Below are positions 1 through 64,000 of a stretch of DNA of 64,000 bases, one piece after another. Every line of letters starts with the position of its first letter. The stretch's first letter is position 1. The DNA comes from Rhodospirillales bacterium (lineage in GTDB: Bacteria > Pseudomonadota > Alphaproteobacteria > Rhodospirillales > Magnetospirillaceae), in NCBI GenBank assembly GCA_019455065.1, contig JACFNC010000014.1, positions 1-64,000 of the forward strand. The letters run 5' to 3'. A program made the position numbers and the translations under genes. The notes under the pieces were generated by a model. That model saw only the letters and a program-made list of their open reading frames with translations, made no database searches and had not been told where the DNA came from.

Positions 1-49
1 TTTGAATCACAGCCGCGCCCCGAAGGGAATCGTTTTATGGGTACAGTAC

Positions 50-460
50 CTAGTCCTCGAAACGGCCCTCGGCCTCGGGCTGCTGGAGGATGGAAAGCAC
101 GGTCAGCCGCTTGCGCCGGCCGTCGAGGGTCCGCCATTCCGTCGATTGACCCGCGGACAAGCCAACCAAGGCACTCCCCACCGGGGTCAGTACCGAGATG
201 CGCCCCAGAGCGCTGTCCTCCTCGCCGGGATAGACGACGGTGACCGACCGGACCACGCCACTGTCGTCGTCGCGGAAGGTAAGCCGGGTGTTCATGGTCA
301 CCACGTCGGGATTGACGCGTTCCGAGGGGACGATCACGGCGCGGTCGAGCACTCCCTCGAGGAACTGCGCCAGCGGCGCCGAGTGCCCGGCGGACCAGGC
401 CTGGACAAGGTCTTGCAAGCGGGTGAAATCGCGGTTGGTGACGATGGTTGCGTCGCTCAT
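50..460 (-). CDS. rnk: Rnk / GreA-GreB C-terminal domain regulator
   Basis: A 136-residue protein of the Rnk family (nucleoside diphosphate kinase regulator), small proteins that bind RNA polymerase through a GreA/GreB-type C-terminal domain. The N-terminal third is a short helical segment. The C-terminal domain carries the family signature ISVLTPVGSALVGL near residues 87-100, preceded by the VVYPGEED stretch. The start at 460 is preferred over upstream in-frame ATGs because a GAGAG element precedes it and the protein then has normal family length. It is a single gene; a perfect 8-bp inverted repeat lies 20-50 nt upstream. Function in this organism is inferred from the family. Confidence 0.85.
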   Translation of the reverse strand: MSDATIVTNRDFTRLQDLVQAWSAGHSAPLAQFLEGVLDRAVIVPSERVNPDVVTMNTRLTFRDDDSGVVRSVTVVYPGEEDSALGRISVLTPVGSALVGLSAGQSTEWRTLDGRRKRLTVLSILQQPEAEGRFED

Positions 461-480
461 CTCTCTCAAGCCTCGAAGCA

Positions 481-511
481 TTGCCTGACCGGGTGCCGTT
501 GGCTCAGGCAA
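481..511. repeat. 8-bp inverted repeat upstream of rnk
   Basis: TTGCCTGA (481-488) and TCAGGCAA (504-511) form a perfect dyad around a 15-nt loop in the leader or promoter region of rnk. It could be an operator or an RNA hairpin. There is no T-tract, so it does not look like an intrinsic terminator. Nothing else is recognised between 461 and 749. Confidence 0.35.
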
Positions 512-749
512 CCAGTATTGGCGAAGTTGTTTAACGAAAGACGGTAATCCGCTGGCCGGCCCGTGGCAGCGCAGCAAGGTTCAACCGTGGTCGATCAGGA
601 AGAGGCGATCCCCAGGCTCGAAATACGCGCGCGCGTCAAGCCTGGGGCCGATTGCCCGCGAGGATACATCCGGCGTGAGCGAGATGACGAATTGTGCGCG
701 CGTTCTTTCGCATGACGTCAAATCTAGGCAGCGAACAGACCAAAGTCAA

Positions 750-2705
750 TCAGCCGGCCGCCTGCCGCCGGCCGAGGCGGATGGCGCCCCTGGCGGCGGT
801 CGTGGTTTCGGCGACGGGCCCTTCCACCCAGAACAGATCATACCATTCGGCCAGGAGGAGAAGGTTCCAGAGTTTCTCGGGGACGGGGCGTCCCTCGCGA
901 TGCTCGCGCAGCAGATGCTGGCACCGCCGCTGGTCGAGGACGCCGTCTTCGAAGAGCCTGGACTTGCCGAGTATTTCCTCGAACGCCCCGGCCACCGCCG
1001 AGGCGTCGCCGAACCCGATCGGGGCACCGCCCTGGGTCTTGGGCGACGGGGGCGGAATCAGGTCGGACACCGCCTGGCTGAGCAGGGGGCTCGACCACCG
1101 CCCGACTGTTCGGACTTCACCGGGGATCGCCAGGAGGTAGTCGACGAGTTGGTCGTCGAGGAAGGGGCAGCGCATCTCGACTCCGTGAGCCATCGCCATC
1201 TTGTCCAGCCGCATCAACTGCTTCTCGGCCAGCCGCATGCGAAGCTCGAAATAGCTTGCGCAGGCCAAGCTGTCCTCGCCCAGCCACGTGGGCATTTCGC
1301 CGAGAACGCGACTGGCCTCGGCATGGGCGGCCCGGCCCCGCAACAGGTCGCGCATCGCCTGGCCCAGCAGCACCCACTTCTCCGGCTCGCCGAACACCGT
1401 CTCCGCGCCGAGGAAGGCGTTGCTGCCGGCCCAGCCGCCGCGCAGATGGTCGTGCGGCCGGGGCGCTTCCGGAGGCTTCGGCGAAGGCCGCAGGCGGGCG
1501 GTCATCCGCTCGAGTACGCGGCGGGCGAGGGCGCGCCTGCGCAGCCCGACATAAGCCGGACCCTCGGGCAGGGTGGCTTCCGCGCCCTCGCCGACCAGCG
1601 CGACCGACAGGCCGTTGTCCCGACAGAAGCGCGCGCTCCACCACGATCTCATGGCGTGGGAGTCGCCAATCGGCTCGTCGAGATGGCGGGCATAGTCGGG
1701 CAGGTAACCGAGCGCCTGCGAGGCCGTGACCGTCACCTCGTGATAGCGGGCCCCGAGCCGGCGGGCGATCACGCGCAGCGGCGGTTCGTGGCCCTGGGCC
1801 TGCGGGTCGAGGACCCCGATGGCCTCCACGGGCCGGCTGATCAGGCGGCACATGATCGCCACCACGCACCGGCTGGCCAGACGGTCATCGAGCAGGGCGC
1901 CGAACGGCACGTCGGAAACCAGGCGATCGGCGACGCTGCTTTCCAGGAGAGTGCGCAGGTTGGCGACGTGCTGATCGGCGGTCAGTCCACGAATGATGGC
2001 CGCCTTGCGCCCGTCGCGGCCCGGCCGCCACCAGGTTCGCCGTTCCGGCGGGCCGCCACGTTCGACGATCAGCGCTTCGCCGGCCGCCAGCTTGTAGACC
2101 CCCTCGAACATGGTGAGGGGCGGCATGACGAAGCCATAGGAAAGATATTGAGAAAGCGCCCAGGGCTCGAGGCGGCGGCGGAACGGCACCGCGGCCGTCA
2201 GCGCCTTGATCTCGGAGGCGAAGGCCAGGAAGTCGCCGTGCTGGGTGTAATAGAGCGGCTTCTTGCCGAGGCGGTCGCGGGCCAGGACGAGGCGGCCCAG
2301 GCGATCGTCCCACAGGGCGATGGCGAACATGCCCCGCAGATGCTGCAGGAAGTCCAGGCCATATTGCTCGTAGGCGTGAACGATCACCTCGCTGTCGCCG
2401 GCGGACCGGAACGCGTGGCCGGCGAGCCCGAGGCTGTGGCGCAGTTCCCGGAAATTGTAGATCTCGCCATTGAAGCTGAGCCAGATGTCGCCGCGCTCGT
2501 TGGGCATCGGCATCTGGGCGTCGTCACTCAGGTCGAGGATCGCCAGCCTGCGGTTCGCAAGCACCAGCTTGTCGCCGGGCGAGCGATAGAGGCCGCAGTC
2601 GTCGGGACCGCGGTGGTGCAGCAGGTTGCTCATCCGCTCGACCAATCCGACGGTGTCGTTGCCCTGGGAGGTCTTGAGGGTGATGATTCCGGCGATACCC
2701 GACAT
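750..2705 (-). CDS. asparagine synthetase homologue with degenerate active sites
   Basis: A 651-residue protein with the two-domain layout of glutamine-dependent asparagine synthetase (AsnB): an N-terminal class II glutamine amidotransferase (about 1-200) and a C-terminal ATP-pyrophosphatase domain (about 230-600). The fold signatures HRGPDD, FNGEIYNF and LVLARDRLGKKPLYY are intact. The catalytic ones are not. The protein begins MSGIAGI instead of MCGIAGI, so the nucleophilic Cys is Ser. The PP-loop SGGVDS is replaced by DDRLAS (273-278). The second nucleotide motif, normally like GEGADELFCGY, reads GEGAEATLPEG near 370. The frame is nonetheless open for 651 codons. The start at 2705 has a GGGAG element about 10 nt upstream. 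It is a monocistronic gene, probably a pseudoenzyme or a decaying gene; asparagine synthesis is unlikely. Confidence 0.8.
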   Translation of the reverse strand: MSGIAGIITLKTSQGNDTVGLVERMSNLLHHRGPDDCGLYRSPGDKLVLANRRLAILDLSDDAQMPMPNERGDIWLSFNGEIYNFRELRHSLGLAGHAFRSAGDSEVIVHAYEQYGLDFLQHLRGMFAIALWDDRLGRLVLARDRLGKKPLYYTQHGDFLAFASEIKALTAAVPFRRRLEPWALSQYLSYGFVMPPLTMFEGVYKLAAGEALIVERGGPPERRTWWRPGRDGRKAAIIRGLTADQHVANLRTLLESSVADRLVSDVPFGALLDDRLASRCVVAIMCRLISRPVEAIGVLDPQAQGHEPPLRVIARRLGARYHEVTVTASQALGYLPDYARHLDEPIGDSHAMRSWWSARFCRDNGLSVALVGEGAEATLPEGPAYVGLRRRALARRVLERMTARLRPSPKPPEAPRPHDHLRGGWAGSNAFLGAETVFGEPEKWVLLGQAMRDLLRGRAAHAEASRVLGEMPTWLGEDSLACASYFELRMRLAEKQLMRLDKMAMAHGVEMRCPFLDDQLVDYLLAIPGEVRTVGRWSSPLLSQAVSDLIPPPSPKTQGGAPIGFGDASAVAGAFEEILGKSRLFEDGVLDQRRCQHLLREHREGRPVPEKLWNLLLLAEWYDLFWVEGPVAETTTAARGAIRLGRRQAAG

Positions 2706-3114
2706 ACACGCACGCTCCCTTTGCGACGCCGCGGCCATCGGCGACGGATCGGCGCCGCAACGACCGTGATTCTCCGGCTCGCAAGCGGACCGTCTCAATC
2801 CCCGCATGCGGGGTATCCTGGGCGCGTTCGGAAAGTGGAGGGCCGGAACGGGGTATGCGGTTCCGGCGGTCCGGGGCGTGGTGCGGTGGGTTCCCGCATG
2901 GCAAGCGGCAAGGCCATAGGCGCTCCGGCAGTGGCCGGGGGCGGCGGTCCCGGCATGCCCCTCCGCGACCTCCGGCCGGGTGCGGGGCGGCGCTCGGAAC
3001 GAAAGGCATGGCCGGCGCCGGCGCTCGGGTCCGGTCATGTGCGCCAGATCACCTCGACAGTGCCGGTCCGCCGCCTCATCTCATCTGACCTAGGGTCAGC
3101 ACCAGGAGGTCGCC
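2706..3114. other. intergenic region, no gene seen
   Basis: About 410 nt between the divergently transcribed asparagine-synthetase homologue and the PEBP-like gene. It must hold the promoters of both. Apart from the AGGAGGT ribosome-binding site of the downstream gene at 3101-3107, no RNA gene, repeat or convincing operator is visible. Confidence 0.5.
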
Positions 3115-3579
3115 ATGCCGTTCCTGATCACCAGCGCCGCCTTCGCTCCCAACAAGGAGATTCCGAGGCATTACACCTGCGATGGGATGGACGTCTCGCC
3201 GCCGCTCAACTGGTCCGGGGCGCCCCGTGGCACGCGCAGTTTTGCTTTGGTGTGCAGCGATCCGGATGCCCCATCGGGCACCTTCCAGCATTGGGCGGCT
3301 TGGGACATTCCTGCCGACTATTCGGGCCTGCCGGAGGACTTTCCCAAGGAGGGGCGCGACGGCATCCGCCAAGCGGTCAACGACTTCGGTCGCGTGGGCT
3401 TCGGTGGCCCCTGCCCACCGCAGAATCATGGCATCCACCACTATCATTTCCGCCTCTACGCCCTCGACGTAGACATGCTGCCAAATCCCGGCAAAAGCCC
3501 TTCTTGCCGGGATGTCGAGCGGGCCCTGCGGCCGCACGTCCTGGCCGAAGCGGAGGTGGTCGGTCTGTACCAGCGATGA
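3115..3579 (+). CDS. YbhB/YbcL family PEBP-like protein
   Basis: A 154-residue phosphatidylethanolamine-binding-protein fold of the bacterial YbhB/YbcL (Raf kinase inhibitor-like) branch. The two ligand-pocket motifs are clear: DPDAPSGTFQHW (49-60) and GFGGPCPP followed by HHYHFRLYAL. The start has a perfect AGGAGGT site 7 nt upstream. There is no signal peptide, so it is cytosolic. The biochemical role of bacterial members is poorly defined; the family binds small anionic ligands. It is a single gene, followed by a 7-bp GC hairpin at 3614-3633 that may help terminate transcription. Confidence 0.9.
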   Translation: MPFLITSAAFAPNKEIPRHYTCDGMDVSPPLNWSGAPRGTRSFALVCSDPDAPSGTFQHWAAWDIPADYSGLPEDFPKEGRDGIRQAVNDFGRVGFGGPCPPQNHGIHHYHFRLYALDVDMLPNPGKSPSCRDVERALRPHVLAEAEVVGLYQR

Positions 3580-3613
3580 TCTGAACCGTCCGCGTGCTTC
3601 CGTCATCCCCCCG

Positions 3614-3633
3614 GCACCCCTCCGCCGGGGTGC
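3614..3633. terminator. possible GC hairpin terminator
   Basis: GCACCCC (3614-3620) pairs with GGGGTGC (3627-3633) across a 6-nt loop, 35 nt after the PEBP-like stop codon. There is no T-tract, so this is only a weak terminator candidate. The rest of 3580-3870 contains a tandem TGATTAC heptamer at 3750-3763, a possible binding site in the formamidase promoter region. Confidence 0.3.
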
Positions 3634-3870
3634 GCCGGTCGTTGTCACTGCCCCGCCCGAGTATGTCGTGGCGCGCGGAATCGCGTCGCGCGGCAGCCGT
3701 GCGCAGCTTTCGGCTGGCTCACAAGAACATCTGTAAAAGCGGCTCGAAGTGATTACTGATTACAGTACGTCTTCGACCAGATGAGGGCGGATGAGATTCC
3801 CATTTCGGCAATTTTTCGCGATCCCGATTCCAATAGTTGCCCCTTAGCCATTTCGAATAGGGAGGACTTG

Positions 3871-5100
3871 ATGCCGAAGACAGCTTTCAAAGTGGACTTG
3901 AGGCGCCCTCCGGAGCAGGCGGAGGTCAAGACCCACAACCGCTGGCATCCCGACATTCCCATGGTCGAGACGTTCAAACCCGGTTCCGAGTTCCGGGTGG
4001 AGTGCTTCGATTGGACGGGCGGCCAGATCGACAACGATGACAACGCGAACGACATCCGCGACGTCGACCTCACCAAGGTCCACTATCTCAGCGGGCCCTT
4101 CGCGGTCGAAGGCGCCGAGCCGGGCGACCTCATGGTGGTCGATCTGCTCGATATCGGCTACCTGCCGGAGTCGCCGTGGGGCTTCACCGGAATCTTCGCC
4201 AAGGAAAATGGCGGCGGGTTCCTGACCGAGCACTACCCGCAGGCCCGCAAGGCGTGCTGGGACTTCCACGGCATCTATACGCAATCCCGGCATGTCCCGG
4301 GGGTGCGATGGGCGGGCATCATCCATCCCGGTCTGATCGGCTGCCTGCCGAGCCGCGAGCTGCTGGACCGCGCCAACCGGCGCGAGGCGGAACTGCTGTC
4401 CACCGACCCCAACCGGGTGCCGCCGCTCCTGGCCCCGCCCTATGCCGACACCGCGCTCATGGGCCAGATGACCGGCTCGAAGGCCCAGCAGGCGGCGTCG
4501 GAGGCGTGGCGCACGGTGCCGCCGCGCGAACACGGCGGCAACTGCGACATCAAGAACCTGTCGCGCGGCTCGCGCATCTACTTCCCGGTCTACGTCAAGG
4601 GCGGTGGGCTGTCGATGGGCGACATCCACTGGTCGCAAGGAGACGGCGAAATCACCTTCTGCGGTGCCATCGAGATGGCCGGCTGGATCGACATACACGT
4701 CGATCTCATCAAGGGCGGTATCAGCAAGTACGGGATCACCAATCCCATCTTCCGGCCCAGCCCGATCGAGCCGAGGTTCGCCGAGTACCTCGTGTTCGAG
4801 GGCATCTCGGTCGATGAGACGTCGGGCAAGCAGTACTACCTCGACGCCCACGTCGCCTATCGTCGGGCCTGCCTCAACGCCATCGAGTACCTGAAGAAGT
4901 TCGGTTACACCGGCGAGCAGGCCTACGTGATCCTGGGCACCGCACCGGTCGAGGGCCGCATCAGCGGCATCGTCGACATCCCCAACGCCTGCTGCACCCT
5001 GGCGATTCCGACTGAGATCTTCGACTTCGACATCAAGCCCAACACCTCGGGGCCGTCGCGCGAGGTGCCGACGGGAAGCGACATCGCGGCCTGCCACTGA
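3871..5100 (+). CDS. fmdA: formamidase
   Basis: A 409-residue enzyme of the FmdA/AmdA acetamidase-formamidase family, which hydrolyses formamide to formate and ammonium (EC 3.5.1.49). Length and sequence match FmdA closely: N-terminal KVDLRRPPEQ, HNRWHPDIP, GQIDNDDNANDI near 50-65, the conserved HYPQARKACWDFHGIYTQSRHVPGV block, and NCDIKNLSRGSRIYFPVYVKGGGLSMGDIHWSQGDGE spread over about 230-265. The start at 3871 is set by GGAGG at 3861-3865. It lies just upstream of an amide-channel gene and an FmdB-like gene, the classical fmd arrangement. The formate produced is the substrate of the formate dehydrogenase encoded 1 kb downstream. Confidence 0.95.
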   Translation: MPKTAFKVDLRRPPEQAEVKTHNRWHPDIPMVETFKPGSEFRVECFDWTGGQIDNDDNANDIRDVDLTKVHYLSGPFAVEGAEPGDLMVVDLLDIGYLPESPWGFTGIFAKENGGGFLTEHYPQARKACWDFHGIYTQSRHVPGVRWAGIIHPGLIGCLPSRELLDRANRREAELLSTDPNRVPPLLAPPYADTALMGQMTGSKAQQAASEAWRTVPPREHGGNCDIKNLSRGSRIYFPVYVKGGGLSMGDIHWSQGDGEITFCGAIEMAGWIDIHVDLIKGGISKYGITNPIFRPSPIEPRFAEYLVFEGISVDETSGKQYYLDAHVAYRRACLNAIEYLKKFGYTGEQAYVILGTAPVEGRISGIVDIPNACCTLAIPTEIFDFDIKPNTSGPSREVPTGSDIAACH

Positions 5101-5194
5101 CCGCCGGGCGGCGCGGGCGGTTTTCGTCCGCGCCGTATCCGCGGGTCGGCCATCCGGCTGAACCGGGTGGCCACTCACATGACGGGAGGATGCG

Positions 5195-5734
5195 ATGCTG
5201 CTCGGGCTTACCCTGTTCTGGGTCGGTGCGGTCCTGTTTCTGAACGGCATCTGGCTGCTCGGCAAGATCGGCGACAGCGAAATCGCGGTGATCGACGTGT
5301 TCGTCGGCTTCGTCACCCTGGCCGTTTCGCTGTATCTCGCCTTCGGCCCGGGCGCCGATGCCGACACCATCCGCGCCGCCGCACTGACGCTGCTGTTCAC
5401 GTTCACCTATTTCTGGGTCGCCTGGAACCGCTGGAACAAGGCCGATGGACGCGGGCTGGGCTGGTTCTGCCTGTTCGTGGCGGTCACCTGCGTTCCCGTG
5501 TTCCTGCAAAGCCTGTTCGCGATCCAGACCACCTGGGACGTGTGGTGGACCATCAACTGGGCGTCGTGGGGCGTGCTCTGGTTCCTGTTCTTCCTCATCC
5601 TCGCCCTCGGCCGGACGGAACTCACCCGGACCACCGGTCTGATCTGTTCGGCGCAGGGCATCTACACCGGCTGGATTCCCGGCTACCTGCTGCTGATCGG
5701 GGCGATGCCGGGCTTTCCCATGACCGCCGCGTAA
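5195..5734 (+). CDS. AmiS/UreI family amide or urea channel
   Basis: A 179-residue integral membrane protein with six or seven predicted hydrophobic segments, from MLLGLTLFWVGAVLFLNGIWLL through the C-terminal IYTGWIPGYLLLIG. The pattern is that of the AmiS/UreI family, proton-gated or facilitated channels for urea and short-chain amides in the inner membrane. The gene has a GGGAGGATGCG site just before its ATG. It follows formamidase by about 95 nt in the same direction, so it probably supplies formamide or related amides to that enzyme. Confidence 0.88.
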   Translation: MLLGLTLFWVGAVLFLNGIWLLGKIGDSEIAVIDVFVGFVTLAVSLYLAFGPGADADTIRAAALTLLFTFTYFWVAWNRWNKADGRGLGWFCLFVAVTCVPVFLQSLFAIQTTWDVWWTINWASWGVLWFLFFLILALGRTELTRTTGLICSAQGIYTGWIPGYLLLIGAMPGFPMTAA

Positions 5735-5743
5735 GGAGGGGCG

Positions 5744-6088
5744 ATGCCGCTTTACGATTACGAATGCCCGGTCTGCGGGCCGTTTCGCGAATGGCGGGCC
5801 ATGAGCGCCTCGGCCGAGCCCGCGCCCTGCCCGACCTGCGCCCGGGAGGCGGCGCGCAGCGTGTCCGTGCCGATGCTGGCGATGTTGCCGCGCAACACCC
5901 GGATCGCCCACGAACGCAACGAACGGAGCGCGCATGAGCCCAGGGTGATGCGCCGTGAGGACCTGCCAGCCGAGCCCGGCCATCATCACCACCATCACGG
6001 CGGGCGGGTAGACGAGGAGCGGCGCAGGAAGCAGTTCGGCCACGTTCACGAGGCGCGCTCCCACCGCCCGTGGATGGTCGGGCATTGA
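5744..6088 (+). CDS. fmdB: FmdB family zinc-ribbon protein
   Basis: A 114-residue protein whose first 45 residues form the FmdB/CxxC_CXXC_SSSS zinc ribbon: MPLYDYECPVCG with a second CPTC pair near 33-36. FmdB was described as a putative regulator of formamidase expression in Methylophilus; here that is only a family inference. The C-terminal half is charged and contains a natural run of six histidines near 80-85, possibly an additional metal site. It starts 9 nt after the amide-channel stop codon with an AAGGAGGGG site, so it is co-transcribed with fmdA and the channel. Confidence 0.85.
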   Translation: MPLYDYECPVCGPFREWRAMSASAEPAPCPTCAREAARSVSVPMLAMLPRNTRIAHERNERSAHEPRVMRREDLPAEPGHHHHHHGGRVDEERRRKQFGHVHEARSHRPWMVGH

Positions 6089-6200
6089 CCGGGCTCTAGC
6101 CCCTGGCGGAGACCACCGGGGGGACCTATCTGGCTAGGGGTGGCGCTCCGACGCGAATGGTCGCGCGGCGCGCGTGAACCGTGGTCGAGGTCCAGCCGAG

Positions 6201-7937
6201 ATGCCCGATCCCAGCCCCCTCCCGATGCAGGCGCCGGCGCGCCGCCCCGGCGCCGGGCGACGGAATGCGACCGCGTTTCCCAAAGGTCGTCAGCTCGACC
6301 CCCAGGCGCTGGCCGAGGTGCGGGAGATTCTCGGCGACCGGCCGCGGCGACCGGACCTTCTGATCGAGCTTCTTCATCTTCTGCAGGAGGCTTACCACGC
6401 CCTGCACGCCCGCCACCTCGTGGCGCTGGCCGAGGAGATGCGGCTGGCGCTGGCCGAGGTCTACGAGGTGGCCACGTTCTACGCCCATTTCGACATCGTC
6501 AAGGAGGGCGGAGACCCGCCGCCGGCGTTGACCGTGCGCGTCTGCGACGGCATCGCCTGCATGCTGGCCGGGGCTGAGAGCCTGCTCGGGACGCTGCCGG
6601 CGCGGCTCGGTCCGGGCGTGCGCGTGGTTCGGGCCCCGTGCATGGGCGCCTGCGACAAGGCGCCGGCCGCCCTGATCGGACAGGCGCCGCACGCGCCGGC
6701 CTCGGCGGACGGCGTCTCGGCGGCGGTGGTGGCCGGTGCGGTGGTGCCCGCGATCCCCGATTACAGGGGCCTCGCGGCCTATCGTGCGGACGGGGGATAC
6801 CGGCTGCTCGAGGACTGCCGCTCGGGTCGGCGCGAGTTAGAGGAGGTGCTGACGGCGCTGGAGGCCTCGGCGCTGCGGGGGCTGGGGGGCGCCGGTTTTC
6901 CCACCGGGCGGAAGTGGCGTTTGGTGCGCGGCTACCCGCGCCCGCGCCTGATGGCGGTCAACGCCGACGAGGGCGAACCGGGCACCTTCAAGGACCGCCA
7001 TTTCCTCGAGACGGATCCCCACCGCTTCCTCGAAGGCATGCTGATTGGCGCCTGGGCGGTCGAGGCCGACGCCGTCTACATCTATCTCCGCGACGAATAC
7101 CCGCAGTGCCGCGAAATCCTGCTTGCAGAGATCGCGGCGCTCGAGGCCGCGGCACTGACCGGGGGCACCCAAATCCATCTGCGGCGGGGCGCCGGCGCCT
7201 ATATCTGCGGCGAGGAGTCGGCGATGCTCGAAAGCATCGAGGGCCGCCGCGGCCTGCCCCGCCACAAGCCGCCGTTTCCCGCCGAGGTCGGCCTGTTCGG
7301 GCGCCCGACCCTCATCAACAACGTCGAAACCCTGTACTGGGTGCGGGACATCGTCGAGAAGGGACCCGCCTGGTACGACGGCAAGGGGCGGCGCGGGCGC
7401 AAGGGACCGCGCACCTTCTCGGTCTCGGGCCGCGTCAAGATCCCGGGAATCAAGATCGCGCCGGCCGGAATCACGGCACGCGAGATCATCGACGAGTATT
7501 GCGGCGGCATGCTGGACGGGCATGCGTTCAAGGCCTATCTGCCGGGCGGCGCGTCGGGCGGCATTCTGCCCGCCGCGATGGCCGACCTGCCGCTCGATTT
7601 CGGCACGCTGGAGCCCCATGGCAGCTTCATCGGCTCGGCCGGGATCGTCGTGTTGTCGGACCGCGACGACATGCGCGCGGTCGCGCTCAACCTGCTGCGA
7701 TTCTTCGAGGACGAAAGCTGTGGGCAGTGCACGCCATGTCGCGTGGGTACCGAAAAAGCGGTGGCCCTGATGTCGGCGCCGGAGTGGGACGAGGGACTGC
7801 TGACCGATCTGGCGCGGGTGATGGGGGACGCCTCGATCTGCGGGCTGGGGCAGGCGGCGATGAATCCCGTGAAGGCGGTGCTCAGGCATTTCGGCGGCGA
7901 GGTGAAGGGCCACGAGGCGAAAGGACCGACGGGATGA
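6201..7937 (+). CDS. formate dehydrogenase beta subunit, NuoE-NuoF fusion
   Basis: A 578-residue diaphorase subunit of cytosolic NAD-dependent formate dehydrogenase. It fuses the gamma (NuoE/FdsG) and beta (NuoF/FdsB) modules. The NuoE-like part (about 30-170) has the [2Fe-2S] ligands as CDGIAC and CMGAC. The NuoF-like part carries the FMN/NADH site GLGGAGFPTGRKW and NADEGEPGTFKDR, the GAGAYICGEESAMLES block, and the 4Fe-4S motif CGQCTPCRVG near 515. It passes electrons from the alpha subunit to NAD+. Starts at 6174 (GTG) and 6201 (ATG) are both possible; 6201 is preferred. Its stop codon overlaps the alpha-subunit start (ATGA). Confidence 0.92.
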   Translation: MPDPSPLPMQAPARRPGAGRRNATAFPKGRQLDPQALAEVREILGDRPRRPDLLIELLHLLQEAYHALHARHLVALAEEMRLALAEVYEVATFYAHFDIVKEGGDPPPALTVRVCDGIACMLAGAESLLGTLPARLGPGVRVVRAPCMGACDKAPAALIGQAPHAPASADGVSAAVVAGAVVPAIPDYRGLAAYRADGGYRLLEDCRSGRRELEEVLTALEASALRGLGGAGFPTGRKWRLVRGYPRPRLMAVNADEGEPGTFKDRHFLETDPHRFLEGMLIGAWAVEADAVYIYLRDEYPQCREILLAEIAALEAAALTGGTQIHLRRGAGAYICGEESAMLESIEGRRGLPRHKPPFPAEVGLFGRPTLINNVETLYWVRDIVEKGPAWYDGKGRRGRKGPRTFSVSGRVKIPGIKIAPAGITAREIIDEYCGGMLDGHAFKAYLPGGASGGILPAAMADLPLDFGTLEPHGSFIGSAGIVVLSDRDDMRAVALNLLRFFEDESCGQCTPCRVGTEKAVALMSAPEWDEGLLTDLARVMGDASICGLGQAAMNPVKAVLRHFGGEVKGHEAKGPTG

Positions 7938-10720
7938 CGGTGGTGACGGACGTCGTGGGCGAGCCGGTGCGCTTCCTTCTCGACGGGCGCGAGGTCGAGG
8001 CGCGGGCGGGCGAGACGATCTGGCAGGTGGCGCGGCGCGAGCAAATCGAGATTCCCCATCTGTGCCACAGTCCGGCGCCGGGCTACCGGCCGGACGGCAA
8101 CTGCCGCGCCTGCATGGTCGAGATCGAGGGCGAGCGGGTGCTCGCCGCCTCCTGCATCCGCCGGCCGCAGCCGGGCATGAAGGTCCACACCGCCAGCGAG
8201 CGGGCGAAATTCTCACGCCGGATGGTGTTCGAACTGCTGGTCGGCGACCATCCGGCGCGCGATGTGGCACACGATCCGAACTCGCGGTTCTGGCGGTGGT
8301 CGGAGCGGGTGAACGTGCTGAGCAGCCGCTTCCCGATGCGCGCGCAGCCGCCGCCCGATCGCAGCCATCCCGCGATGGCGGTCAATCTCGACGCCTGCAT
8401 CCAGTGCGGGCTGTGCGTGCGCGCCTGCCGCGAGGTGCAGGTGAACGACGTCATCGGCATGGCGGGGCGCGGCCATCGAGAGAAGATCGTCTTCGACTTC
8501 GACGACCCGATGGGGGGCAGCACCTGCGTCGCCTGCGGCGAGTGCGTCCAGGCCTGCCCGACCGGGGCGCTGCTGCCGGCGACCCTGGTCGACGCCGACA
8601 ACCGCTTTGCGGGCGATGCCGACCGCATGGTGGACAGCGTCTGCCCCTATTGCGGCGTCGGCTGCCAGATCACCTACGCGATCAGGGACGACCGCGTCCT
8701 GTACGTCCACGGCCGCGACGGCCCGGCGAACCGCAACCGGCTGTGCGTCAAGGGGCGCTTCGGGCTCGACTATTCGCGCCATCCCCACCGGCTGACCGAA
8801 CCCCTGATCCGCCTGCCCGGCGCACCGAAGGACGCGAACGCGGCGATCGACCCGGGGAATCCGTGGACGCATTTCCGCACGGCCTCGTGGGAGGAGGCCC
8901 TGGACGCGGCGGCGGCGGGCCTGCGGCGCATCCGGGAACGGGACGGCGGTACCGCCCTCGCCGGATTCGGCTCGGCCAAATGCTCCAACGAGGAGGCCTA
9001 TCTGTTCCAGAAGCTGGTGCGCACCGGCTTCGGCACCAACAACGTCGATCACTGCACGCGGCTGTGCCACGCCTCGTCGGTGGCGGCCCTGATGGAGGGG
9101 ATCGGCTCCGGCGCCGTCACTGCCCCCTTCAACGCGGCGCTGGACGCCGACGTCATCGTGGTGATCGGCGCCAATCCGACGGAGAATCATCCGGTCGCGG
9201 CGACTTTCTTCAAGAACGCCGCCAAACGGGGGGCGACGCTGATCGTGATGGACCCACGCGGCCAGGCCCTGCGCCGCCACGCCACCCACATGCTGCAGTT
9301 CACCCCCGGCCGCGACGTGGCGCTGCTCAACGCCCTGCTCAACGTCATCGTCGCCGAGGGCCTGTACGACCGGCAGTACGTCGAGGCCCATACCGAGGAC
9401 TTCGAGGCGCTGCGCCGCTCCGTCGCCGCCTATCCGCCCGAGAAGATGGCGCCTGTTTGCGGCATCGACGCGGAAACCTTGCGCCTGGTCGCGCGCACTT
9501 ACGCCCGGGCGCGGGCCGCGATCATCTTCTGGGGCATGGGGATATCGCAGCACGTCCATGGCACCGACAATTCCCGCTGTCTGATCGCGCTTTCCCTGAT
9601 CACCGGGCAGGTCGGGCGGCCGGGCACCGGCCTGCATCCCCTGCGCGGACAGAACAACGTGCAGGGCGCCTCCGACGCCGGCCTCATTCCCATGGTCTAT
9701 CCCGACTACCGGCCGGTGGAGGACGAGGCGACGCGGCGCTTCTACGAAGACCTATGGGGCATGCCGCTGTCGCCGACGCGGGGCCTGACGGTGGTCGAGA
9801 TCGTCAACGCGGCCCATGCCGGCGCCATTCGCGGCATGTACATCATGGGTGAGAACCCGGCCATGTCGGACCCCGACCTGCGGCACGCCCGCGAGGCGCT
9901 GGCCAACCTGGAGCATCTGGTGGTGCAGGACATCTTCCTCACCGAGACGGCGTTCCATGCCGACGTGGTGCTGCCCGCCTCGGCGTGGCCCGAAAAGGAG
10001 GGCACGGTCACCAACACCAATCGCCAGGTCCAGCTCGGCCGCCGGGCGCTGCCGCTGCCGGGAAACGCGCGGCTCGACTGGGAGATAATCCAGGAGATGG
10101 CGCGGCGCCTGGGGCTGGACTGGCGCTACGCGCATCCGCGCGACGTGTTCGCCGAGATGAAGCGGGGCATGCGCTCGCTCGACCACATCACTTGGGAGCG
10201 GCTCGAACGCGAGCACTCGGTCACCTATCCCGTCACCGCCGACGACCGGCCGGGCGAGGACATCGTGTTCGGCGACGGCTTCCCGACGCCCAGCCGGCGC
10301 GGCCGGCTGGTTCCCGTGGAGCCCTCGCCGCCGGCCGAGGAGCCGGACGCCGACTATCCGATGGTGCTGACCACGGGACGCCAGCTCGAACACTGGCACA
10401 CCGGCGCCATGACGCGGCGGGCGAGCGTGCTCGACGACCTCGAGCCCGAGGCGGTGGCCAGCCTGTCGCCGGGCGAGCTGCGGCGGCTGGGCGTGCGCCC
10501 CGGCGAGCGCATCCGCGTCGCCACCCGCCGCGGCGCCATCGAGCTGACGGCGCGCGCCGACTTCGCCGTCCCGGCCGGGATGGTGTTCATCCCCTTCTGC
10601 TACGTCGAGGCGGCGGCCAACATCCTGACCAACCCGCAGTTGGACCCCATCGCGAAGATCCCGGAATACAAGTTCTGCGCCGCGCGGGTGGAACCCTTGG
10701 CGGCGGGGCGGGGGGCGTGA
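7934..10720 (+). CDS. NAD-linked formate dehydrogenase alpha subunit
   Basis: A 928-residue molybdenum or tungsten bis-MGD oxidoreductase that oxidises formate to CO2. The N-terminal ferredoxin-like [2Fe-2S] domain has Cys near 44, 57, 60 and 74. Two 4Fe-4S clusters follow (CIQCGLCVRAC and CVACGECVQACP), then the catalytic-domain cluster CPYCGVGC. The active-site residue is cysteine, in HCTRLCHASSV, so this is not a selenoenzyme. GQNNVQGASDAG and the C-terminal molydopterin-binding domain are present. It overlaps the beta subunit by 4 nt (ATGA) and the next gene by 1 nt (TGATG), implying translational coupling. No fdhD-type accessory gene lies nearby. Confidence 0.95.
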   Translation: MTVVTDVVGEPVRFLLDGREVEARAGETIWQVARREQIEIPHLCHSPAPGYRPDGNCRACMVEIEGERVLAASCIRRPQPGMKVHTASERAKFSRRMVFELLVGDHPARDVAHDPNSRFWRWSERVNVLSSRFPMRAQPPPDRSHPAMAVNLDACIQCGLCVRACREVQVNDVIGMAGRGHREKIVFDFDDPMGGSTCVACGECVQACPTGALLPATLVDADNRFAGDADRMVDSVCPYCGVGCQITYAIRDDRVLYVHGRDGPANRNRLCVKGRFGLDYSRHPHRLTEPLIRLPGAPKDANAAIDPGNPWTHFRTASWEEALDAAAAGLRRIRERDGGTALAGFGSAKCSNEEAYLFQKLVRTGFGTNNVDHCTRLCHASSVAALMEGIGSGAVTAPFNAALDADVIVVIGANPTENHPVAATFFKNAAKRGATLIVMDPRGQALRRHATHMLQFTPGRDVALLNALLNVIVAEGLYDRQYVEAHTEDFEALRRSVAAYPPEKMAPVCGIDAETLRLVARTYARARAAIIFWGMGISQHVHGTDNSRCLIALSLITGQVGRPGTGLHPLRGQNNVQGASDAGLIPMVYPDYRPVEDEATRRFYEDLWGMPLSPTRGLTVVEIVNAAHAGAIRGMYIMGENPAMSDPDLRHAREALANLEHLVVQDIFLTETAFHADVVLPASAWPEKEGTVTNTNRQVQLGRRALPLPGNARLDWEIIQEMARRLGLDWRYAHPRDVFAEMKRGMRSLDHITWERLEREHSVTYPVTADDRPGEDIVFGDGFPTPSRRGRLVPVEPSPPAEEPDADYPMVLTTGRQLEHWHTGAMTRRASVLDDLEPEAVASLSPGELRRLGVRPGERIRVATRRGAIELTARADFAVPAGMVFIPFCYVEAAANILTNPQLDPIAKIPEYKFCAARVEPLAAGRGA

Positions 10721-11271
10721 TGCTCAGCCGCCGCAACCTTATCGGCTCCGGGCTGCTCATGGCGACGGCGGCCGTGCTCGCGGCGCGGCGCGTTGCGGCG
10801 CAATCCCCCGCCTGCCGGCCGTCACCGCCCGCCGTCGAGGGGCCGTTCTACCGCCCCGGCACGCCGCTCCGCGCCTCGTTGCTGGAGCCCGGCATCCCCG
10901 GCGAGCGGGTGGTCCTGGAGGGGCGGGTGCTGGACACCGCCTGCCGGCCGGTGGCGGGCGCCGTGGTCGATCTGTGGCAGGCCGACGGGTCCGGCGAATA
11001 CGACCTTGCCGGCTATCGCTGCCGCGGCCACCAGTTCACCGACGACGGGGGCCGCTTCCGGTTCGAGACCGTCATTCCAGGCCGCTACGGACCGCGCACG
11101 CCCCATTTTCACGTCAAGGTGGGCCGGCAGGGCGGGCCGCTGCTGACGACCCAGCTCTACTTCCCCGGCGAAAGCCGCAACGCCGCCGATCCCTTGTTCG
11201 ATTCCCGCCTGCTCGTGGCGCGCGAGGATGGTACGGTGCGCTACGACTTCGTTATCGACGGGGTGGCGTGA
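10720..11271 (+). CDS. Tat-exported intradiol dioxygenase-like protein
   Basis: A 183-residue protein with a twin-arginine signal (SRRNLIGSGLL, about 2-12, cleavage near AAQSP). The mature part is an intradiol ring-cleavage dioxygenase domain: GxPVAGAVVDLWQADGSGEYD followed by GRYGPRTPHFHVKV, which supplies the Tyr and two His ligands of the non-haem iron. Secreted members of this family act on catechol-type substrates, but the substrate here is unknown. It shares one nucleotide with the formate-dehydrogenase alpha stop codon and with the next gene. Coupling to formate dehydrogenase is unusual and unexplained. Confidence 0.82.
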   Translation: MLSRRNLIGSGLLMATAAVLAARRVAAQSPACRPSPPAVEGPFYRPGTPLRASLLEPGIPGERVVLEGRVLDTACRPVAGAVVDLWQADGSGEYDLAGYRCRGHQFTDDGGRFRFETVIPGRYGPRTPHFHVKVGRQGGPLLTTQLYFPGESRNAADPLFDSRLLVAREDGTVRYDFVIDGVA

Positions 11272-12224
11272 TGCGCCTGTCCTTGCTCGTGGTGCTGGCC
11301 GTTCTCACCGCGTTTCCGGCCGCCGGGGAGGTGCGCGTGCAGAGCTACGAGGTCCCGCGCGGCGACCACCCGCACGACGTCGCGCCAGCCGCCGACGGGC
11401 GGGTGTGGTACACGGCGCAGATGCGGGGCGCGCTGGGGCTGCTCGATCCCGCGACCGGCAAGGTGGAGCGCGTTCCCCTCGGCGAGGGATCGCGGCCGCA
11501 CGGCGTGATCGTCGGGCCCGACGGCACCGCCTGGGTGACCGACGGCGGCCTCAACGCCATCGTCGCCGTCGATTCCAAGACCCTGGCGGTCAGGCGGTAC
11601 CCGCTGCCCGCGGGCAGCGGGCATGCCAACCTCAACACCGCCGCCTTCGATGGCGACGGCATCCTGTGGTTCACCGGGCAGGCCGGCATCTATGGCCGCC
11701 TCGACCCCGCCTCGGGCGAGATGCGGGTGTTCAAGGCGCCGCGCGGACGGGGACCCTACGGCATCGCCGCCACGCCGGAGGGCACGGTGTGGTACGCCTC
11801 GCTGGCCGGCAATCACATCGCCCGCATCGAGGGCGACAGCGGCGAGGCGACGGTGGTCGAGCCGCCCACGCGGGAGTCGGGTCCGCGCCGCGTGTGGTCG
11901 GACTCCAACGGCGTGCTGTGGGTCAGCCAATGGCATGCCGGCCAGGTGGCCGCCTATGATCCGCGCACCGACAAGTGGCGGGAATGGAGGCTGCCGGGCG
12001 GCGATCCCGCGGCCTATTCCGTCTATGTGGACGAGCGCGACATGGTGTGGGTCACGGACTTCGGCGCCAACGCGGTGGTGCGCTTCGATCCCGCCTCCGA
12101 GACCTTCCAGTCGTTTCCCCTTCCGCGTGACGGCGCCGCCGTGCGGCAGATGCTGGGGCGGCCCGGCGAGGCCTGGGCGCCGGAATCGGCCACCGACCGC
12201 TTGACCGTGTTCCGCTGGGAATAG
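11271..12224 (+). CDS. virginiamycin B lyase-like beta-propeller protein
   Basis: A 317-residue secreted protein (signal peptide about 1-19, MRLSLLVVLAVLTAFPAAGE) made of repeated strands such as DGRVWYTAQMRGALGLLDPATG, DGTAWVTDGGLNAIVAVD and EGTVWYASLAGNHIARIE. This is the Vgb/SMP-30-like seven-bladed propeller. True Vgb linearises streptogramin B; periplasmic relatives are common and mostly uncharacterised, so I would not call antibiotic resistance. It overlaps the dioxygenase stop codon (TGATG) and is the last gene of the formate-dehydrogenase operon. Confidence 0.8.
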   Translation: MRLSLLVVLAVLTAFPAAGEVRVQSYEVPRGDHPHDVAPAADGRVWYTAQMRGALGLLDPATGKVERVPLGEGSRPHGVIVGPDGTAWVTDGGLNAIVAVDSKTLAVRRYPLPAGSGHANLNTAAFDGDGILWFTGQAGIYGRLDPASGEMRVFKAPRGRGPYGIAATPEGTVWYASLAGNHIARIEGDSGEATVVEPPTRESGPRRVWSDSNGVLWVSQWHAGQVAAYDPRTDKWREWRLPGGDPAAYSVYVDERDMVWVTDFGANAVVRFDPASETFQSFPLPRDGAAVRQMLGRPGEAWAPESATDRLTVFRWE

Positions 12225-12262
12225 CGGATTTCAGCTGACAGAACCTTGTTGCCCGGGGAGAT

Positions 12263-12302
12263 AGTTTGGTATACAAACTAATAATAGTTTGATAGGCAAA
12301 CT
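12263..12302. promoter_or_regulatory. twin palindrome AGTTTG-N5-CAAACT, probable operator
   Basis: Two copies of the same 17-bp palindrome, AGTTTG-N5-CAAACT, lie at 12263-12279 and 12286-12302 with centres 23 bp apart. They end 15 nt before the start of the flavoprotein gene. The tract is far more AT-rich than its surroundings. Tandem perfect dyads in a promoter are typical of dimeric repressors (TetR, ArsR or MarR type), but no regulator gene is adjacent. Confidence 0.7.
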
Positions 12303-12317
12303 AGTTCGGAGGATGTC

Positions 12318-13640
12318 ATGAGCCTTTCGCGTCGCCGCTTTATGGGTGGGTCCGCCGCGGTCGGGTTGGCGGGAGCGGCGTTGCGGGCGGGGCCTGTCAT
12401 CGCGGCGGCACGGCCCGAACTGCTTCCGCCACCGCGCGGCAAGCGGGTGGTGATCTGCGGCGGCGGCTGGGGCGGCATCACGGCCGCCAAGTACATGCGG
12501 ATGGCGGCTCCGGACGCCGAAGTGGTGCTCCTGGAACGAAACCCCACGTTCTTCTCCTGTCCCATGAGCAACAAGTGGCTGGTCGACTTCGTCGACACGA
12601 ACTACCTGACCCACGACTATCTGACCCCGGCGCGCCTTCACGGTTTCCACTTCATCCAGACCGAGGTGTCGGCCATCGAACGCGATCGAAAGCTGGTCCA
12701 CACGGCCTCGGGGAAGATCCAATACGACTATCTCATCCTGGCGGCCGGCATCCGTTACAACTATGCCGCCTGGTTCGGGGACGATCGGCAGGGCGCCAAT
12801 TTCACCAGGACCCATTATCCGGCCGCCTACATCCCGAGCGCCGAGCATTTCGCCCTGAAGCGCAAGATCCACACCTTCGCCAAGGGCGACTTGGTGATGG
12901 TCCTGCCGCCGCCGCCGCATCGCTGCCCGCCATCACCCTACGAACGCGCGTGCCTGATCGCTTGGCATTTCAAGAACAAGCGGATTCCGGGGCGGGTAGT
13001 CATCCTCGATCCCAAGCCGGCTCCGGCGCCGATCGGCGAAGGCTATCGCCGGGCTTTCGATGAACTCTACCGCGACCAGATCGCCTACGTGCCGAACGCC
13101 AAACTCACCAGCGTCGATCCCTACGCCAAAAAAGTCGTCACCGCCGCCGGCGAATTCCGGTTCGACGACGCCATCCTGATGGCGCCGCATCAGGCCGGCG
13201 AAATGGTGTGGATGGCCGACCTCATCGGCAGGACGAAGGAGGGCGGGCCGACCGGCTGGGCGGACCAGGATCCCCTCTACCTCCATGCCAAGAGCGACCC
13301 GGACGTGTTCATCGTCGGAGACTCGGTTGGCCGCGCTTCGGACCTGTTCGGCTTCTATCCCAAGGCCGGTCATGTGGCGAACCGGCTGGCGAAGATCGCC
13401 GTCCGGCACATCGCGGCGCGCATGGCCGGCAAGGACCCGGAAAAGCTCCTGCCCGACAACCTCTGCTTCATGATGGTGAACGGAAGCCCCAAACAGTCGA
13501 TCGCGGTGCAGTTCGCCTACGACCTGACCGGCTTCGACGAAATCCAGCAGCAGACTTCGGAAATCCACGACCGCAGCGAATCATTGGCCGAGACCGATTT
13601 CGCATGGGCAGAGGACTTGTATCGGGACATGTTCGCCTGA
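12318..13640 (+). CDS. FccB-like FAD oxidoreductase, Tat-exported
   Basis: A 440-residue periplasmic flavoprotein related to the flavocytochrome c sulfide dehydrogenase flavin subunit (FccB/SoxF). It has a twin-arginine signal (LSRRRFMGG), an FAD-binding VVICGGGWGGITAAK near 42-56, and the FccB hallmark RCPPSPYERA, whose Cys corresponds to one redox-active cysteine. The region that in FccB reads GWCPVD is GWADQD here, so the partner cysteine of the active disulfide appears to be missing. The C-terminal FCSD-flavin-binding domain is present. No cytochrome partner is adjacent. The start is set by AGGAGGATGTC. Sulfide oxidation is therefore doubtful; another donor is likely. Confidence 0.8.
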   Translation: MSLSRRRFMGGSAAVGLAGAALRAGPVIAAARPELLPPPRGKRVVICGGGWGGITAAKYMRMAAPDAEVVLLERNPTFFSCPMSNKWLVDFVDTNYLTHDYLTPARLHGFHFIQTEVSAIERDRKLVHTASGKIQYDYLILAAGIRYNYAAWFGDDRQGANFTRTHYPAAYIPSAEHFALKRKIHTFAKGDLVMVLPPPPHRCPPSPYERACLIAWHFKNKRIPGRVVILDPKPAPAPIGEGYRRAFDELYRDQIAYVPNAKLTSVDPYAKKVVTAAGEFRFDDAILMAPHQAGEMVWMADLIGRTKEGGPTGWADQDPLYLHAKSDPDVFIVGDSVGRASDLFGFYPKAGHVANRLAKIAVRHIAARMAGKDPEKLLPDNLCFMMVNGSPKQSIAVQFAYDLTGFDEIQQQTSEIHDRSESLAETDFAWAEDLYRDMFA

Positions 13641-13722
13641 AGGCCGGTCACCCGCGCGGCGCTTGAGAAGCCGCCTCTTTTCGCCTACATGCTGGGCAAC
13701 CATTGGGCGAGGGAGGCGGATC

Positions 13723-14841
13723 ATGAAGCTGTGGGCGATCCTTGCCACGCTGGCGATGGGCGCGGCGTGGTCCTGGAACGCCTCGGCGCAGGAGCGGGTG
13801 CTCGACACCGAGCAGGGCCGCATCCGCGTCGAGGACTTCGCCCAGGGCCTGTCGCATCCCTGGAGCCTCGCCTTCCTGCCCGACGGCCGGGCCCTGGTCA
13901 CCGAGCGGCTGGGCCGCCTGCGCCTCGTCGGCGCCGACGGGGTACTGTCGGAGCCGCTGGCCGGCGTGCCGGAGGTGTTCGCGCGGGGGCAGGGCGGGCT
14001 GCTCGACGTCGCGCTTTCGCCCGACTTCGCGGAAAGCCGCATGGTCTACCTCTCCTTCGCCGAGCCCGGCGAGGGCGGGGCGGGCACGGCGGTGGCGCGC
14101 GGACGGCTGGGCGAGGGGCGGCTGGAGGAGATGCAGGTCGTCTTCCGCATGCGGCCGAAGGTCGACGGCCCCAACCACTTCGGCTCGCGCCTCGCCTTCG
14201 CGCCGGACGGCCGCCTGTTCGTCACTCTGGGCGAGCGCTTCAAGTTCGAGCCGGCGCAGGACGTCTCGAACCATCTCGGCACCATCGTCCGCATCGAGCC
14301 GGACGGCGGCGTGCCCCCGGACAACCCCTTCGTCGGCCGCGCCGGCGCCCTGCCCGAGATCTGGTCCTACGGGCACCGCAACGTGCAGGGGGCGGCCATC
14401 CATCCCGAGACCGGGGCGCTGTGGACCCACGAGTTCGGGCCGCGCGGCGGCGACGAGCTGAACATTCCCCAGCCCGGCCGCAACTACGGCTGGCCGCTGG
14501 TGAGCTGGGGGCGGCACTACGGCGGCACGTCGATTCCCGACCCGCCGACGCGCCCCGACCTCGCCCCGTCGATCCATCACTGGACCCCGGCCATCTCGCC
14601 CTCGGGCATGGCCTTCTACACGGCGACCGCGATTCCCGGCTGGCGGGGCAACCTGCTGATCGGCGGCCTGGGCTCGGAGGCCCTGGTGCGGCTCACCCTC
14701 GACGGCGAGCGGGTGACGGGCGAGGAGCGCATGCCGATGGACGCGCGCATCCGCGACGTGCGCCAGGGGCCGGACGGCGCCGTCTACCTGCTGACCGATG
14801 CCGACGACGGCAAGATTTTGAGGCTGACCGCGGCGCGGTGA
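13723..14841 (+). CDS. PQQ-dependent sugar dehydrogenase family protein
   Basis: A 372-residue secreted six-bladed propeller of the soluble glucose/sorbosone dehydrogenase family (YliI/Asd type). The signal peptide ends near ASAQ (about 23). Family landmarks include GLSHPWSLAFLPDGRALVTERLGRL, a GLLDVALSPDF block, NHFGSRLAFAPDGRLFVTLGER, EIWSYGHRNVQG and the DEL-NIPQPGRNYGWP segment. It would oxidise aldoses in the periplasm with PQQ as cofactor. The start at 13723 is chosen for its GGGAGG site and the signal peptide. It is transcribed alone, convergent with the methyltransferase gene. Confidence 0.87.
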   Translation: MKLWAILATLAMGAAWSWNASAQERVLDTEQGRIRVEDFAQGLSHPWSLAFLPDGRALVTERLGRLRLVGADGVLSEPLAGVPEVFARGQGGLLDVALSPDFAESRMVYLSFAEPGEGGAGTAVARGRLGEGRLEEMQVVFRMRPKVDGPNHFGSRLAFAPDGRLFVTLGERFKFEPAQDVSNHLGTIVRIEPDGGVPPDNPFVGRAGALPEIWSYGHRNVQGAAIHPETGALWTHEFGPRGGDELNIPQPGRNYGWPLVSWGRHYGGTSIPDPPTRPDLAPSIHHWTPAISPSGMAFYTATAIPGWRGNLLIGGLGSEALVRLTLDGERVTGEERMPMDARIRDVRQGPDGAVYLLTDADDGKILRLTAAR

Positions 14842-14854
14842 CCGCCCGATCACG

Positions 14855-15736
14855 CTACTTGGTCGCCACCGCGTTGATGCCCATGAGGAATTGCGCGAAC
14901 GGCACGACGTGTCGCCGCACGCTCGGGGGAAGGCCGAGAAGGCCGATCTCGATGCCGCGGAGGATCGGGTATGGGGGCGTGCCCAGCGAGCGGTTGCGCA
15001 CCGTCACCGGGAAGCGAACCTGGCTGAAGCCGGCGCGACCGAACGTTTCGCGGATCATCCGGTAGTCGTATTCCCGCAGGTGAAAGCCGGTCGCCGTATC
15101 GTCGAAATATCGCGAAACATCGTGCGGACCGGTGACACGGTTGGGCGTGGTGCAATAGTACCGGCCGCCCGGTTTGAGGACGCGAAAAATTTCCCGCAGT
15201 TGGTCCTCGACGTCGTCGCCATGCAGGTGTTCCATCAATTGGTTCGAATAGGCGAAGTCCACCGAGTCCGCGAGCAACGGGACGTCGACCCCCGAGCTTC
15301 GCAGGAAGGCGAAGTTGCGCGGCGCGGCCGAATGGTCGACGAGTGCGTCCGTGACGTCCAGCCCATAGGCCCGCGCCACCTTCGCCGCCATTGCGAAGGC
15401 CATCGTCGCGTCGCCGCAGCCGATCTCGAGATATACCGAGCGGCCGTGGACATAGGGCAGGAGCAGCGGAAGCTTCTTTTGCCGGCGAGAGGCGACGGCG
15501 GCCGGATTGCGCGTCCTCTGGGGATGGTCGGGCAGGGCGTCGAACAACTCGCCGTACAGGCGCGGATACAGGGCCGCCCGCTCCTCGCGCGTCGATTGGC
15601 GGAGGCGGTCGGCCAGTCGGCGCTCGAGCTGGTAATGCGCGACGATGCGCTCCGGCGTCCGCTGGTCGCCCGCCGCCTTCTGGAGCGAGCGGTAGTACGG
15701 CTTGAACTTCGGTTCGAAATGTCCCGCGTCTGCCAT
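14855..15736 (-). CDS. class I SAM-dependent methyltransferase
   Basis: A 293-residue cytosolic protein with a Rossmann-fold methyltransferase domain: motif I VYLEIGCGDATMAFAMA near 100-116, an acidic strand end GLDVTD, SVDFAYSNQLMEHLH as motif IV, and VLKPGGRYYCTTPN as the post-IV strand. The N-terminal 90 residues are helical and poorly conserved. The combination resembles methyltransferases acting on cell-surface glycans or lipids, but the substrate cannot be told. It is a single gene; 15737-15924 contains no recognisable feature. Confidence 0.78.
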   Translation of the reverse strand: MADAGHFEPKFKPYYRSLQKAAGDQRTPERIVAHYQLERRLADRLRQSTREERAALYPRLYGELFDALPDHPQRTRNPAAVASRRQKKLPLLLPYVHGRSVYLEIGCGDATMAFAMAAKVARAYGLDVTDALVDHSAAPRNFAFLRSSGVDVPLLADSVDFAYSNQLMEHLHGDDVEDQLREIFRVLKPGGRYYCTTPNRVTGPHDVSRYFDDTATGFHLREYDYRMIRETFGRAGFSQVRFPVTVRNRSLGTPPYPILRGIEIGLLGLPPSVRRHVVPFAQFLMGINAVATK

Positions 15737-15924
15737 TGGTCACCGTCGCTGGCGCCGCCTTGCCGACGGACGGCGCGGAGTGCACGGTCTTCGGCGGCTG
15801 CCTGCCGCATGGTACCTGCCGTCGAACGGCCGTGCATGCTGGCCGGGCGTTTGACCGACGCGCTTAAAGGGGGTAGGGCGCCGCTTCCGGCGGTACCGCG
15901 GTTTTCCGTGGCCAATCCATTCGG

Positions 15925-16320
15925 CTAGGGGCCCGCCGGCGGTCCGGCATCCCGTCCCTTGCGCCACGGCAGGCGGCCCTCGATCTCGACTTCGAGCGAG
16001 AAGCTGAGGAAGGTGCGTATGGCGACGATCAAGGCCAGCGTCGCCAGATTGCCCAAGGTCGGCTCGACCGCGACCGTGCCGATGATGTCGGCGGCAACGA
16101 GAAACTCGAGGCCGAGCAGGATCCCGCGCGCGAGGGTGGTGCGGAAGTTCCGGTAGAGATCGCTCTTCGCACCGCCGGCCAAAAGATCGCGGGCCAGCGC
16201 CGCCGCCGCCACCGCCGCCCCCAACAGAATGACCGCCACGCCGGCCGCCTCCAGGGCGAGGGCGATCCAGTGCAACGCCGAGTCGAACCAGACGGCGCCC
16301 ATTCCAGCCGGTTCGTCCAT
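15925..16320 (-). CDS. DUF1622 membrane protein
   Basis: A 131-residue protein with three hydrophobic segments (about 15-45, 65-90, 95-115). It matches the DUF1622 family, including the conserved FRTTLARGILLGLEFLVAADIIGTVAVEPT stretch and the RTFLSFSLEVEIEGRLPW motif. The function of the family is unknown; members are small inner-membrane proteins. It is followed by the FocA-family gene in the same orientation, about 70 nt apart. Confidence 0.85.
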   Translation of the reverse strand: MDEPAGMGAVWFDSALHWIALALEAAGVAVILLGAAVAAAALARDLLAGGAKSDLYRNFRTTLARGILLGLEFLVAADIIGTVAVEPTLGNLATLALIVAIRTFLSFSLEVEIEGRLPWRKGRDAGPPAGP

Positions 16321-16389
16321 CCGCCCCTCCGTCCCGTCGGTCTCCTCAGGTTTACGGGCGGGGGCCGGGAAGGTTCGCCGGTCAAAATT

Positions 16390-17220
16390 TCAGACTGGGG
16401 GCGGGCGGGGGCGGTCGGCGTTGGCCCGGTAGGCCGCCCAGTAGCTGAGCGCCACCCCGCCGCCGCCGCCGATGACGTTGCCGATGGTCACCCACAGCAG
16501 GTTGTCGGCGATGCCGGCCAGACCGACCGGGGCGCCGGCGAGCATGCCGAAGGGCAGCAGGAACATGTTGGCGATGCTGTGCTCGAAGCCCAGCGCCACG
16601 AAGGCCGCGATGGGTGGGATGATGACCAGCACCTTGCTGCCCGCGTCGCGCGCCGCGAAGCTCAGCCACACGGCGAGGCAGACCAGCACGTTGCACAGGA
16701 TGCCGCGCGCCAGCAGCTCGACCGGGCCCAGCGCCAGCTTGGCCTCGGCGATCCTGCCCGCCGTGGCGGCCAGCGCGCCCTCGTGCAGACCGGCCAGCCA
16801 CACCAGCGCCAGGATGGTGACGGCGCCGGCGAAATTGGCGAGATAGACGATCACCCAGTTGCGCGCCACCGCCCCGGTGCTCACCAGCCCGTCCACCCAG
16901 GCGATCACCAGGAGCGCATTGCCGGTGAACAGCTCGGCCCCGCCGACGATGACCAGGATCAGCCCCAGCGAGAAGGCGACGCCGGCGGCGAAGCGCACCG
17001 GCCCGGAGCCGGGATCGGCGCCGGTGAGCACCACCAGATAGAACAGCGCCCCGAAGGCGATGAAGGCGCCGGCGAGGCTGCCGAGCGCCACCTGCGAGAG
17101 CAGCGGCAGACGGGTCTTGGTGACCCCGGCGCTCTCGACCATCTTCGCGATCTCGGAGGGTTTGTAGGCGTCGAGGCCGGTGGGGCTGATCGCCGCCGGC
17201 ATGCGCTCGCTGTCCTTCAT
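16390..17220 (-). CDS. formate/nitrite transporter family channel (FocA/NirC-like)
   Basis: A 276-residue membrane protein with six transmembrane segments. Signature elements are GSLAGAFIAFGALFYLVV, GAELFTGNALLV, a NWVIVYLANFAGA segment, GILCNVLVCLAVWL and FEHSIANMF. These proteins form pentameric channels for formate, nitrite or hydrosulfide. Given the formamidase and formate dehydrogenase genes nearby, formate is the most likely substrate (inference). The start at 17220 is preferred because of an AAGGGGA element and normal length; an upstream in-frame extension has no supporting features. Confidence 0.88.
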   Translation of the reverse strand: MKDSERMPAAISPTGLDAYKPSEIAKMVESAGVTKTRLPLLSQVALGSLAGAFIAFGALFYLVVLTGADPGSGPVRFAAGVAFSLGLILVIVGGAELFTGNALLVIAWVDGLVSTGAVARNWVIVYLANFAGAVTILALVWLAGLHEGALAATAGRIAEAKLALGPVELLARGILCNVLVCLAVWLSFAARDAGSKVLVIIPPIAAFVALGFEHSIANMFLLPFGMLAGAPVGLAGIADNLLWVTIGNVIGGGGGVALSYWAAYRANADRPRPPPV

Positions 17221-17359
17221 GCGGTTCCCCTTGGTTTCATGCCCGTCTATGGAGCCATGTTCCGGGGCGTGAGGCCAGGGGGAATCCCCTCGTTGCGGGG
17301 TGCGCGGCGCCGTGGTGGTCAAAGCTGTCCGCCAGCGGCGCTCTCTCATGCAAACACTG

Positions 17360-19624
17360 TTAGAATTTGATGTTCACTCCGCTGTAGATCGAGCGGCCCA
17401 TGCCGGGGACGGTCACACCCCAAGGAACGAGGCCTGCCCTCGGAGGCATGGTGGCCCCCTGGCCGGTGTAAGCGCCGCCCAGCGGGTGGCTGTAGAACTC
17501 GTCGAACAAATTCTCCACCCCGATGTCGAAACGCACCCGGTTCCATTGGTAACTACTGCGGAGGTGCACGAGGTTGTAGCTGCCAGTCGGCACCTCGTTT
17601 CTGACCTGCGAGACCTTGTCCTTCTCGTCAACCCATTCAAATTCGACCGAGTTGGTCCAACCCTTCAACCGTTGGGTCACCCCAAGTTTCACGGTGAGGG
17701 GCATGATGTTGTAGAGGTTGTCTCCGGTGGTCCGGTTCTCTCCCCGGACATAGCTTAGAACGCCGGAGGCGGTGAATTCACCGTAGCCTTCGGATTTCGC
17801 CAGTGGGATGTGACCGGAAACGTCCAAACCGTACAAGCTGGCCGACTGGTTGACGAATTGCAGAAAGACGAAATCGTCGGTGACGCCATTGCTTCGCGCG
17901 AGCCGCTCCGCATCGATATAGTCGGTGACGCGGGTGTAGTAGGGGGTCACCTTCAATCCCCAATTCTGTTGCGCCGCATCGTGCCAGTCGAAGGTGGCGC
18001 TGAGGGTATGGGCGACTTCCGGTTCCAGGTCGAGATTGCCAACGTATCCGTTGCCGTCTCCCGCCATGTTGACCATGTACATCGCCATGCCGCCCGTCGA
18101 CCATGCGTAGCGTTCATAGAGGTTCGGCGAGCGGGTCTTGCGGGCGAAGCCGAATTCGACCGCGCGCGTCGCGTCGTGGGTGAAGCGGGCCAGGGCGGTG
18201 AAGTCGACGTTGTTGTCGGTGCGCTTGCGGTCGGCGAGGTTGAACGCGGTGGCGTCGGCATTGTAGCCGGCGTTGTACCCTTGCACCTCACCGGCGTTCA
18301 TCTCGACGCGCTCACCCCGGATTCCAAGCTGGGTCAGCCATTGTCCATTCCAGCGCGCTTCCCATTCCGTGAAGATGCCCAGGCGGTCCCGCTGCCCATT
18401 TTTGATGTTCCAGAACGTGTTGGGCCACATTCCCTTGCCCGAGGGCTCCCACCAGTCATCCAGGCGATAGCGCTGGCCCTCGAAACCGAGACGGATCAGG
18501 TCGCGCTCGGAAAGGTTGACGGTCGCGTTGAGGGCGAGGCCCCTGTTGTCGCCCTCGGTATCCATCGGCATGCCGGCCGCGCAGCCGCCCGGGCTCGGGC
18601 CGATGGCGCAGGGGACGCCGCTGTCCGCGAAATTCGCGGGCGCTCTGGGGCCATACCAGTAGAGTTTGTCATCCCCAAACTGCATTTCGTGGCGTGTCTT
18701 CTCCGCGTAGAGACGTCCCTCCACGGCACCCCACTCCCACTCGGCCGTGTGGCTCAGATTTATCTGAGTGGAGTCATTTCGGGTCATGTCCATGCGCTGG
18801 TTTGGCCAGTACTGGTATGGAATATCCTGCATCCCGAGCTTCAGCTCGGTGAGGTGGTTGGCGCGGCGCAGGGCGACGTCGAGCGAGTGGTTCCTGGACC
18901 GGTAGGCCGTCGAGCCGACTTCATCACCGTCCAGCCATTCTCTTCCGGGCGCAGCCAGTCCCGGACGCTTGAAGGTCCCGGCCGCCGAGTAGTTGTCGGA
19001 TTCCGCCGTGGAACCGGCGTAGGTCATGCTGACGGTCTGGTTGGCGACGGTCGCGGACACGTTGGCGCCCTTGGCATTGCCATTGCTGCGGTAATAGGCG
19101 CCGGTTTCCCCCTTCATCAGGGTGCCCTCGCCGTCGGCGGCGAATTCGGGTGCGGGCGATGCCGCCACGATCGTGCCTCCGATGCTGTCACCACCCAGGC
19201 TGACCGGTGTGATGGCGGCAAACACTTGGATATGCGAGACATTGGTCGGATCAAGGTAGGACAGGGGCGGATTCATGTGATTGCCGCAGGCCGAGATGAG
19301 ATCCATTCCGTCAACCTTTATGCGCAGACGATCATCCGCGAGGCCGTGGATCGCCGGAAGGCTGGAGACGCCACCGGCCCCATAGAGGCTGAGTCCGGGC
19401 AGGTTCTTCAGGAGGCTTGCCGTGTCACTGGTAGAGGGCCGCCGAGACCGCAACTCGGCCCCGCCGAGTTCGGTCGTGTTGAGAGGCTGCGATTCAGTGA
19501 TCTTTGGTGCGGTGACGATCACTTCGCCCAGTTTCGGCGCGGCGGCGTCCTGCGCCAAGGCGGCATCGGCGCCCCATGCCGCGCACGCGAAGGCACATAT
19601 CGTTGTAATTCTCGTTTTGCCCAT
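17360..19624 (-). CDS. TonB-dependent outer-membrane receptor, probably copper
   Basis: A 754-residue TonB-dependent receptor. The signal peptide ends near LAQ (25); a TonB box-like GEVIVTAP follows at 33-40; the plug domain spans about 50-160; and the barrel ends with the typical aromatic C-terminus GVNIKF. In the plug, SACGNHMNPP gives a C-x3-M pair (C113, M117). In the barrel, RHEM gives H312-x-M314. These match the CxxxM and HxM copper-ligand motifs described for Pseudomonas OprC, so copper import or scavenging is a reasoned inference. The gene lies just outside the island, 180 bp from its left attachment repeat. Confidence 0.85.
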   Translation of the reverse strand: MGKTRITTICAFACAAWGADAALAQDAAAPKLGEVIVTAPKITESQPLNTTELGGAELRSRRPSTSDTASLLKNLPGLSLYGAGGVSSLPAIHGLADDRLRIKVDGMDLISACGNHMNPPLSYLDPTNVSHIQVFAAITPVSLGGDSIGGTIVAASPAPEFAADGEGTLMKGETGAYYRSNGNAKGANVSATVANQTVSMTYAGSTAESDNYSAAGTFKRPGLAAPGREWLDGDEVGSTAYRSRNHSLDVALRRANHLTELKLGMQDIPYQYWPNQRMDMTRNDSTQINLSHTAEWEWGAVEGRLYAEKTRHEMQFGDDKLYWYGPRAPANFADSGVPCAIGPSPGGCAAGMPMDTEGDNRGLALNATVNLSERDLIRLGFEGQRYRLDDWWEPSGKGMWPNTFWNIKNGQRDRLGIFTEWEARWNGQWLTQLGIRGERVEMNAGEVQGYNAGYNADATAFNLADRKRTDNNVDFTALARFTHDATRAVEFGFARKTRSPNLYERYAWSTGGMAMYMVNMAGDGNGYVGNLDLEPEVAHTLSATFDWHDAAQQNWGLKVTPYYTRVTDYIDAERLARSNGVTDDFVFLQFVNQSASLYGLDVSGHIPLAKSEGYGEFTASGVLSYVRGENRTTGDNLYNIMPLTVKLGVTQRLKGWTNSVEFEWVDEKDKVSQVRNEVPTGSYNLVHLRSSYQWNRVRFDIGVENLFDEFYSHPLGGAYTGQGATMPPRAGLVPWGVTVPGMGRSIYSGVNIKF

Positions 19625-20126
19625 AATCCTGCTCCGACACGCGATGTAGTGCGCGCCCAAAGCAATACCCGGGCCAGTATTGCAATCACGGGATTACCGC
19701 CAACGCTTGAACATTCTGTCGCGTCCAGCTGCGGTATATGACGATGTCAGGTGATCAAATGCCCCAAGCGAGGGCGTCAATCCGATTATGGACTTGCGAA
19801 GCGTTGGCTGGGGGACCTGGACCCCCACCAGAGTTGCGCAGAGCCAGCGCCTGCAAGGCGGTGACGCGGTGTCTGCGGCGATCGTGGACCAGCATACCGG
19901 CACGGGCAACGTCGCAAAGGGAGTCGCAAAGGGATAGGGAGGGGAGGTCGACCGGACCGCTCGGAGAAGGCCGCCGATCGGCCGCGATTCGCCGGAAGCC
20001 CTGGAACGACGATCCCCAGGCCCGGCCCCGTCCTGCGTGCCTCGAAGGGATGTCGCCTTGAGGGCCGGACGGGCGGCTGGCAAGTCCGCGGGCGGTTCCT
20101 CACGGCGAGCGCGGTGATGCGCAATC
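19625..20126. other. receptor promoter region and island left end
   Basis: About 500 nt between the TonB-receptor start and the acyltransferase stop. It holds the receptor promoter and, at 19805-19821, the 17-bp copy of the tRNA-Gln 3' end. No protein gene is supported here. Confidence 0.6.
19805..19821 (+). repeat. attL candidate: copy of tRNA-Gln 3' end
   Basis: TGGCTGGGGGACCTGGA is identical, in the same orientation, to 62854-62870, which covers the CCA end, acceptor strand and part of the T arm of tRNA-Gln. A 17-bp match is far beyond chance in 64 kb. It is the expected footprint of an integrative element inserted at the tRNA 3' end, and it defines the left boundary of the island. Confidence 0.8.
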
Positions 20127-20924
20127 TTAGTAAGCGGCAAATCCGCTCAAGCGCGCATGCGCATAATCTGCAAGCCGCCGGGCGTCGCGCGACCGCACGG
20201 AGGTTTGGAAGTCGTCGATCGCGATGGTGCCGGCCGAAGCCACCCGAATGGTTGGGCGGCGTGCCGGAACGCGCCACCATGGAGTGCCCTTGGTCAGGGT
20301 AATGGGGTGGCAGGAGATGGAAACGACGAAGATGTCTGCCCGGGCCATCAGGGCGATATTGGCAAAGCCGCGGTGCAGGCGCAAAGGCCTCCCCGGTTGG
20401 GTTCTCGTTCCTTCGGGAAAAATGATCAGGTTGTCGCCTGCCGCCAAGGCCGCCCCGCAAGCCTCGGTCAACTCATCGGCGGACAGATCGTTGCGGATGT
20501 AGCCTGCGGCCTGAACCACGCCCTTCAGGAAGGGGTTGTGCCACAATTCGCCTTTGACGATGCACTTGGTCCGCGCGTTGAGCGCCATGAGTAGCACGAC
20601 ATCGAGAAGAGTTGGGTGGTTGGCGATGATCACTTTGCCGCGGCACGTTCGGATTTCCTGAGCGCCTTCGACCCGCAGTTCGATAAGCCCGAGCGCCTCG
20701 AGGACGCGGATGTAGCCCCGAAAGGAGAGATGGACGAGTTCCTGAACGCGTCTGCTCCTCTCCGCCCGATCGCGAATCGATAAGGACAGCGCTGGAAATA
20801 CGGTCGCTGCGAGAAAACTGCCGCCAAGTCCGAGAATTGCGAAGCAGAGGCCTGTCATGGACACGCGCCACGCCAAATCCAATGGCCTGTACCTCGGGAA
20901 GGACACCGATAGTTTCTCTGCCAC
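20127..20924 (-). CDS. PlsC-like lysophospholipid acyltransferase
   Basis: A 265-residue membrane-associated acyltransferase of the 1-acyl-sn-glycerol-3-phosphate acyltransferase family. It has an N-terminal hydrophobic segment (about 24-46), the catalytic NHPTLLD (HxxxxD) near 99-105, and the substrate-binding FPEGTR near 169-174. It would acylate a lysolipid at the inner membrane. It is the first gene inside the left island boundary, and its upstream region is interrupted at once by the hsdS remnant. Specific substrate unknown. Confidence 0.83.
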   Translation of the reverse strand: MAEKLSVSFPRYRPLDLAWRVSMTGLCFAILGLGGSFLAATVFPALSLSIRDRAERSRRVQELVHLSFRGYIRVLEALGLIELRVEGAQEIRTCRGKVIIANHPTLLDVVLLMALNARTKCIVKGELWHNPFLKGVVQAAGYIRNDLSADELTEACGAALAAGDNLIIFPEGTRTQPGRPLRLHRGFANIALMARADIFVVSISCHPITLTKGTPWWRVPARRPTIRVASAGTIAIDDFQTSVRSRDARRLADYAHARLSGFAAY

Positions 20925-20944
20925 CAGTTTCTATTCGTTGCCTA

Positions 20945-21376
20945 GGGAGCCAGGAAGAAGAGGACATCGTATTCGCGCGAAAGGGCCGCCTTGGACTTGC
21001 ACGCTTCCTTCCGCCCTTCGAAAAATTCACATTCAGCCACACCCTGTTTTGCATCAAGCCGATGACAGGGCTCGACCCCACCTAGCTGCTCTGGCTGCTT
21101 CGGCGCGACGAAGTGGTGGCGTGGCTTACCAACGAGATGAACCAAAACACCGGCGTGCCTACGCTTGGCAAGGCCAAGACCGAACGGCTGCCAATACCCC
21201 TCCCGCCCCTTGCCGAACAGCACCGCATCGTCGCCAAGGTCGATGCCCTGATGAAGCTCTGCGACCAGCTTGAGTCCGCCCTGACCACCGCCGACACCAC
21301 CCGGCGCCGCCTGCTAGAAACCCTGCTGCACGAGGCGCTGGCGCCGGCCGAGGACGCCCTGGTGGCGGCGCAATGA
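20945..21376 (+). pseudogene. hsdS remnant: C-terminal part of type I specificity subunit, with internal TAG
   Basis: The frame reads QEEEDIVFARKGRLGLARF, continues through FTFSHTLFCIKPMTGLDPT, hits a TAG at 21083-21085, then resumes in the same frame with LLWLLRRDEVVAWLTNEM and LPIPLPPLAEQHRIVAKVDA. This is the second target-recognition domain and C-terminal conserved helix of a type I restriction-modification specificity protein (HsdS). The N-terminal half is missing: homology stops abruptly about 20 bp from the acyltransferase start. The TAG replaces a codon that is probably Tyr. No hsdM or hsdR accompanies it. It is an inactive relic. Confidence 0.8.
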
Positions 21377-21669
21377 CGCCCGCCTGACCATTGCCTGCCG
21401 ACGGAGACCGCATGAGCACCTTCGACAGCACCAGGCGCCTGTTGCCCGGCATCCGGCTGGTCTGGGATGACTGAGCATGGCTGCTGATCAGCGTTGCGTG
21501 CCTCCTTCCCGGTTGGCGCCATCATGCTGCTGGAGACCGGCGGCGAGGCGCGGTTCCAGGTGCGGCCGGTTGGAGAACGCACCCAGGTGGTTGGATCGTG
21601 GAAGACTTCAAAGGTAAATTGGGATCATCGATTGTATGATTTTCCTGCATTTCAGTCCTATAAGACCTC

Positions 21670-22182
21670 ATGAAACTGGATCTAAATCGCTGCCTGTTTG
21701 TTGATATAGAAGCCTCTGGGTTGCACAGGAACTCCTATCCGATTGAGATAGGATGGTGCGATATCAGTGGGGTGGGCGAAGCTCTGCTGATTCGGCCAGA
21801 GTCGTCCTGGACGCATTGGGATCCTGAGGCTGAGCGGCTGCACGGCATTTCCAGGCTGGCAATTGAGCGGCAAGGCCTGCCGCGCGAGCAAGTTGCCGCG
21901 AGATTCCGTGCGTTTTCCGACGGCCGGGTGATACTCGTCGACTCGCCCGAATACGATTCACGCTGGCTGAGTATGCTGGTTGGTGAACCGGTCAATGCTG
22001 AGAATTCTCGCGAGCTCGCTGCGACCATCGCGCAACACGCCGACGCCAGCTGGCCGTCGATCAAACTGGAGGCTGCGAGACTCGCCAGAATTACGCATCG
22101 GGCCCTAGACGATGCGCGGCACTCAGCGGCGCTTGTGCGAGTTGCTGCGTCGAAAAGAGGACGGAGAGGACGAGGAGGTTAA
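21670..22182 (+). CDS. DnaQ-like 3'-5' exonuclease
   Basis: A 170-residue RNase H-fold exonuclease of the DEDD type. Exo I is FVDIEASG (about 10-17), the central acidic motif falls near SPEYDSRW, and Exo III is HRALDDARHSA (about 143-153). There is no polymerase or other domain. The coding sequence is noticeably less GC-rich than the neighbours, consistent with horizontal acquisition. It could act in repair or in defence; nothing nearby decides. The preceding 293 nt (21377-21669) carries no intact gene. Confidence 0.72.
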   Translation: MKLDLNRCLFVDIEASGLHRNSYPIEIGWCDISGVGEALLIRPESSWTHWDPEAERLHGISRLAIERQGLPREQVAARFRAFSDGRVILVDSPEYDSRWLSMLVGEPVNAENSRELAATIAQHADASWPSIKLEAARLARITHRALDDARHSAALVRVAASKRGRRGRGG

Positions 22183-22250
22183 GGGCGTAAGTGTGAGTTT
22201 TCGTTTTTTTTCGGGCTTGGCCACACAAGGAACTGTTTGCAGACGGTCCA

Positions 22251-23240
22251 TTACAATCGCTGACGCGCTTTTGACCCGGCTTGACTGATCGACGACGTCA
22301 GGTGGCGACAGGCAGCGATCGACGTAGCAGATTCGGTGTAGTGGTTCGTCGTTGTCGCGCTTCGATGGCCGAGGGCAACCTGGGCCAGGTCTGGGCGATT
22401 GGGATCGGCCTCGACGAGAGCGATGGCCACGCCGTTGCGGAAGAAATGGGGTGGCAATCTGCGGCCCATATAGCGCTCCGTGGTGCGGCAAGCGGCTGCG
22501 TAGAATGCTGCGCCGCCGAGCGGGCGTCCACCTTTGCCAATCAACAAAGCGTCATGGGTCTGGACTCCGCGAAGAGTAATGTATTCAGCGAGCAGGGGTG
22601 CGAGTTCCGAAGGAAGCAGGCGTATGCGGGACTCGCCGGTTTTCATCCGGTCGGGCGAGAAACGGATGGTAGAGGCCTCCATATCAATGTCTCTGAGCGA
22701 AATGCCGACGAGCGCCCGACGTCGTTCGGGAACCCAAACTGCCAGCAGCAGCGCCAGGCCGTCACGAAAATGCTGAACCCGGCGCCAGCCACTCATTTGC
22801 CGGGCTGCCGCGATACCGCATTTTGCTGCCGCAACGATCTCGACCGCGCTCACCATGCGCGACCGCCGCTGCTTCGGTGTGCGGCTGGCGACATTTGCAA
22901 GCCGCTCCCGGGTCCGATAGAGCCAATCGAACTGGCCGACTCGCACCGCACCTGGCCACAGGAGTGTCGCTACAAGGAGCAACTGGTGCACGTAGCCGTG
23001 AATGCTGCGGGCGCTGGCCCCTCCTCGCGTTGCCCCGCGAATAAACGCCCGGAGACCGGCCGGGGTGACCTCGGGCGTTGGCGCTGCCGATAGGTATCGC
23101 CCGAAAACTGCGCCGTAGGTGCGAATCGTCACAGGCTTCCAGCCAACGCCAGTTTCGTCGTGATGTGCCGCAATCCAGCGCTCAGCCAATTCTGGCGGCC
23201 AAGTTGTCGCCACTTGTCGGGCCACGTCCGCCGTATTCAT
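22251..23240 (-). CDS. tyrosine recombinase, small partner
   Basis: A 329-residue site-specific recombinase. An N-terminal SAM-like DNA-binding domain (about 1-110) precedes the catalytic domain with Arg in ERRRALVGISLRDID, the H-x-x-R box HFFRNG, and the C-terminal LGHRSATTTNHYTE with His and nucleophile Tyr. Its start codon overlaps the stop of the larger upstream recombinase (ATGA), so the two are made together. This is typical of elements that use two or three tandem recombinases. It is not the integrase associated with the tRNA repeat. Confidence 0.87.
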   Translation of the reverse strand: MNTADVARQVATTWPPELAERWIAAHHDETGVGWKPVTIRTYGAVFGRYLSAAPTPEVTPAGLRAFIRGATRGGASARSIHGYVHQLLLVATLLWPGAVRVGQFDWLYRTRERLANVASRTPKQRRSRMVSAVEIVAAAKCGIAAARQMSGWRRVQHFRDGLALLLAVWVPERRRALVGISLRDIDMEASTIRFSPDRMKTGESRIRLLPSELAPLLAEYITLRGVQTHDALLIGKGGRPLGGAAFYAAACRTTERYMGRRLPPHFFRNGVAIALVEADPNRPDLAQVALGHRSATTTNHYTESATSIAACRHLTSSISQAGSKARQRL

Positions 23241-25360
23241 GGCCTCTGCCGCTCGCCATTTTCGATCGCCTGGCGCAGCAGATCCTGCCACAGGCGTTGG
23301 GCCAGGGCGTCGTTGGCCTCGGCGTAATAAGCCTCGGTCGTGGCGATACGCCTGTGTCCCAACACGGTTTGCACAAGCGCCATTTTCGTCGGGTCTTGGT
23401 CCAGGATGATTTTGGCGGTCAAGTGTCGGGCGAGATGGAGGTTCTGTAGAAATCCTCCTACACGCCGGTTGACATGGACGAAGCTCCTGTTGAGGAGTGT
23501 GGGAGCGCGGTGACTTTGTTCTGCGGCCGGAAACAGGAACGGGTTGTCCGGTGCCGAGCCCACTGCGCGAACGAGTAGCGGTCGTACATCTTGAATAAAC
23601 CACCGGACGACCGCCACAGAGCTATCGGTGAGTTCCACGAAAAGGTCTTTGCCGTTTTTGACCTCGTGCCAAGGAATTTCAATGCGGCCACGGCCCGCTG
23701 GTGGCAGATGGAGATTGCGGCTAGGCCCATATATGCGGAGGGTCGAAAGATTTGCCCGGCGCAGAGGTGCGGCTCTTAAGATGGCATGAAGCGTCGCGAC
23801 CAAGGCCAGATTCATAGCCTCGAGATCGGCAGGGTGTTTCGCTAATCTGTGTCGCGCCATCTCGATAAGCCGATCGGGGAGGGCATACCACGCGTAGAGT
23901 GTCCTCGGATCTCCGAATGCTCTCAGGCGCTCGGCATGGCGGCTCCCCATCCGGGTGGTTGCGAACGTGCGCCTCACCTTACCCGTTCGTGGGTCGGTGC
24001 GTTTGTTGATGAGTGCAGGGTCGACCCGATCCCGCAATACACAAATTTGCTCAATCTCTTCGCTTGAACTGCCAGCGCTTGCGGCGAAAGCGAGCATCGC
24101 AGTGGCGGTGGATTTCTTGTAGCTGCTCTTGAATTCATAGGCCTTACCGGCGGCCTCGGACCTCGTACGTTGACGGAGCCCGATGTCGGCGATCAGGAGG
24201 CGCAATGTCTGAGCGGTTGCGAACTGCCGCAAGCCTGTTGGCCAGTGACCGGTGTCGGCATAGAAGGTCGTAACCGCCATCACGAAGATGCTGCGCTGGT
24301 GAACCAGGGTGCTCGCGGAATAGAGCCCGCCGCCACCGTCGAAGGGACGATCCAACAGTCCCAATTCTGCGGCGAGATCCGTGGGCTCTACGACCAGGTC
24401 GGCGAGGTCGACCTCGCCGATATCTGTGCGCGCCATGCGGCGGGCGTAGTCCTCCCAGATTTGTTGTACTGCTGGGGGAAGCTCCCTGAATCGCGGATAG
24501 GTGCGCCTGCGGCCGTCGGCATACAGGCGTGAAAGGGTGCGACGTGGCCATGACGGGACGGCGCTTTGTAGGCGTTCCCAGCCGTAGATGGTGTTGCGGA
24601 GGAGCTCAAAGACGTTCACTCGCTGCTGCCGCTCCAGGTCCTTGCCGAATTTTCTCACAATTTCGTCATCCACGGAGTAAGGGGGGAGGGTTTCCCGCAC
24701 GCAGTAGGCGACCAGCCCCCAGATCTTGGCAAGCGCACCGCGGGTTCCCGGGAGGCGGTCTGCTGCCTCGACGAGTTGCCGCCATTCGGGGGGGAGAGCG
24801 GCGGCCGACAGGCGAGTCCGCGCATTGCGGTCGACCAGCCTGACAGCGCGGAGGATGCGGCTCCGCATTGTTGCCATAGTGCTCGGGGCCACCCCCATTG
24901 CGGTTGCCGGCACATTCCTGAGCCGAGGCCGAATGACTCTTTCGAACGCCGGAATCATGGCAGGGGCTTCACCGACAGCGTCGGCGAAACGCCTAATAGC
25001 AGTGACCACACTCTGTCGTTCGTTGGCCGGCCAGGGCTGGACCTGGACCGCTGCAATGGCATCCGCCAGAGTCGCCTGGGCGCGCCAGATTCGGTTCGTC
25101 ACCTCGGTGGGCAGCGGAGGCAGAAGGGCTAGGTGGCGGAGGGCGCTAATCTCGTCGCGAATGCGGGAGTTAACAAAAGTTTGATTCGCCAGGGCTTGCA
25201 GTTCCGCAACCGGATCGTTCGACACTACATCATTTGCATCTCGCCCGGCAGATTCAGCCAACCGGCGGAGCCCTCGCCGAGCCGCCATGTACACGCCGCG
25301 GGAGGGAAACGAGCTGGCATGCACCTGAGCCAGAGCGTCGTGGGCGGCGATGGATGCCAT
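23237..25360 (-). CDS. large tyrosine recombinase
   Basis: A 707-residue protein whose C-terminal third is a tyrosine recombinase catalytic domain: Arg in APLRRANLSTLRI, HLARH as the H-x-x-R box, and VLGHRRIATTEAYYAE with the nucleophile Tyr. The N-terminal 400 residues are helical, Arg-rich and unassigned. The start at 25360 has a GAGCGGGA element; the ATG at 25417 has none. It is co-translated with the smaller recombinase and preceded by an excisionase-like gene. Large recombinases in pairs are known from alphaproteobacterial integrative elements. Confidence 0.82.
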   Translation of the reverse strand: MASIAAHDALAQVHASSFPSRGVYMAARRGLRRLAESAGRDANDVVSNDPVAELQALANQTFVNSRIRDEISALRHLALLPPLPTEVTNRIWRAQATLADAIAAVQVQPWPANERQSVVTAIRRFADAVGEAPAMIPAFERVIRPRLRNVPATAMGVAPSTMATMRSRILRAVRLVDRNARTRLSAAALPPEWRQLVEAADRLPGTRGALAKIWGLVAYCVRETLPPYSVDDEIVRKFGKDLERQQRVNVFELLRNTIYGWERLQSAVPSWPRRTLSRLYADGRRRTYPRFRELPPAVQQIWEDYARRMARTDIGEVDLADLVVEPTDLAAELGLLDRPFDGGGGLYSASTLVHQRSIFVMAVTTFYADTGHWPTGLRQFATAQTLRLLIADIGLRQRTRSEAAGKAYEFKSSYKKSTATAMLAFAASAGSSSEEIEQICVLRDRVDPALINKRTDPRTGKVRRTFATTRMGSRHAERLRAFGDPRTLYAWYALPDRLIEMARHRLAKHPADLEAMNLALVATLHAILRAAPLRRANLSTLRIYGPSRNLHLPPAGRGRIEIPWHEVKNGKDLFVELTDSSVAVVRWFIQDVRPLLVRAVGSAPDNPFLFPAAEQSHRAPTLLNRSFVHVNRRVGGFLQNLHLARHLTAKIILDQDPTKMALVQTVLGHRRIATTEAYYAEANDALAQRLWQDLLRQAIENGERQRP

Positions 25361-25532
25361 GGTCGTCCCGCTCAATGTAAGACGATAGTACGCCCGCAAC
25401 GCGACACGAGCGGGCATGAGTTGACACTATGAACAGGGAGTAAGGACGGTGTGTTCCAATAAGATCCGAATGGGGACGCCCCGTTTTTACACTCTTGCTC
25501 TAATCTTGCGACAGTATTTGACATGGACGGAC

Positions 25533-25748
25533 TCACGAACGATCGCCATGTTTGCTTGTATTATGTTTATTAGGGCTGATGGTGCGATATTGCATTCCTA
25601 AAAATAGCTCGAACTCCCTGGGGTCTATACGCACGAGGCGCGTGCCTTTTCTCGCCCTCAGCGCGCCACTCGCGATCGCGCGATCGATGGTTCGGCGGTG
25701 AACGCCCAAAATGCGGGCGCATTCGGATACGGTCAAGAAGTGTTCCAT
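25533..25748 (-). CDS. excisionase-like helix-turn-helix protein
   Basis: A 71-residue protein: MEHFLTVSECARILGVHRRTIDRAIASGALRARKGTRLVRI shows the MerR-like winged HTH of the excisionase/AlpA (HTH_17) family, with a short polar tail. Such proteins act as recombination directionality factors or as small regulators of mobile elements. The start at 25748 follows a TTGGGGA element. It lies upstream of, and in the same direction as, the two tyrosine recombinase genes, supporting a role in controlling that element. Confidence 0.78.
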   Translation of the reverse strand: MEHFLTVSECARILGVHRRTIDRAIASGALRARKGTRLVRIDPREFELFLGMQYRTISPNKHNTSKHGDRS

Positions 25749-26091
25749 AGTGAATCCCCAAGACAATGGCAGATGAATGTGACATAGGTCCTTGATCGGA
25801 AAGGCCAAGCGCTCAGTGTTAGGTTTTCTAAAAGTTTGCGTTTCTGGGCATAGATGTATGAGCCGCAGGCGGCCACATCGTTATGACAACTATGAAAACA
25901 TCGGATTTTGCTTTGGAAAATCAGTCCAAGACCAGATCACCATTGGTGCGAGCAAGAATTAACTTGCGGTTCTGTCGGATGCGCCTCCAGGCTTCTTGGA
26001 TTATACCAGCCTGCGCTGACGTCGACTCACGGCGGGGATTCCCAAGAGCGGCCGAATGTGAGTCACCCTGGCAAACAGCCGGAGATTTGCC
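25749..26091. other. intergenic, no gene seen
   Basis: About 340 nt between the excisionase-like gene and the IS630 remnant. It is AT-richer than the rest of the window. GGCAAA and TTTGCC form a short dyad just before the transposase start; no terminal inverted repeat of the insertion sequence could be assigned with confidence. Confidence 0.4.
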
Positions 26092-26807
26092 GTGGCAGCG
26101 CCAATTCCCCTTCGCCCCGATTATGATGGAGTTGATCTGAGGGCTCTTTCCCGACAATCGAGGGATGGCGACCAGGTCCGGCGGTTGCTGGCCCTGGCAT
26201 CGATCTACGACGGTGGCAGCAGGAGGTCGGCGGCCAAGCTGGGCGGGGTTGGGCTGCAAATCATTCGGGACTGGGTTCTGCGCTTCAACGTACACGGGCC
26301 GGAGGGGCTGATCGATCGCAAGGCGCCAGGCCAAGCGCGGAAGCTGAATGCCGCCTGTCGCCAAGCCCTGGCCGAGAAGGTGGAGCGCGGGCCCATCCCG
26401 GCGGTCGACGGCGTGGTTCGCTGGCGGCTCAAGGATCTGGTGCAGTGGGTCGTCGAAGAGTTCGGCATCTCGCTGGACGAGACGACGGTGGGCCGCGAGT
26501 TGAGGGCGATGGGGTTCCGCAAGCTGTCGGCCCGCCCTCGCCACTACGATCAGAGCGGCGAAGCCATTGAGGATTTTAAAAAAACTTCCCCGTCGAGCTG
26601 GCAGCGGTCCGGACCTCCTTGCCCCCCGGAACCGACATAGAGGTGTGGTGGCAGGACGAAGCCCGGGTCGGGCAGAAGAACAAGATCACGCGGCGCTGGG
26701 CCAAGCGCGGGACGCGCCCCGTAGCGCCCCACGACCAGCGTACCAGGGAGGCGATCTGCTCGCCGAGGATGGATGCTGTGACTGCCTGCCAGGCTTGGTC
26801 TCCATAG
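26092..26807 (+). pseudogene. IS630-family transposase remnant with A7 frameshift
   Basis: The first frame (GTG at 26092) gives the N-terminal helix-turn-helix half of an IS630 transposase, including RRLLALASIYDGGSR and VLRFNVHGPEGLIDRK. After GATTTT comes a run of seven A (26578-26584). In the -1 frame the protein continues as NFPVELAAVRTSLPPGTDI and then EVWWQDEARVGQKNKITRRW, which contains the first catalytic Asp. IS630 elements often use a slippery A run for frameshifting, so this may be a native -1 site. Homology ends after PHDQRT near 26745. The rest of the DDE domain is missing, so the element is dead. Confidence 0.82.
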
Positions 26808-27121
26808 GCCGCCTTTCTCATTATGAGACATGAGATGGCGCTCAATACAACTGTTCCCGCATTTTAGCTGTTCTTGCCCAGCGCTCATATTGGCAACCAC
26901 TCCGATTCCCGTTCTGGCCCAAGTCAGTCGGCGGCGCTTTTCCACGCAACGACCGTTGTCGGGGATCGGCGTGGCCCACTGAATAGCGAGATGGGCGCAG
27001 GGCAGTCCCGATGGGCCGGAAGCGGTCGATCTGCTTTTGGCGCGAACGCTCAGGAAAGCGGACAGGATCGGCGGAGGCTATAGCCTAGGCTAATCAGCTG
27101 ATCCGCCGATCCGCTCCCCAC
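26808..27121. other. intergenic, no gene seen
   Basis: About 310 nt between the truncated transposase and the end of copA. No right-end inverted repeat, gene or terminator could be recognised; it is probably insertion-sequence debris. Confidence 0.4.
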
Positions 27122-29467
27122 TCAAAGCCGCACCCAACGCAGCCGCAGCGCATTGCCTATCACCGAGACCGAACTCAAGGACATCGCCGCCGCGGCGATG
27201 ATCGGGCTCAAGAGCCAGCCGAACACCGGATACAGCACGCCGGCGGCGAGCGGCACGCCGAGGGCGTTGTAGACGAAGGCCAGGAACAGGTTCTGGCGGA
27301 TGTTGCGCATCGTCGCAAGGCTGAGGTTGCGGGCGCGGGCGATGCCGGCGAGATCGCCCTTGACCAGGGTGACGCCGGCCGACTGGATCGCCACCTCGGT
27401 GCCGGTGCCCATGGCGACGCCGACATCCGCCGCGGCGAGACCCGGTGCGTCGTTGACGCCGTCGCCGGCCATGGCGACGACCGCACCCTGTTCCTTGAAG
27501 CGCTGCACGACCTTGCCCTTGTCCTCGGGCAGCACCTCGGCCACCACCTCGTCGATGCCGAGGGTCTTCGCCACCGCCTTGGCCGTCGTCTCGTTGTCGC
27601 CGGTCAGCATGACGATGCGCACGCCGTGGCGGCGCAGGTCATCGAGCGCCGCCGGCGTCGTCTCCTTGACCGGGTCGGCGACGGCCAGCACGCCGGCCGG
27701 CTTGCCGTCGACCGCGACATACATCGCGGTGGCGCCGCCGCGGCGCAGGTCCTCGGCCCGATCGCGCAAGCCAGCGAGATCGACGCCGGCGTCCCGCATC
27801 ATCGCGGCGTTGCCGAGCGCGATCTTGCGGCCGGCGACGCTGCCGGCGACGCCTTTGCCGGTGGTGGAGGCGAAGTCCGTCACCTCTTCCAGCGCCAGCC
27901 CCTTCTGCTTGGCGGCGGCGACAATGGCGGCGGCCAGCGGATGCTCGCTGGCGCGCTCCAGGCTGGCCGCCAGTTTCAGCACCTCGTCGGCGGTCATGCC
28001 GACGGCCGGCACGATCTCGGTCACCGTCGGCTTGCCCAGGGTCAGGGTGCCGGTCTTGTCGACGACCAGCGTGTCGACCTTCTCGAACCGCTCCAGCGCC
28101 TCGGCCGACTTGATCAGCACGCCCATCTGGGCGCCGCGGCCGACCCCGACCATGATCGACATCGGCGTCGCCAAGCCCAGCGCGCAGGGGCAGGCGATGA
28201 TCAGTACCGAGACGGCGGCGATCAGGGCGTAGGCGAAGGCCGGCGCCGGCCCCCAGAAGGCCCAGACCACGAAGGCGAGCACGGCGATGATCATCACCGC
28301 CGGCACGAACCACGCCGAGACCAGATCGGCGAGGCGCTGGATCGGCGCGCGGCTGCGCTGCGCCTCGGCGACCATCTCGACGATGCGCGACAGCATGGTG
28401 TCGCTGCCGACCTTCTCGGCGCGCATCACCAGGCTGCCGGTGCCGTTGACGGTGCCGCCGATGACCTTGTCGCCGGGCTGCTTGTCGACCGGCATCGATT
28501 CGCCGGTGACCATCGACTCGTCCACCGCGCTGCGGCCCTCGACCACGACGCCGTCGACCGGCACGCCGTCGCCAGGTCGCACCCGCAGGGAATCGCCGAC
28601 CATCACCTCGGCGAGCGGAATCTCCTCGTCATGGCCGTCCGGCTTCAGGCGTCGCGCCGTCTTCGGCGCCAGGTTGAGCAGCGCGCGGATGGCGCCGCCG
28701 GTCTTCTCGCGGGCACGCAGCTCCAGCACCTGGCCGAGCAGCACCAGCACGGTGATCACCGCCGCCGCCTCGTAATAGACCGCGACCACCCCTTCGGCGC
28801 CGCGGAAACCGGCGGGGAAGACGCCGGGCGCGAAGGTGGCGACCAGGCTGAACACGTAGGCCGCCGAGACGCCCAGCGCGATCAGCGAGAACATGTTCAG
28901 CCGCCAGGTCGTGAACGACTGCCAGCCGCGCACCAGAAGCGGCCAGCCGGCCCACAGCACCACGGGCGTCGCCAGCGCGAATTGCACCAAGACCGCGAGC
29001 GACGGCGAAATCCAGTCGTGCAGACCGAACGCCGGAATGTGCTCGGCCATCACCATGATCATCAGCGGAGTCGCCAATGCGGCGCCGACCCAGAAGCGCC
29101 GGGTCATGTCGATGAGCTCGTGATTGGGCTCGGCCTCGGCGGTCACCGTCGCCGGTTCCAGCGCCATGCCGCAGATCGGGCAGTTGCCCGGGCCCTCCTG
29201 GCGGATCTCGGGATGCATCGGGCAGGTGTAGATGACGCCCTTTTGCGGCGAGGGCTGCTCCTGCTTCGGCGCCAGCCAGCGTTCGGGCTCGGCCACGAAG
29301 CGCTCGCGGCACTTGGCGCTGCAAAAATGATAGTCGGTGCCGGCGTGCTCGGCGTGGTGCGCCGTGGCGGCGGGATCGACGTCCATGCCGCAGACGGGAT
29401 CCTTCACCGTCGTGGCGCGCGCACCGTGTTCATGATGATGATGTCCTGCGTGCTCATGGGCGTTCAT
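27122..29467 (-). CDS. copA: copper-exporting P1B-type ATPase
   Basis: A 781-residue heavy-metal ATPase. The N-terminus is His-rich, then a YHS domain (DPVCGMDV) and a heavy-metal-binding domain (YTCPMHPEI with [10 protein letters not shown]), replacing the usual HMA domain. Eight transmembrane segments follow, with the transport-site CPC in [12 protein letters not shown] near 426, the phosphorylation motif DKTGTLT near 467, SEHPLAAAI as the HP motif, and [11 protein letters not shown]. The terminal helices carry the N and MSLSS residues typical of Cu(I) pumps. It exports Cu+ from cytosol to periplasm. The start is set by GGAGG. A CueR-type promoter lies directly upstream. Confidence 0.95.
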
Positions 29468-29536
29468 CGCGGCCCTCCATGATCTCAATCGGCCAACGGC
29501 TTCGGGACCGTAGGGTTCCGAGCCGCCTCATCACCC

Positions 29537-29567
29537 ATGCTCAACCTTCCAGTCATTGGAAGGTCAA
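29537..29567 (-). promoter_or_regulatory. CueR-type promoter of copA
   Basis: On the minus strand TTGACC (-35, 29562-29567) is followed by a 19-bp spacer and GAGCAT (-10, 29537-29542). The spacer holds the perfect dyad ACCTTCC-N7-GGAAGGT (29544-29564). This is almost identical in layout to the Escherichia coli copA promoter controlled by the MerR-family activator CueR, including the over-long spacer that such activators correct. No cueR gene is present in the window. Confidence 0.88.
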
Positions 29568-29575
29568 GAAGCGAA

Positions 29576-29606
29576 TTGACCTTGCAGCGACTGGAAGGCG
29601 CAGGCT
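29576..29606 (+). promoter_or_regulatory. second CueR-type promoter, divergent
   Basis: On the plus strand TTGACC (29576-29581), a 19-bp spacer and CAGGCT (29601-29606) frame an imperfect dyad ACCTTGC-N7-GGAAGGC (29579-29599). It mirrors the copA promoter only 8 bp away and points to the small gene at 29635. The match is weaker than for copA, so the divergent copper control is an inference. Confidence 0.65.
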
Positions 29607-29634
29607 CGGTGCAGGCTGATGACAGGAGGGCACG

Positions 29635-29838
29635 ATGGCCCGCTCCACACTCGCAGACCAGGTCTTGACGGCGTTCCGGCAGGCCTGCCGCGATGGGCGG
29701 CTCGAGGTCGCCGAACATTTGTTCGCGGCATTGGAGGCGATGCCGGAAGCGGATTTCCCTCGCGCATGCCGCGAACTGCAAGGCGCCACAAACCGACACA
29801 AATTCCCGCCCGGACCGACAAAGTTGCGTCGCAACTGA
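29635..29838 (+). CDS. small protein of unknown function, copA-divergent
   Basis: A 67-residue soluble protein, MARSTLADQVLTAFRQACRDG onward, with helical residues 5-45 and a basic tail. I do not recognise a named family, but short proteins with this AFRQACRDGRLEVAEHL pattern recur beside copper ATPase genes in alphaproteobacteria, from memory. It has a strong AGGAGGG ribosome-binding site and a CueR-like promoter. It is probably copper-induced and leads an operon with the DUF2933 and methyltransferase-like genes. Confidence 0.65.
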   Translation: MARSTLADQVLTAFRQACRDGRLEVAEHLFAALEAMPEADFPRACRELQGATNRHKFPPGPTKLRRN

Positions 29839-29873
29839 CAGCCATCATCGCAGGCGAATCAGAGGAGGCCGGC

Positions 29874-30134
29874 ATGTCGCACCACCATTCGGATGATTGG
29901 CGCAGCTTCCTGCGTTCGCGGACAGGTATCGCGCTGCTGTCGTTCCTGGCTTTGGTGATCGGACTCGCCGTGTACGAGCACCGGGCGCATATCTTCGGCA
30001 GTCAGATCGGACTACTCGCTCTGTTGCTGCTCTGCCCGCTGATGCACCTGTTCATGCACGGTGGTCACCGGAGCCACGGAACTCACGAAAACCAAAGCGC
30101 CCGTGACGGTGCCGAAGGCCGACGCGACCAGTAG
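29874..30134 (+). CDS. DUF2933 small membrane protein
   Basis: An 86-residue protein: a His-rich N-terminus (MSHHHSDDW), a hydrophobic segment at about 18-35, a second around LLALLLLCPLMHLFMH, then a His-rich C-terminus GGHRSHGTHE. This is the DUF2933 pattern, a family of small metal-resistance-associated membrane proteins without a defined activity. The start has AGAGGAGGCC upstream. A paralogue lies at 47392. Confidence 0.75.
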   Translation: MSHHHSDDWRSFLRSRTGIALLSFLALVIGLAVYEHRAHIFGSQIGLLALLLLCPLMHLFMHGGHRSHGTHENQSARDGAEGRRDQ

Positions 30135-30149
30135 CAAGCGGGTGATGTT

Positions 30150-30824
30150 ATGGAAGAGACGCAGGCATACGGGCTATGGCCGCTGGTGATCGTGAATGCC
30201 GGTATCTTCGTCATGTTCGCGTTCAGCTTTGCCAAGCCCAAGTCTCCCCGCGATTGGCGCTCGCTCGGCGCCTTCTCTGCCTTCGTGCTCGCCCTATTCA
30301 CCGAGATGTACGGTTTTCCCCTCACGATCTACCTGCTTTCTGGCTGGCTCTCCGAGTTACGGCCCCACCTCGACCTGTTCTCGCATGAAGCCGGCCATCT
30401 CTGGTCGACCCTTTCGGGCAGCGCCGATGATCCGCATTTTACGCTGCCGCATCTGATCTCGAACATCCTGATCGTCGCCGGCTTCATCATCGTGGCAAGG
30501 TCCTGGCGTGTCCTCCATGCGGCTCAGCGAGTCGGAATGCTCGCGACGAGCGGCCCTTACGCCCGCGTCAGGCATCCGCAATACGGCGGTTTCGTGCTCG
30601 TGATGCTCGGTCTGCTGTTCCAGTGGCCGACACTGGTGACCGCGGCGATGTTTCCCATTCTGGTCGTTGCCTACGTCAGACTGGCCCGCGCCGAGGAGCG
30701 GAGCGCCCTGGCGGAATTCGGTGAGGCATACCGGTCCTACATGAAAGAAGTTCCTGGTTTCATCCCGCACCTCGGTTCGCCGAGCAATCGAAGCGGCAGT
30801 TCCGGAGCGCTTCAGGATGGATGA
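30150..30824 (+). CDS. isoprenylcysteine methyltransferase-like membrane protein
   Basis: A 224-residue integral membrane protein. Its C-terminal domain matches the ICMT/phospholipid methyltransferase family: GPYARVRHPQYGGFVLVMLG near 135-154 and RAEERSALAEFGEAYRSYM near 180-198. These residues form the SAM site in membrane methyltransferases. The N-terminal half adds four hydrophobic segments. Such genes often accompany CopA and DUF2933 genes, but the acceptor molecule is unknown. Its end overlaps the GGDEF gene by 8 nt. Confidence 0.77.
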   Translation: MEETQAYGLWPLVIVNAGIFVMFAFSFAKPKSPRDWRSLGAFSAFVLALFTEMYGFPLTIYLLSGWLSELRPHLDLFSHEAGHLWSTLSGSADDPHFTLPHLISNILIVAGFIIVARSWRVLHAAQRVGMLATSGPYARVRHPQYGGFVLVMLGLLFQWPTLVTAAMFPILVVAYVRLARAEERSALAEFGEAYRSYMKEVPGFIPHLGSPSNRSGSSGALQDG

Positions 30825-31962
30825 GCCTCGGACATCGCGGCTTCTGAACGAGCGCATAAAGATCCTCGTCATAACGGCGGCAAGCCTGCTGCCGCTAGCG
30901 GTGATCGTCGTGCTGGTCGTCGCCGGGGTCTACGTGCCGGTGTTTCGTGCGCTGGGCGATTTGGCGACCCAGACGATGGACGAGATGATACCGCTGCACG
31001 AACTCGAACTCGCGTTGCACAGGTCCACGATGGCGGCCCGCGATCCCTTCGACCCGGTGGTATTCGATGCCTCCGTATCTTCTGCCGCCGAGCACTACGG
31101 ACGTCTTCTGGAGGTAATTCCGTCGAAAGACGGACAGGCAGTCCTGCAGTCGTCTCGGAGGCGATGGAAGACCGCGGAACGGACCTTCCGTGATGCGGCA
31201 CCGGAGTCCTTGGAGGTTGCGGCAGCTCGATATGCTGCAGAGATCGAGCACCTTTCCAGTGAACTCGATGGCCTCCACGCAGGCCTGCACGACGAGATCA
31301 TTGACCAGATCGAGACCGCGAGTGCCGCGGAACGGCGCGGGATCCTCCTGATCACCGGCGCGGTTGCCCTGTCTCTGGGCGTCGGGCTAGTCGGCAGCGT
31401 TCTGATCACCCGGGACCGACGGCGCCTCGTGGACAATGCACTCACCGACGGACTCACGGGCACCGCAAACCGGAAGGCATTCGAATCCAAATTCGGCGAA
31501 ATGGCGGCGAAGAACGGGCCATTCGCCCTCATCTTGTTCGACATCGATCGCTTCAAAACGATCAACGACACCCATGGCCATGCGACGGGTGACGCCGCCT
31601 TGCTGGCCGTCGTGGAAAGTGCAGGAGCCTCGTTGCGAGAGAACGATTATCTCACGCGGCTCGGTGGCGACGAATTCGCAGTCTTGGCTCCGGGCGTGCG
31701 CAAGGGGGAGGCCGTGGCAATGGCGGAACGCATCCGACGCGCCGTTGGCGCCAGAACCGTCATCGCGCCGGATGGCGGCGCCTTCACGGTGAAGTTGTCG
31801 ATGGGTGTCGCCGAGTGGCCTGCGAACGGGCGAACGCTGTCCGAACTGTCGCATGCAGCGGATCTGGCTCTGTATGCGGCCAAGAGATCGGGGCGCGACA
31901 TGGTCATCGACGCTCCTGACCAGCCTGAACGATGTGTGGCGATGGGTGGCAGCGGGAGATGA
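30817..31962 (+). CDS. diguanylate cyclase with periplasmic sensor domain
   Basis: A 381-residue protein: transmembrane segment about 16-40, a helical periplasmic domain about 41-170, a second transmembrane segment about 175-195, and a cytosolic GGDEF domain with DGLTGTANRKAFE, FDIDRFKTINDTHGH and the intact catalytic LGGDEF near 283. It should synthesise cyclic di-GMP in response to an envelope signal. It lies in one run with a methyltransferase gene and an HD-GYP gene whose product would degrade the same messenger. Confidence 0.9.
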   Translation: MDEPRTSRLLNERIKILVITAASLLPLAVIVVLVVAGVYVPVFRALGDLATQTMDEMIPLHELELALHRSTMAARDPFDPVVFDASVSSAAEHYGRLLEVIPSKDGQAVLQSSRRRWKTAERTFRDAAPESLEVAAARYAAEIEHLSSELDGLHAGLHDEIIDQIETASAAERRGILLITGAVALSLGVGLVGSVLITRDRRRLVDNALTDGLTGTANRKAFESKFGEMAAKNGPFALILFDIDRFKTINDTHGHATGDAALLAVVESAGASLRENDYLTRLGGDEFAVLAPGVRKGEAVAMAERIRRAVGARTVIAPDGGAFTVKLSMGVAEWPANGRTLSELSHAADLALYAAKRSGRDMVIDAPDQPERCVAMGGSGR

Positions 31963-32006
31963 CGGGCGGCGCTGCGACGCCGCAGCCAGCAAGACGGAGG
32001 CGACAG

Positions 32007-32654
32007 ATGGAATTCACGACCCGCGACGAGGTCAAGAATGTCTACGAACGGCGCGCCGCTTGGTACGACCTCACCGCCAACCTCTACTACCTGCTCGGCT
32101 TTCGCGAACAGGCCTATCGGCGCCGGGCCGCCGAGGCGCTGGCGGTCGGGCCGGGCGACGCCGTGGTCGAAATCGGCTGCGGCACCGGACTGAACTTCGC
32201 CCTGATCGAGCGGCGGATCGGCGCCGGCGGCCGCCTGATCGGCGTCGATCTTACCCAAGCGATGCTGGATGGCGCTCGTCGACGCGTCGTCGCCAACGAT
32301 TGGCGGAACGTGGAGCTGGTGTGTACGCCGGCGGCCGAGTTCCGGTTTCCGGCGCAAGTCGATGCCGTGTTGTCGACCTTCGCCCTGACGCTGGAACCCG
32401 ACTTCGAGGCGGTGATCGCAGAAGCGGCCCGAGCGCTGAAACCGGGTGGACGCTTCGTCCTGCTTGATCTGAAGATTCCCGATGGCTGGCTGGGGCGGCT
32501 GGCGCCGCTTCTGCTGCCGCTGGTCCGGCCGTTCGCCGTTTCGATGGCGGTCGCCCGACGGCAGCCGTGGCGCGCGATGGAACGTCACTTCGCGCAGGTG
32601 CGGCGGTCCGGACTCTATTTCGGTATCGCCTATTTGGCCGTGGGGGTGCGATGA
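32007..32654 (+). CDS. class I SAM-dependent methyltransferase
   Basis: A 215-residue methyltransferase with motif I VVEIGCGTGLNFALIE (about 49-64), GVDLTQAMLDGA as the acidic ribose-binding loop, and LKPGGRFVLLDLKIP. The C-terminus has a hydrophobic helix (LAPLLLPLVRPFAVSMAVA) and resembles ubiquinone/menaquinone-type or phospholipid methyltransferases; substrate unknown. The ACGGAGG site supports the start at 32007. Its stop codon overlaps the HD-GYP start (ATGA). Confidence 0.78.
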   Translation: MEFTTRDEVKNVYERRAAWYDLTANLYYLLGFREQAYRRRAAEALAVGPGDAVVEIGCGTGLNFALIERRIGAGGRLIGVDLTQAMLDGARRRVVANDWRNVELVCTPAAEFRFPAQVDAVLSTFALTLEPDFEAVIAEAARALKPGGRFVLLDLKIPDGWLGRLAPLLLPLVRPFAVSMAVARRQPWRAMERHFAQVRRSGLYFGIAYLAVGVR

Positions 32655-33493
32655 ACTGGGCGCGCGACCGGCGGCTGCTCGAGTCGCTGATGATCATGGG
32701 GGCGGTCGTCGAGGCCCGCGACCCCTTCACCGGCGGCCATCTTTGGCGCACATCCGAGATCGCCAAGCTGCTGGCGCAGCGGGCCGGGCTCGGCGAGGAG
32801 ACCGTGTTCGCCGCGACGGTGGGCGGCTGGCTGCACGACCTCGGCAAGGTCGGCATTCCCGATGCCGTCCTGCTCAAACGCGGCCGCCTCGACGAAGAAG
32901 AATACGCGGTGGCCCGTCGGCATCCCGAGATCGGGCGCGCCATCCTGGCGCCGCATCCACTCGCCGGCCTCGTCGTCGATACCGTCGCCCATCATCACGA
33001 GCGCTGGGACGGCGATGGCTACCCCGACCGGCTCGCGGGCGAGGCCATTCCGCTGGTCGCGCGCCTCGTGGCCATCGCCGATGCCTTCGACGCCATGACC
33101 AGCGTAAGGCCGTACCGGCAACCGCTCGACGTGCCGACCGCCTTGGGCCGCATGAAGGCGGAGGGCGGCCGTCAGTTCGATCCCGGCCTACTCGATGCTT
33201 TCGCCGAAATCGCCGAAGCCGGCCTGCTCGACCATATTGTCGGCCACAGTGGTTTCGAGCGCCCCCTCGTACTGTGCCCGCATTGCGGCCCGGTGATCGC
33301 GCTGCCGCGCTCCGCCAAGGCGGGCGACCTGCATCACTGCCAGTCCTGCGTCGGCGAATACCGGCTGGAGGCCGAGGGCCTGACGTTCGTCGCGACGGCA
33401 ACCGGCCGACCGGCCCGAGGCGGCGCCACACCGAATCTGGCCGAAGTCGACGAGATGCTGAAGGCCCTCGAAGGCTTCCTGCGGCGCCCGTGA
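32651..33493 (+). CDS. HD-GYP domain protein with C-terminal zinc ribbon
   Basis: A 280-residue protein with an HD-GYP phosphodiesterase domain: EARDPFTGGHLWRTS, HDLGKVGIP (H62, D63), the paired HHHERWDGDGYP near 114-125, and VARLVAIADAFDAMTS. It likely hydrolyses cyclic di-GMP. After residue about 200 it adds a four-Cys ribbon, CPHC and CQSC about 20 residues apart, which could bind zinc and tune activity. There is no receiver or membrane segment. It is coupled to the preceding methyltransferase gene. Confidence 0.87.
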   Translation: MNWARDRRLLESLMIMGAVVEARDPFTGGHLWRTSEIAKLLAQRAGLGEETVFAATVGGWLHDLGKVGIPDAVLLKRGRLDEEEYAVARRHPEIGRAILAPHPLAGLVVDTVAHHHERWDGDGYPDRLAGEAIPLVARLVAIADAFDAMTSVRPYRQPLDVPTALGRMKAEGGRQFDPGLLDAFAEIAEAGLLDHIVGHSGFERPLVLCPHCGPVIALPRSAKAGDLHHCQSCVGEYRLEAEGLTFVATATGRPARGGATPNLAEVDEMLKALEGFLRRP

Positions 33494-33499
33494 CACACC

Positions 33500-33540
33500 T
33501 TGTCACAGTTTTCCGCGGTACCGACAAACTCTGGTGACAG
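33500..33540 (+). promoter_or_regulatory. recurrent island promoter motif, copy 1
   Basis: TTGTCAC (33500-33506), 16 nt, then GACAAACTCTGGTGACAG (33523-33540). The same two boxes recur upstream of other island operons with 16-17 nt between them. The next downstream feature is an intrinsic terminator at 33581, so this copy may drive a short RNA rather than the hemerythrin-like gene. Confidence 0.7.
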
Positions 33541-33622
33541 GCACGGACCACTCTGCTCGCCGAACGAAACGCCTCCTTTGCCGCCGCCCGCGTCTCCTAC
33601 TCCGCGGGCGGCGGATTTTTTT
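33530..33622 (+). ncRNA. candidate small RNA
   Basis: A possible transcript of about 90 nt between motif copy 1 and a perfect intrinsic terminator. It contains no plausible coding sequence. An unpaired CCTCCTTTGCC stretch (33572-33582) is complementary to a strong Shine-Dalgarno sequence. Eleven bases pair with GGCAAAGGAGG at 43700-43710, the ribosome-binding region of the EF-hand gene. Start site and existence are inferred; the terminator is directly visible. Confidence 0.35.
33581..33622 (+). terminator. intrinsic terminator
   Basis: A perfect 12-bp stem, CCGCCGCCCGCG (33581-33592) with CGCGGGCGGCGG (33603-33614), a 10-nt loop, and A plus seven T (33615-33622). It separates the HD-GYP gene and motif copy 1 from the second motif copy and the hemerythrin-like operon. 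Confidence 0.9.
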
Positions 33623-33647
33623 GCCCGCTGCCCGGCGACGAAACCAT

Positions 33648-33689
33648 TTGTCACAAAAAACGCCTGCAGCGGACACACTCTGGCGACAT
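33648..33689 (+). promoter_or_regulatory. recurrent island promoter motif, copy 2
   Basis: TTGTCAC (33648-33654), 17 nt, then GACACACTCTGGCGACAT (33672-33689). It lies 105 nt before the hemerythrin-like start and after the terminator, so it is the probable promoter or activator site for the hemerythrin-like, PBP2 and Lgt genes. Confidence 0.7.
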
Positions 33690-33794
33690 CAGTCGCCCAT
33701 CCTCATCGTGTCGGAAGTGAGGTCCCCCCGCCGGTCGCCCGCCGGCTCTCCATCCCCGGAGCATGCGGGCGGCCGGTTCCCCACGGAGCCTGGC

Positions 33795-34220
33795 ATGAAC
33801 GAGACCATTTCGTCCTGGACGCCGGAACTGGCGAGCGGCGTCCGCAGCATCGATGCCGGTGCCGAAGGACTGTTCTTCCTGCTCAACAACCTGTTCCAGC
33901 CGGGCGTCGAGTGCCACCAGGGCACCAGCGCCTGTCGCGATCTCGGCTGCGGCAAGATCGCCGCGATCCGCCGCTATCTCGTCCGACGGTTCGCGGAGGA
34001 AGAGCGGATGATGCGGGCTTCGGGCTACCCCGACGCCCGCCAACATGCCGACGACCATGCCCACATGCTGACGCGGCTCGAAGCACTGCTCGCCGCGCAC
34101 AAATGCGGCCAGTGCGACGAGGCCGAGATCCGCCAGTTCGTCGCCGCCTGGTCGCTGGACCATATCTTTGCCCGCGACAAGCAGTACGGCACCTGGGCGC
34201 GGGCGGAATCAACGGTTTGA
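33795..34220 (+). CDS. hemerythrin-like protein with missing His ligands and extra Cys
   Basis: A 141-residue protein of the bacteriohemerythrin fold: W-x-P-E-L-A-S-G start, FAEEERMM, GYPDARQHADDHAHM and HIFARDKQYG. In the standard protein seven residues bind a di-iron site. Here the helix A ligand (IDxQH) is Ala (IDAGAEG) and the helix B His (normally HF) is Arg (RRFAEEE), whereas the EE, HxxxH and HxxxxD ligands remain. Five cysteines are present, including ECHQGTSACRDLGCG and KCGQC. Canonical O2 binding is unlikely; another metal or a thiol sensor is possible. The start of PBP2 (TTG) overlaps its stop. Confidence 0.8.
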   Translation: MNETISSWTPELASGVRSIDAGAEGLFFLLNNLFQPGVECHQGTSACRDLGCGKIAAIRRYLVRRFAEEERMMRASGYPDARQHADDHAHMLTRLEALLAAHKCGQCDEAEIRQFVAAWSLDHIFARDKQYGTWARAESTV

Positions 34221-36049
34221 ACCTCGATCAAGAACGCCAACGGCTGTTCGGCCGCCGCGCCGCCATCTTGGCCGGCGGTCAATTGGTCCTGGCGTCGGCG
34301 CTGGTCGGCCGGATGTACTACCTACAGGTCGTCGAGGCCGACAAGTATCGTACGCTGGCCGAGGACAACCGCATATCCCTGCGGCTGCTGGCGCCGCCGC
34401 GCGGCCGCGTCCTCGATCGCCACGGCACGCCCCTGGCCGTCAATAGGCAGAACTTCCGCGTTCTGGTGATCGCCGAACGCGCCGCCGATCTCGAAGGCAC
34501 GCTGGCCGCGCTAGGCCGGATCATTCCCCTGGATGCCGAGGAGCGCCGCCGCATCCTGCGCGACGCCGCCCGCCGCCGCGATTTCGTGCCGGTGCTGGTT
34601 CGCGAGAATCTCTCTTGGCAGGAGGTGTCGCGCATCGAGGTCAACGCCCCCGATCTGCCCGGCGTCGAAATCGCCGTCGGCCCCAGCCGGGCCTACCCGC
34701 TGCAGAAGGTCGCCGCTCACGTCGTCGGCTATGTCGGCGCCGTGTCCGAGGCCGATGCGGCGGCCGGCTCCGACCCTGTTCTGGAACTGCCCGATTTTCG
34801 CATCGGCAGGGCGGGCATCGAGCGCACCTATGACGGCGTGCTGCGCGGCGGCGCGGGCACCAGCCGCGTCGAGGTTAATTCGGTCGGCCGCACCATCCGC
34901 GAACTCGCGCGCCAAGACCCGCGCCCCGGCCGCGATCTCCGCCTCGCTCTCGACTCAGCGCTGCAGGAATTCGCGAGCCGTCGCCTGGGCGACGAGAGCG
35001 CCGCGGCAACCGTGATGCACGTCCATTCCGGAGAGGTTCTGGTGATGGCGTCGACCCCTGGCTACGATCCCAACCTGTTCGCGCAGGGCATGAGCGCGGC
35101 GGATTGGAAGGCACTGATCACCGACGAGCGCGCGCCGCTGACCAACAAGGCGATCGCCGGCCAGTTCGCCCCCGGCTCGACGTTCAAGATGATCACCGGG
35201 CTGGCCGCGCTGCAGGGCGGGGCAACCGATCCCAGCCAACGGGTGTTCTGCCCCGGCTATTACGAACTCGGCAACGCCCGTTTCCACTGCTGGAAACGCT
35301 CCGGCCACGGCAGTCTCGACCTCGAAGGAGCGCTCAAGCACTCCTGCGACGTCTATTTCTACGAGATCGCCCGCCGCACCGGCATCGACCGGGTCGCCGC
35401 GATGGCGCGGCGCCTGGGTCTGGGCAGCGCCACCGGCATCGACCTGCCGGGCGAGCGCCCCGGCACCATCCCCGATCGCGCCTGGAAGCGGGCGACGCTC
35501 GGGACGCCGTGGTATCCCGGCGAGACCCTGGTCAACGGCATCGGCCAGGGCTTCGTCACCGCAACTGCGCTGCAACTGGCGACGATGACCGCTCGGCTGG
35601 CCAATGGCGGCTTGGCGGTGTCGCCACGCCTGGTCGCCGGCCCGCCGGCGGCCCCGGCGTCGCTCGGGCTCGACCCAAAGCATCTGGCGGTCATCCGGCG
35701 CGGCATGGCGGCGGTCACCAACGAGCCGGGCGGCACCGCCTTCGCGGCGCGCATCGACAATCCGGCCATACGGATGGACGGCAAGACCGGCACCGCGCAG
35801 GTGCGCCGGATTACCCAGCGCGAGCGCCGGAGCGGCGTACTCAAGAACGAGGACCTGCCGTGGAAGCGGCGCGACCACGCGCTGTTCGTCGGCTATGCGC
35901 CGTCCGATCAGCCGCGGTTCGCCTGCGCGGTCATAGTCGAGCACGGCGGCGGCGGCTCGGCCGTGGCGGCGCCGATCGCCCGCGACATCCTGATCGAAAC
36001 GCAGAAGGCGCATCCGCCGGCGCCGCCGCCCATCACCGAAGGGAGCTGA
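34217..36049 (+). CDS. mrdA: penicillin-binding protein 2 (peptidoglycan transpeptidase)
   Basis: A 610-residue class B PBP of the MrdA (PBP2) type. It has a membrane anchor (about 15-38), a dimerisation/pedestal domain (PPRGRVLDRHGTPLAVN), then the transpeptidase domain with catalytic Ser in APGSTFKM near 319, SCD as the second motif, and KTGTAQ near 523. It cross-links wall peptides during elongation. A TTG start overlapping the hemerythrin-like stop codon (TTGA) is the best available start. No mreB, mreC or rodA is adjacent, as there would be for the housekeeping copy, so this is probably an accessory copy. Confidence 0.9.
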   Translation: MNLDQERQRLFGRRAAILAGGQLVLASALVGRMYYLQVVEADKYRTLAEDNRISLRLLAPPRGRVLDRHGTPLAVNRQNFRVLVIAERAADLEGTLAALGRIIPLDAEERRRILRDAARRRDFVPVLVRENLSWQEVSRIEVNAPDLPGVEIAVGPSRAYPLQKVAAHVVGYVGAVSEADAAAGSDPVLELPDFRIGRAGIERTYDGVLRGGAGTSRVEVNSVGRTIRELARQDPRPGRDLRLALDSALQEFASRRLGDESAAATVMHVHSGEVLVMASTPGYDPNLFAQGMSAADWKALITDERAPLTNKAIAGQFAPGSTFKMITGLAALQGGATDPSQRVFCPGYYELGNARFHCWKRSGHGSLDLEGALKHSCDVYFYEIARRTGIDRVAAMARRLGLGSATGIDLPGERPGTIPDRAWKRATLGTPWYPGETLVNGIGQGFVTATALQLATMTARLANGGLAVSPRLVAGPPAAPASLGLDPKHLAVIRRGMAAVTNEPGGTAFAARIDNPAIRMDGKTGTAQVRRITQRERRSGVLKNEDLPWKRRDHALFVGYAPSDQPRFACAVIVEHGGGGSAVAAPIARDILIETQKAHPPAPPPITEGS

Positions 36050-36050
36050 C

Positions 36051-36848
36051 ATGCCGTTTCCCGAGATCGACCCGATCGCCATCCAACTCGGCCCCATCGC
36101 CATCCGCTGGTACGCCCTGGCCTATATCGCCGGGCTGTTCGGCGGCTGGGGCTATCTGCGCTTCCTGGCGAAACGCCCGCCGTACCCGATGACCATAACC
36201 CAGGCCGACGACTACCTGACCTGGGCGACGCTCGGCGTCGTGCTCGGCGGCCGGCTGGGCTACGTGCTGTTCTACAAGCCGCTCTATTTCCTGGGCTCGC
36301 CGTGGGAGATCGTGATGGTCTGGCACGGCGGCATGTCGTTCCACGGCGGGCTGCTCGGCGTCGCCGCCGCCACCATCCTCTATGCCCGTCGCCACGGCCT
36401 GCGCCTGTTGGCCGTCGCCGACGCGCTGGCGGTGATCGCGCCGATCGGCTTGTTCTTCGGCCGGATCGCCAACTTCGTCAACGGCGAGCTGTTCGGCCGC
36501 CCGGCGCCGGATGTGCCTTGGGCGATGGTCTTTCCCCATGGCGGGCCGGTGCCGCGCCATCCCAGCCAGCTCTACGAGGCGGCGCTGGAAGGCCTGGTTC
36601 TCGCCGTCCTGCTGCATCTGCTGTGGCGGATTCCGGCGGTGCGGCTGCGCCCCGGCACCCTGACCGGCACCTTCCTGTGCGGTTATGCCGCCGCGCGCAT
36701 CACCGTCGAGTTCTTCCGCGAGCCCGACGCCTATCTCGGCTATCTGTGGGGCGGCGCCACGATGGGCCAGCTGCTGTCGCTGCCGATGGCGGCACTCGGA
36801 CTCGCGCTGGTCCTGCGCGGCCGCAGGGCGGCGCCCCAGCGCGGTTGA
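36051..36848 (+). CDS. lgt: prolipoprotein diacylglyceryl transferase
   Basis: A 265-residue inner-membrane enzyme that transfers diacylglycerol to the lipobox cysteine of prolipoproteins. Seven transmembrane segments and the Lgt signature are clear: HGGMSFHGGLLG near 90-101, GRIANFVNGELFGRP near 144-158 with essential Arg and Asn residues, and PRHPSQLYEA with YEA. It follows mrdA by 1 nt. Lgt is normally a lone housekeeping gene, so its place in a mobile island suggests a second copy for island lipoproteins. Confidence 0.93.
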   Translation: MPFPEIDPIAIQLGPIAIRWYALAYIAGLFGGWGYLRFLAKRPPYPMTITQADDYLTWATLGVVLGGRLGYVLFYKPLYFLGSPWEIVMVWHGGMSFHGGLLGVAAATILYARRHGLRLLAVADALAVIAPIGLFFGRIANFVNGELFGRPAPDVPWAMVFPHGGPVPRHPSQLYEAALEGLVLAVLLHLLWRIPAVRLRPGTLTGTFLCGYAAARITVEFFREPDAYLGYLWGGATMGQLLSLPMAALGLALVLRGRRAAPQRG

Positions 36849-36849
36849 G

Positions 36850-37731
36850 TCAGTCGGGTTCGAGCAGGAACGTCGCGATGGCCTGGCGATCGGCATCCGT
36901 CAGCCAGGCCGTGCCCTCGCGCACGACCTCGCCCATGCCGCCGCCGAAGACGTCGCCGTCCGGCTTGAGGCCACTGCGCAGCGCCGCCGCCAGGCTGCCG
37001 GCGTCCCAGCCCTCGGCGCGCAGCGCCGCGGCGGTGATTGCCGGCACGGTCTTGCCGCCCGGACCATCTTTGCCGCCGGCCAGGAAGCGTTCCTGGTCGC
37101 GGCCGCCGAGCACGCCGCGCGGCGTGTGGCAGGCACCGCAATGCCCCGGCCCACGGACGATGTAGGCGCCACGGTTCCACGCCTCGGAGCGGGTCGGATC
37201 CGGCACGAACCGTTCGGGCTCGAAATACAGCGCCCGCCAGAGGTAAAGCCCCTGGCGCACCGAGAACGGAAACCGCAGATCATTGCCGCTCCGCCCGCCT
37301 TCGGCCGGCGCCACCGTGCGGAACGCCGCCCACAGGTCGGCGACGTCCTGATCGCTCAGACGCGTGTACATGGCGTAGGGAAAGGCCGGGTAGTACGGCG
37401 CCCCCTCGGGCGACCGCCCCTGCCGCAGAGCGCGGGCGAAGTCGGCGACCGACCAGGCGCCGATGCCGTCGCGGCGATGCTGGGTGATGTTCGGCGGCAC
37501 GAAGCTGCCGAAGCGCGTGGCGATGGCGGCGCCGCCAGCCAACGGCTTGCCGCCGTTCGCCGCATCCGTATGGCAGCCGATGCAGCCGGCCATGCGCGCC
37601 AGATAGGCGCCACGACCGGCATCGCCTTCGGGAAAGCGGTCCGGCTCGGCGCCGCCGCCGCCAAATCCGGCGACGGCCGCCAGCCCCGCCGCGACCGCGG
37701 CGAGGGCCAGCACGGGCAAACGCCGGCGCAT
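36850..37731 (-). CDS. di-haem cytochrome c
   Basis: A 293-residue exported cytochrome with a hydrophobic N-terminus and two haem-binding sites, CIGCH near 53 and CGACH near 196. Between them is a segment (NITQHRRDGIGAWSVADFARALRQG) typical of the di-haem subunits of periplasmic dehydrogenases, e.g. alcohol or aldehyde dehydrogenase cytochromes and thiosulfate-type cytochromes. No catalytic partner is adjacent. Its ATG shares a base with the upstream stop codon (TGATG), so it is translated with the cytochrome c'-like gene. Confidence 0.85.
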   Translation of the reverse strand: MRRRLPVLALAAVAAGLAAVAGFGGGGAEPDRFPEGDAGRGAYLARMAGCIGCHTDAANGGKPLAGGAAIATRFGSFVPPNITQHRRDGIGAWSVADFARALRQGRSPEGAPYYPAFPYAMYTRLSDQDVADLWAAFRTVAPAEGGRSGNDLRFPFSVRQGLYLWRALYFEPERFVPDPTRSEAWNRGAYIVRGPGHCGACHTPRGVLGGRDQERFLAGGKDGPGGKTVPAITAAALRAEGWDAGSLAAALRSGLKPDGDVFGGGMGEVVREGTAWLTDADRQAIATFLLEPD

Positions 37732-38321
37732 CAGTCCTTCTCCGCCCGATAGCGGTCGTGGCAGGCCCCGCAGGTGTCGGTCAGGCGCTGGAACGCCGCC
37801 TGCGGCGGCATCGTCGCCAGGGCCGCCGGGTCGCCGCCAATCATTGCGCCCGGCGCGCCGCCCATCATCGCCTGCGGACCGCCACCGCCCATCATCGCCG
37901 CCATGTCGGCGGGCGCGCTCGCCATCGGGCCCGGTCGCGGGTTGTCGGCCGCCGCCGACAGCGCCTCGGCATAGGCGACGAGGTCGTCGGCGAGACGGCG
38001 GAAGCGCTGGGGCTCCCGCCAGATGCTCGGCAGGGCCTCCGACGGCGGATCCCCGGTATCTTCGGGAAACAGGTCGGTCAGCGCCGCGCCGCCGCGCGCG
38101 GCGATCGCGCCGGCCTCGCGGCGAACGGAAGCGGCGTCGTAGGGGGCTTGCCCCTGCAGCATGCGCGACAGCGTCTTCATGCTCTCGCCCATCGCCTTCA
38201 TTTGGTCCATGCGCTCCTTGACGACGCCGGTGGCGCCGCCATGCGCCGATGCGGCAGAGACGGCCAGCATGGCGCCGGCGCCCACGACGGCCGCCGCGAG
38301 CACGAAATTGATACGGTTCAT
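37731..38321 (-). CDS. cytochrome c'-like protein with Met/Gly-rich insert
   Basis: A 196-residue secreted protein (signal peptide ending near SAHGG, about 26). It has the four-helix cytochrome c' pattern: VKERMDQMKAMGESMKTL in helix 1 and a single C-terminal haem site CGACHDRYR near 185. Between helices 3 and 4 is an extra segment of about 35 residues rich in Met and Gly (for example MAAMMGGGGPQAMMGG), not usual for the family. It could bind copper. Haem would be five-coordinate. Good AGAGGA site at the start. Confidence 0.82.
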   Translation of the reverse strand: MNRINFVLAAAVVGAGAMLAVSAASAHGGATGVVKERMDQMKAMGESMKTLSRMLQGQAPYDAASVRREAGAIAARGGAALTDLFPEDTGDPPSEALPSIWREPQRFRRLADDLVAYAEALSAAADNPRPGPMASAPADMAAMMGGGGPQAMMGGAPGAMIGGDPAALATMPPQAAFQRLTDTCGACHDRYRAEKD

Positions 38322-38354
38322 GTCGAAATCCTCTTGGCGTGGCGGTTCGGGAAC

Positions 38355-38681
38355 TCACGTCGCGAGGAAAGCGCGGGGCGGCGGCGGGTCCGGTGACGGG
38401 GCGGTGCCGCGACTTGCGTCTGCGACGCGCCGGTCGCCTGGAACCGCCATCGGGATCGGCCCCATTGCGCCGGACGGCTGAACCAGGACGGCCGCGACCG
38501 TCTGGCAGGTGGGATCGCAATGCTGGTCGGCATGGTCGGAGGCCGACTCGTCGCCAGCCTGATGCAGATGCGCGCGGGCATCGGCCACGCGCTCCTGCGC
38601 CGCCTCCAGGAGCGGCGGATTGAGGGCGACGATCACAGCCAGCAACAGTGCCGCGAGGCGTGTGAGGGCGAGGCGCGACAT
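38355..38681 (-). CDS. hypothetical secreted or anchored protein
   Basis: A 108-residue protein with an N-terminal hydrophobic helix (RLAALLLAVIVALNPP), an HLHQAGDESASDHADQHCDPTCQT segment with several His and two Cys, and a Pro-rich tail. The layout resembles small copper-associated proteins of the DUF2946 kind, but similarity is too weak for a name. It sits between the TusA-like and cytochrome c'-like genes in the same direction. Confidence 0.5.
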   Translation of the reverse strand: MSRLALTRLAALLLAVIVALNPPLLEAAQERVADARAHLHQAGDESASDHADQHCDPTCQTVAAVLVQPSGAMGPIPMAVPGDRRVADASRGTAPSPDPPPPRAFLAT

Positions 38682-38741
38682 CGGTCCATGCTGCCACAGG
38701 CGCGTCCCGGCGGGAACCCGAACCCGACACAGCCTCATGGG

Positions 38742-38999
38742 CTACGCACCGGCACAGCGCCGGACGAGATAGCGGAACACGCCCGCCTCGGCCGAGGTCG
38801 CGACCAATTCGTGCCCGAGGCGGTGCACCCCGACCGGGATGTCGAAGCGACTCGCCGAATCGGTGGCGACGATCTCGACCACGCCGCCCACCGGCACCCG
38901 CAGCAGCGCCTTGGCCGTCTCGGCCATCGGCACCGGGCAGCAGCGCCCCCGGGCGTCGACGACCAGATCCGGCCGCGGCAGCACGTCGGTCTTCGTCAT
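38742..38999 (-). CDS. TusA-like sulfur carrier protein
   Basis: An 85-residue SirA/TusA family protein. The conserved active-site motif is GRCCPVPM near 18-25, where the first Cys-Pro-x-Pro cysteine carries persulfide sulfur. The C-terminal half (GGVVEIVATDSASRFDIP) is the standard alpha/beta sandwich. Its ATG overlaps the upstream ccmI stop (TGATG), tying it to the cytochrome maturation genes. Whether it feeds sulfur to a thiol pathway here is open. Confidence 0.83.
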   Translation of the reverse strand: MTKTDVLPRPDLVVDARGRCCPVPMAETAKALLRVPVGGVVEIVATDSASRFDIPVGVHRLGHELVATSAEAGVFRYLVRRCAGA

Positions 39000-39844
39000 C
39001 AACCCGCCTGCCGTTCCAGCGCCTCGATGCGCTGGCGCAGATCGGGCAGCCACGGCGCGTCTGCCGGCGTGTCGGCCTCCAGAGCCCGCCAGGTCGCCAG
39101 CGCCTTGTCCGTCTCGCCCGGCGACGCCGCCAGCGCGAGGCCGTAATAGAACCGCGCCTTGGGATTGGCGGCGTCCTCGGTTAGCACCTGCTCCAGCGGC
39201 TCGCGCAGGCTGGCGTCGGCGACGCCATCCTTGGCGATCAGCAGCGCCTCGGCATAGTCGAGCCCGACATTCTCGTGGCGCGGATCGAGCTCGTAGGCAC
39301 GGGCCAGGGCTTCGACGCTGTCGTCGATCCGCTCCAGCACCCGATACGAACGGCCCAGCATGTGCCAACCGCCGGGATCCTCGGGACTCGATTCCAGCTT
39401 GGCGGCGAGGCTGTCGGCCATCGCGTTGAAGCGCTCGTATTCGGCGGCGTAGCGCTGTTCCTCGCCGCGGTCGGCCAAAGGCAGGTCGGGCAGGCCCGGC
39501 TGGCCGAGATACAGGTAAAGGCCGGCGGCGCCGAGTGGCGCCGCCACCAGCGCCGCGACGGCCGCCATCCGCGTCGCCCAGGGCGCGATGCTCCGGCCGC
39601 CGTCGGCCTTCTCGCCCTCGACCGCCGCCAGCAGGCGGCGCTGCAGTTCGATGCGGCTCGCCGCCGCCTGGGGCGGCGCGATCAGTCCGTTCTCCGCCTC
39701 GCGCTCCAGTTCGTCGAGTTGGCGGGCGTAGAAATCGGCGCCGCTGCGTTCCGGCGCCGCCGTGGCGGCACGGAACAGCGGCAGCACCAGGGCGACCGCC
39801 GCCACAACGGTCACGAGGCCGGCGATCAGCAAAAACATGGTCAT
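38999..39844 (-). CDS. ccmI: CcmI, cytochrome c maturation chaperone
   Basis: A 281-residue membrane protein with a CycH/CcmI organisation: an N-terminal transmembrane segment, a cytosolic loop (SGADFYARQLDELEREAENGLI), a second transmembrane segment at about 75-95, then periplasmic TPR repeats (GWHMLGRSYRVLERIDDSVEALARAYELDP). CcmI holds apocytochrome c for CcmF/H. Start (ATGACCATG) overlaps the ccmH stop by 4 nt. Its family role is certain; which apocytochromes it serves is inferred from the neighbouring c-type cytochromes. Confidence 0.88.
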   Translation of the reverse strand: MTMFLLIAGLVTVVAAVALVLPLFRAATAAPERSGADFYARQLDELEREAENGLIAPPQAAASRIELQRRLLAAVEGEKADGGRSIAPWATRMAAVAALVAAPLGAAGLYLYLGQPGLPDLPLADRGEEQRYAAEYERFNAMADSLAAKLESSPEDPGGWHMLGRSYRVLERIDDSVEALARAYELDPRHENVGLDYAEALLIAKDGVADASLREPLEQVLTEDAANPKARFYYGLALAASPGETDKALATWRALEADTPADAPWLPDLRQRIEALERQAG

Positions 39845-40317
39845 GTCGGTTCTCCCCGTTGCGCCCGCCAAGCATCGAGCCGCGCCTGCTCGGCGGCGCT
39901 CAAGGGCGGCGGCGGCTCGGCCACGGAGCGCCCGCGCCGGCGCAGGTACGCTACGCCGGCGGTACCGGCGATGCCGGCCAGCGCCAGCGGCCCCAGCCAC
40001 AGGACGTAGGTCGCCGGCTTGAACGGCGGATTGAGCAGGACGTAGTCGCCGTAACGATCGACCAGCCAGGCCTTGGCCTCCTCGTCGCTGTCGCCGGCGA
40101 CCAGGCGCTGGCGCAGCAGGATGCGCAGGTCGCGGGCGAGCTCGGCATTCGACTCCTCGATCGACTGGTTCTGGCACACCAGGCAGCGCAGTTCCTTTCC
40201 CAGTTCCTGGGCGCGCTGCTCCAGCACCGGATCGGCCAGCATCTCGTCGGGCTCGACCGCGGCGGCGGGCGCGGCGGCGAGCAGGAGAGCGAGGACGGCA
40301 ATCGATAGCTTGCGCAT
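39841..40317 (-). CDS. ccmH: CcmH, apocytochrome thiol reductase
   Basis: A 158-residue protein with a signal peptide and the diagnostic LRCLVCQNQSIEES motif (about 44-57), where the two cysteines reduce apocytochrome disulfides. One transmembrane helix (TYVLWLGPLALAGIAG) follows near 105. It works in the periplasm with CcmF and CcmI. It overlaps ccmI by 4 nt and lies 2 nt after ccmF. AGGAGGG precedes the start. Confidence 0.92.
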   Translation of the reverse strand: MRKLSIAVLALLLAAAPAAAVEPDEMLADPVLEQRAQELGKELRCLVCQNQSIEESNAELARDLRILLRQRLVAGDSDEEAKAWLVDRYGDYVLLNPPFKPATYVLWLGPLALAGIAGTAGVAYLRRRGRSVAEPPPPLSAAEQARLDAWRAQRGEPT

Positions 40318-40319
40318 GA

Positions 40320-42302
40320 TCAGACCCTCCTGGCGCCGGCGGGAACGGCGGTGCGCACCGGCGCCCCGATACGGAAGCGGCGGTCGGCCAGCGACAGCAG
40401 TCCGCCGAGGCCGAGCAGCACCGAGCCGAGCCACAGCATGCCGACCAGCGGCTTCCAGTACAGGCGCACCGTCCAGCCGCCCTTTTCGTCGGGATCGCCG
40501 ATCACCGCGTAGAGGTCGCCGACCAGGCTGCTTTGGATCGCCGCCTCGGAGGTCGGCTGGCCGCGCACCGTATAGACGCGCTTCTCGGGCTCCAGCACCG
40601 CCACGGCGGCACCGTCGCGGGTCACCGTGAATGTCGCCTGGGTGGTGGTGTAGTTGGGGCCGGTGCCGTCGCGGACCGCGTCCAGGGTGAAGCGGTAGTC
40701 GGCCACCGCCACGCTCTCGCCGATGCGCATGGTCTCGATTTTCTCGACCTGCCACAGCGAGGCGCCGGTGATGCCGAGGATCACCACCGCCAGTCCGAAA
40801 TGCGCCGTCGCCATGCCCCAGGTGCCGCCGGGCAGCCGCGCCAGCCGGCGTAGCGTCTCGGCCGGCGGGGCGCGGAATAGGCGGACGCGCTCGGCGAGGT
40901 CGGTCAGGGTGCCGACGCCGAGCCAGGCCGCCAGGCCGAGACCGAGCGCCGCCCAGGCGGCATCGGCGTCGGCGCTGAGCCAGATGCCGACAAAGGCGGC
41001 GATTAGGGCGGTGACGCCGGCCACGGTCAGGCGCTGCAGCGCGCCGGAAAGGTCGCCGCGCTTCCAGGCCAGCAGCGGCCCGAGGGCCATGACCAGGACC
41101 AGCGGCACCATCATCGGCAGGAAGGAGGCGTTGAAGAACGGCGGTCCGACCGAGATCTTGCCGCCGCCGAACACGTCGACGAACAGCGGGTACAGCGTGC
41201 CGAGCAGCACGGTCGCGGCGGCGGCGCTCATGATGACGTTGTTGAGCACCAGGCCGCCCTCGCGGCTGACCGGCGCGAACAGACCGCCGCCGCTGACCGC
41301 CTGGGCGCGGCGCGCGAACAGGGTCAGCGAGCCGCCGACGGTGGCGACCAGGAGCAGCAGGATGAAGGTGCCGCGGGTCGGATCCGTGGCGAAGGCATGG
41401 ACGCTGGTCAGCACGCCCGAGCGCACCAGGAAGGTGCCGAGCAGGCTGAGCGAGAACGCGACGATCGCCAGCAGGATGGTCCAGCTTTTCAGGGTCTCGC
41501 GCTTCTCGACGACGATCGCCGAGTGCAAGAGCGCGGTGCCGGCCAGCCACGGCATGAACGATGCGTTCTCGACCGGATCCCAGTACCACCAGCCGCCCCA
41601 GCCGAGCTCGTAATACGCCCACCACGAGCCCAGCGCGATGCCGGCAGTCAGAAAGACCCAGGCGGCCAAGGTCCAGGGACGCACCCAGCGCGCCCACGCG
41701 GCGTCGACGCGGCCTTCCAGCAAGGCGGCGATGGCGAAGGAGAAGGCGATCGAGAAGCCGACATAGCCGAGATAGAGGAACGGCGGGTGCAGCACCAGGC
41801 CGATGTCCTGCAACAGCGGATTGAGGTCGTTGCCGTCGAGCGGCGGCCGGCCGACGCGCAGGAACGGATTCGAGGTGAACAGGATGAAGGCGGCGAAGCC
41901 GACGGCGATCATCGCCTGCACCGCCAACACCCGCGCCCGCAGGCCGGTGCGCAGGTTGCGCCCGAACGCCGCCACCGCCCAGCCGAACGCCGCCAGGATC
42001 AGTACCCACAGCAGCAGCGAGCCCTCGTGGTTCGCCCACACGCCGGAGATCTTGTAGAACAGCGGCTTGGTCGAGTGCGAGTTTTCGGCGACGTTGAGGA
42101 CCGAGAAGTCGGAAACGACGTAGGCCCAGGTCAGGGCGGCGTAGGACGCGCCGACCAGCAGGAACTGGACCAACGCCGCCGGGCCGGCGGCGTTCATCCA
42201 GCGCAGGTCGCCGCGCCCGGCGCCGACCAGCGGCACCACCGCCTGGAACAGCGCGACGAATAGGGCAAGAACCAGGGCGTAATGCCCCAACTCGACGATC
42301 AT
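40320..42302 (-). CDS. ccmF: CcmF, haem lyase subunit
   Basis: A 660-residue membrane protein with about 14-15 transmembrane segments and the haem-handling WWD motif WGGWWYWDPVEN near 235-246, plus conserved periplasmic His residues (HEGSLLLW, VLHPPFLYLGY). It attaches haem to CxxCH apocytochromes with CcmH and CcmI. The first gene of the ccmF-ccmH-ccmI-tusA run; a recurrent island motif ends 47 nt before its start. The haem export and chaperone genes ccmA-E are absent from the window. Confidence 0.95.
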   Translation of the reverse strand: MIVELGHYALVLALFVALFQAVVPLVGAGRGDLRWMNAAGPAALVQFLLVGASYAALTWAYVVSDFSVLNVAENSHSTKPLFYKISGVWANHEGSLLLWVLILAAFGWAVAAFGRNLRTGLRARVLAVQAMIAVGFAAFILFTSNPFLRVGRPPLDGNDLNPLLQDIGLVLHPPFLYLGYVGFSIAFSFAIAALLEGRVDAAWARWVRPWTLAAWVFLTAGIALGSWWAYYELGWGGWWYWDPVENASFMPWLAGTALLHSAIVVEKRETLKSWTILLAIVAFSLSLLGTFLVRSGVLTSVHAFATDPTRGTFILLLLVATVGGSLTLFARRAQAVSGGGLFAPVSREGGLVLNNVIMSAAAATVLLGTLYPLFVDVFGGGKISVGPPFFNASFLPMMVPLVLVMALGPLLAWKRGDLSGALQRLTVAGVTALIAAFVGIWLSADADAAWAALGLGLAAWLGVGTLTDLAERVRLFRAPPAETLRRLARLPGGTWGMATAHFGLAVVILGITGASLWQVEKIETMRIGESVAVADYRFTLDAVRDGTGPNYTTTQATFTVTRDGAAVAVLEPEKRVYTVRGQPTSEAAIQSSLVGDLYAVIGDPDEKGGWTVRLYWKPLVGMLWLGSVLLGLGGLLSLADRRFRIGAPVRTAVPAGARRV

Positions 42303-42349
42303 CGGGATCCCCCTCGGATGCGAGATTGTTCACGCATCCCAGCCGAAAA

Positions 42350-42391
42350 CTGTCGCCGGAGTTTGTCCTCGGGATCCCGATTTGGTGACAA
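42350..42391 (-). promoter_or_regulatory. recurrent island promoter motif, copy 3 (ccmF)
   Basis: On the minus strand TTGTCAC (42385-42391), 17 nt, then GACAAACTCCGGCGACAG (42350-42367). It points at ccmF. The spacer contains the palindrome TCGGGATCCCGA. Confidence 0.72.
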
Positions 42392-42588
42392 ACTGTGACT
42401 AAGCCGGACGACGGCCGCCCAATCTTGTCCGCATGAGAAGCGGAACGGTCCGCACGCCCGCCGTCGGCACCAACACCTGCTTCTCGCCGTGACGATTCCG
42501 TGGCCGCTGTTGCGTGATCCCACAGTTTTTGCGCTAGGATGACGAGGCTACACCCTGCCTGACCATCCGTGGGTTGCAGATCGGGAAG

Positions 42589-43632
42589 ATGAGACTCCAC
42601 TCCCCCGTCGCCGTCGCGCTGGCCTCCGCCGCGCTGTTCGGCGCCAGCACGCCCTTCGCCAAGTTGCTTCTCGGCACGATGGAACTGTGGCTGCTGGCCG
42701 GCCTTTTGTATCTCGGCGCGGGCGTCGGTCTGGCGGGGTTCCGGATGATGCGCGGCAAGGCCTACGCCGAAACGCCGCTGCGGCGCCGCGACCTGCCTTG
42801 GATGGCCCTGGTGGTGCTGTTCGGCGGCGTGCTCGGGCCGCTGCTCCTGATGGCCGGCTTGGCGCGGACCGCCGCCGCCCCTGCCGCGCTGCTGCTCAAT
42901 CTCGAGGGACTCGCCACGCTGGCCATCGCCTGGCTGGTCTTCGGCGAGAACGTCGACCGGCGCATTCTCGCCGGCGCCGCCGCCATCCTGGGCGGCGCGG
43001 TGCTGCTGTCGTGGACTCCCGGCCAGGGGCTGGCGCTCGGCTGGGGCGGCCTCGCCATCGTCGGTGCCTGCGTCGCCTGGGCCATCGACAACAATCTGAC
43101 CCGCAAGGTTTCGGCCTCGGACCCGATCGAGGTTGCCGCGGTCAAGGGGCTGGTGGCCGGCAGCGTCAACGTCGCCATCGCCCTGGCACAGGGCGCGACG
43201 CTGCCGCCGCCCGGCGCCATCGCCGCCGCCGGGCTGGTCGGGTTTGCGGGCTACGGCGTCAGCCTCGCCCTGTTCATCGTGGCGCTGCGCCACCTCGGCA
43301 CCGCCCGCACCGGCGCCTATTTCGCCACGGCGCCGTTCCTCGGCGCGGCGCTCGCCGTGGCGCTGTTCGCGGAACCGCTGTCGCCGACGCTGATCGCCGC
43401 CGGCCTGCTGATGGCGGCCGGCGTGTACCTGCACGTCATCGAGCGTCACGAGCACGAGCACGTCCACGAGCCGCTGGAACACGAGCACCGCCACGTCCAC
43501 GATCGGCACCACCGCCACGACCATGGCCCCGAAACGCCGCCGGGCGAGCCGCACACGCATGTGCATCGCCACGCGCGGATGATCCATCGCCACCCGCATT
43601 ATCCGGATCTCCACCACCGGCATCCACATTGA
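42589..43632 (+). CDS. EamA/DMT permease with His-rich tail
   Basis: A protein of about 347 residues with ten transmembrane segments and two EamA repeats (for example ASAALFGASTPFAKLLLG and LGTARTGAYFATAPFLGAALAVALF). From about residue 285 a cytosolic tail of some 65 residues contains 23 histidines, for example HEHEHVHEPLEHEHRHVH. Such tails bind transition metals, so a metal-linked role is likely, but the transported solute is unknown. ATG at 42589 is used; a TTG at 42574 is an alternative start. It is transcribed divergently from ccmF. Confidence 0.83.
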   Translation: MRLHSPVAVALASAALFGASTPFAKLLLGTMELWLLAGLLYLGAGVGLAGFRMMRGKAYAETPLRRRDLPWMALVVLFGGVLGPLLLMAGLARTAAAPAALLLNLEGLATLAIAWLVFGENVDRRILAGAAAILGGAVLLSWTPGQGLALGWGGLAIVGACVAWAIDNNLTRKVSASDPIEVAAVKGLVAGSVNVAIALAQGATLPPPGAIAAAGLVGFAGYGVSLALFIVALRHLGTARTGAYFATAPFLGAALAVALFAEPLSPTLIAAGLLMAAGVYLHVIERHEHEHVHEPLEHEHRHVHDRHHRHDHGPETPPGEPHTHVHRHARMIHRHPHYPDLHHRHPH

Positions 43633-43715
43633 GCGGATCAGATCGGGCTAAATTAGCGGGAACAAATCCTCCGCCCGGCCATTGGCTCGTGAGACCCAAG
43701 GCAAAGGAGGACCCG

Positions 43716-44144
43716 ATGCGATCCATTCTCCTGACGGGAGCGCTTGTGCTTGCGGTGCCCGCGTCCGCGAACGCCGCCGAGCAGGCCGGCTTCGGCCAGA
43801 TCGACGCCGACAACGACGGCGCCGTCACCTGGACCGAAGTTCTCGATCGTCACCGCACGGCGTTCGAGCGCATGGACAAGAACGGGAACGGCACCGTCGA
43901 TCAGGCCGAATTCGCCGCATTTCCCGGCATCGTCGCCGGCGGCCGTGGTCAGGACCAGGCGATGCGCGATCGCCGGTTCCAGCGGTTCGACGGCAACGGC
44001 GACGGCCGCCTCGGCTTCGACGAATATTCCGGCGGCCACCGCCGCATGTTCGACCGTGCCGACGCCAACGACGACGGCCGCGTGACGCGACAGGAGTTCG
44101 CCGATCTGCGTCAGGCCCGCCGTCAGCAGGCGCGGGGGCAGTGA
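43716..44144 (+). CDS. secreted EF-hand calcium-binding protein
   Basis: A 142-residue protein with a signal peptide (cleavage near ANAAEQ, about 21) and four EF-hand loops: DADNDGAVTWTE, DKNGNGTVDQAE, DGNGDGRLGFDE and DANDDGRVTRQE. All keep the acidic ligands at positions 1, 3, 5 and 12. A periplasmic Ca2+ or other divalent-metal binder. The very strong GGCAAAGGAGG site is complementary to a segment of the candidate small RNA near 33.6 kb. It is followed directly by the DUF302 gene. Confidence 0.87.
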   Translation: MRSILLTGALVLAVPASANAAEQAGFGQIDADNDGAVTWTEVLDRHRTAFERMDKNGNGTVDQAEFAAFPGIVAGGRGQDQAMRDRRFQRFDGNGDGRLGFDEYSGGHRRMFDRADANDDGRVTRQEFADLRQARRQQARGQ

Positions 44145-44145
44145 C

Positions 44146-44532
44146 ATGAGCTATTTCGAAGCCAGGCTGCTGAGCGGCGAAACCGTCGCCGGCGCCACCG
44201 CTCGCGTGACCGAGGCACTGAAGGCGCAGGGCTTCGGCGTGCTGACGACCATCGACGTCAAGGAGACGCTGAAGGCCAAGATCGGCGCCGACTTCCGGCC
44301 GTACACCATCCTCGGCGCCTGCAATCCCGCCCTGGCGCATCAGGCGCTGCAGGCCGAGGAGCACATCGGGCTGATGCTGCCGTGCAACGTCGTCGTCCAG
44401 GAGAAGGACGGCGGCGCCGAGGTCGCCGCGGTCGACCCGGTGGCCTCGATGGCGGCGGTCGGCAATCCGACCCTCGCGGGCATCGCCGAACAGGTTCGCG
44501 ACCGCCTGCGCCAGGTCGTTCAGGCGCTGTAA
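44146..44532 (+). CDS. DUF302 family protein
   Basis: A 128-residue cytosolic protein of the DUF302 fold: GFGVLTTIDVKETLKAKIGADFRPYTILGACNPALAHQAL and the GLMLPCNVVV strand are the conserved elements. DUF302 proteins are common beside metal, redox and cytochrome genes but have no proven activity. Two cysteines, in GACNP and LPCNV, are family features. Starts 1 nt after the EF-hand stop codon. Confidence 0.87.
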   Translation: MSYFEARLLSGETVAGATARVTEALKAQGFGVLTTIDVKETLKAKIGADFRPYTILGACNPALAHQALQAEEHIGLMLPCNVVVQEKDGGAEVAAVDPVASMAAVGNPTLAGIAEQVRDRLRQVVQAL

Positions 44533-44541
44533 CAACGGCGT

Positions 44542-44564
44542 GCAGGGGCGCCGGGCGCCCCTGC
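44542..44564. terminator. hairpin between convergent genes
   Basis: GCAGGGGCGC (44542-44551) pairs perfectly with GCGCCCCTGC (44555-44564) across a 3-nt loop, exactly between the converging DUF302 and PRC-barrel genes. There is no T-tract; a bidirectional terminator is plausible. Confidence 0.55.
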
Positions 44565-45236
44565 TCAGTCGCCGTCGCCGTCCGCCGGCGGCGCCGCCTG
44601 GCTCGCCAGTTCCTGCTGCGACACCCTGGCGGCATAGACGACCATGTTCTTGCCGGCGACCAGCTCCTCGAGCGGCACCACCACGCGCTCATTGCCGAAA
44701 TCGATGAAGCCGAACCAGTCGATGGCGCCGCCGGTCTTCAGCACGGCATAGCTCCGGCCGTCCTGCCGGCGCACGACCTCGTCGATCTCGGCGATGCGGT
44801 GGCCTTCGGCATTGACCACGTCCTTGCCGGGGCCGTCGTCCGCGTCGATCTTCGGCGGGGCGGTAACGACGCCTGGATCGGCGGCTCGGAGCGCGGCGGC
44901 GCTGGCGGCGAGCACCTCGGCGGCCTTTGCGGGATCGCCGTTCTGCAGCGCCTGCCGCGCGTGCTTCATCGCCCCCGACGCCTGCTTCGCCAAAGCCGCG
45001 AGTGGTGGCGGCGCGGCGTGATCGAAGACAAGCGCAACCCGCTCGGCCGCATCGAGCGCCTTGGTCGCCTCCAGCCGCGCATCCTGCTCGCGCAAGGCTT
45101 CGGCGGCGCGGTCGGCGGAACTCGCCAAGCCGTCGATCAGCGTCGCGAACCGGCCCGCGACCGGCGCCTCGGCAGCGGCAAGCGGCGCAGCCGAGACAAG
45201 GGCGGCGAATGCCATGGTCATTGCGAGTTTCCGCAT
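44565..45236 (-). CDS. secreted PRC-barrel protein
   Basis: A 223-residue exported protein (signal peptide about 1-21). The middle is a helical region (about 25-125) resembling a haem-free or metal-binding helical bundle. The C-terminal 90 residues are a PRC-barrel: GKDVVNAEGHRIAEIDEVVRRQDGRSYAVLKTGG and ERVVVPLEEL. PRC-barrels usually mediate protein or RNA contacts. It follows the DUF4396 gene by 5 nt. I cannot name a precise function. Confidence 0.75.
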   Translation of the reverse strand: MRKLAMTMAFAALVSAAPLAAAEAPVAGRFATLIDGLASSADRAAEALREQDARLEATKALDAAERVALVFDHAAPPPLAALAKQASGAMKHARQALQNGDPAKAAEVLAASAAALRAADPGVVTAPPKIDADDGPGKDVVNAEGHRIAEIDEVVRRQDGRSYAVLKTGGAIDWFGFIDFGNERVVVPLEELVAGKNMVVYAARVSQQELASQAAPPADGDGD

Positions 45237-45241
45237 CTGCC

Positions 45242-45991
45242 TCACCCGTGCTGCTGTTTCATCTGCTTGAGCATGTGCTCGTGACCTTGTCCGTGCTTCC
45301 AGCCGATGGCGACCAGCCAGTAGTTCATCGGATAGGTCAGGACGAAGCCCACGATCAGCCCCAGCGCGCCGAAGGTCCAAAACGCGAAGGTGTTCGGCAT
45401 CGGCTGCGCCCCGACCACCGAGGGCGTCACCTGCGCCATCACCAGCCCCATGCCGAGCATCACCGTGATCATCGAGAAAAACTCGGCGCGGCCGCCCTTC
45501 CAGATCGCCGCGAACCAGCCGTTGCCGTGCAGCCGCATCGCCCAGGTCTGAAAGATGAACCAGCCCAGAAGGTAACCGATCAGGTATTCGAACCAGAACT
45601 CGCGCCAGAACGGAAAGCCGAACACGCGGGCGAGCACCATGGCGGTCATGATGCCGAGACCGTCGCCGCCGACGCAGTGGATGGCCGAGGCCACGACCTT
45701 GCGCCAGGTCGGCTGCGAGTATTCGGTGAAGCGCTTCATCTTCGCTTCGTGGCCCTCGTACCGGGCGATGTCGGAGGGCCGCGACGTCACCAGATAGAGC
45801 ACGATGCCGATCGCCGAAAAGAAAAAGATGATGATCGGCCAAGCGACCTTCAGCGGCGGATTGAGCGCGCTGTTGGCGGTCTGCGCGTCGTAGACCATCC
45901 ACACCACGCCCAGGGTGCCGATCGCGTACCAGGTGATCGCGAACCACGGTTCGGCCATGAACGGCAATGTCTCGGCCAGGAAGCTCAGCAT
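45242..45991 (-). CDS. DUF4396 membrane protein
   Basis: A 249-residue integral membrane protein with six or seven hydrophobic segments. The conserved DUF4396 block includes TWRKVVASAIHCVGGDGLGIMTAM and FEYLIGYLLGWFIFQTWAM, with a His-Cys pair in the middle of a helix. The C-terminus is His/Met-rich (GHEHMLKQMKQQHG). The family occurs in metal-resistance islands. Start at 45991 chosen because GGAG precedes it; the region further upstream is shared with the divergent 46138 gene. Confidence 0.8.
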   Translation of the reverse strand: MLSFLAETLPFMAEPWFAITWYAIGTLGVVWMVYDAQTANSALNPPLKVAWPIIIFFFSAIGIVLYLVTSRPSDIARYEGHEAKMKRFTEYSQPTWRKVVASAIHCVGGDGLGIMTAMVLARVFGFPFWREFWFEYLIGYLLGWFIFQTWAMRLHGNGWFAAIWKGGRAEFFSMITVMLGMGLVMAQVTPSVVGAQPMPNTFAFWTFGALGLIVGFVLTYPMNYWLVAIGWKHGQGHEHMLKQMKQQHG

Positions 45992-46066
45992 CTCGATCTC
46001 CGGTGACAGGCTGCGATCCCTTGGCGAAACAACGGAAACGGCTTGGTGTTCCGGCCGGTGGGGCGG

Positions 46067-46114
46067 CGTCACAATTCGAAACACTTTCCCGCCGGGCAGA
46101 CAAAAACTGGCGAC
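46067..46114 (+). promoter_or_regulatory. partial recurrent island motif (46138 gene)
   Basis: The right box is well preserved: GACAAAAACTGGCGAC at 46099-46114. The left box is weak: GCGTCAC sits at 46067-46073, further away than in the other copies. It ends 23 nt before the gene at 46138. Supportive but not decisive. Confidence 0.5.
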
Positions 46115-46137
46115 GCATCGCGGATAGGCTCGACGCC

Positions 46138-47028
46138 ATGATGGAACGACACTCCCGCCGCCGCCTGCTCGCCCTCGCCCTGTTCGGCGCCGGCATGTAC
46201 GGCCTCGGCCTCGAGACGCCGCGCATCCTGCGGCTGTTCGAGCGCGACCACCTCGGCGAGGCGGCGCGGGCGGTGATCCCAGACGCGCCGGTCTGGACCG
46301 GGATGACGCTCGGGCAGGCCATGGTGCGGCTGGTCGCGGGCGGGGTGATCGATCCGAACAAGATGGCGGCGACCTACGAGCGACGCGGCGGCCTGCCGGG
46401 CTGGGCGGCGCAGGCGCTGAAGGCGGCCTCGCCCGAGGCGGTGGTGCTGTCGCCGCGGACGGCGCCGGTGCTGCTCAACCTGCTCTGGGCACTGGGGTTG
46501 GCCAACCGCATGGAGGCCAACGCGACCAGCCGCCTTGCCGGTCCCGACGGCGCCGGCTTCGCCAGCACCGGCGGCTGGACGCTGGGCCGTGCCGAAACGG
46601 GCGGCGGCTACTTCAACACCGTCGCGGCCGTGCCGCTGACGCCTTCGCAGGAGGCGCGGGTGGTGGCGATCGCCGACGCCACCTACCGGCCGTGCTGCGA
46701 CAACTCGGCCTTCTTTCAGGACTGCAATCATGGCTCGGCGATGCTGGGGCTGATCCAGCTCGCCGTCGCCCATGGCTTGAGCGATGACGCGGTCTGGCGC
46801 CTGGCCAAGGCGGCCAACGGCCTGTGGTACCCCGAGCAATACGTCGAGATGGCGGTGTGGTTCCGCGAATACGAGGGCACCGCCTGGGCGGCCGTCGAGC
46901 CGCGCCGCGCCTTGGGCCGCGAGATGTCGTCGCTGACCGCCTGGCGCAGAACCGTCCACGACCGTCTCGTCCGCGACGGCCTGATCGCCGAGCAGCGGCC
47001 GTCGGGCGGCGGCGGCTGCGCCGTCTGA
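46138..47028 (+). CDS. conserved protein of unknown function with Cys/His motif
   Basis: A 296-residue protein with an N-terminal hydrophobic stretch (LLALALFGAGMYGLGLE) after a basic HSRRRLL start, suggesting export or membrane anchoring. Near 182-198 it has a striking block, PCCDNSAFFQDCNHGSAMLG, with three Cys and one His that could bind a metal or haem. The rest is mostly helical. The C-terminus ends GGGGCAV. I cannot assign a family; I have a general memory of similar CC-DCNHG proteins in proteobacterial metal regions. It leads the operon that continues with the HMA-like gene. Confidence 0.6.
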   Translation: MMERHSRRRLLALALFGAGMYGLGLETPRILRLFERDHLGEAARAVIPDAPVWTGMTLGQAMVRLVAGGVIDPNKMAATYERRGGLPGWAAQALKAASPEAVVLSPRTAPVLLNLLWALGLANRMEANATSRLAGPDGAGFASTGGWTLGRAETGGGYFNTVAAVPLTPSQEARVVAIADATYRPCCDNSAFFQDCNHGSAMLGLIQLAVAHGLSDDAVWRLAKAANGLWYPEQYVEMAVWFREYEGTAWAAVEPRRALGREMSSLTAWRRTVHDRLVRDGLIAEQRPSGGGGCAV

Positions 47029-47052
47029 ACCAACGAATAAGGGAGGAGAGGC

Positions 47053-47379
47053 ATGAACGAGACCAACATCGTCAAGCGCAAGATCAAGGTCGCGGGCCTG
47101 GACGACTGTAGTCGCGACGTCGGCGAATGGCTGCGTTCGGTCGACGGCGTCGTCGATGCCGAGGCCAGCCCGGATACCGGCCGCGTGACCGTGTCATACG
47201 ACCTGCGCCAATGCACCCTGCCGCAGGTCGCCGAGCGCCTGGAGGCGATCGGACTGCGGCCGTCGAACCACGTGCTCGACCGGCTGCGCCGCGGCTGGGC
47301 CTCGTTCACCGAAGACAACATCCGCTCCAGCCTCGGCCACCAGGGCCATTGCTGTTCGAAACCGCCGGCCGGCCGCTAA
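47053..47379 (+). CDS. HMA-like small protein lacking CxxC
   Basis: A 108-residue cytosolic protein whose first 70 residues follow the ferredoxin-like fold of heavy-metal-associated domains (KRKIKVAGLDDCSRDVGEWL, GVVDAEASPDTGRVTVSYD, AERLEAIGL). The usual metal motif MxCxxC is replaced by LDDCSRD with a single Cys. A new cluster, GHQGHCC, appears near the C-terminus. Either a metal chaperone with different ligands or a protein-interaction module. The start has GGGAGGAG. Confidence 0.7.
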   Translation: MNETNIVKRKIKVAGLDDCSRDVGEWLRSVDGVVDAEASPDTGRVTVSYDLRQCTLPQVAERLEAIGLRPSNHVLDRLRRGWASFTEDNIRSSLGHQGHCCSKPPAGR

Positions 47380-47391
47380 AGGAGACCCGCC

Positions 47392-47682
47392 ATGAACCTG
47401 AATTCCCTGCTGCGCTCGCCGATGGGCCTGTGCATCATCCTGATGGGCGGCCTCGCGGTCGTGTTCTTCGCCGGCAGCGGCGGCGAAGCGACGGCCGGCG
47501 CCGAGCAGCCGTCGCTGTGGATATCGCTGCTGCCGATGCTGCTGTGCGTCGGCGTGCACCTCTTGATGTGCGGCGGCCACAAGCATGGCAAGGACGGCGC
47601 GTCCTGCCACAAGGACAAGAAGACCGCCGAGGCACCGGAAAGCACGCCGGCCCTGGTTACCAAACCTGCCGACGGCGGCTGA
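47392..47682 (+). CDS. DUF2933-like small membrane protein
   Basis: A 96-residue protein with two hydrophobic segments (PMGLCIILMGGLAVVFFAG and ISLLPMLLCVGVHLLMCGGH) and a His/Lys/Cys-rich tail (GGHKHGKDGASCHKDKK). The pattern matches DUF2933 and the gene at 29874. It probably contributes to metal handling at the membrane, although no activity is known. Co-transcribed with the HMA-like gene 12 nt upstream. Confidence 0.7.
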   Translation: MNLNSLLRSPMGLCIILMGGLAVVFFAGSGGEATAGAEQPSLWISLLPMLLCVGVHLLMCGGHKHGKDGASCHKDKKTAEAPESTPALVTKPADGG

Positions 47683-47704
47683 GGCCTTTGAAGGGAGGCG
47701 CATC

Positions 47705-47830
47705 ATGGATTACGTGCTGCCAGCCGTCTTCGCCGTCGGAATCGCGTGGCTCCTGATGCGCACCATCGTCGACAGCCAGGACGCCGACCCGCCGAACGCC
47801 AAGGACAAACCCAAGGGACCCGCGACATGA
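47705..47830 (+). CDS. 41-residue single-pass membrane protein
   Basis: A 41-residue protein, MDYVLPAVFAVGIAWLLMRTI followed by a charged Lys/Asp-rich tail. One transmembrane helix, then a soluble end. It is supported by a GGGAGG ribosome-binding site and by an ATGA overlap with the cytochrome gene. It may be a small subunit or assembly factor for that cytochrome, much like the CcoQ or CcmD type of tiny membrane proteins; homology cannot be shown. Confidence 0.6.
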   Translation: MDYVLPAVFAVGIAWLLMRTIVDSQDADPPNAKDKPKGPAT

Positions 47831-48276
47831 GGCTCACCATCCTGCTTGCCGGCGGCGGGGCTGGGCTGGCACTGGCCGCCGCCCTCGGCGGCTGGCTGGC
47901 GCTGGCGCCGGCGGCCGGCGCCGATCCGAGCGATCCGGCGCAAGTCGCGCGCGGCCAAGCCGTGTACGCCGACTTCTGCGCCTCTTGTCACGGCGCCGAC
48001 CTTGAAGGCCAGCCGGACTGGAAGACCCGCAACGCCGCGGGCCGCCTGCCGGCGCCGCCGCACGACGTCACCGGCCATACCTGGCACCACCCGGACGCGA
48101 TGCTGTTCGACATCACGAAGAACGGCATCGCCGCCATCGCGCCGCCCGGCTACGAGAGCGACATGCCCGGCTTCGGCGAAGCGCTGTCGGACGACGACAT
48201 CTGGGCGGCGCTCGCCTTCATCAAGAGCCGCTGGCCCGCCGAAACCCTGCGCCGACAGCAGGCGGTTGGTGGCTGA
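47827..48276 (+). CDS. mono-haem cytochrome c
   Basis: A 149-residue secreted or anchored cytochrome. Hydrophobic N-terminus (about 5-32), haem site CASCHGADLEG near 51-55, and candidate Met ligand in YESDMPGFGEALSDDDIWA. This is the class I pattern seen in c552- and CccA-like electron carriers. Overlaps the upstream 41-residue gene (ATGA). A substrate of the CcmF/H/I system encoded nearby. Confidence 0.87.
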   Translation: MRLTILLAGGGAGLALAAALGGWLALAPAAGADPSDPAQVARGQAVYADFCASCHGADLEGQPDWKTRNAAGRLPAPPHDVTGHTWHHPDAMLFDITKNGIAAIAPPGYESDMPGFGEALSDDDIWAALAFIKSRWPAETLRRQQAVGG

Positions 48277-48296
48277 GCGAAAGCGGTCGCCACAGA

Positions 48297-48337
48297 CTGT
48301 CACAAAGTACCGCCGTGCCGACGAACTTCAGTAACAG
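48297..48337 (+). promoter_or_regulatory. recurrent island promoter motif, copy 4
   Basis: CTGTCAC (48297-48303), 16 nt, then GACGAACTTCAGTAACAG (48320-48337). It ends 45 nt before the TlpA-like start and splits the cytochrome operon from the thiol-redox operon. Confidence 0.62.
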
Positions 48338-48382
48338 TCATAGACTGAAATTGCGGATATGAACAGCGATCGGGAGATTGCC

Positions 48383-48955
48383 ATGTCCGCCACGAGCGAA
48401 ACCGAGATCGGCCACGCCCGCCCACGGTTCGGCGGCCTCGTCCCGGTGGCGGTCTTCGCGGTTCTTGCCGTGGTGTTCGCCGTGGGGCTGACCCTCAATC
48501 CGCGCGAGCTTCCTTCGGCGCTGATCGGCAAGCCGGTGCCGGAGTTCGCGCTGCCGCCGGTCCAGGGCCGCGCCGCCGGATTATCGACCGCCGATCTGCG
48601 CGGCGAGGTCTCGCTAGTCAATGTCTTCGCGTCGTGGTGCGCCGAGTGCAAGCGCGAGCATCCGTTCCTGATGGAACTGTCGCGCTCCGGAATCGTGCCG
48701 CTGCACGGGTTGAACTACAAGGACAAGCCCGCCGACGCGCAAGGCTGGCTCGACGGATTGGGCGATCCCTATGTGCGCACCGGCGCCGACCTCGACGGCC
48801 GCGTCGCCATCGATTTCGGCGTCTACGGCGTGCCCGAGACCTTCGTCATCGGCAAGGACGGCCGCATCGCCTACAAGCACATCGGCGCGATGACGCCCGA
48901 GATCTTCGACCGCGACATCCTGCCGCGCATTCGCGAACTGCAGGCGGCGCGATGA
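48383..48955 (+). CDS. TlpA/ScsD/CcmG-like membrane thioredoxin
   Basis: A 190-residue protein with an N-terminal anchor (about 17-37) and a periplasmic thioredoxin domain. Active site WCAEC in NVFASWCAECKREHP near 91-95, plus the cis-Pro in GVPETFVIGKDG. This is the DsbE/CcmG/TlpA group, including ScsD of copper-tolerance loci. It would keep apocytochrome or other thiols reduced using electrons from the CcdA-like protein. The start at 48383 is preferred over 48359 for its GGGAG site. It overlaps the next gene (ATGA). Confidence 0.88.
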   Translation: MSATSETEIGHARPRFGGLVPVAVFAVLAVVFAVGLTLNPRELPSALIGKPVPEFALPPVQGRAAGLSTADLRGEVSLVNVFASWCAECKREHPFLMELSRSGIVPLHGLNYKDKPADAQGWLDGLGDPYVRTGADLDGRVAIDFGVYGVPETFVIGKDGRIAYKHIGAMTPEIFDRDILPRIRELQAAR

Positions 48956-49701
48956 GCCTGGAACTCTCCGGCATCGCGATCTCCTCGGCCTTCCTGGCCG
49001 GCATGATCTCATTCCTGTCGCCCTGCGTGCTGCCGCTGGTGCCCGGCTACGTCTCCTACGTCGCCGGCCAGTCGCTCGAGGACATGCGGGCCGAGCGGCG
49101 CAGCCTGCGCGCCCGGCTCGACGCGCTGATACTGGCCAGCTTCTTCGTCGCCGGCTTCTCGCTGATCTTCATCGCGCTGGGCGCCAGCGCCACGGCGCTG
49201 GGGCAGGCGCTGCAGTCGTGGCGCGGCGCCGCCAACCTCGTCGCCGGCTCGATCGTGACCCTGTTCGGGCTGCACATGCTCGGGCTGCTGCCGCTCGCCC
49301 GGCTGCAGCGCGAATGGCGCTTCGGCGCCGGCATCAAGGGTGGCCGGCCGGTCGGCGCGTTGGCACTGGGCGGCGCCTTCGCCTTCGGCTGGACGCCCTG
49401 CATCGGCCCGATCCTCGGCGCCATCCTCACCCTCGGCGCCTCGACCCTGGGCGTCGCCTCGGGCGTGCAGTTGCTGGCGATCTATTCCGCCGGGCTGGCG
49501 GTACCGTTCCTGCTGGTGGCGCTGTTCACCGACGCCTTCATGGCGCGGCTAGCCCCTTTCCGCCGCCTCGGCCGCATCGCCCACCTCGCCGCCGGCGGCC
49601 TGCTGGTCGCGGTCGGCATCGCCATGGCGACCGGCTGGCTCGCCAGCATCGGCACCTGGCTATTGCTGCGCTTCCCCGGCTTCCAGGAGATTCTGCTGTG
49701 A
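48952..49701 (+). CDS. CcdA/ScsB-like thiol electron transporter
   Basis: A 249-residue inner-membrane protein with six transmembrane segments. The two redox cysteines of the CcdA/DsbD-beta family are present in SFLSPCVLPLVPGYVSYVAG (helix 1) and FGWTPCIGPILGAIL (helix 4). It moves reducing equivalents from cytosolic thioredoxin to periplasmic thiol proteins. It is coupled to the TlpA-like gene and to the cytochrome gene (stop TGA overlaps a GTG start). Confidence 0.92.
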   Translation: MSLELSGIAISSAFLAGMISFLSPCVLPLVPGYVSYVAGQSLEDMRAERRSLRARLDALILASFFVAGFSLIFIALGASATALGQALQSWRGAANLVAGSIVTLFGLHMLGLLPLARLQREWRFGAGIKGGRPVGALALGGAFAFGWTPCIGPILGAILTLGASTLGVASGVQLLAIYSAGLAVPFLLVALFTDAFMARLAPFRRLGRIAHLAAGGLLVAVGIAMATGWLASIGTWLLLRFPGFQEILL

Positions 49702-50027
49702 AGGCGCTGATACTCGTCGCGGCGCTCGCTGCCGCCCCCGCCGCGGCCGCCGACCACGGCGCCGCCATCTACGACCGCGCCTGCGCCGTCTGCCACGGCT
49801 ACGACGGCACCGGCGCCATGCCCGGCGTCGCCGACCTTACCGATCCCGCCGGCGCCCTTGCCAAGTCCGATGCCGAGCTGATGCGCAGCCTGCGCGACGG
49901 CGTCGAAGGCGATGCCGCCGCCATGCCGCCGCGCGGCGGCGACGATTCCCTGACCGACGGCGACCTCGCCGCCGTCCTCGCCCATATCCGCGCCGCCTTT
50001 GGCGGCTCGCAAGGAGACAAGCCATGA
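49698..50027 (+). CDS. small mono-haem cytochrome c
   Basis: A 109-residue periplasmic cytochrome with a signal peptide ending near AAAADHG (about 19), haem site CAVCHGYDGTG near 30-34, and a Met ligand candidate in AMPPRGG. The GTG start overlaps the CcdA-like stop codon. Its own stop overlaps the next start (ATGA). Class I type, probably an electron carrier for the propeller protein encoded next. Confidence 0.85.
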   Translation: MKALILVAALAAAPAAAADHGAAIYDRACAVCHGYDGTGAMPGVADLTDPAGALAKSDAELMRSLRDGVEGDAAAMPPRGGDDSLTDGDLAAVLAHIRAAFGGSQGDKP

Positions 50028-50998
50028 CCCGCCCGTTCCTCGCCGCCCTGGCCGCCGGCCTCATGACCTCGGCCGCCGCCCTGGCCGAGCCCACCGTCTA
50101 CGTCGCCGGCGGCACCTCGAACGAGGTCTTCGTCGTCGACGCCGCCACCGACCAGGTGGTGGAATCCTTCCCCGGCTTCGCCAACGCCCACGGCCTGGTG
50201 GCGACGCCGGACGGTGAATACGTCGTCGCCGGCAGCCTGAAAGAGGACCCGAAGGCCGACAAGGCCGAGAACAGCGGCCTGTACATCCTGCATCCGGCGC
50301 ACGGCCACGTGATGTCGGTGATTCCGGTCGCCGGCATGACTCACCACCAGGCGATCACCCCCGACGGCCGCTGGGTGCTGTCGACCCACATGACCCGCGG
50401 CGCCGTCTCGGTGATGGACATGCAGAGCGGCGAGATCGTCGCCACGGTGAGCACCGGCCCCGGCCCCAACTACACGCTTGTCAGCGCCGACGGCAGTACC
50501 GCCTTCGTCTCCAACAGCGGCAACGGCACGATCAGCGAGATCGCCGTCGCCGACTGGTCGGTGCGCCGCACGCTGGAGGCCGGTCCGGCGCCCGAGCACA
50601 TGGTGTTCGCGCCCGACGAGCAGACCATCTTCGTGACCAATCCGCGCGGCGGCACCGTCTCGGCGGTGTCGGTGGCCGGCGGCGCGGTGGCGCGGTCGTA
50701 TCAGGTCGGCCCCGACGTGCACGGGCTCGACATTTCCGACGACGGCAAGACGCTGTTCGTGACCTCGAAAAAGGACCAGAAGCTCACCGCCATCGACATC
50801 GCCAGCGATGCCCGCCGCAGCCTGGCGCTCGAACCGTCGCCGTATCACCTGACGGCGATCCGCGGCACCGGCAAGCTCTACGTCTCGTCGAGCAAGGCGC
50901 CGACGCTCTGGATCGTCGACCAGGCCGACCTGTCGCTGAAGGGCGAGATCGCCATTCGCGGCGAGGGCCATCAGATGTCGATCGTCTCGGCGCAGTAG
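50024..50998 (+). CDS. YVTN-type beta-propeller periplasmic protein
   Basis: A 324-residue exported protein (signal peptide about 1-22, cleavage near ALAEP). The repeats YVAGGTSNEVFVVDAATDQV, DGRWVLSTHMTRGAVSVMD and DGSTAFVSNSGNGTISEI are the YncE/YVTN seven-bladed propeller, related to the d1 domain of nitrite reductases but without haem ligands visible. Context with a cytochrome c suggests a periplasmic redox or binding role. True substrate unknown. Confidence 0.82.
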   Translation: MTRPFLAALAAGLMTSAAALAEPTVYVAGGTSNEVFVVDAATDQVVESFPGFANAHGLVATPDGEYVVAGSLKEDPKADKAENSGLYILHPAHGHVMSVIPVAGMTHHQAITPDGRWVLSTHMTRGAVSVMDMQSGEIVATVSTGPGPNYTLVSADGSTAFVSNSGNGTISEIAVADWSVRRTLEAGPAPEHMVFAPDEQTIFVTNPRGGTVSAVSVAGGAVARSYQVGPDVHGLDISDDGKTLFVTSKKDQKLTAIDIASDARRSLALEPSPYHLTAIRGTGKLYVSSSKAPTLWIVDQADLSLKGEIAIRGEGHQMSIVSAQ

Positions 50999-51008
50999 GA
51001 GAGCGGCC

Positions 51009-51641
51009 ATGGCCATCGCGATCACGCGCCGCCGCGTGCTCGGGCTCGCCGCCGCCGCGGCAGCGGCGGGCGCGATGCCTGCCTTGGCCGCGCCGGAGGC
51101 GGTAGCGGCCAACGCCGCCGCCCTTTACGACGACCCCGACGCGCCGGTCGGCGGCAATCCCGACGGCGACGTCACCCTGGTCGAGTTCTTCGACTACCGC
51201 TGCGGCGCCTGCAAGGCGGTGGCGCCGACGATCACCCGCCTGCTCGCCGAGGACGGCAACATCCGCCTGGTCTACAAGGAGTGGCCGATCATCGGCCATT
51301 TCTCGCGCTCGGCCGCCGAAGCGGCGCTGGCCGCCGACCGGCTCGGGCGCTACGTGCCGCTGCACGAGGCGCTGATGGGCCATCCCGGGTTGCCCTATCC
51401 GGGCAAAGTCATGGAACTGGCCGAGAGCGTCGGCGTCGCCCCAGACGTGCTGAAACGAACGATGGCCGCCGAGGCGCCGCGCATCGCGGCGGCGATCGAG
51501 CGCAATCTCGACCTGGCGCGCCGGCTCGCCCTGCCCGGCACGCCGGCCTTCGTGATCGGCGGCGAGATCGTGCTCGGCAGCAAGGATCTCGCCAGCCTCA
51601 AGCGCCTCGTCGACGACGCCCGGCGCAAGACGATCGGCTGA
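51009..51641 (+). CDS. DsbA-family oxidoreductase, Tat-type signal (ScsC-like)
   Basis: A 210-residue protein with a twin-arginine-like signal (TRRRVLGLAAA) and a DsbA-like thioredoxin fold with an inserted helical domain. The redox centre is FFDYRCGACK near 62-71, and the cis-Pro loop is GTPAFVIGG near 179. It belongs to the Com1/ScsC branch. ScsC proteins protect Salmonella against copper-induced thiol damage. Precedes a paralogue by 16 nt. Confidence 0.87.
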   Translation: MAIAITRRRVLGLAAAAAAAGAMPALAAPEAVAANAAALYDDPDAPVGGNPDGDVTLVEFFDYRCGACKAVAPTITRLLAEDGNIRLVYKEWPIIGHFSRSAAEAALAADRLGRYVPLHEALMGHPGLPYPGKVMELAESVGVAPDVLKRTMAAEAPRIAAAIERNLDLARRLALPGTPAFVIGGEIVLGSKDLASLKRLVDDARRKTIG

Positions 51642-51657
51642 ACGAAAGGGAGGAGAC

Positions 51658-52392
51658 ATGCGCCTGAAATTCTGGTTTCCGGTGATCGTCCTGCTGATCG
51701 CGGCGACGCCGGCGGCCGCCGCCGAGCCGCTGACCGAGGACGACGTCGCCGACATCGTCGAGCGCACCTTGCGCGACAAGCCGGAACTGGTGCTGGAGGC
51801 GATCGAGGAACTGCAGCGCCGCGACATCGCGGCCACCGAGCGGCGGGTGATCGCCGAACGCGCCGCCGAGATCTTCGACGATCCCGCGGCACCGGTCGGC
51901 GGCAACCCGCAGGGCGACATCGCCCTGGTCGAGTTCTTCGACTACCGCTGCGGCTACTGCAAGCGCGTGCATCCGGTGATCGAGAAGCTGCTGGCCGAGG
52001 ACGGCAACATCCGCTTCGTCTACAAGGAATTCCCGATCCTCGGGCCGGACAGCGACTATGCCGCCCGCGCGGCACTGGCCTCGCGGCCGCAGGGCAAGTA
52101 CCAGGCGTTCAGCGACGCGCTGATGTCGGCGCGCGGCAATCTCGACCAGGCGCGGGTGCACGCGATCGCCGCCGAGGTCGGACTCGACCTTGCCGAGTTG
52201 AAGCAAACGATGACCGCGCAACGCACCGAGATCGACAAGGCGATCGCCCTCAATCACGACCTCGCCCGCGACCTTGCCATCAACGGCACCCCGGCGTTCG
52301 TCCTGGGCGAGACCGTGGTGCGCGGCGCCGTCGATTACGACACGATCAAGCGGCTGGTCGCGGAGACGCGGGCCAAGCAGCAACGGCAATGA
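51658..52392 (+). CDS. DsbA-family oxidoreductase (ScsC-like), Sec-exported
   Basis: A 244-residue secreted paralogue of the preceding gene, with a Sec signal peptide (about 1-22) and an N-terminal helical extension EDDVADIVERTLRDKPELVLEAIEEL. In ScsC and DsbG-type proteins such an extension promotes oligomerisation. Redox centre FFDYRCGYCK near 95-104, cis-Pro GTPAFVLGE. Its size and N-terminal helix match ScsC better than the first copy. AGGGAGGAGAC precedes the start. Confidence 0.88.
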   Translation: MRLKFWFPVIVLLIAATPAAAAEPLTEDDVADIVERTLRDKPELVLEAIEELQRRDIAATERRVIAERAAEIFDDPAAPVGGNPQGDIALVEFFDYRCGYCKRVHPVIEKLLAEDGNIRFVYKEFPILGPDSDYAARAALASRPQGKYQAFSDALMSARGNLDQARVHAIAAEVGLDLAELKQTMTAQRTEIDKAIALNHDLARDLAINGTPAFVLGETVVRGAVDYDTIKRLVAETRAKQQRQ

Positions 52393-52396
52393 CCGC

Positions 52397-52633
52397 TCAG
52401 CGGCCGAGATCCTTCTTCTTCTGCAGGAACTCGTCGCGGTCGATTTCGCCGTTGGCGTAGCGCTCCTCGAGCCGCGCCAACGCCGACGACCCGGTCGCGC
52501 GTGCCCCGTCGTGTCCGAGGGCGCGGACCACCAGGACCGCGCCCCCGATCACCAGCGCCAACAGGATCAGCCAGCCCAGGCCGTGGAACATCAGCCCCTC
52601 CGGGCCGTGCATGTAGCCGTATCCGCCGTACAT
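52397..52633 (-). CDS. SHOCT-domain membrane protein, copy 1
   Basis: A 78-residue protein: an aromatic/Gly/Met N-terminus (MYGGYGYMHGPEGLMFHG), one transmembrane helix (about 18-40), and a C-terminal SHOCT motif LARLEERYANGEIDRDEFLQKKKDL. SHOCT is a short oligomerisation domain. A near-identical organisation is found at 53236. Downstream partner of a Met/Gly-rich secreted protein (52635). Confidence 0.85.
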   Translation of the reverse strand: MYGGYGYMHGPEGLMFHGLGWLILLALVIGGAVLVVRALGHDGARATGSSALARLEERYANGEIDRDEFLQKKKDLGR

Positions 52634-52634
52634 C

Positions 52635-53135
52635 TCAGTCGATGCGCTGCGGCCGGCCGGTGTCCTTGTCGAAGGCCAGCTTGTCGACGACGGCACCGTC
52701 CTGGGTGACGATCTCGGCGACGATGGCGTCCTGCTGCTCGGTGACCGCGCCGATCTTCAGCCGCTCGTTGCCCATCATCGCCAGATGGCGCTGCAGCCGC
52801 TGGGTGACCGCGTCGGTGGTCAGCGGCTCGGCGGTCTGCCAGCCCATGCCGGGACCGCCGCCCCAGCCCTGCATCATTCCCGGTCCCATGCCCGTGCCGG
52901 GGCCGCCGCCCCAGCCCTGCATCATCCCGGGTCCCATGCCCCAACCGGGACCGCCGCCCCAGCCCTGCATCATTCCCGGTCCCATGCCCATGCCGGGGCC
53001 GCCGCCCCAGCCCTGCATCATCGGGCAAGGCCCCCAACCGGCGCCGGCGCCGCCCTGCGGGCCATGCGCCAGCGCCGTGCCGCCAATCGTCAGCGCGATG
53101 GCTGCCGAAGACGCCAGTACGAGGAATTTGTTCAT
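52635..53135 (-). CDS. secreted Met/Gly-rich repeat protein, copy 1
   Basis: A 166-residue exported protein (signal peptide ending near ALAHG, 24). Residues about 38-100 are four repeats of a 16-residue unit similar to MMQGWGGGPGMGMGPG, encoded by 48-nt tandem repeats. The C-terminal domain (QRHLAMMGNERLKIGAVTEQQDAIVAEIVTQDGAVVDKLAFDKDTG) is shared with the gene at 53494. Met clusters of this sort bind Cu(I) in CopC, CusF or PcoE-like proteins, so copper sequestration is likely but unproven. Confidence 0.75.
   Translation of the reverse strand: MNKFLVLASSAAIALTIGGTALAHGPQGGAGAGWGPCPMMQGWGGGPGMGMGPGMMQGWGGGPGWGMGPGMMQGWGGGPGTGMGPGMMQGWGGGPGMGWQTAEPLTTDAVTQRLQRHLAMMGNERLKIGAVTEQQDAIVAEIVTQDGAVVDKLAFDKDTGRPQRID
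52861..53040. repeat. 48-nt tandem repeats inside a coding region
   Basis: The phrase CCCCAGCCCTGCATCAT recurs at 52861, 52909, 52957 and 53005, exactly 48 nt apart. The repeats are in frame and encode the Met/Gly/Trp unit of the secreted protein. Confidence 0.85.
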
Positions 53136-53235
53136 GACAGTCCTCCTGTTCGCGTCGTCAAGGCGAATACTAGCATCCGCGGCGCCTTCTTCTTAGCTAG
53201 GCATCGGCATCATCCAAGCGGATGAGGCCTTTTCA

Positions 53236-53472
53236 TCATCGAGACAGGTCCTGGCGCCGCTGCAGGAACTCGTCGCGGCCGATCTCGCCGTTGGCGTAGC
53301 GGGTCTCCAGCGCCGCCAAAGCCCCGCCGCCGCGCCGGACGCCGCCGGCGGCGAGCCGGACGATCACCACGATGCCGAGTACGAGAAGTCCGATCCACAG
53401 CAGCGACATCGCGCCGTGCATCGCCATCGGCCAGAACCAGCCGTCGCCGAAATAGCCCATGTGGTTCCACAT
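53236..53472 (-). CDS. SHOCT-domain membrane protein, copy 2
   Basis: A 78-residue paralogue of the 52397 gene with an aromatic N-terminus (MWNHMGYFGDGWFWPMAMHG), one transmembrane helix and the C-terminal SHOCT sequence LAALETRYANGEIGRDEFLQRRQDL. AGGAGGTCGTC precedes the start. With the gene at 53494 it repeats the two-gene layout of the other copy, so a tandem duplication is evident. Confidence 0.85.
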   Translation of the reverse strand: MWNHMGYFGDGWFWPMAMHGAMSLLWIGLLVLGIVVIVRLAAGGVRRGGGALAALETRYANGEIGRDEFLQRRQDLSR

Positions 53473-53493
53473 GACGACCTCCTGTGCTCGGGA

Positions 53494-54015
53494 TCAGTCG
53501 ACGCGCTTGCGCGTATGGGTGCGGGGATCGATGGCGAACTTGTCGACCACGGCCCCCTCGGCGCGGGTGACGATGGTGGCGACGATGGTGCCGTCGTCCT
53601 GGGCGGCGACGTCGCCGACCTTCAGGCGCTCGTTGCCGGTCATCGCGACGTGGCCTTCGAGATGCTGGCGCACGGTGTCCGGCGTCAGCTCGGCCGTCTG
53701 CTCCATGTCGGGACACGGCATCGCGCCCGCGCCGCCGCCCATCATGCCCATCATCGGTATGCCGCCGCCCATGCCGCCGCCCATGCCGCCCATGTGCTGC
53801 ATCATCTGCTGCATCATCTGCGGGTTCATCATGCCGGCCATCATCCCCATCATGCCGCCGGGGGCGGCGCCGTCGGGATGGTGCTGGGCGTGCATCTCGG
53901 CCGCATTCGCCGTCGGCTCGGCCGCGGCTTCCGGCGCCTGCATCTGAGCCGCCGCCGTTCCGGCGACGATCACGGCGAGAGCCGTCGTGGCGGCGGCGAT
54001 CCGGATTTTGTTCAT
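53494..54015 (-). CDS. secreted Met-rich protein, copy 2
   Basis: A 173-residue exported protein (signal peptide ending near AAAQM). The central region is extremely Met-rich, including GGMMGMMAGMMNPQMMQQMM and further MGG runs. The C-terminal domain TGNERLKVGDVAAQDDGTIVATIVTRAEGAVVDKFAIDPRTH matches the copy at 52635. Cu(I) binding is the likely function. The start at 54015 is favoured by the AGAGGA spacing. It faces the response-regulator gene across a 170-bp promoter region. Confidence 0.77.
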   Translation of the reverse strand: MNKIRIAAATTALAVIVAGTAAAQMQAPEAAAEPTANAAEMHAQHHPDGAAPGGMMGMMAGMMNPQMMQQMMQHMGGMGGGMGGGIPMMGMMGGGAGAMPCPDMEQTAELTPDTVRQHLEGHVAMTGNERLKVGDVAAQDDGTIVATIVTRAEGAVVDKFAIDPRTHTRKRVD

Positions 54016-54059
54016 GGTCGGCATCCTCTGGTTCGTTCGATGCCTTCATTCCACACCGC

Positions 54060-54150
54060 ATTTGTCACCGGCGTGCGTCCGGAACCCGGAAAAGTGCAAC
54101 CGTTTGCGACTGGGGCCGCGGCCCGCCACAGTCCGTCACAAATTTCGCCG
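54060..54150. promoter_or_regulatory. divergent promoter region with TTGTCAC-like boxes
   Basis: Between the Met-rich gene and the response-regulator gene, TTTGTCAC occurs near 54062 and CCGTCACAAAT near 54133. On the minus strand GACGGACTGTGGCG resembles the right box of the island motif. These boxes are incomplete, so autoregulation by the two-component system is only suggested. Confidence 0.4.
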
Positions 54151-54184
54151 ATGCAGGCGCCGACGCGCGCGCTATCATCCGGCC

Positions 54185-54904
54185 ATGGACAACGCCCCCC
54201 ACATCCTGGTCGTCGACGACAATCGCGACATCCGCGACCTGCTCGGCAAGTTCCTGGTCAAGCACGGCTTCCGCGTCACCACCGCCGCCGACGGCCGCGA
54301 GATGTGGCGCAAGCTGGAGGCGGCGCGCATCGATCTGATCGTGCTCGACCTGATGCTGCCCGGCGAGGACGGCCTGACGCTGTGCCGCAACCTGCGCGCC
54401 AAGTCGAGCCTGCCGGTGGTGATGCTGACCGCGATGGGCGAGGAGACCGACCGCATCGTCGGCCTGGAGATGGGCGCCGACGACTACGTCCCGAAGCCGT
54501 TCAACCCGCGCGAACTGATGGCCCGCATCAAGGCGGTGCTGCGCCGGACCCAAGGCGGCGGCCAGCCCGAGCAGCCGAGCGACGGCACCGTCTACCGCTT
54601 CGCCGACTGGCGCTTCGATGCCAGCCGGCGCGAGCTCGCCGGCGAGGACGGCGTCGCGGTGCCGTTGTCCACCGGCGAGTTCGAACTGCTGCTGGCGCTG
54701 GTCCAGCGCCCCGGCCGGGTGCTCAACCGCGACCAGCTCCTCGATCTGGCGCGCGGCCGCTCGGCGACGCCGTTCGACCGCAGCATCGACACCCAGATCA
54801 GCCGCCTGCGCCGCAAGATCGAGCCCGACCAGAAGAACCCGCAGCTCATCAAGACGGTGTGGGGCGAAGGCTACGTCTTCACGCCGCAGGTCGTGCGCGA
54901 ATGA
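54185..54904 (+). CDS. OmpR-family response regulator
   Basis: A 239-residue regulator. The receiver domain (about 6-120) has acidic D11-D12, phosphoacceptor D55 in VLDLMLPGEDG, T-loop LTAMGE and KPFNPREL. The C-terminal winged helix (about 140-235) has LSTGEFELLLALVQRPGRVLNRDQLL and SIDTQISRLRRKIEP. It binds DNA directly. Genes for it and the sensor kinase overlap (ATGA). Likely master regulator of the surrounding copper/redox operons, by position. Confidence 0.92.
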   Translation: MDNAPHILVVDDNRDIRDLLGKFLVKHGFRVTTAADGREMWRKLEAARIDLIVLDLMLPGEDGLTLCRNLRAKSSLPVVMLTAMGEETDRIVGLEMGADDYVPKPFNPRELMARIKAVLRRTQGGGQPEQPSDGTVYRFADWRFDASRRELAGEDGVAVPLSTGEFELLLALVQRPGRVLNRDQLLDLARGRSATPFDRSIDTQISRLRRKIEPDQKNPQLIKTVWGEGYVFTPQVVRE

Positions 54905-56280
54905 GGCTGCTGCCGCGCACCCTGGCCGGCCAGACCGTGCTGGTGCTGCTGATCGGGCTGACGGTGTCGCATCTGGCCAGCATGTGGATCTATTCCACCG
55001 ATCGCGTCCAGGTGCTGACCCAGCTCGGCGGCTTCAACGTCGCCACCCGCGTCGCCGAGATCACCCATCTGGTCGAGGACACGCCGCCCGAGTGGCGCGA
55101 GCGGCTGCTGCGCGCCGTCGAGAGCCCGAGCTTGAGCGTCGCCGTGACGCCCGAGAGCATGGTGGTGCCCGGCGAGCACGACTGGCAGGAGCGCGCGCTG
55201 GAGGCGTTGCTGGCCCAGGACCTCGGCGGCCGGCCGATCATCGTTCGCCTGCACGAGCCCGCCGATTCCGGTCCGACCTCCGGCTTCGAGCGGACCGCCG
55301 GTTGGCTGCACATGCACATGATGCGCGGCGTCCACGGCTGGCCGGTCGGGCAGAGCCTGAACGTCTCGGTGCGGCTGGAGGACGGCGCCTGGATCAATTT
55401 TGCCACCGCCATCCCGCAGTCGGAAAGCCTGTGGTCGAGCGCCTCGACCCTGTCGATGGTGCTGATGACGGCCGGGGTGCTGGTGGTGTCGATCTGGGCG
55501 GTGCGGCGGCTGACGCGGCCGTTGGCCGGCTTCGCCCGCGCCGCCGAACGGCTGGGCCGCGACGTCGGGGCGCCGCCGCTGGCGGTCGCCGGCCCGATCG
55601 AGGTGCAGCGCGCCGCCGAGGCCTTCAACGACATGCAGGCGCGCATCCGCCGCCTGGTCGAGAACCGCACGCTGATGCTGGCGGCGATCAGCCACGACCT
55701 GCGCACGCCGATCACCACCCTGAAGCTGCGCGCCGAGTTCGTCGACGACGACGAGGAACGCGCGCGCATGCTGGCGACCCTGGCCGAGATGGAGGCTCTG
55801 GTCGGCGAGACCCTGGCCTTCGCGCGCGACGAGGCGGTGCGCGAGGACCGCCGCCGCGTCGACCTGGTCGCCCTGGTCGCCAGCGTCGTCGACGACCTGG
55901 CCGACGCCGGCGCGCCGGTGACCCTGACCGCGCCGGCCAAGCTGCCCTACGACTGCCGGCCGCTGGCGCTCAAGCGGGTGTTCCAGAACCTGATCGAGAA
56001 CGCGGTGAAATACGGCGAAACCGCCGCGGTGAACGTCGCCGCCGACGACCATGCCGTAACCATCTCGGTCGACGACCGCGGCCCCGGCATTGCCGATGCC
56101 GAGCTCGCCAAGGTGTTCACGCCGTTCTACCGCATCGAGGCCTCGCGCTCGCGCGAGACCGGCGGCGTCGGGCTCGGCCTCGCGGTGGCGCTGTCGATCG
56201 TCCACGCCCATGGCGGCGAGCTTCGGCTCGCCAACCGTCTTGAGGGCGGCCTGCGCGCCGCCGTCGAGCTGCCGCGCTAA
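54901..56280 (+). CDS. sensor histidine kinase with His/Met-rich periplasmic loop
   Basis: A 459-residue kinase. Transmembrane helices near 10-30 and 180-200 flank a periplasmic domain of about 150 residues that contains LHMHMMRGVHGW at about 136-147, a plausible Cu(I)/Ag(I) site. HAMP domain, then H-box ISHDLRTPITTLKLR (H near 265), N-box NLIENAVKYG near 363, DDRGPGI and GVGLGLAVA. It phosphorylates the paired regulator. The signal is inferred from the ligand-like residues and the context. Confidence 0.9.
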   Translation: MRLLPRTLAGQTVLVLLIGLTVSHLASMWIYSTDRVQVLTQLGGFNVATRVAEITHLVEDTPPEWRERLLRAVESPSLSVAVTPESMVVPGEHDWQERALEALLAQDLGGRPIIVRLHEPADSGPTSGFERTAGWLHMHMMRGVHGWPVGQSLNVSVRLEDGAWINFATAIPQSESLWSSASTLSMVLMTAGVLVVSIWAVRRLTRPLAGFARAAERLGRDVGAPPLAVAGPIEVQRAAEAFNDMQARIRRLVENRTLMLAAISHDLRTPITTLKLRAEFVDDDEERARMLATLAEMEALVGETLAFARDEAVREDRRRVDLVALVASVVDDLADAGAPVTLTAPAKLPYDCRPLALKRVFQNLIENAVKYGETAAVNVAADDHAVTISVDDRGPGIADAELAKVFTPFYRIEASRSRETGGVGLGLAVALSIVHAHGGELRLANRLEGGLRAAVELPR

Positions 56281-56284
56281 AGGC

Positions 56285-56725
56285 CTACATGCGGTGTTCG
56301 CGGTAGACGATGCCGTTGGCGACCTGCAGCTCGCGCACGTATTGGATGACCGCCTGCATCGACAGCCGGTTCATCTGCGGCTGCGGCGGCATGTCGCCGA
56401 ACATCCAATGGTGCCGCGGCACGCCGTTCTTGGCGGCGCGGTAGAACGCCTCGTCGGCATGATGACCGGGATTGTAGATGTCGTGCACCAGCGGCGGTCC
56501 CTGATCGGTGCCGGAAGCGTTGGCGCCGTGGCACGAGGCGCAATTGACCTCGTATTCCTTGGCCCCGGCCAGCGCGATCTGGCTGAACTGCGCCGGGATA
56601 TTCACCGCCACGGTCGGCGCCGCGTCGGAAGGCGAAGTGAAAGCGTTGTAGCCCACGGCCAGAGCCCCGAGGGCAAAAACTCCGAGGACCGCGTATTTGG
56701 GGAGATTGTCGGAAAGCTTCGACAT
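56285..56725 (-). CDS. membrane-anchored cytochrome c
   Basis: A 146-residue protein with an N-terminal anchor (about 12-30) and haem site CASCHGANASG near 62-66. The second half is His-rich and includes PRHHWMFGDMPPQPQMNRLS, with the probable Met axial ligand. This is a class I cytochrome of the SenC/Cox11-neighbour type. Convergent with the kinase gene. Start at 56725 preferred because it precedes the anchor helix; a longer upstream extension contains no signal. Confidence 0.83.
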   Translation of the reverse strand: MSKLSDNLPKYAVLGVFALGALAVGYNAFTSPSDAAPTVAVNIPAQFSQIALAGAKEYEVNCASCHGANASGTDQGPPLVHDIYNPGHHADEAFYRAAKNGVPRHHWMFGDMPPQPQMNRLSMQAVIQYVRELQVANGIVYREHRM

Positions 56726-57217
56726 CGGACACCTGCAAATCTGCTTCGCGGCGAATGTGGCAGACGGATGTCGCGCGATTATGACTGGAGGTCGGGAGAT
56801 TGTGACAAAGTGTGCCTCACCGGGTTCTGCCACATGCGCCTATAGAACGGGCGCTAGCAATGTCCGCATTCAGGAAGCGGCACATCTGATCTCAATGGCG
56901 GGGATGGGCGCAAAGCGGTCGTCCGCGTCGAACCGCGCCAGCGCCGTCTCCTCGGCGGCGGCGACATGTAAACGCCCTCCCGTCGCCGTCCGCTAATTCT
57001 GCTGAGTTAGCAATACTAGCAGACGCACTACGCCCCGGCGGCCAAACGCCAGGCATATCCGGCCTACCGGCACTTCCCGTCCCAGCAGGACCTGCTGACG
57101 AACGTCACCTTCATTGTATCCCTCCGGCGAGGGCCGCCTTCTCAGCCGAGTCGCTGACAGGGATTCTGACTGCTCGATCAACTTCGGCCGGTGGGAAAGG
57201 TGTCCACGAAATCGTTT
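56726..57217. other. intergenic: motif copy 5, then insertion debris
   Basis: About 490 nt. It contains the cytochrome promoter motif at 56768-56808. From about 56880 on it has no plausible gene and no clear repeats; it is probably debris left of the IS66 remnant. No left inverted repeat of the IS66 element could be found. Confidence 0.5.
56768..56808 (-). promoter_or_regulatory. recurrent island promoter motif, copy 5
   Basis: On the minus strand TTGTCAC (56802-56808), 16 nt, then GTCATAATCGCGCGACAT (56768-56785). It ends 42 nt before the cytochrome start at 56725. Confidence 0.62.
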
Positions 57218-57565
57218 ATGGACAGAAATTCGGAGGGGCGGCGGCGGTATCGGTCGTGGCCGGAGGAGCTGAAGCGCGAGATCGTCGCGGCGACGTATGA
57301 ACCCGGCGCCTCGGTGGCGGGGGTGGCGTGGCGGTATGGGGTCAACGACAACCAGATCTTCGCCTGGCGCAAGCGCCTGGGACCGCTGCCTGCAGACGCG
57401 GCCCGTCTGGTGCCGGTGATACTGACGGCGGAGACGCCGGGCGCCGGCGCGCCTCGCGACGAGCGGATCGAGATCGAGTTGGCCGGTGGCTACCGCGTCC
57501 GGGTCGGCGCCGGTTTCGACGGTCCGGCCCTGCGGCGCGTCGTCGACATGCTGGAGCGGCGATAA
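57218..57565 (+). CDS. tnpA: IS66-family accessory protein TnpA
   Basis: A 115-residue helix-turn-helix protein of IS66 elements (IS66 Orf1/TnpA). RSWPEELKREIVAATYEPGASVAGVAWRYGVNDNQIFAWRKR is the HTH_8-like domain. The second half ends RVVDMLERR. The start at 57218 gives normal length; an in-frame GTG at 57191 is possible. The rest of the element is deleted, so transposition is not possible without help. Confidence 0.87.
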   Translation: MDRNSEGRRRYRSWPEELKREIVAATYEPGASVAGVAWRYGVNDNQIFAWRKRLGPLPADAARLVPVILTAETPGAGAPRDERIEIELAGGYRVRVGAGFDGPALRRVVDMLERR

Positions 57566-57843
57566 TCCCGGTGCCCTCCGGCGTCCGGGTATGGCTGGCG
57601 GTCGGCCGCACCGACATGCGGCGCGGCATGAACGGACTGGCGCTGCAGGTTCAGGAAGCCTTGGGCCGTGATCCCCATGCCGGCGATTTCTCCGTGTTCC
57701 GCGGCGGCCGGGGCGATCTGATCAAGATCCTCTGGCTGGCCGATGTCCTTGCCCGCATCGCCGAGCATCCGGCTCACCGGCTCGACGATCTCCTGCCCTG
57801 GAACTGGCGCCAGCAAAGCGCCGACGCAAGCCGGGCGGCCTGA
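57562..57843 (+). pseudogene. tnpB-tnpC deletion fusion of IS66
   Basis: The frame begins as TnpB (IPVPSGVRVWLAVGRTDMRRG to GRGDLIKILW) and switches near 57735 to the last residues of the IS66 transposase TnpC (LADVLARIAEHPAHRLDDLLPWNW). About 1.5-1.7 kb of the usual element is therefore missing. The expected tnpB ATG overlapping the tnpA stop reads ATA here. It encodes no functional protein; internal deletion derivative. Confidence 0.85.
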
Positions 57844-57872
57844 CGCGCGGCAAGCCGAGGACCCCTGCGCTC

Positions 57873-57888
57873 TTCACCGGATGCTTAC
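57873..57888. mobile_element. IS66 right inverted repeat
   Basis: TTCACCGGATGCTTAC, the complement of an IS66-type GTAAGCATCCGGTGAA end, marks the right boundary of the IS66 remnant. The matching left end is not recognisable. Confidence 0.7.
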
Positions 57889-57985
57889 CCTTCATTTCGG
57901 CAATTTTCGAAACGGACGCCTCGGTTTCCGTCGCTTCCGCCACGGACCTACCTCCTGCCGTACAACAATCCTGGAGTGAAGACCC

Positions 57986-59437
57986 GTGAACATACTGAAG
58001 AAGTTGCTCGCCCGTGTCCCTGCGGCTCCGCTGCCGCCCTTCGTGCCTGCGGATCGGGAGGCGCCTCGCCCGCTCGTCCGTTGCCTGCCCGATGCCCTGC
58101 CATTCCCAATTCTTGCGGTCGGACGCCCGGCGGCTGACGTTATCGCTGCGATCGAGGAGATCTCCCAGGCGCCGACCGCCCTCTGTGCGCAATCGGTCAT
58201 AGCCAGCGCGGCGCTGGCGCTGCAGGGGCACGCCGACGTGGTTCTGCCCACACATGCCGTCCGACCGCTGTCTCAAAACTTGATCAGCATCGCCGCTTCG
58301 GGGGAACGAAAGTCCACCGTCGACGACTTGGCCACGCGCCCTATCAAGGTGTACCAGGATCGGTTGCGCGACCAGTACGCTGCCGACATGCGCATTTGTC
58401 TAAAGCAGGAAAGGGAGAGCAGAAGGGCTGCGGTTCCCGACGACGCGGGCGAGCCGGCCGAGCGGCCGCTGTTCCCAAACTGTCTGCTTCAGGAGCCGAC
58501 ATTCGAAGCATTGTGCCGCATGCTGTGTGACGGCCAGCCCAGCGTTGGCTTGTTTTCAGACGAAGGGGGGCGCTTTCTGAGTGGCTACAGCATGAAGCCC
58601 GAAGAACGGCTGAAAACGTTCGCTGGCCTCTCCAAATTTTGGGATGGGGACGCGGTAACTCGCGAACGCGTCAAGGAGCCGCCAAGCATTCTCGCGGGCA
58701 AGCGGGTGTCTGTGCATTTGCTGGTGCAGCCGGGCGTGTCCAGCCAGTTTCTCGGCGATGCTACGGCGATGGACCAGGGCATTTTGTCGCGCTGCCTGGT
58801 CTCGGCGCCGCCGAGCCGCATCGGCAGCAGGGAATTCCGTCCGGCTTCCGACGGGGCGAGACAAATCCTCCATGACTATGAGCGGCGGTTGCTCGAGATA
58901 CTCTCGCTTCCTCTTTCGCTGCGGCCGGGAACGCGCAACGAACTGGCGTTGCGCCCCCTGCCGCTGTCTGCCGCTGCGGAGCGGGCCTGGATCGCATTCG
59001 TCGGCGAGTGTGAGCGCCTCATGCGGCCCGACGGCGATTACAGCGATATTCGCGGCCTGGCCTCCAAGCTCGGCGAACACGCGGCGCGACTGGCTGGCGT
59101 GATCACGTTGTTCTCCGACTTCGAGAGCGGCGACGTCAATGCCGAGGCAATGGATGGCGGCATCGCCTTGGCCCGCTTCTATGCGCTCGAAGCGAAGCGC
59201 CTCTTCGGGGCCGTCGCCCTTTCAGTTGAATTGCAGGCCGCGCAAAGGACCCTCGAGTGGTTGCAGGGGCGCTGGGACAGGCGCACCATCAGCCTGGTCG
59301 AGTTGTACCAGCGGGGACCGAATGCCATACGCGACAAGAAGTCGGCGACGAGGATCGCGAGAATTCTCGAGGACCATGGATGGCTGGTCCGCGCGAGCAA
59401 CCGGTCGCGAACACCGGAATGGTTGGTGGTGCGGTAA
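57986..59437 (+). CDS. DUF3987 (YfjI-like) protein
   Basis: A 483-residue protein of the DUF3987 family, common in prophages and integrative elements. SVIASAALALQGHADV and SIAASGERKSTVDD near 95-115 form the Walker-like N-terminal part; GLFSDEGGRFLSGYSM near 190-205 and SVHLLVQPGVSSQFLG lie in the core. The C-terminus has a winged-helix-like tail (RDKKSATRIARILEDHGWLVR). Perhaps a helicase- or primase-associated ATPase; function unproven. GTG start with a GGAGTGA element. Confidence 0.78.
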   Translation: MNILKKLLARVPAAPLPPFVPADREAPRPLVRCLPDALPFPILAVGRPAADVIAAIEEISQAPTALCAQSVIASAALALQGHADVVLPTHAVRPLSQNLISIAASGERKSTVDDLATRPIKVYQDRLRDQYAADMRICLKQERESRRAAVPDDAGEPAERPLFPNCLLQEPTFEALCRMLCDGQPSVGLFSDEGGRFLSGYSMKPEERLKTFAGLSKFWDGDAVTRERVKEPPSILAGKRVSVHLLVQPGVSSQFLGDATAMDQGILSRCLVSAPPSRIGSREFRPASDGARQILHDYERRLLEILSLPLSLRPGTRNELALRPLPLSAAAERAWIAFVGECERLMRPDGDYSDIRGLASKLGEHAARLAGVITLFSDFESGDVNAEAMDGGIALARFYALEAKRLFGAVALSVELQAAQRTLEWLQGRWDRRTISLVELYQRGPNAIRDKKSATRIARILEDHGWLVRASNRSRTPEWLVVR

Positions 59438-59617
59438 CTCCCGGCTCTCAGCCTGCACGGATTGTCCGGCAACATCGTTGACAGGCTGACCAGCATCGGG
59501 GCGGGCCCGTCGCCCAGACGGGCTCACCGCCGTGCTGCAGCGGCGGAGACGGTGGCGGCGCAGCGGGCGCCGGGCATGATCGGCGCGCGGGTGTCGCCGA
59601 GCCGGCGCTGGCTCGTC

Positions 59618-59947
59618 TCAGAAGGAGGGCAGATCCGGCTCCAGCGGCCGGCCCAGCCGATAGAAGCGCGACAGCGTCCGCACGAATCCACGATCGGGCG
59701 CTGCCACCCACAGATCCGAGGTCACGACCGGTCCTCGGCAACGCGGGTGGTTCTCGACCTTTCCGATCAGGCAGGCAACGGCCCGTGTCGCCAGGCGATA
59801 GTCGTGGAGCACCGGCGCCGCGGCCAGGCGCTCTGCCGCCGGCAGCGAGCCGCGGGCCAGCGCGCGCAGATCGTCGAGCAGCGATTGCAGCCGGTCGATT
59901 TCGCTCGCGAGGTCGCCGTGCGTGCCGCGGCTGTCGATGATGATCAT
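59618..59947 (-). CDS. DUF6634-like small protein
   Basis: A 109-residue protein: an N-terminal helix (SEIDRLQSLLDDLRALARG), then APVLHDYRLATRAVACLIGKVENHP and VTSDLWVAAPDRGFVRTLSRFYRLGRP. The last block is the signature of the DUF6634 family, small proteins from integrative elements of alphaproteobacteria. Function unknown. It closes a run of three genes downstream of the integrase; start ATGATCATCATC at 59947. Confidence 0.65.
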   Translation of the reverse strand: MIIIDSRGTHGDLASEIDRLQSLLDDLRALARGSLPAAERLAAAPVLHDYRLATRAVACLIGKVENHPRCRGPVVTSDLWVAAPDRGFVRTLSRFYRLGRPLEPDLPSF

Positions 59948-59963
59948 GATATTTTTCCGTCCA

Positions 59964-60389
59964 TCAGTAGAAAACGCGGACGACATCCAGCGCGCGCCCC
60001 AGGCCCCAGGCGTTGAGCGCGGCGCAGACGTGCAGGACGTGCTCGAACGGCGGCTCGCCGGCGCCGGCGGCGGCCAGGGCATAGTGGTTGTTGGCCGTAC
60101 GCGCGGAGCGAGTCTCGAGATCGAGGCCGCTGACGCGGGACGTGATCCACGATTCGGTTCGCTCCGTCGTGCCCAAAAGGTGCAGGCTGGCGTTGCCGTC
60201 GGCGACGATCGCGATCAGGCGCCAGTCGGCGAGGGTGTGGCGCGCCCTGGCCGCCGGCAGGGCGGTGTGCAGAGCGTCGAACTCCGCGGCGCTGGCCAGG
60301 CGAATCTGGCAGCGGTCGCGCTGGCGGCGCACGATGTCGTCGAGCCGGCGCGGCAGGGCGTTGGTGGCGTAGTCGTCTCGGTCGCTCAT
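59964..60389 (-). CDS. hypothetical protein
   Basis: A 141-residue cytosolic protein with no recognised domain. The sequence contains ADWRLIAIVADGNASLHLLGTTERTESWITSRV in a strand-rich centre and a helical C-terminus (FEHVLHVCAALNAWGLGRAL). No motif suggests enzymatic activity. Its start overlaps the preceding KfrA-like stop codon (ATGA), and GAGAGGAG supports it. Confidence 0.6.
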   Translation of the reverse strand: MSDRDDYATNALPRRLDDIVRRQRDRCQIRLASAAEFDALHTALPAARARHTLADWRLIAIVADGNASLHLLGTTERTESWITSRVSGLDLETRSARTANNHYALAAAGAGEPPFEHVLHVCAALNAWGLGRALDVVRVFY

Positions 60390-60712
60390 GTCCGCTCCTC
60401 TCGGTCCTCATTCGTTAAGCCCGGTGCGTCGCGGGCCTCGGCGGCGGCCATCGCGCGCCGCACGCACAGCGCCACCAGATCTGCGGCGAGGCGGCTCCAG
60501 GCAGCGGCGACGCGACGACTCAGTTCCGCGATCTCCGGATCGCCGGCGGCGGCGGTCTCGCCACGCATCCGGTCGACGGCGGCACGCAGGCGATCCCAGC
60601 GGCCGCCGCCGAGGCGCCGGCGCACCGCCGCCACCGTCAGTCTTTCGTCGGCCGCCAGAATCTCTCGGCACGCCTCTTCGATCATGTCGTCGCTGTATTC
60701 CCGTGGCCGCAT
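60386..60712 (-). CDS. KfrA-like N-terminal DNA-binding protein
   Basis: A 108-residue protein. MRPREYSDDMIEEACREILAADERLTVAAVRRRLGGGRWDRL matches the N-terminal DNA-binding domain of KfrA, a plasmid and integrative-element protein. The long coiled-coil tail of KfrA is replaced by a short helix. It could regulate the integrase/accessory genes. GGAG precedes the start. Confidence 0.68.
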   Translation of the reverse strand: MRPREYSDDMIEEACREILAADERLTVAAVRRRLGGGRWDRLRAAVDRMRGETAAAGDPEIAELSRRVAAAWSRLAADLVALCVRRAMAAAEARDAPGLTNEDREERT

Positions 60713-60758
60713 CCGATGTCACTCCAATAAACGCGAAGAGAAACCGAAGTAAAGTTTG

Positions 60759-62717
60759 TTACATCGGCCTCTCGATCAAACAATGAGCCGGTCGTTCGCG
60801 GGAGTCGGCGTCATCGGGCGGCTGCTCGCGGGCGATGTGCCAGGCGCCGTCGCGCTCCTCGAAGAGCAATCCGAAATCCAATCTCTCGATCGCCTCGCGC
60901 AGGCGCTGCAGCTTGGCCCCCTTGTAGTAGCGCCCCGCCGTCTCGCCGGGGGAGGCGTGGCCCATCAGCTCGGCGACCCGCACCGTCGGCACGTCGCGGT
61001 CGTGCAGATGCGTGTCGAAAAAGTGCCGCAGCGAATGGGCGTCCTTGTGCTTCTCGTAGGCCCCGATGCGGCGCCGGTATTCGGTGAACCACTTGCTGAC
61101 GGCGCCGCCGAGGCGGCCGCGCGCGTCGCGCTCGAGATGGGGAAAGACGCGGGTGCGGCCGTCGGCGCGCATGCGCTCGACATGCTCGAGGAAGCCGAGG
61201 CGGATCAGGGTCGAGTGGACGGGGACGATGCGGGCGCTGGAGTCGGATTTGGTGGTGCGCAAGGCGTTGTCGCCGCGCACGATCAGGCAGGCGATGCCGT
61301 CGAGGGTGGCGACGTCGTCGCAGAACAGCTGGCTCGCCTCCTCGAGGCGCAGGCTGGCGAAGGCCATGAGCAGCGGAATCCAGTAGCGCGCGTCCTTGAC
61401 CACCAGGGCGCCCGGCTGCCAGCGGCGGTGCGGCGAGGCGCAGCCGGTCCACAGCGGCGTGGCGAACAGCCGGCGCAACTCGCCGTCGGTGAAGCTCTGG
61501 CGTTGGTCGCGGGCCCGCTTGGCCCGCACCCTCTTGGAGAAGGGAATGCCGGCGAAGGGGCTGGGCAGCTTGAGGTGGCGCTCCTGGTCGAGCCAGGCGA
61601 ACAGCGTGCTGAGCGGGCTCAGATAGCGATTGACCGTCGTCAGGCTGAGCCGCTCGACCCGCGCCGCCTGGCGGGCGCGGTCGTGGTCTTCGCCGAGCAG
61701 CCGGCCGGCTGCCCGCGATGCGGCCACCGCGGCCAGCTGCTCGGCTTCGAGAGCCTCGGCCTTGGCGATGGCCTCGGCCAGAGTCAGGCCGGCGTACAGC
61801 CCCTTGCCGTTGAGTTTGGGCACGCGCAACAGCTGGCTGCGCATCCGGGCGGCGTCGATGGCGGTGATGGCGGCGAGGGGCTTGTCGCCGACGAAGTCGC
61901 GGAAGGCGCGCAGCGCCTTGTCGGCGTCGCGTTCCTGCTCCTTCGCTTTCCAGTCGGCCTCGCGTTTGGCTGCCACGAACACCGGCCAGGCGACGCTGAG
62001 CAGAGTCTCCGCGGTGATGGTGCCGTCGGTCGCCGGTACGGCGGTCGCGGCCGGTTGGGCGGCCGGCGTCGCGGGCGGCGTGATGGCCGGCTCGGCGGCC
62101 GGCGAAGAGGCCGCGCGCGGCAAGATGCGGGCGGGCGCCGGCGGAGGCCCGCCGGGCCCGTCGTCTTCGCCGTAGAAGCCGAGTTCGCGCTCGGCATTGG
62201 CGAGGTGGACGCGGCGCTGGGCGCGCAGCGCCTCGCGGCCGGCGATGCGCCAGTCCGGGCTGTCGGCGGCGACGGCGATGCCGAGGCGGGCGAGGGCGCC
62301 GGCGAGCGGCGCGGCGATGGGAGCGAGATCATTGCGGCGCAACGCCGCCGTCAGGGCCTCGGCCTGAGCGCGTTCGGCGGCGGCGGCGGCCGCCGCCGCG
62401 GAGTCGCTGCGCGGGCCGGCGCAGGCGCGCGCCCGCTCGGCGCGCTCGAGCTCATGGGACATGAGCTCGCGCACCAGAACGTCCAGGGTGTCCCGGGAAA
62501 GGGTGGTCCCCGCCTGCATTGCCTCGCCAACGATCGCAAACACGGCGTCGAGGACGACCGCCAAGCGGCGGGCTCGTCCCGAGGCCTCGGCGGGCATATT
62601 GGTGCGCAGGGAGCAGCGAAGTTCAGCGCGAAAAAAAACGAAAAGCAGGGGGGCCGGGACGGTGCGGCGAAACCAGTAGCGGGTGCCGCGGCGATAGACA
62701 TAGGCAGGCAGGCGCAT
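60759..62717 (-). CDS. tyrosine integrase of the genomic island
   Basis: A 652-residue site-specific recombinase. The N-terminus has the DUF6538-like MRLPAYVYRRGTRYWFRRTVP; the middle (about 100-240) is Ala-rich and variable. A core-binding domain follows (about 270-400), then the catalytic domain with Arg in FASLRLEEASQLF, HSLRHFFDTH (H-x-L-R), and MGHASPGETAGRYYKG with the nucleophile Tyr. It ends next to tRNA-Gln, whose 3' end is repeated at 19805, so this is the enzyme expected to have inserted the island. GGAGG supports the start. Confidence 0.92.
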   Translation of the reverse strand: MRLPAYVYRRGTRYWFRRTVPAPLLFVFFRAELRCSLRTNMPAEASGRARRLAVVLDAVFAIVGEAMQAGTTLSRDTLDVLVRELMSHELERAERARACAGPRSDSAAAAAAAAERAQAEALTAALRRNDLAPIAAPLAGALARLGIAVAADSPDWRIAGREALRAQRRVHLANAERELGFYGEDDGPGGPPPAPARILPRAASSPAAEPAITPPATPAAQPAATAVPATDGTITAETLLSVAWPVFVAAKREADWKAKEQERDADKALRAFRDFVGDKPLAAITAIDAARMRSQLLRVPKLNGKGLYAGLTLAEAIAKAEALEAEQLAAVAASRAAGRLLGEDHDRARQAARVERLSLTTVNRYLSPLSTLFAWLDQERHLKLPSPFAGIPFSKRVRAKRARDQRQSFTDGELRRLFATPLWTGCASPHRRWQPGALVVKDARYWIPLLMAFASLRLEEASQLFCDDVATLDGIACLIVRGDNALRTTKSDSSARIVPVHSTLIRLGFLEHVERMRADGRTRVFPHLERDARGRLGGAVSKWFTEYRRRIGAYEKHKDAHSLRHFFDTHLHDRDVPTVRVAELMGHASPGETAGRYYKGAKLQRLREAIERLDFGLLFEERDGAWHIAREQPPDDADSRERPAHCLIERPM

Positions 62718-62853
62718 GGCGTCCTCCGCGCCGCCGCCGGCCTGCCGGCGAAGCCTGCCGGCACAGCATTCCGGCACGGCATTCCGGCACAGGCGCGGAC
62801 GGCGGCAAAGGGCGTCGCCGATCTTGCGAATCGGGTGAGGCGTTCTGCGAAAC

Positions 62854-62870
62854 TGGCTGGGGGACCTGGA
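62854..62870 (+). repeat. attR candidate within tRNA-Gln 3' end
   Basis: TGGCTGGGGGACCTGGA, identical to 19805-19821 and in the same orientation. Because the match covers the tRNA 3' end, the tRNA stays functional after integration; this is the usual outcome for tRNA-targeting integrases. Confidence 0.8.
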
Positions 62871-62927
62871 TTCGAACCAGGGCTGGCCGGTCCAGAGCCG
62901 GCAGTTCTACCGCTAAACTATCCCCCA
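62854..62927 (-). tRNA. tRNA-Gln (anticodon CTG)
   Basis: A 74-nt tRNA including an encoded CCA. Acceptor TGGGGGA pairs with TCCCCCA. The anticodon arm is GCCGG-CTCTGGA-CCGGC, with anticodon CTG (Gln, reading CAG). The T arm CTGG-TTCGAAT-CCAG is intact. Its 3' end (62854-62870) is repeated at 19805-19821 and faces the island integrase. Confidence 0.95.
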
Positions 62928-63147
62928 GCGGGACGGCGCCACGGGGGCGCGCGGGCGGCGCGGCCGGGGCCGCGAAGGCGGTTCTTCTAACACATCGCCA
63001 CCGCCTTGTGTAGCGTCAATGTCCGGGCCGCCGGGAATCGCGCGCGGCGGCCCGGAAAACCCCTTCCGGTGGCCCCCCCGAGTCCTCTATCCTGTTCCCA
63101 TCGTGGGCCCGCGCGGGCCGACGCCACGCCGTTTCCGGGGAGGTTCC

Positions 63148-64000
63148 GTGTCCGACGCGATCGCCGTCCACAGCCTGCCGCGGGGCGCCGAAAGGCGGCC
63201 CAGGGCACCGCTGGACGGGGTCTACGCGGCGCTCGATCTCGGCACCAACAACTGCCGCATGCTGGTCGCCCGCCCCCACGGCCGCGGCTTTCGCGTCATC
63301 GACGCCTTTTCGCGCATCACCCGCCTGGGCGAGGGGCTGACGGCGTCGGGGGCGCTGTCGGCGGCGGCCATGGGGCGCACCGTCGACGCCCTGGCCGCCT
63401 GCGCCGAGAAGATGGTGCGCCGCGGCGTCACCCGCGCCCGCCACGTCGCCACCGAGGCCTGCCGCCAGGCGACCAATTGCGACCATTTCCTGTCGCGCGT
63501 CGCGGCGGAGACCGGAATCGAGATCGAGATCATCACCGCCGAGGAGGAGGCCGGACTGGCGCTGGCCGGGTGCGCCGCCCTGCTCGACCGGCGGCTGTCC
63601 GACGCGCTGGTGTTCGACATCGGCGGCGGCAGCACCGAGCTGATGTGGGTGCGCGTCGAGCGCGGCCGGCCGCCGCGCATCGAGGCATTCACCTCGTTGC
63701 CCATCGGCGTCGTCTCGCTGGCCGAGCAGCGTGCCGGCGATCTGGGCGGCATCGCCGGCTATCGCCGCGTCCTCGGCGAGGTGACCGCGCGTTTCGCCCC
63801 CTTCGAGGAGCGCTGCCGCCTGCGGCGCAGCATCCGCGCCCATAGTTTGCAGGTTCTGGGGACCTCGGGCACGGTCACCACGCTGGGCGGCGTTCATCTC
63901 GGACTGCCGCGCTACGAGCGCGCCGCCGTCGACGGCCTGCTCATGCCCTTCCACGCCATCCACGCCGTCAGCCGCCGCCTTGCCGCCATGGATCACGCCG
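63148..64000 (+). CDS. Ppx/GppA family phosphatase, partial
   Basis: Open to the end of the window (284 codons seen). GTG start with GGGGAGG. The actin-like fold is evident: ALDLGTNNCRMLVA near 28-41, a catalytic EEEAGLALAG (EIITAEEEAG), FDIGGGSTEL near 158-167, and VLGTSGTVTTLGG. It hydrolyses exopolyphosphate or pppGpp. It is a chromosomal gene beyond the island; the C-terminus is beyond the window. Confidence 0.9.
   Translation, partial: MSDAIAVHSLPRGAERRPRAPLDGVYAALDLGTNNCRMLVARPHGRGFRVIDAFSRITRLGEGLTASGALSAAAMGRTVDALAACAEKMVRRGVTRARHVATEACRQATNCDHFLSRVAAETGIEIEIITAEEEAGLALAGCAALLDRRLSDALVFDIGGGSTELMWVRVERGRPPRIEAFTSLPIGVVSLAEQRAGDLGGIAGYRRVLGEVTARFAPFEERCRLRRSIRAHSLQVLGTSGTVTTLGGVHLGLPRYERAAVDGLLMPFHAIHAVSRRLAAMDHA

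Follow-up and report, generated by a model that had tools for sequence, protein, structure and literature searches.

Downstream of an HD-GYP-type gene lies a stretch of DNA that may encode a short non-coding, terminator-bounded RNA belonging to the regulon of its gene island's OmpR/EnvZ-type two-component system, a reading that we put forward tentatively, at close to even confidence. An orphan small RNA had been proposed in a preliminary description of this DNA. A regulated promoter motif, a terminator and an anti-Shine-Dalgarno tail stand in favor of that proposal, and against it stand a poor -10 box and an arrangement that is found in no relative. The promoter half of the idea proves stronger than the preliminary description had it, and the RNA itself remains a prediction.

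The window, by which we mean the whole 64-kb stretch analysed, has a G+C content of 68% and belongs to a genome of 3.96 Mb. Along its plus strand the stop codon of the HD-GYP gene at 33493 is followed in turn by the motif, a hairpin, a run of seven Ts, a second motif copy and a hemerythrin-like gene (Table 1). Named relatives of the HD-GYP gene recovered in a homologue search include Telmatospirillum, Magnetovibrio and Rhodospirillaceae bins, as would be expected of an alphaproteobacterial host. A phage-type integrase gene beside tRNA-Gln and a second integrase-like gene (60759-62927 and 23237-25417) frame the region, and these two integrase-type genes are likely to be the ends of an inserted island. 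Within it are genes of its own for PBP2 (mrdA), CcmF, CcmG and an Lgt-like protein, the last named from its sequence (34217-36848 and 40320-42302), with at least one additional CcmG-like match elsewhere in the genome, and genes for small Met- and Gly-rich periplasmic proteins lie near the two-component genes (52635-56280).

Table 1. Coordinates of features in the window.
Feature	Position	Strand	Score or basis
HD-GYP-type gene	32651..33493	+	the terminator downstream may also end its mRNA
Orphan operator/promoter motif copy, TTGTCACA-N15-GACAAACTC-TGGTGACA	33500..33539	+	matrix score 41.9, window maximum
-10 position of orphan copy, CACTCT, weak	33549..33554	+	score -2.3; relatives' register
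Predicted small RNA, about 60 nt	33561..33622	+	inferred from -10 register and terminator
Unpaired CCUCCUUUG, anti-Shine-Dalgarno-like	33572..33580	+	fold prediction
Intrinsic terminator, 12-bp G-C stem, loop TCTCCTACTC, T7	33581..33622	+	
Terminator loop, complementary over 9 nt to the ribosome-binding site of the dsbA-like gene (AGTAGGAGA, starting at 50994)	33593..33602	+	
Second motif copy, upstream of hemerythrin-like gene	33648..33688	+	matrix score 38.2
Hemerythrin-like gene	33795..34220	+	downstream of second motif copy
Motif copy upstream of ccmF	42351..42391	-	matrix score 38.4
GGCAAAGGAGG, EF-hand ribosome-binding site, candidate target	43700..43710	+	
EF-hand protein gene	43716..44144	+	
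Motif copy upstream of ccmG, good -10 (TGAAAT)	48297..48336	+	matrix score 33.8
dsbA-like gene, candidate second target	51009..51641	+	named by reading the sequence
OmpR-type response regulator	54185..54904	+	
EnvZ-like sensor histidine kinase	54898..56280	+	
Weak motif copy upstream of cytochrome c gene	56769..56808	-	matrix score 21.8

A putative operator and promoter of the OmpR-type regulator

The orphan motif copy, whose full sequence is TTGTCACAGTTTTCCGCGGTACCGACAAACTCTGGTGACA, had been placed at 33500-33540; it is confirmed at 33500-33539, scores highest among the window's copies, which number at least four, and is intact at nearly all conserved motif positions. It also fits the two-part pattern TTGTCACA-N22-TCTGGTGACA, which has two matches in the window and none in 100 shuffles, and a looser pattern has three matches in the entire genome, all inside the window, against none for a reversed control. 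The scoring matrix was built from seven copies, five from the window and one each from the relatives G034 and G116, so that motif scores are partly circular. Because the best score in 20 shuffles of the window with the same matrix was 21.7, four of the window copies are clear and the fifth, on the minus strand at 56808, is at the level of noise.

The motif, whose consensus is TTGTYAC-N15/16-GACAAACTY-NNGYRACA, adjoins in relatives response-regulator genes whose products are 64-74% identical to the island's OmpR-type regulator. It was found upstream of regulator homologues at 24 of 29 loci and failed at five, where upstream means within 200 nt and a locus was counted if its copy outscored 49 or more of 50 shuffles of that sequence, the strands and ends of the regulators having been entered by hand from homologue listings; once two matrix contributors are removed, 22 of 27 upstream regions are positive. 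Across the order the exact pattern occurs 20 times in 11 of 314 genomes, as opposed to two occurrences of the reversed control; 18 of these 20 are found on the same contig as a listed regulator homologue, and seven lie within 150 nt of one. Outside the order, among 376 genomes of the class, matches besides those of the genome itself number two, against three for the control, so that support for the motif is confined to the order. From this placement beside regulator homologues and these order-wide counts we conclude that the motif is the probable operator of the island's OmpR-type response regulator, which would bind it. Whether or not the RNA exists, the motif would supply a rule for the operators and promoters of an OmpR-type regulator found repeatedly across the order. 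The neighbors of this regulator encode thiol-redox, cytochrome-maturation, metal-pump and methionine-rich periplasmic proteins. Close to the two-component genes and the genes for small periplasmic proteins, a degenerate copy lies on the minus strand at 54100, and relatives have the same divergent layout of these genes, with the motif in between. The motif was also considered, on consensus alone, as an extracytoplasmic sigma-factor promoter; this was dropped when the motif was found beside the regulator together with a separate -10 box.

That -10 box emerges from an alignment of 25 relatives' copies, in which positions 18, 21, 22 and 23 after the motif core are T, A, A and T in 22, 18, 21 and 22 instances. 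The occurrence of a T..AAT box at a fixed distance identifies the motif as an activated promoter. No conserved separate -35 element was seen in the aligned copies; its usual position is overlapped by the operator, as is the case for other OmpR/PhoB-type activated promoters. By the same register the box of the orphan copy retains the final T of a -10 box without the preceding AA; 11% of random hexamers score as well, and 26 of 27 relatives' copies score higher and one lower (this scoring counts two loci more than the alignment and takes the weak copy at 54100 with its register shifted by one base, its -10 TGGAAT being the best within range). The hemerythrin copy has an equally weak CATCCT (score -2.1), and the TGAAAT of the ccmG copy scores 8.7. 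Of the sequence evidence, it is chiefly the poor -10 box that speaks against strong transcription from the orphan copy, and the same holds for the hemerythrin copy.

The main rival to a small RNA is that there is none, and that 33500-33539 is an additional, upstream operator of the same regulator, aiding the hemerythrin promoter at 33648 while the terminator ends the HD-GYP mRNA. The two operators, at 33500 and 33648, are 148 nt apart before one operon, the terminator begins 88 nt past the HD-GYP stop codon, and the -10 box of the first copy is poor, all of which this explanation accommodates. It accounts less readily for the second copy, whose -10 box is as poor although it precedes a gene, and for the upstream copy having kept promoter orientation and the full motif, including the part beside the -10 box. 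We regard this explanation as somewhat unlikely, though a serious contender.

The terminator and the predicted RNA

The perfect intrinsic terminator reported after the motif is borne out. Its stem (33581-33592/33603-33614) consists of 12 perfect G-C pairs around a loop at 33593-33602 and is followed by A33615 and seven Ts at 33616-33622; it starts 42 nt past the last motif base, with no ORF in between. A simple terminator scan found only the inner part of the hairpin owing to the loop limit of the scan. The fold of 33537-33623 has an energy of -35.1 kcal/mol (z -3.28) that none of 200 shuffles equalled, an advantage that stems mainly from the terminator hairpin. The preliminary description held that this motif copy cannot drive a protein gene, a view that is an inference, as read-through into the hemerythrin gene may occur.

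If the -10 register of the relatives is applied, the RNA is predicted to start near 33561, some 7 nt past the -10 box, and to be about 60 nt long. The length of about 90 nt first suggested would hold only with a start at the end of the motif (33537-33539), giving 85-90 nt; this is the second choice, since GACAAACT, once read as the -10 box, was dropped in favor of the T..AAT box at a fixed distance. The predicted 60-nt form comprises a mostly unpaired 5' tail of about 19 nt containing CCUCCUUU, followed by the terminator hairpin, and the long form has a small 5' stem in addition. Folding predicts that in both forms CCUCCUUUG is largely open and the hairpin loop fully open.

Coding alternatives for the stretch were also considered. 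No ORF fits within the predicted RNA, and the open frames there pass through the terminator. An N-terminally extended hemerythrin read from the open frame at 33534 was rejected, as homologues align only from residue 4-13 onward, and an antisense ribosome-binding site (AAAGGAGG, minus strand) was rejected because no ATG, GTG or TTG lies 4-12 nt after it.

The hairpin could instead belong to a 5' leader with attenuation, in which the first promoter would start a hemerythrin-PBP2-Lgt mRNA that the hairpin stops barring conditional read-through, the short RNA being a by-product. Promoter and operon do lie on the same strand in the same direction, and in the relative G040 the operon is preceded by a motif copy, a leader ORF of 22 aa and a hairpin that resembles a terminator. 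Nevertheless, the second promoter copy past the terminator would bypass the hairpin, neither a leader ORF nor a competing pairing was found at 33540-33622, and no riboswitch in Rfam matches here at gathering. We judge attenuation to be the least probable of the readings weighed here. Searched against Rfam as a whole, the region matches no family at gathering; up to E 10 there are 26 matches, all below gathering, the best of which (E 0.27) reaches half its gathering score.

Candidate targets and a possible circuit

The tail contains CCTCCTTT, the 8-nt anti-Shine-Dalgarno tail of 16S rRNA, of which the plus strand of the window has no other copy. The 11-nt complementarity reported between the RNA and the ribosome-binding region of the EF-hand gene is exact, CCTCCTTTGCC at 33572-33582 matching GGCAAAGGAGG at 43700-43710. 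Not all 11 nt would be exposed as described, however: nine of the matched bases (33572-33580) lie outside the hairpin in the open tail, and the last two are in the first pairs of its stem. Among the 38 island starts, AAAGGAGG is present at the EF-hand start only. By duplex energy that start (-18.8) ranks second of the 38, behind the start at 47705 (-19.1). The start codons of these 38 genes were chosen by script on the best Shine-Dalgarno sequence, which favors anti-Shine-Dalgarno matches. If CCTCCTTT is kept and the remainder randomized, a match of 11 nt to one of the island starts is obtained for 5.4% of tails, compared with 1.0% of fully random 20-mers. Apart from the RNA gene itself, the genome contains GGCAAAGGAGG twice, at the EF-hand site and on contig C36, and the reversed control three times. 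The EF-hand protein, possibly a periplasmic metal binder, scores 50.5 bits against the lanmodulin model, below the cut-off of 135.

The terminator loop offers a second candidate pairing, with the dsbA-like gene. This match is equalled by 1.2% of shuffled loops and by 2.3% of random 10-mers from the window, and AGTAGGAGA-N4-10-ATG is found genome-wide in two places, dsbA and one on contig C8, with one occurrence for the control. In two of 3000 shuffles, equally good matches to island starts were reached by tail and loop together. Having been picked after looking, the complementarities are treated as leads. Their statistics are post hoc and in part reflect the Shine-Dalgarno sequence itself, so that targeting is only suggestive, in agreement with the caution first attached to the EF-hand pairing.

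A relic is a further alternative: the first copy would be an untranscribed leftover or a decoy, and the complementarities would arise by chance in C- and T-rich sequence. The lack of conservation of the element, the weak -10 box and the chance level of the 11-nt match given CCTCCTTT are all consistent with this explanation, against which stands the preservation of the copy at nearly all conserved motif positions. We consider a relic improbable.

Under the small-RNA reading, firing of the kinase would lead the phosphorylated regulator to bind the motif at 33500-33539 and to bring RNA polymerase to the weak -10 box near 33549. The RNA would start near 33561, end in the T7 run of the terminator at 33622, and pair with Shine-Dalgarno sequences, best in the island through its tail with the EF-hand gene and perhaps through the hairpin loop with dsbA, so that translation of the targets would be lowered while the regulon is on.

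The dsbA-like gene sits in a same-strand run that starts with ccmG behind an operator, which makes a brake on the system's own output conceivable. Carried to its full extent, the proposal describes a mobile metal/redox-stress island with a complete circuit, in which the two-component system and its operators are joined by a 60-nt RNA that bears two separate anti-Shine-Dalgarno seeds, the 5' tail for the EF-hand gene and the terminator loop for dsbA. With dsbA lying behind another operator of the same system, the RNA would form an incoherent feed-forward loop that restrains genes activated by the system, and it would move with the island, independently of the small RNAs of the host. Such a circuit seems to us unlikely, a little less so than a relic.

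Relation to known small RNAs and conservation

Two-component-controlled small RNAs are well studied in enterobacteria, and fewer have been described in the Alphaproteobacteria. Should the small-RNA reading hold, sensor, operators and small RNA would all be supplied by the gene island itself. A CCUCC-type motif occurs in the cuckoo/CcsR RNAs, a likeness that had been raised for the present candidate. Membership in either the cuckoo/CcsR or the alpha-r14 (NfeR1) group was nevertheless rejected, as the candidate has no CCUCCUCCC, a single terminator hairpin and no Rfam match above chance. The cuckoo/CcsR RNAs of Rhodobacter are alphaproteobacterial stress RNAs, and CcsR1-4 form a series together with a DUF1127 gene, downstream of an RpoHI/RpoHII promoter (PMC10253847), whereas the candidate would be a single RNA with a two-component promoter and has HD-GYP and hemerythrin neighbors. 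In the NfeR1/alpha-r14 RNAs of Sinorhizobium, unpaired anti-Shine-Dalgarno seeds act on translation starts, and the predicted seeds of the candidate are likewise unpaired; CCUCCUCCC is carried by each of the three hairpins of alpha-r14 RNAs, in contrast to the one terminator hairpin of the candidate, its CCUCCUUU tail and its UCUCCU loop (PMC10746234). ChvR of Caulobacter crescentus is an 84-nt RNA with its own intergenic promoter, is activated by a two-component system and is restricted to one species, and its transcript, regulator dependence and single mRNA target have been demonstrated (PMC6237742). The candidate, a prediction from sequence, would resemble it in being alphaproteobacterial and intergenic, with a two-component promoter and narrow conservation, and differs from it in place and sequence and in that the regulator of ChvR is ChvI (PMC6237742). 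The island's regulator is comparable to CenR of Rhodobacter, which is likewise a winged-helix regulator of the OmpR type and has sites that lie upstream of the promoters it activates; the CenR site is TGA-N8-TGA, and the island consensus does not appear in the part of that report available (PMC9275681). By analogy, the candidate would be most like ChvR in its control and like NfeR1 in its predicted pairing, as a member of neither the NfeR1 nor the cuckoo group.

Conservation of the element was sought at several levels. Of 61 genomes searched with the 321-bp stretch, its own gave a match and the 60 others gave none, and its surroundings have none on plasmids. Among 246 genomes, hemerythrin homologues at E <=1e-20 are present in 27 others, none of them more than 47% identical, and the strict motif is absent from all 27 of these loci; apart from its own, none of the loci compared through the HD-GYP gene has that gene adjoining a hemerythrin like this one. 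A comparably strong terminator follows no other motif copy examined. Given that neither the sequence nor the arrangement is matched in relatives, the RNA element appears to be young or very local. A recurrent orphan RNA in relatives was rejected, with one weak leader hairpin in G040 and nothing comparable elsewhere. At three loci of G116 (L204, L215 and L223), about 180 nt or more separates the motif from the nearest following ORF that starts with ATG/GTG and reaches 60 aa, and a terminator was not found. In G040 (L140, 10849-10383, minus strand) the motif is followed by the 22-aa leader ORF (MPSHALRMIWLGDFPLGHRFLF), which overlaps the terminator-like hairpin; the two precede a small membrane-protein ORF and ccmG, and may constitute an attenuator.
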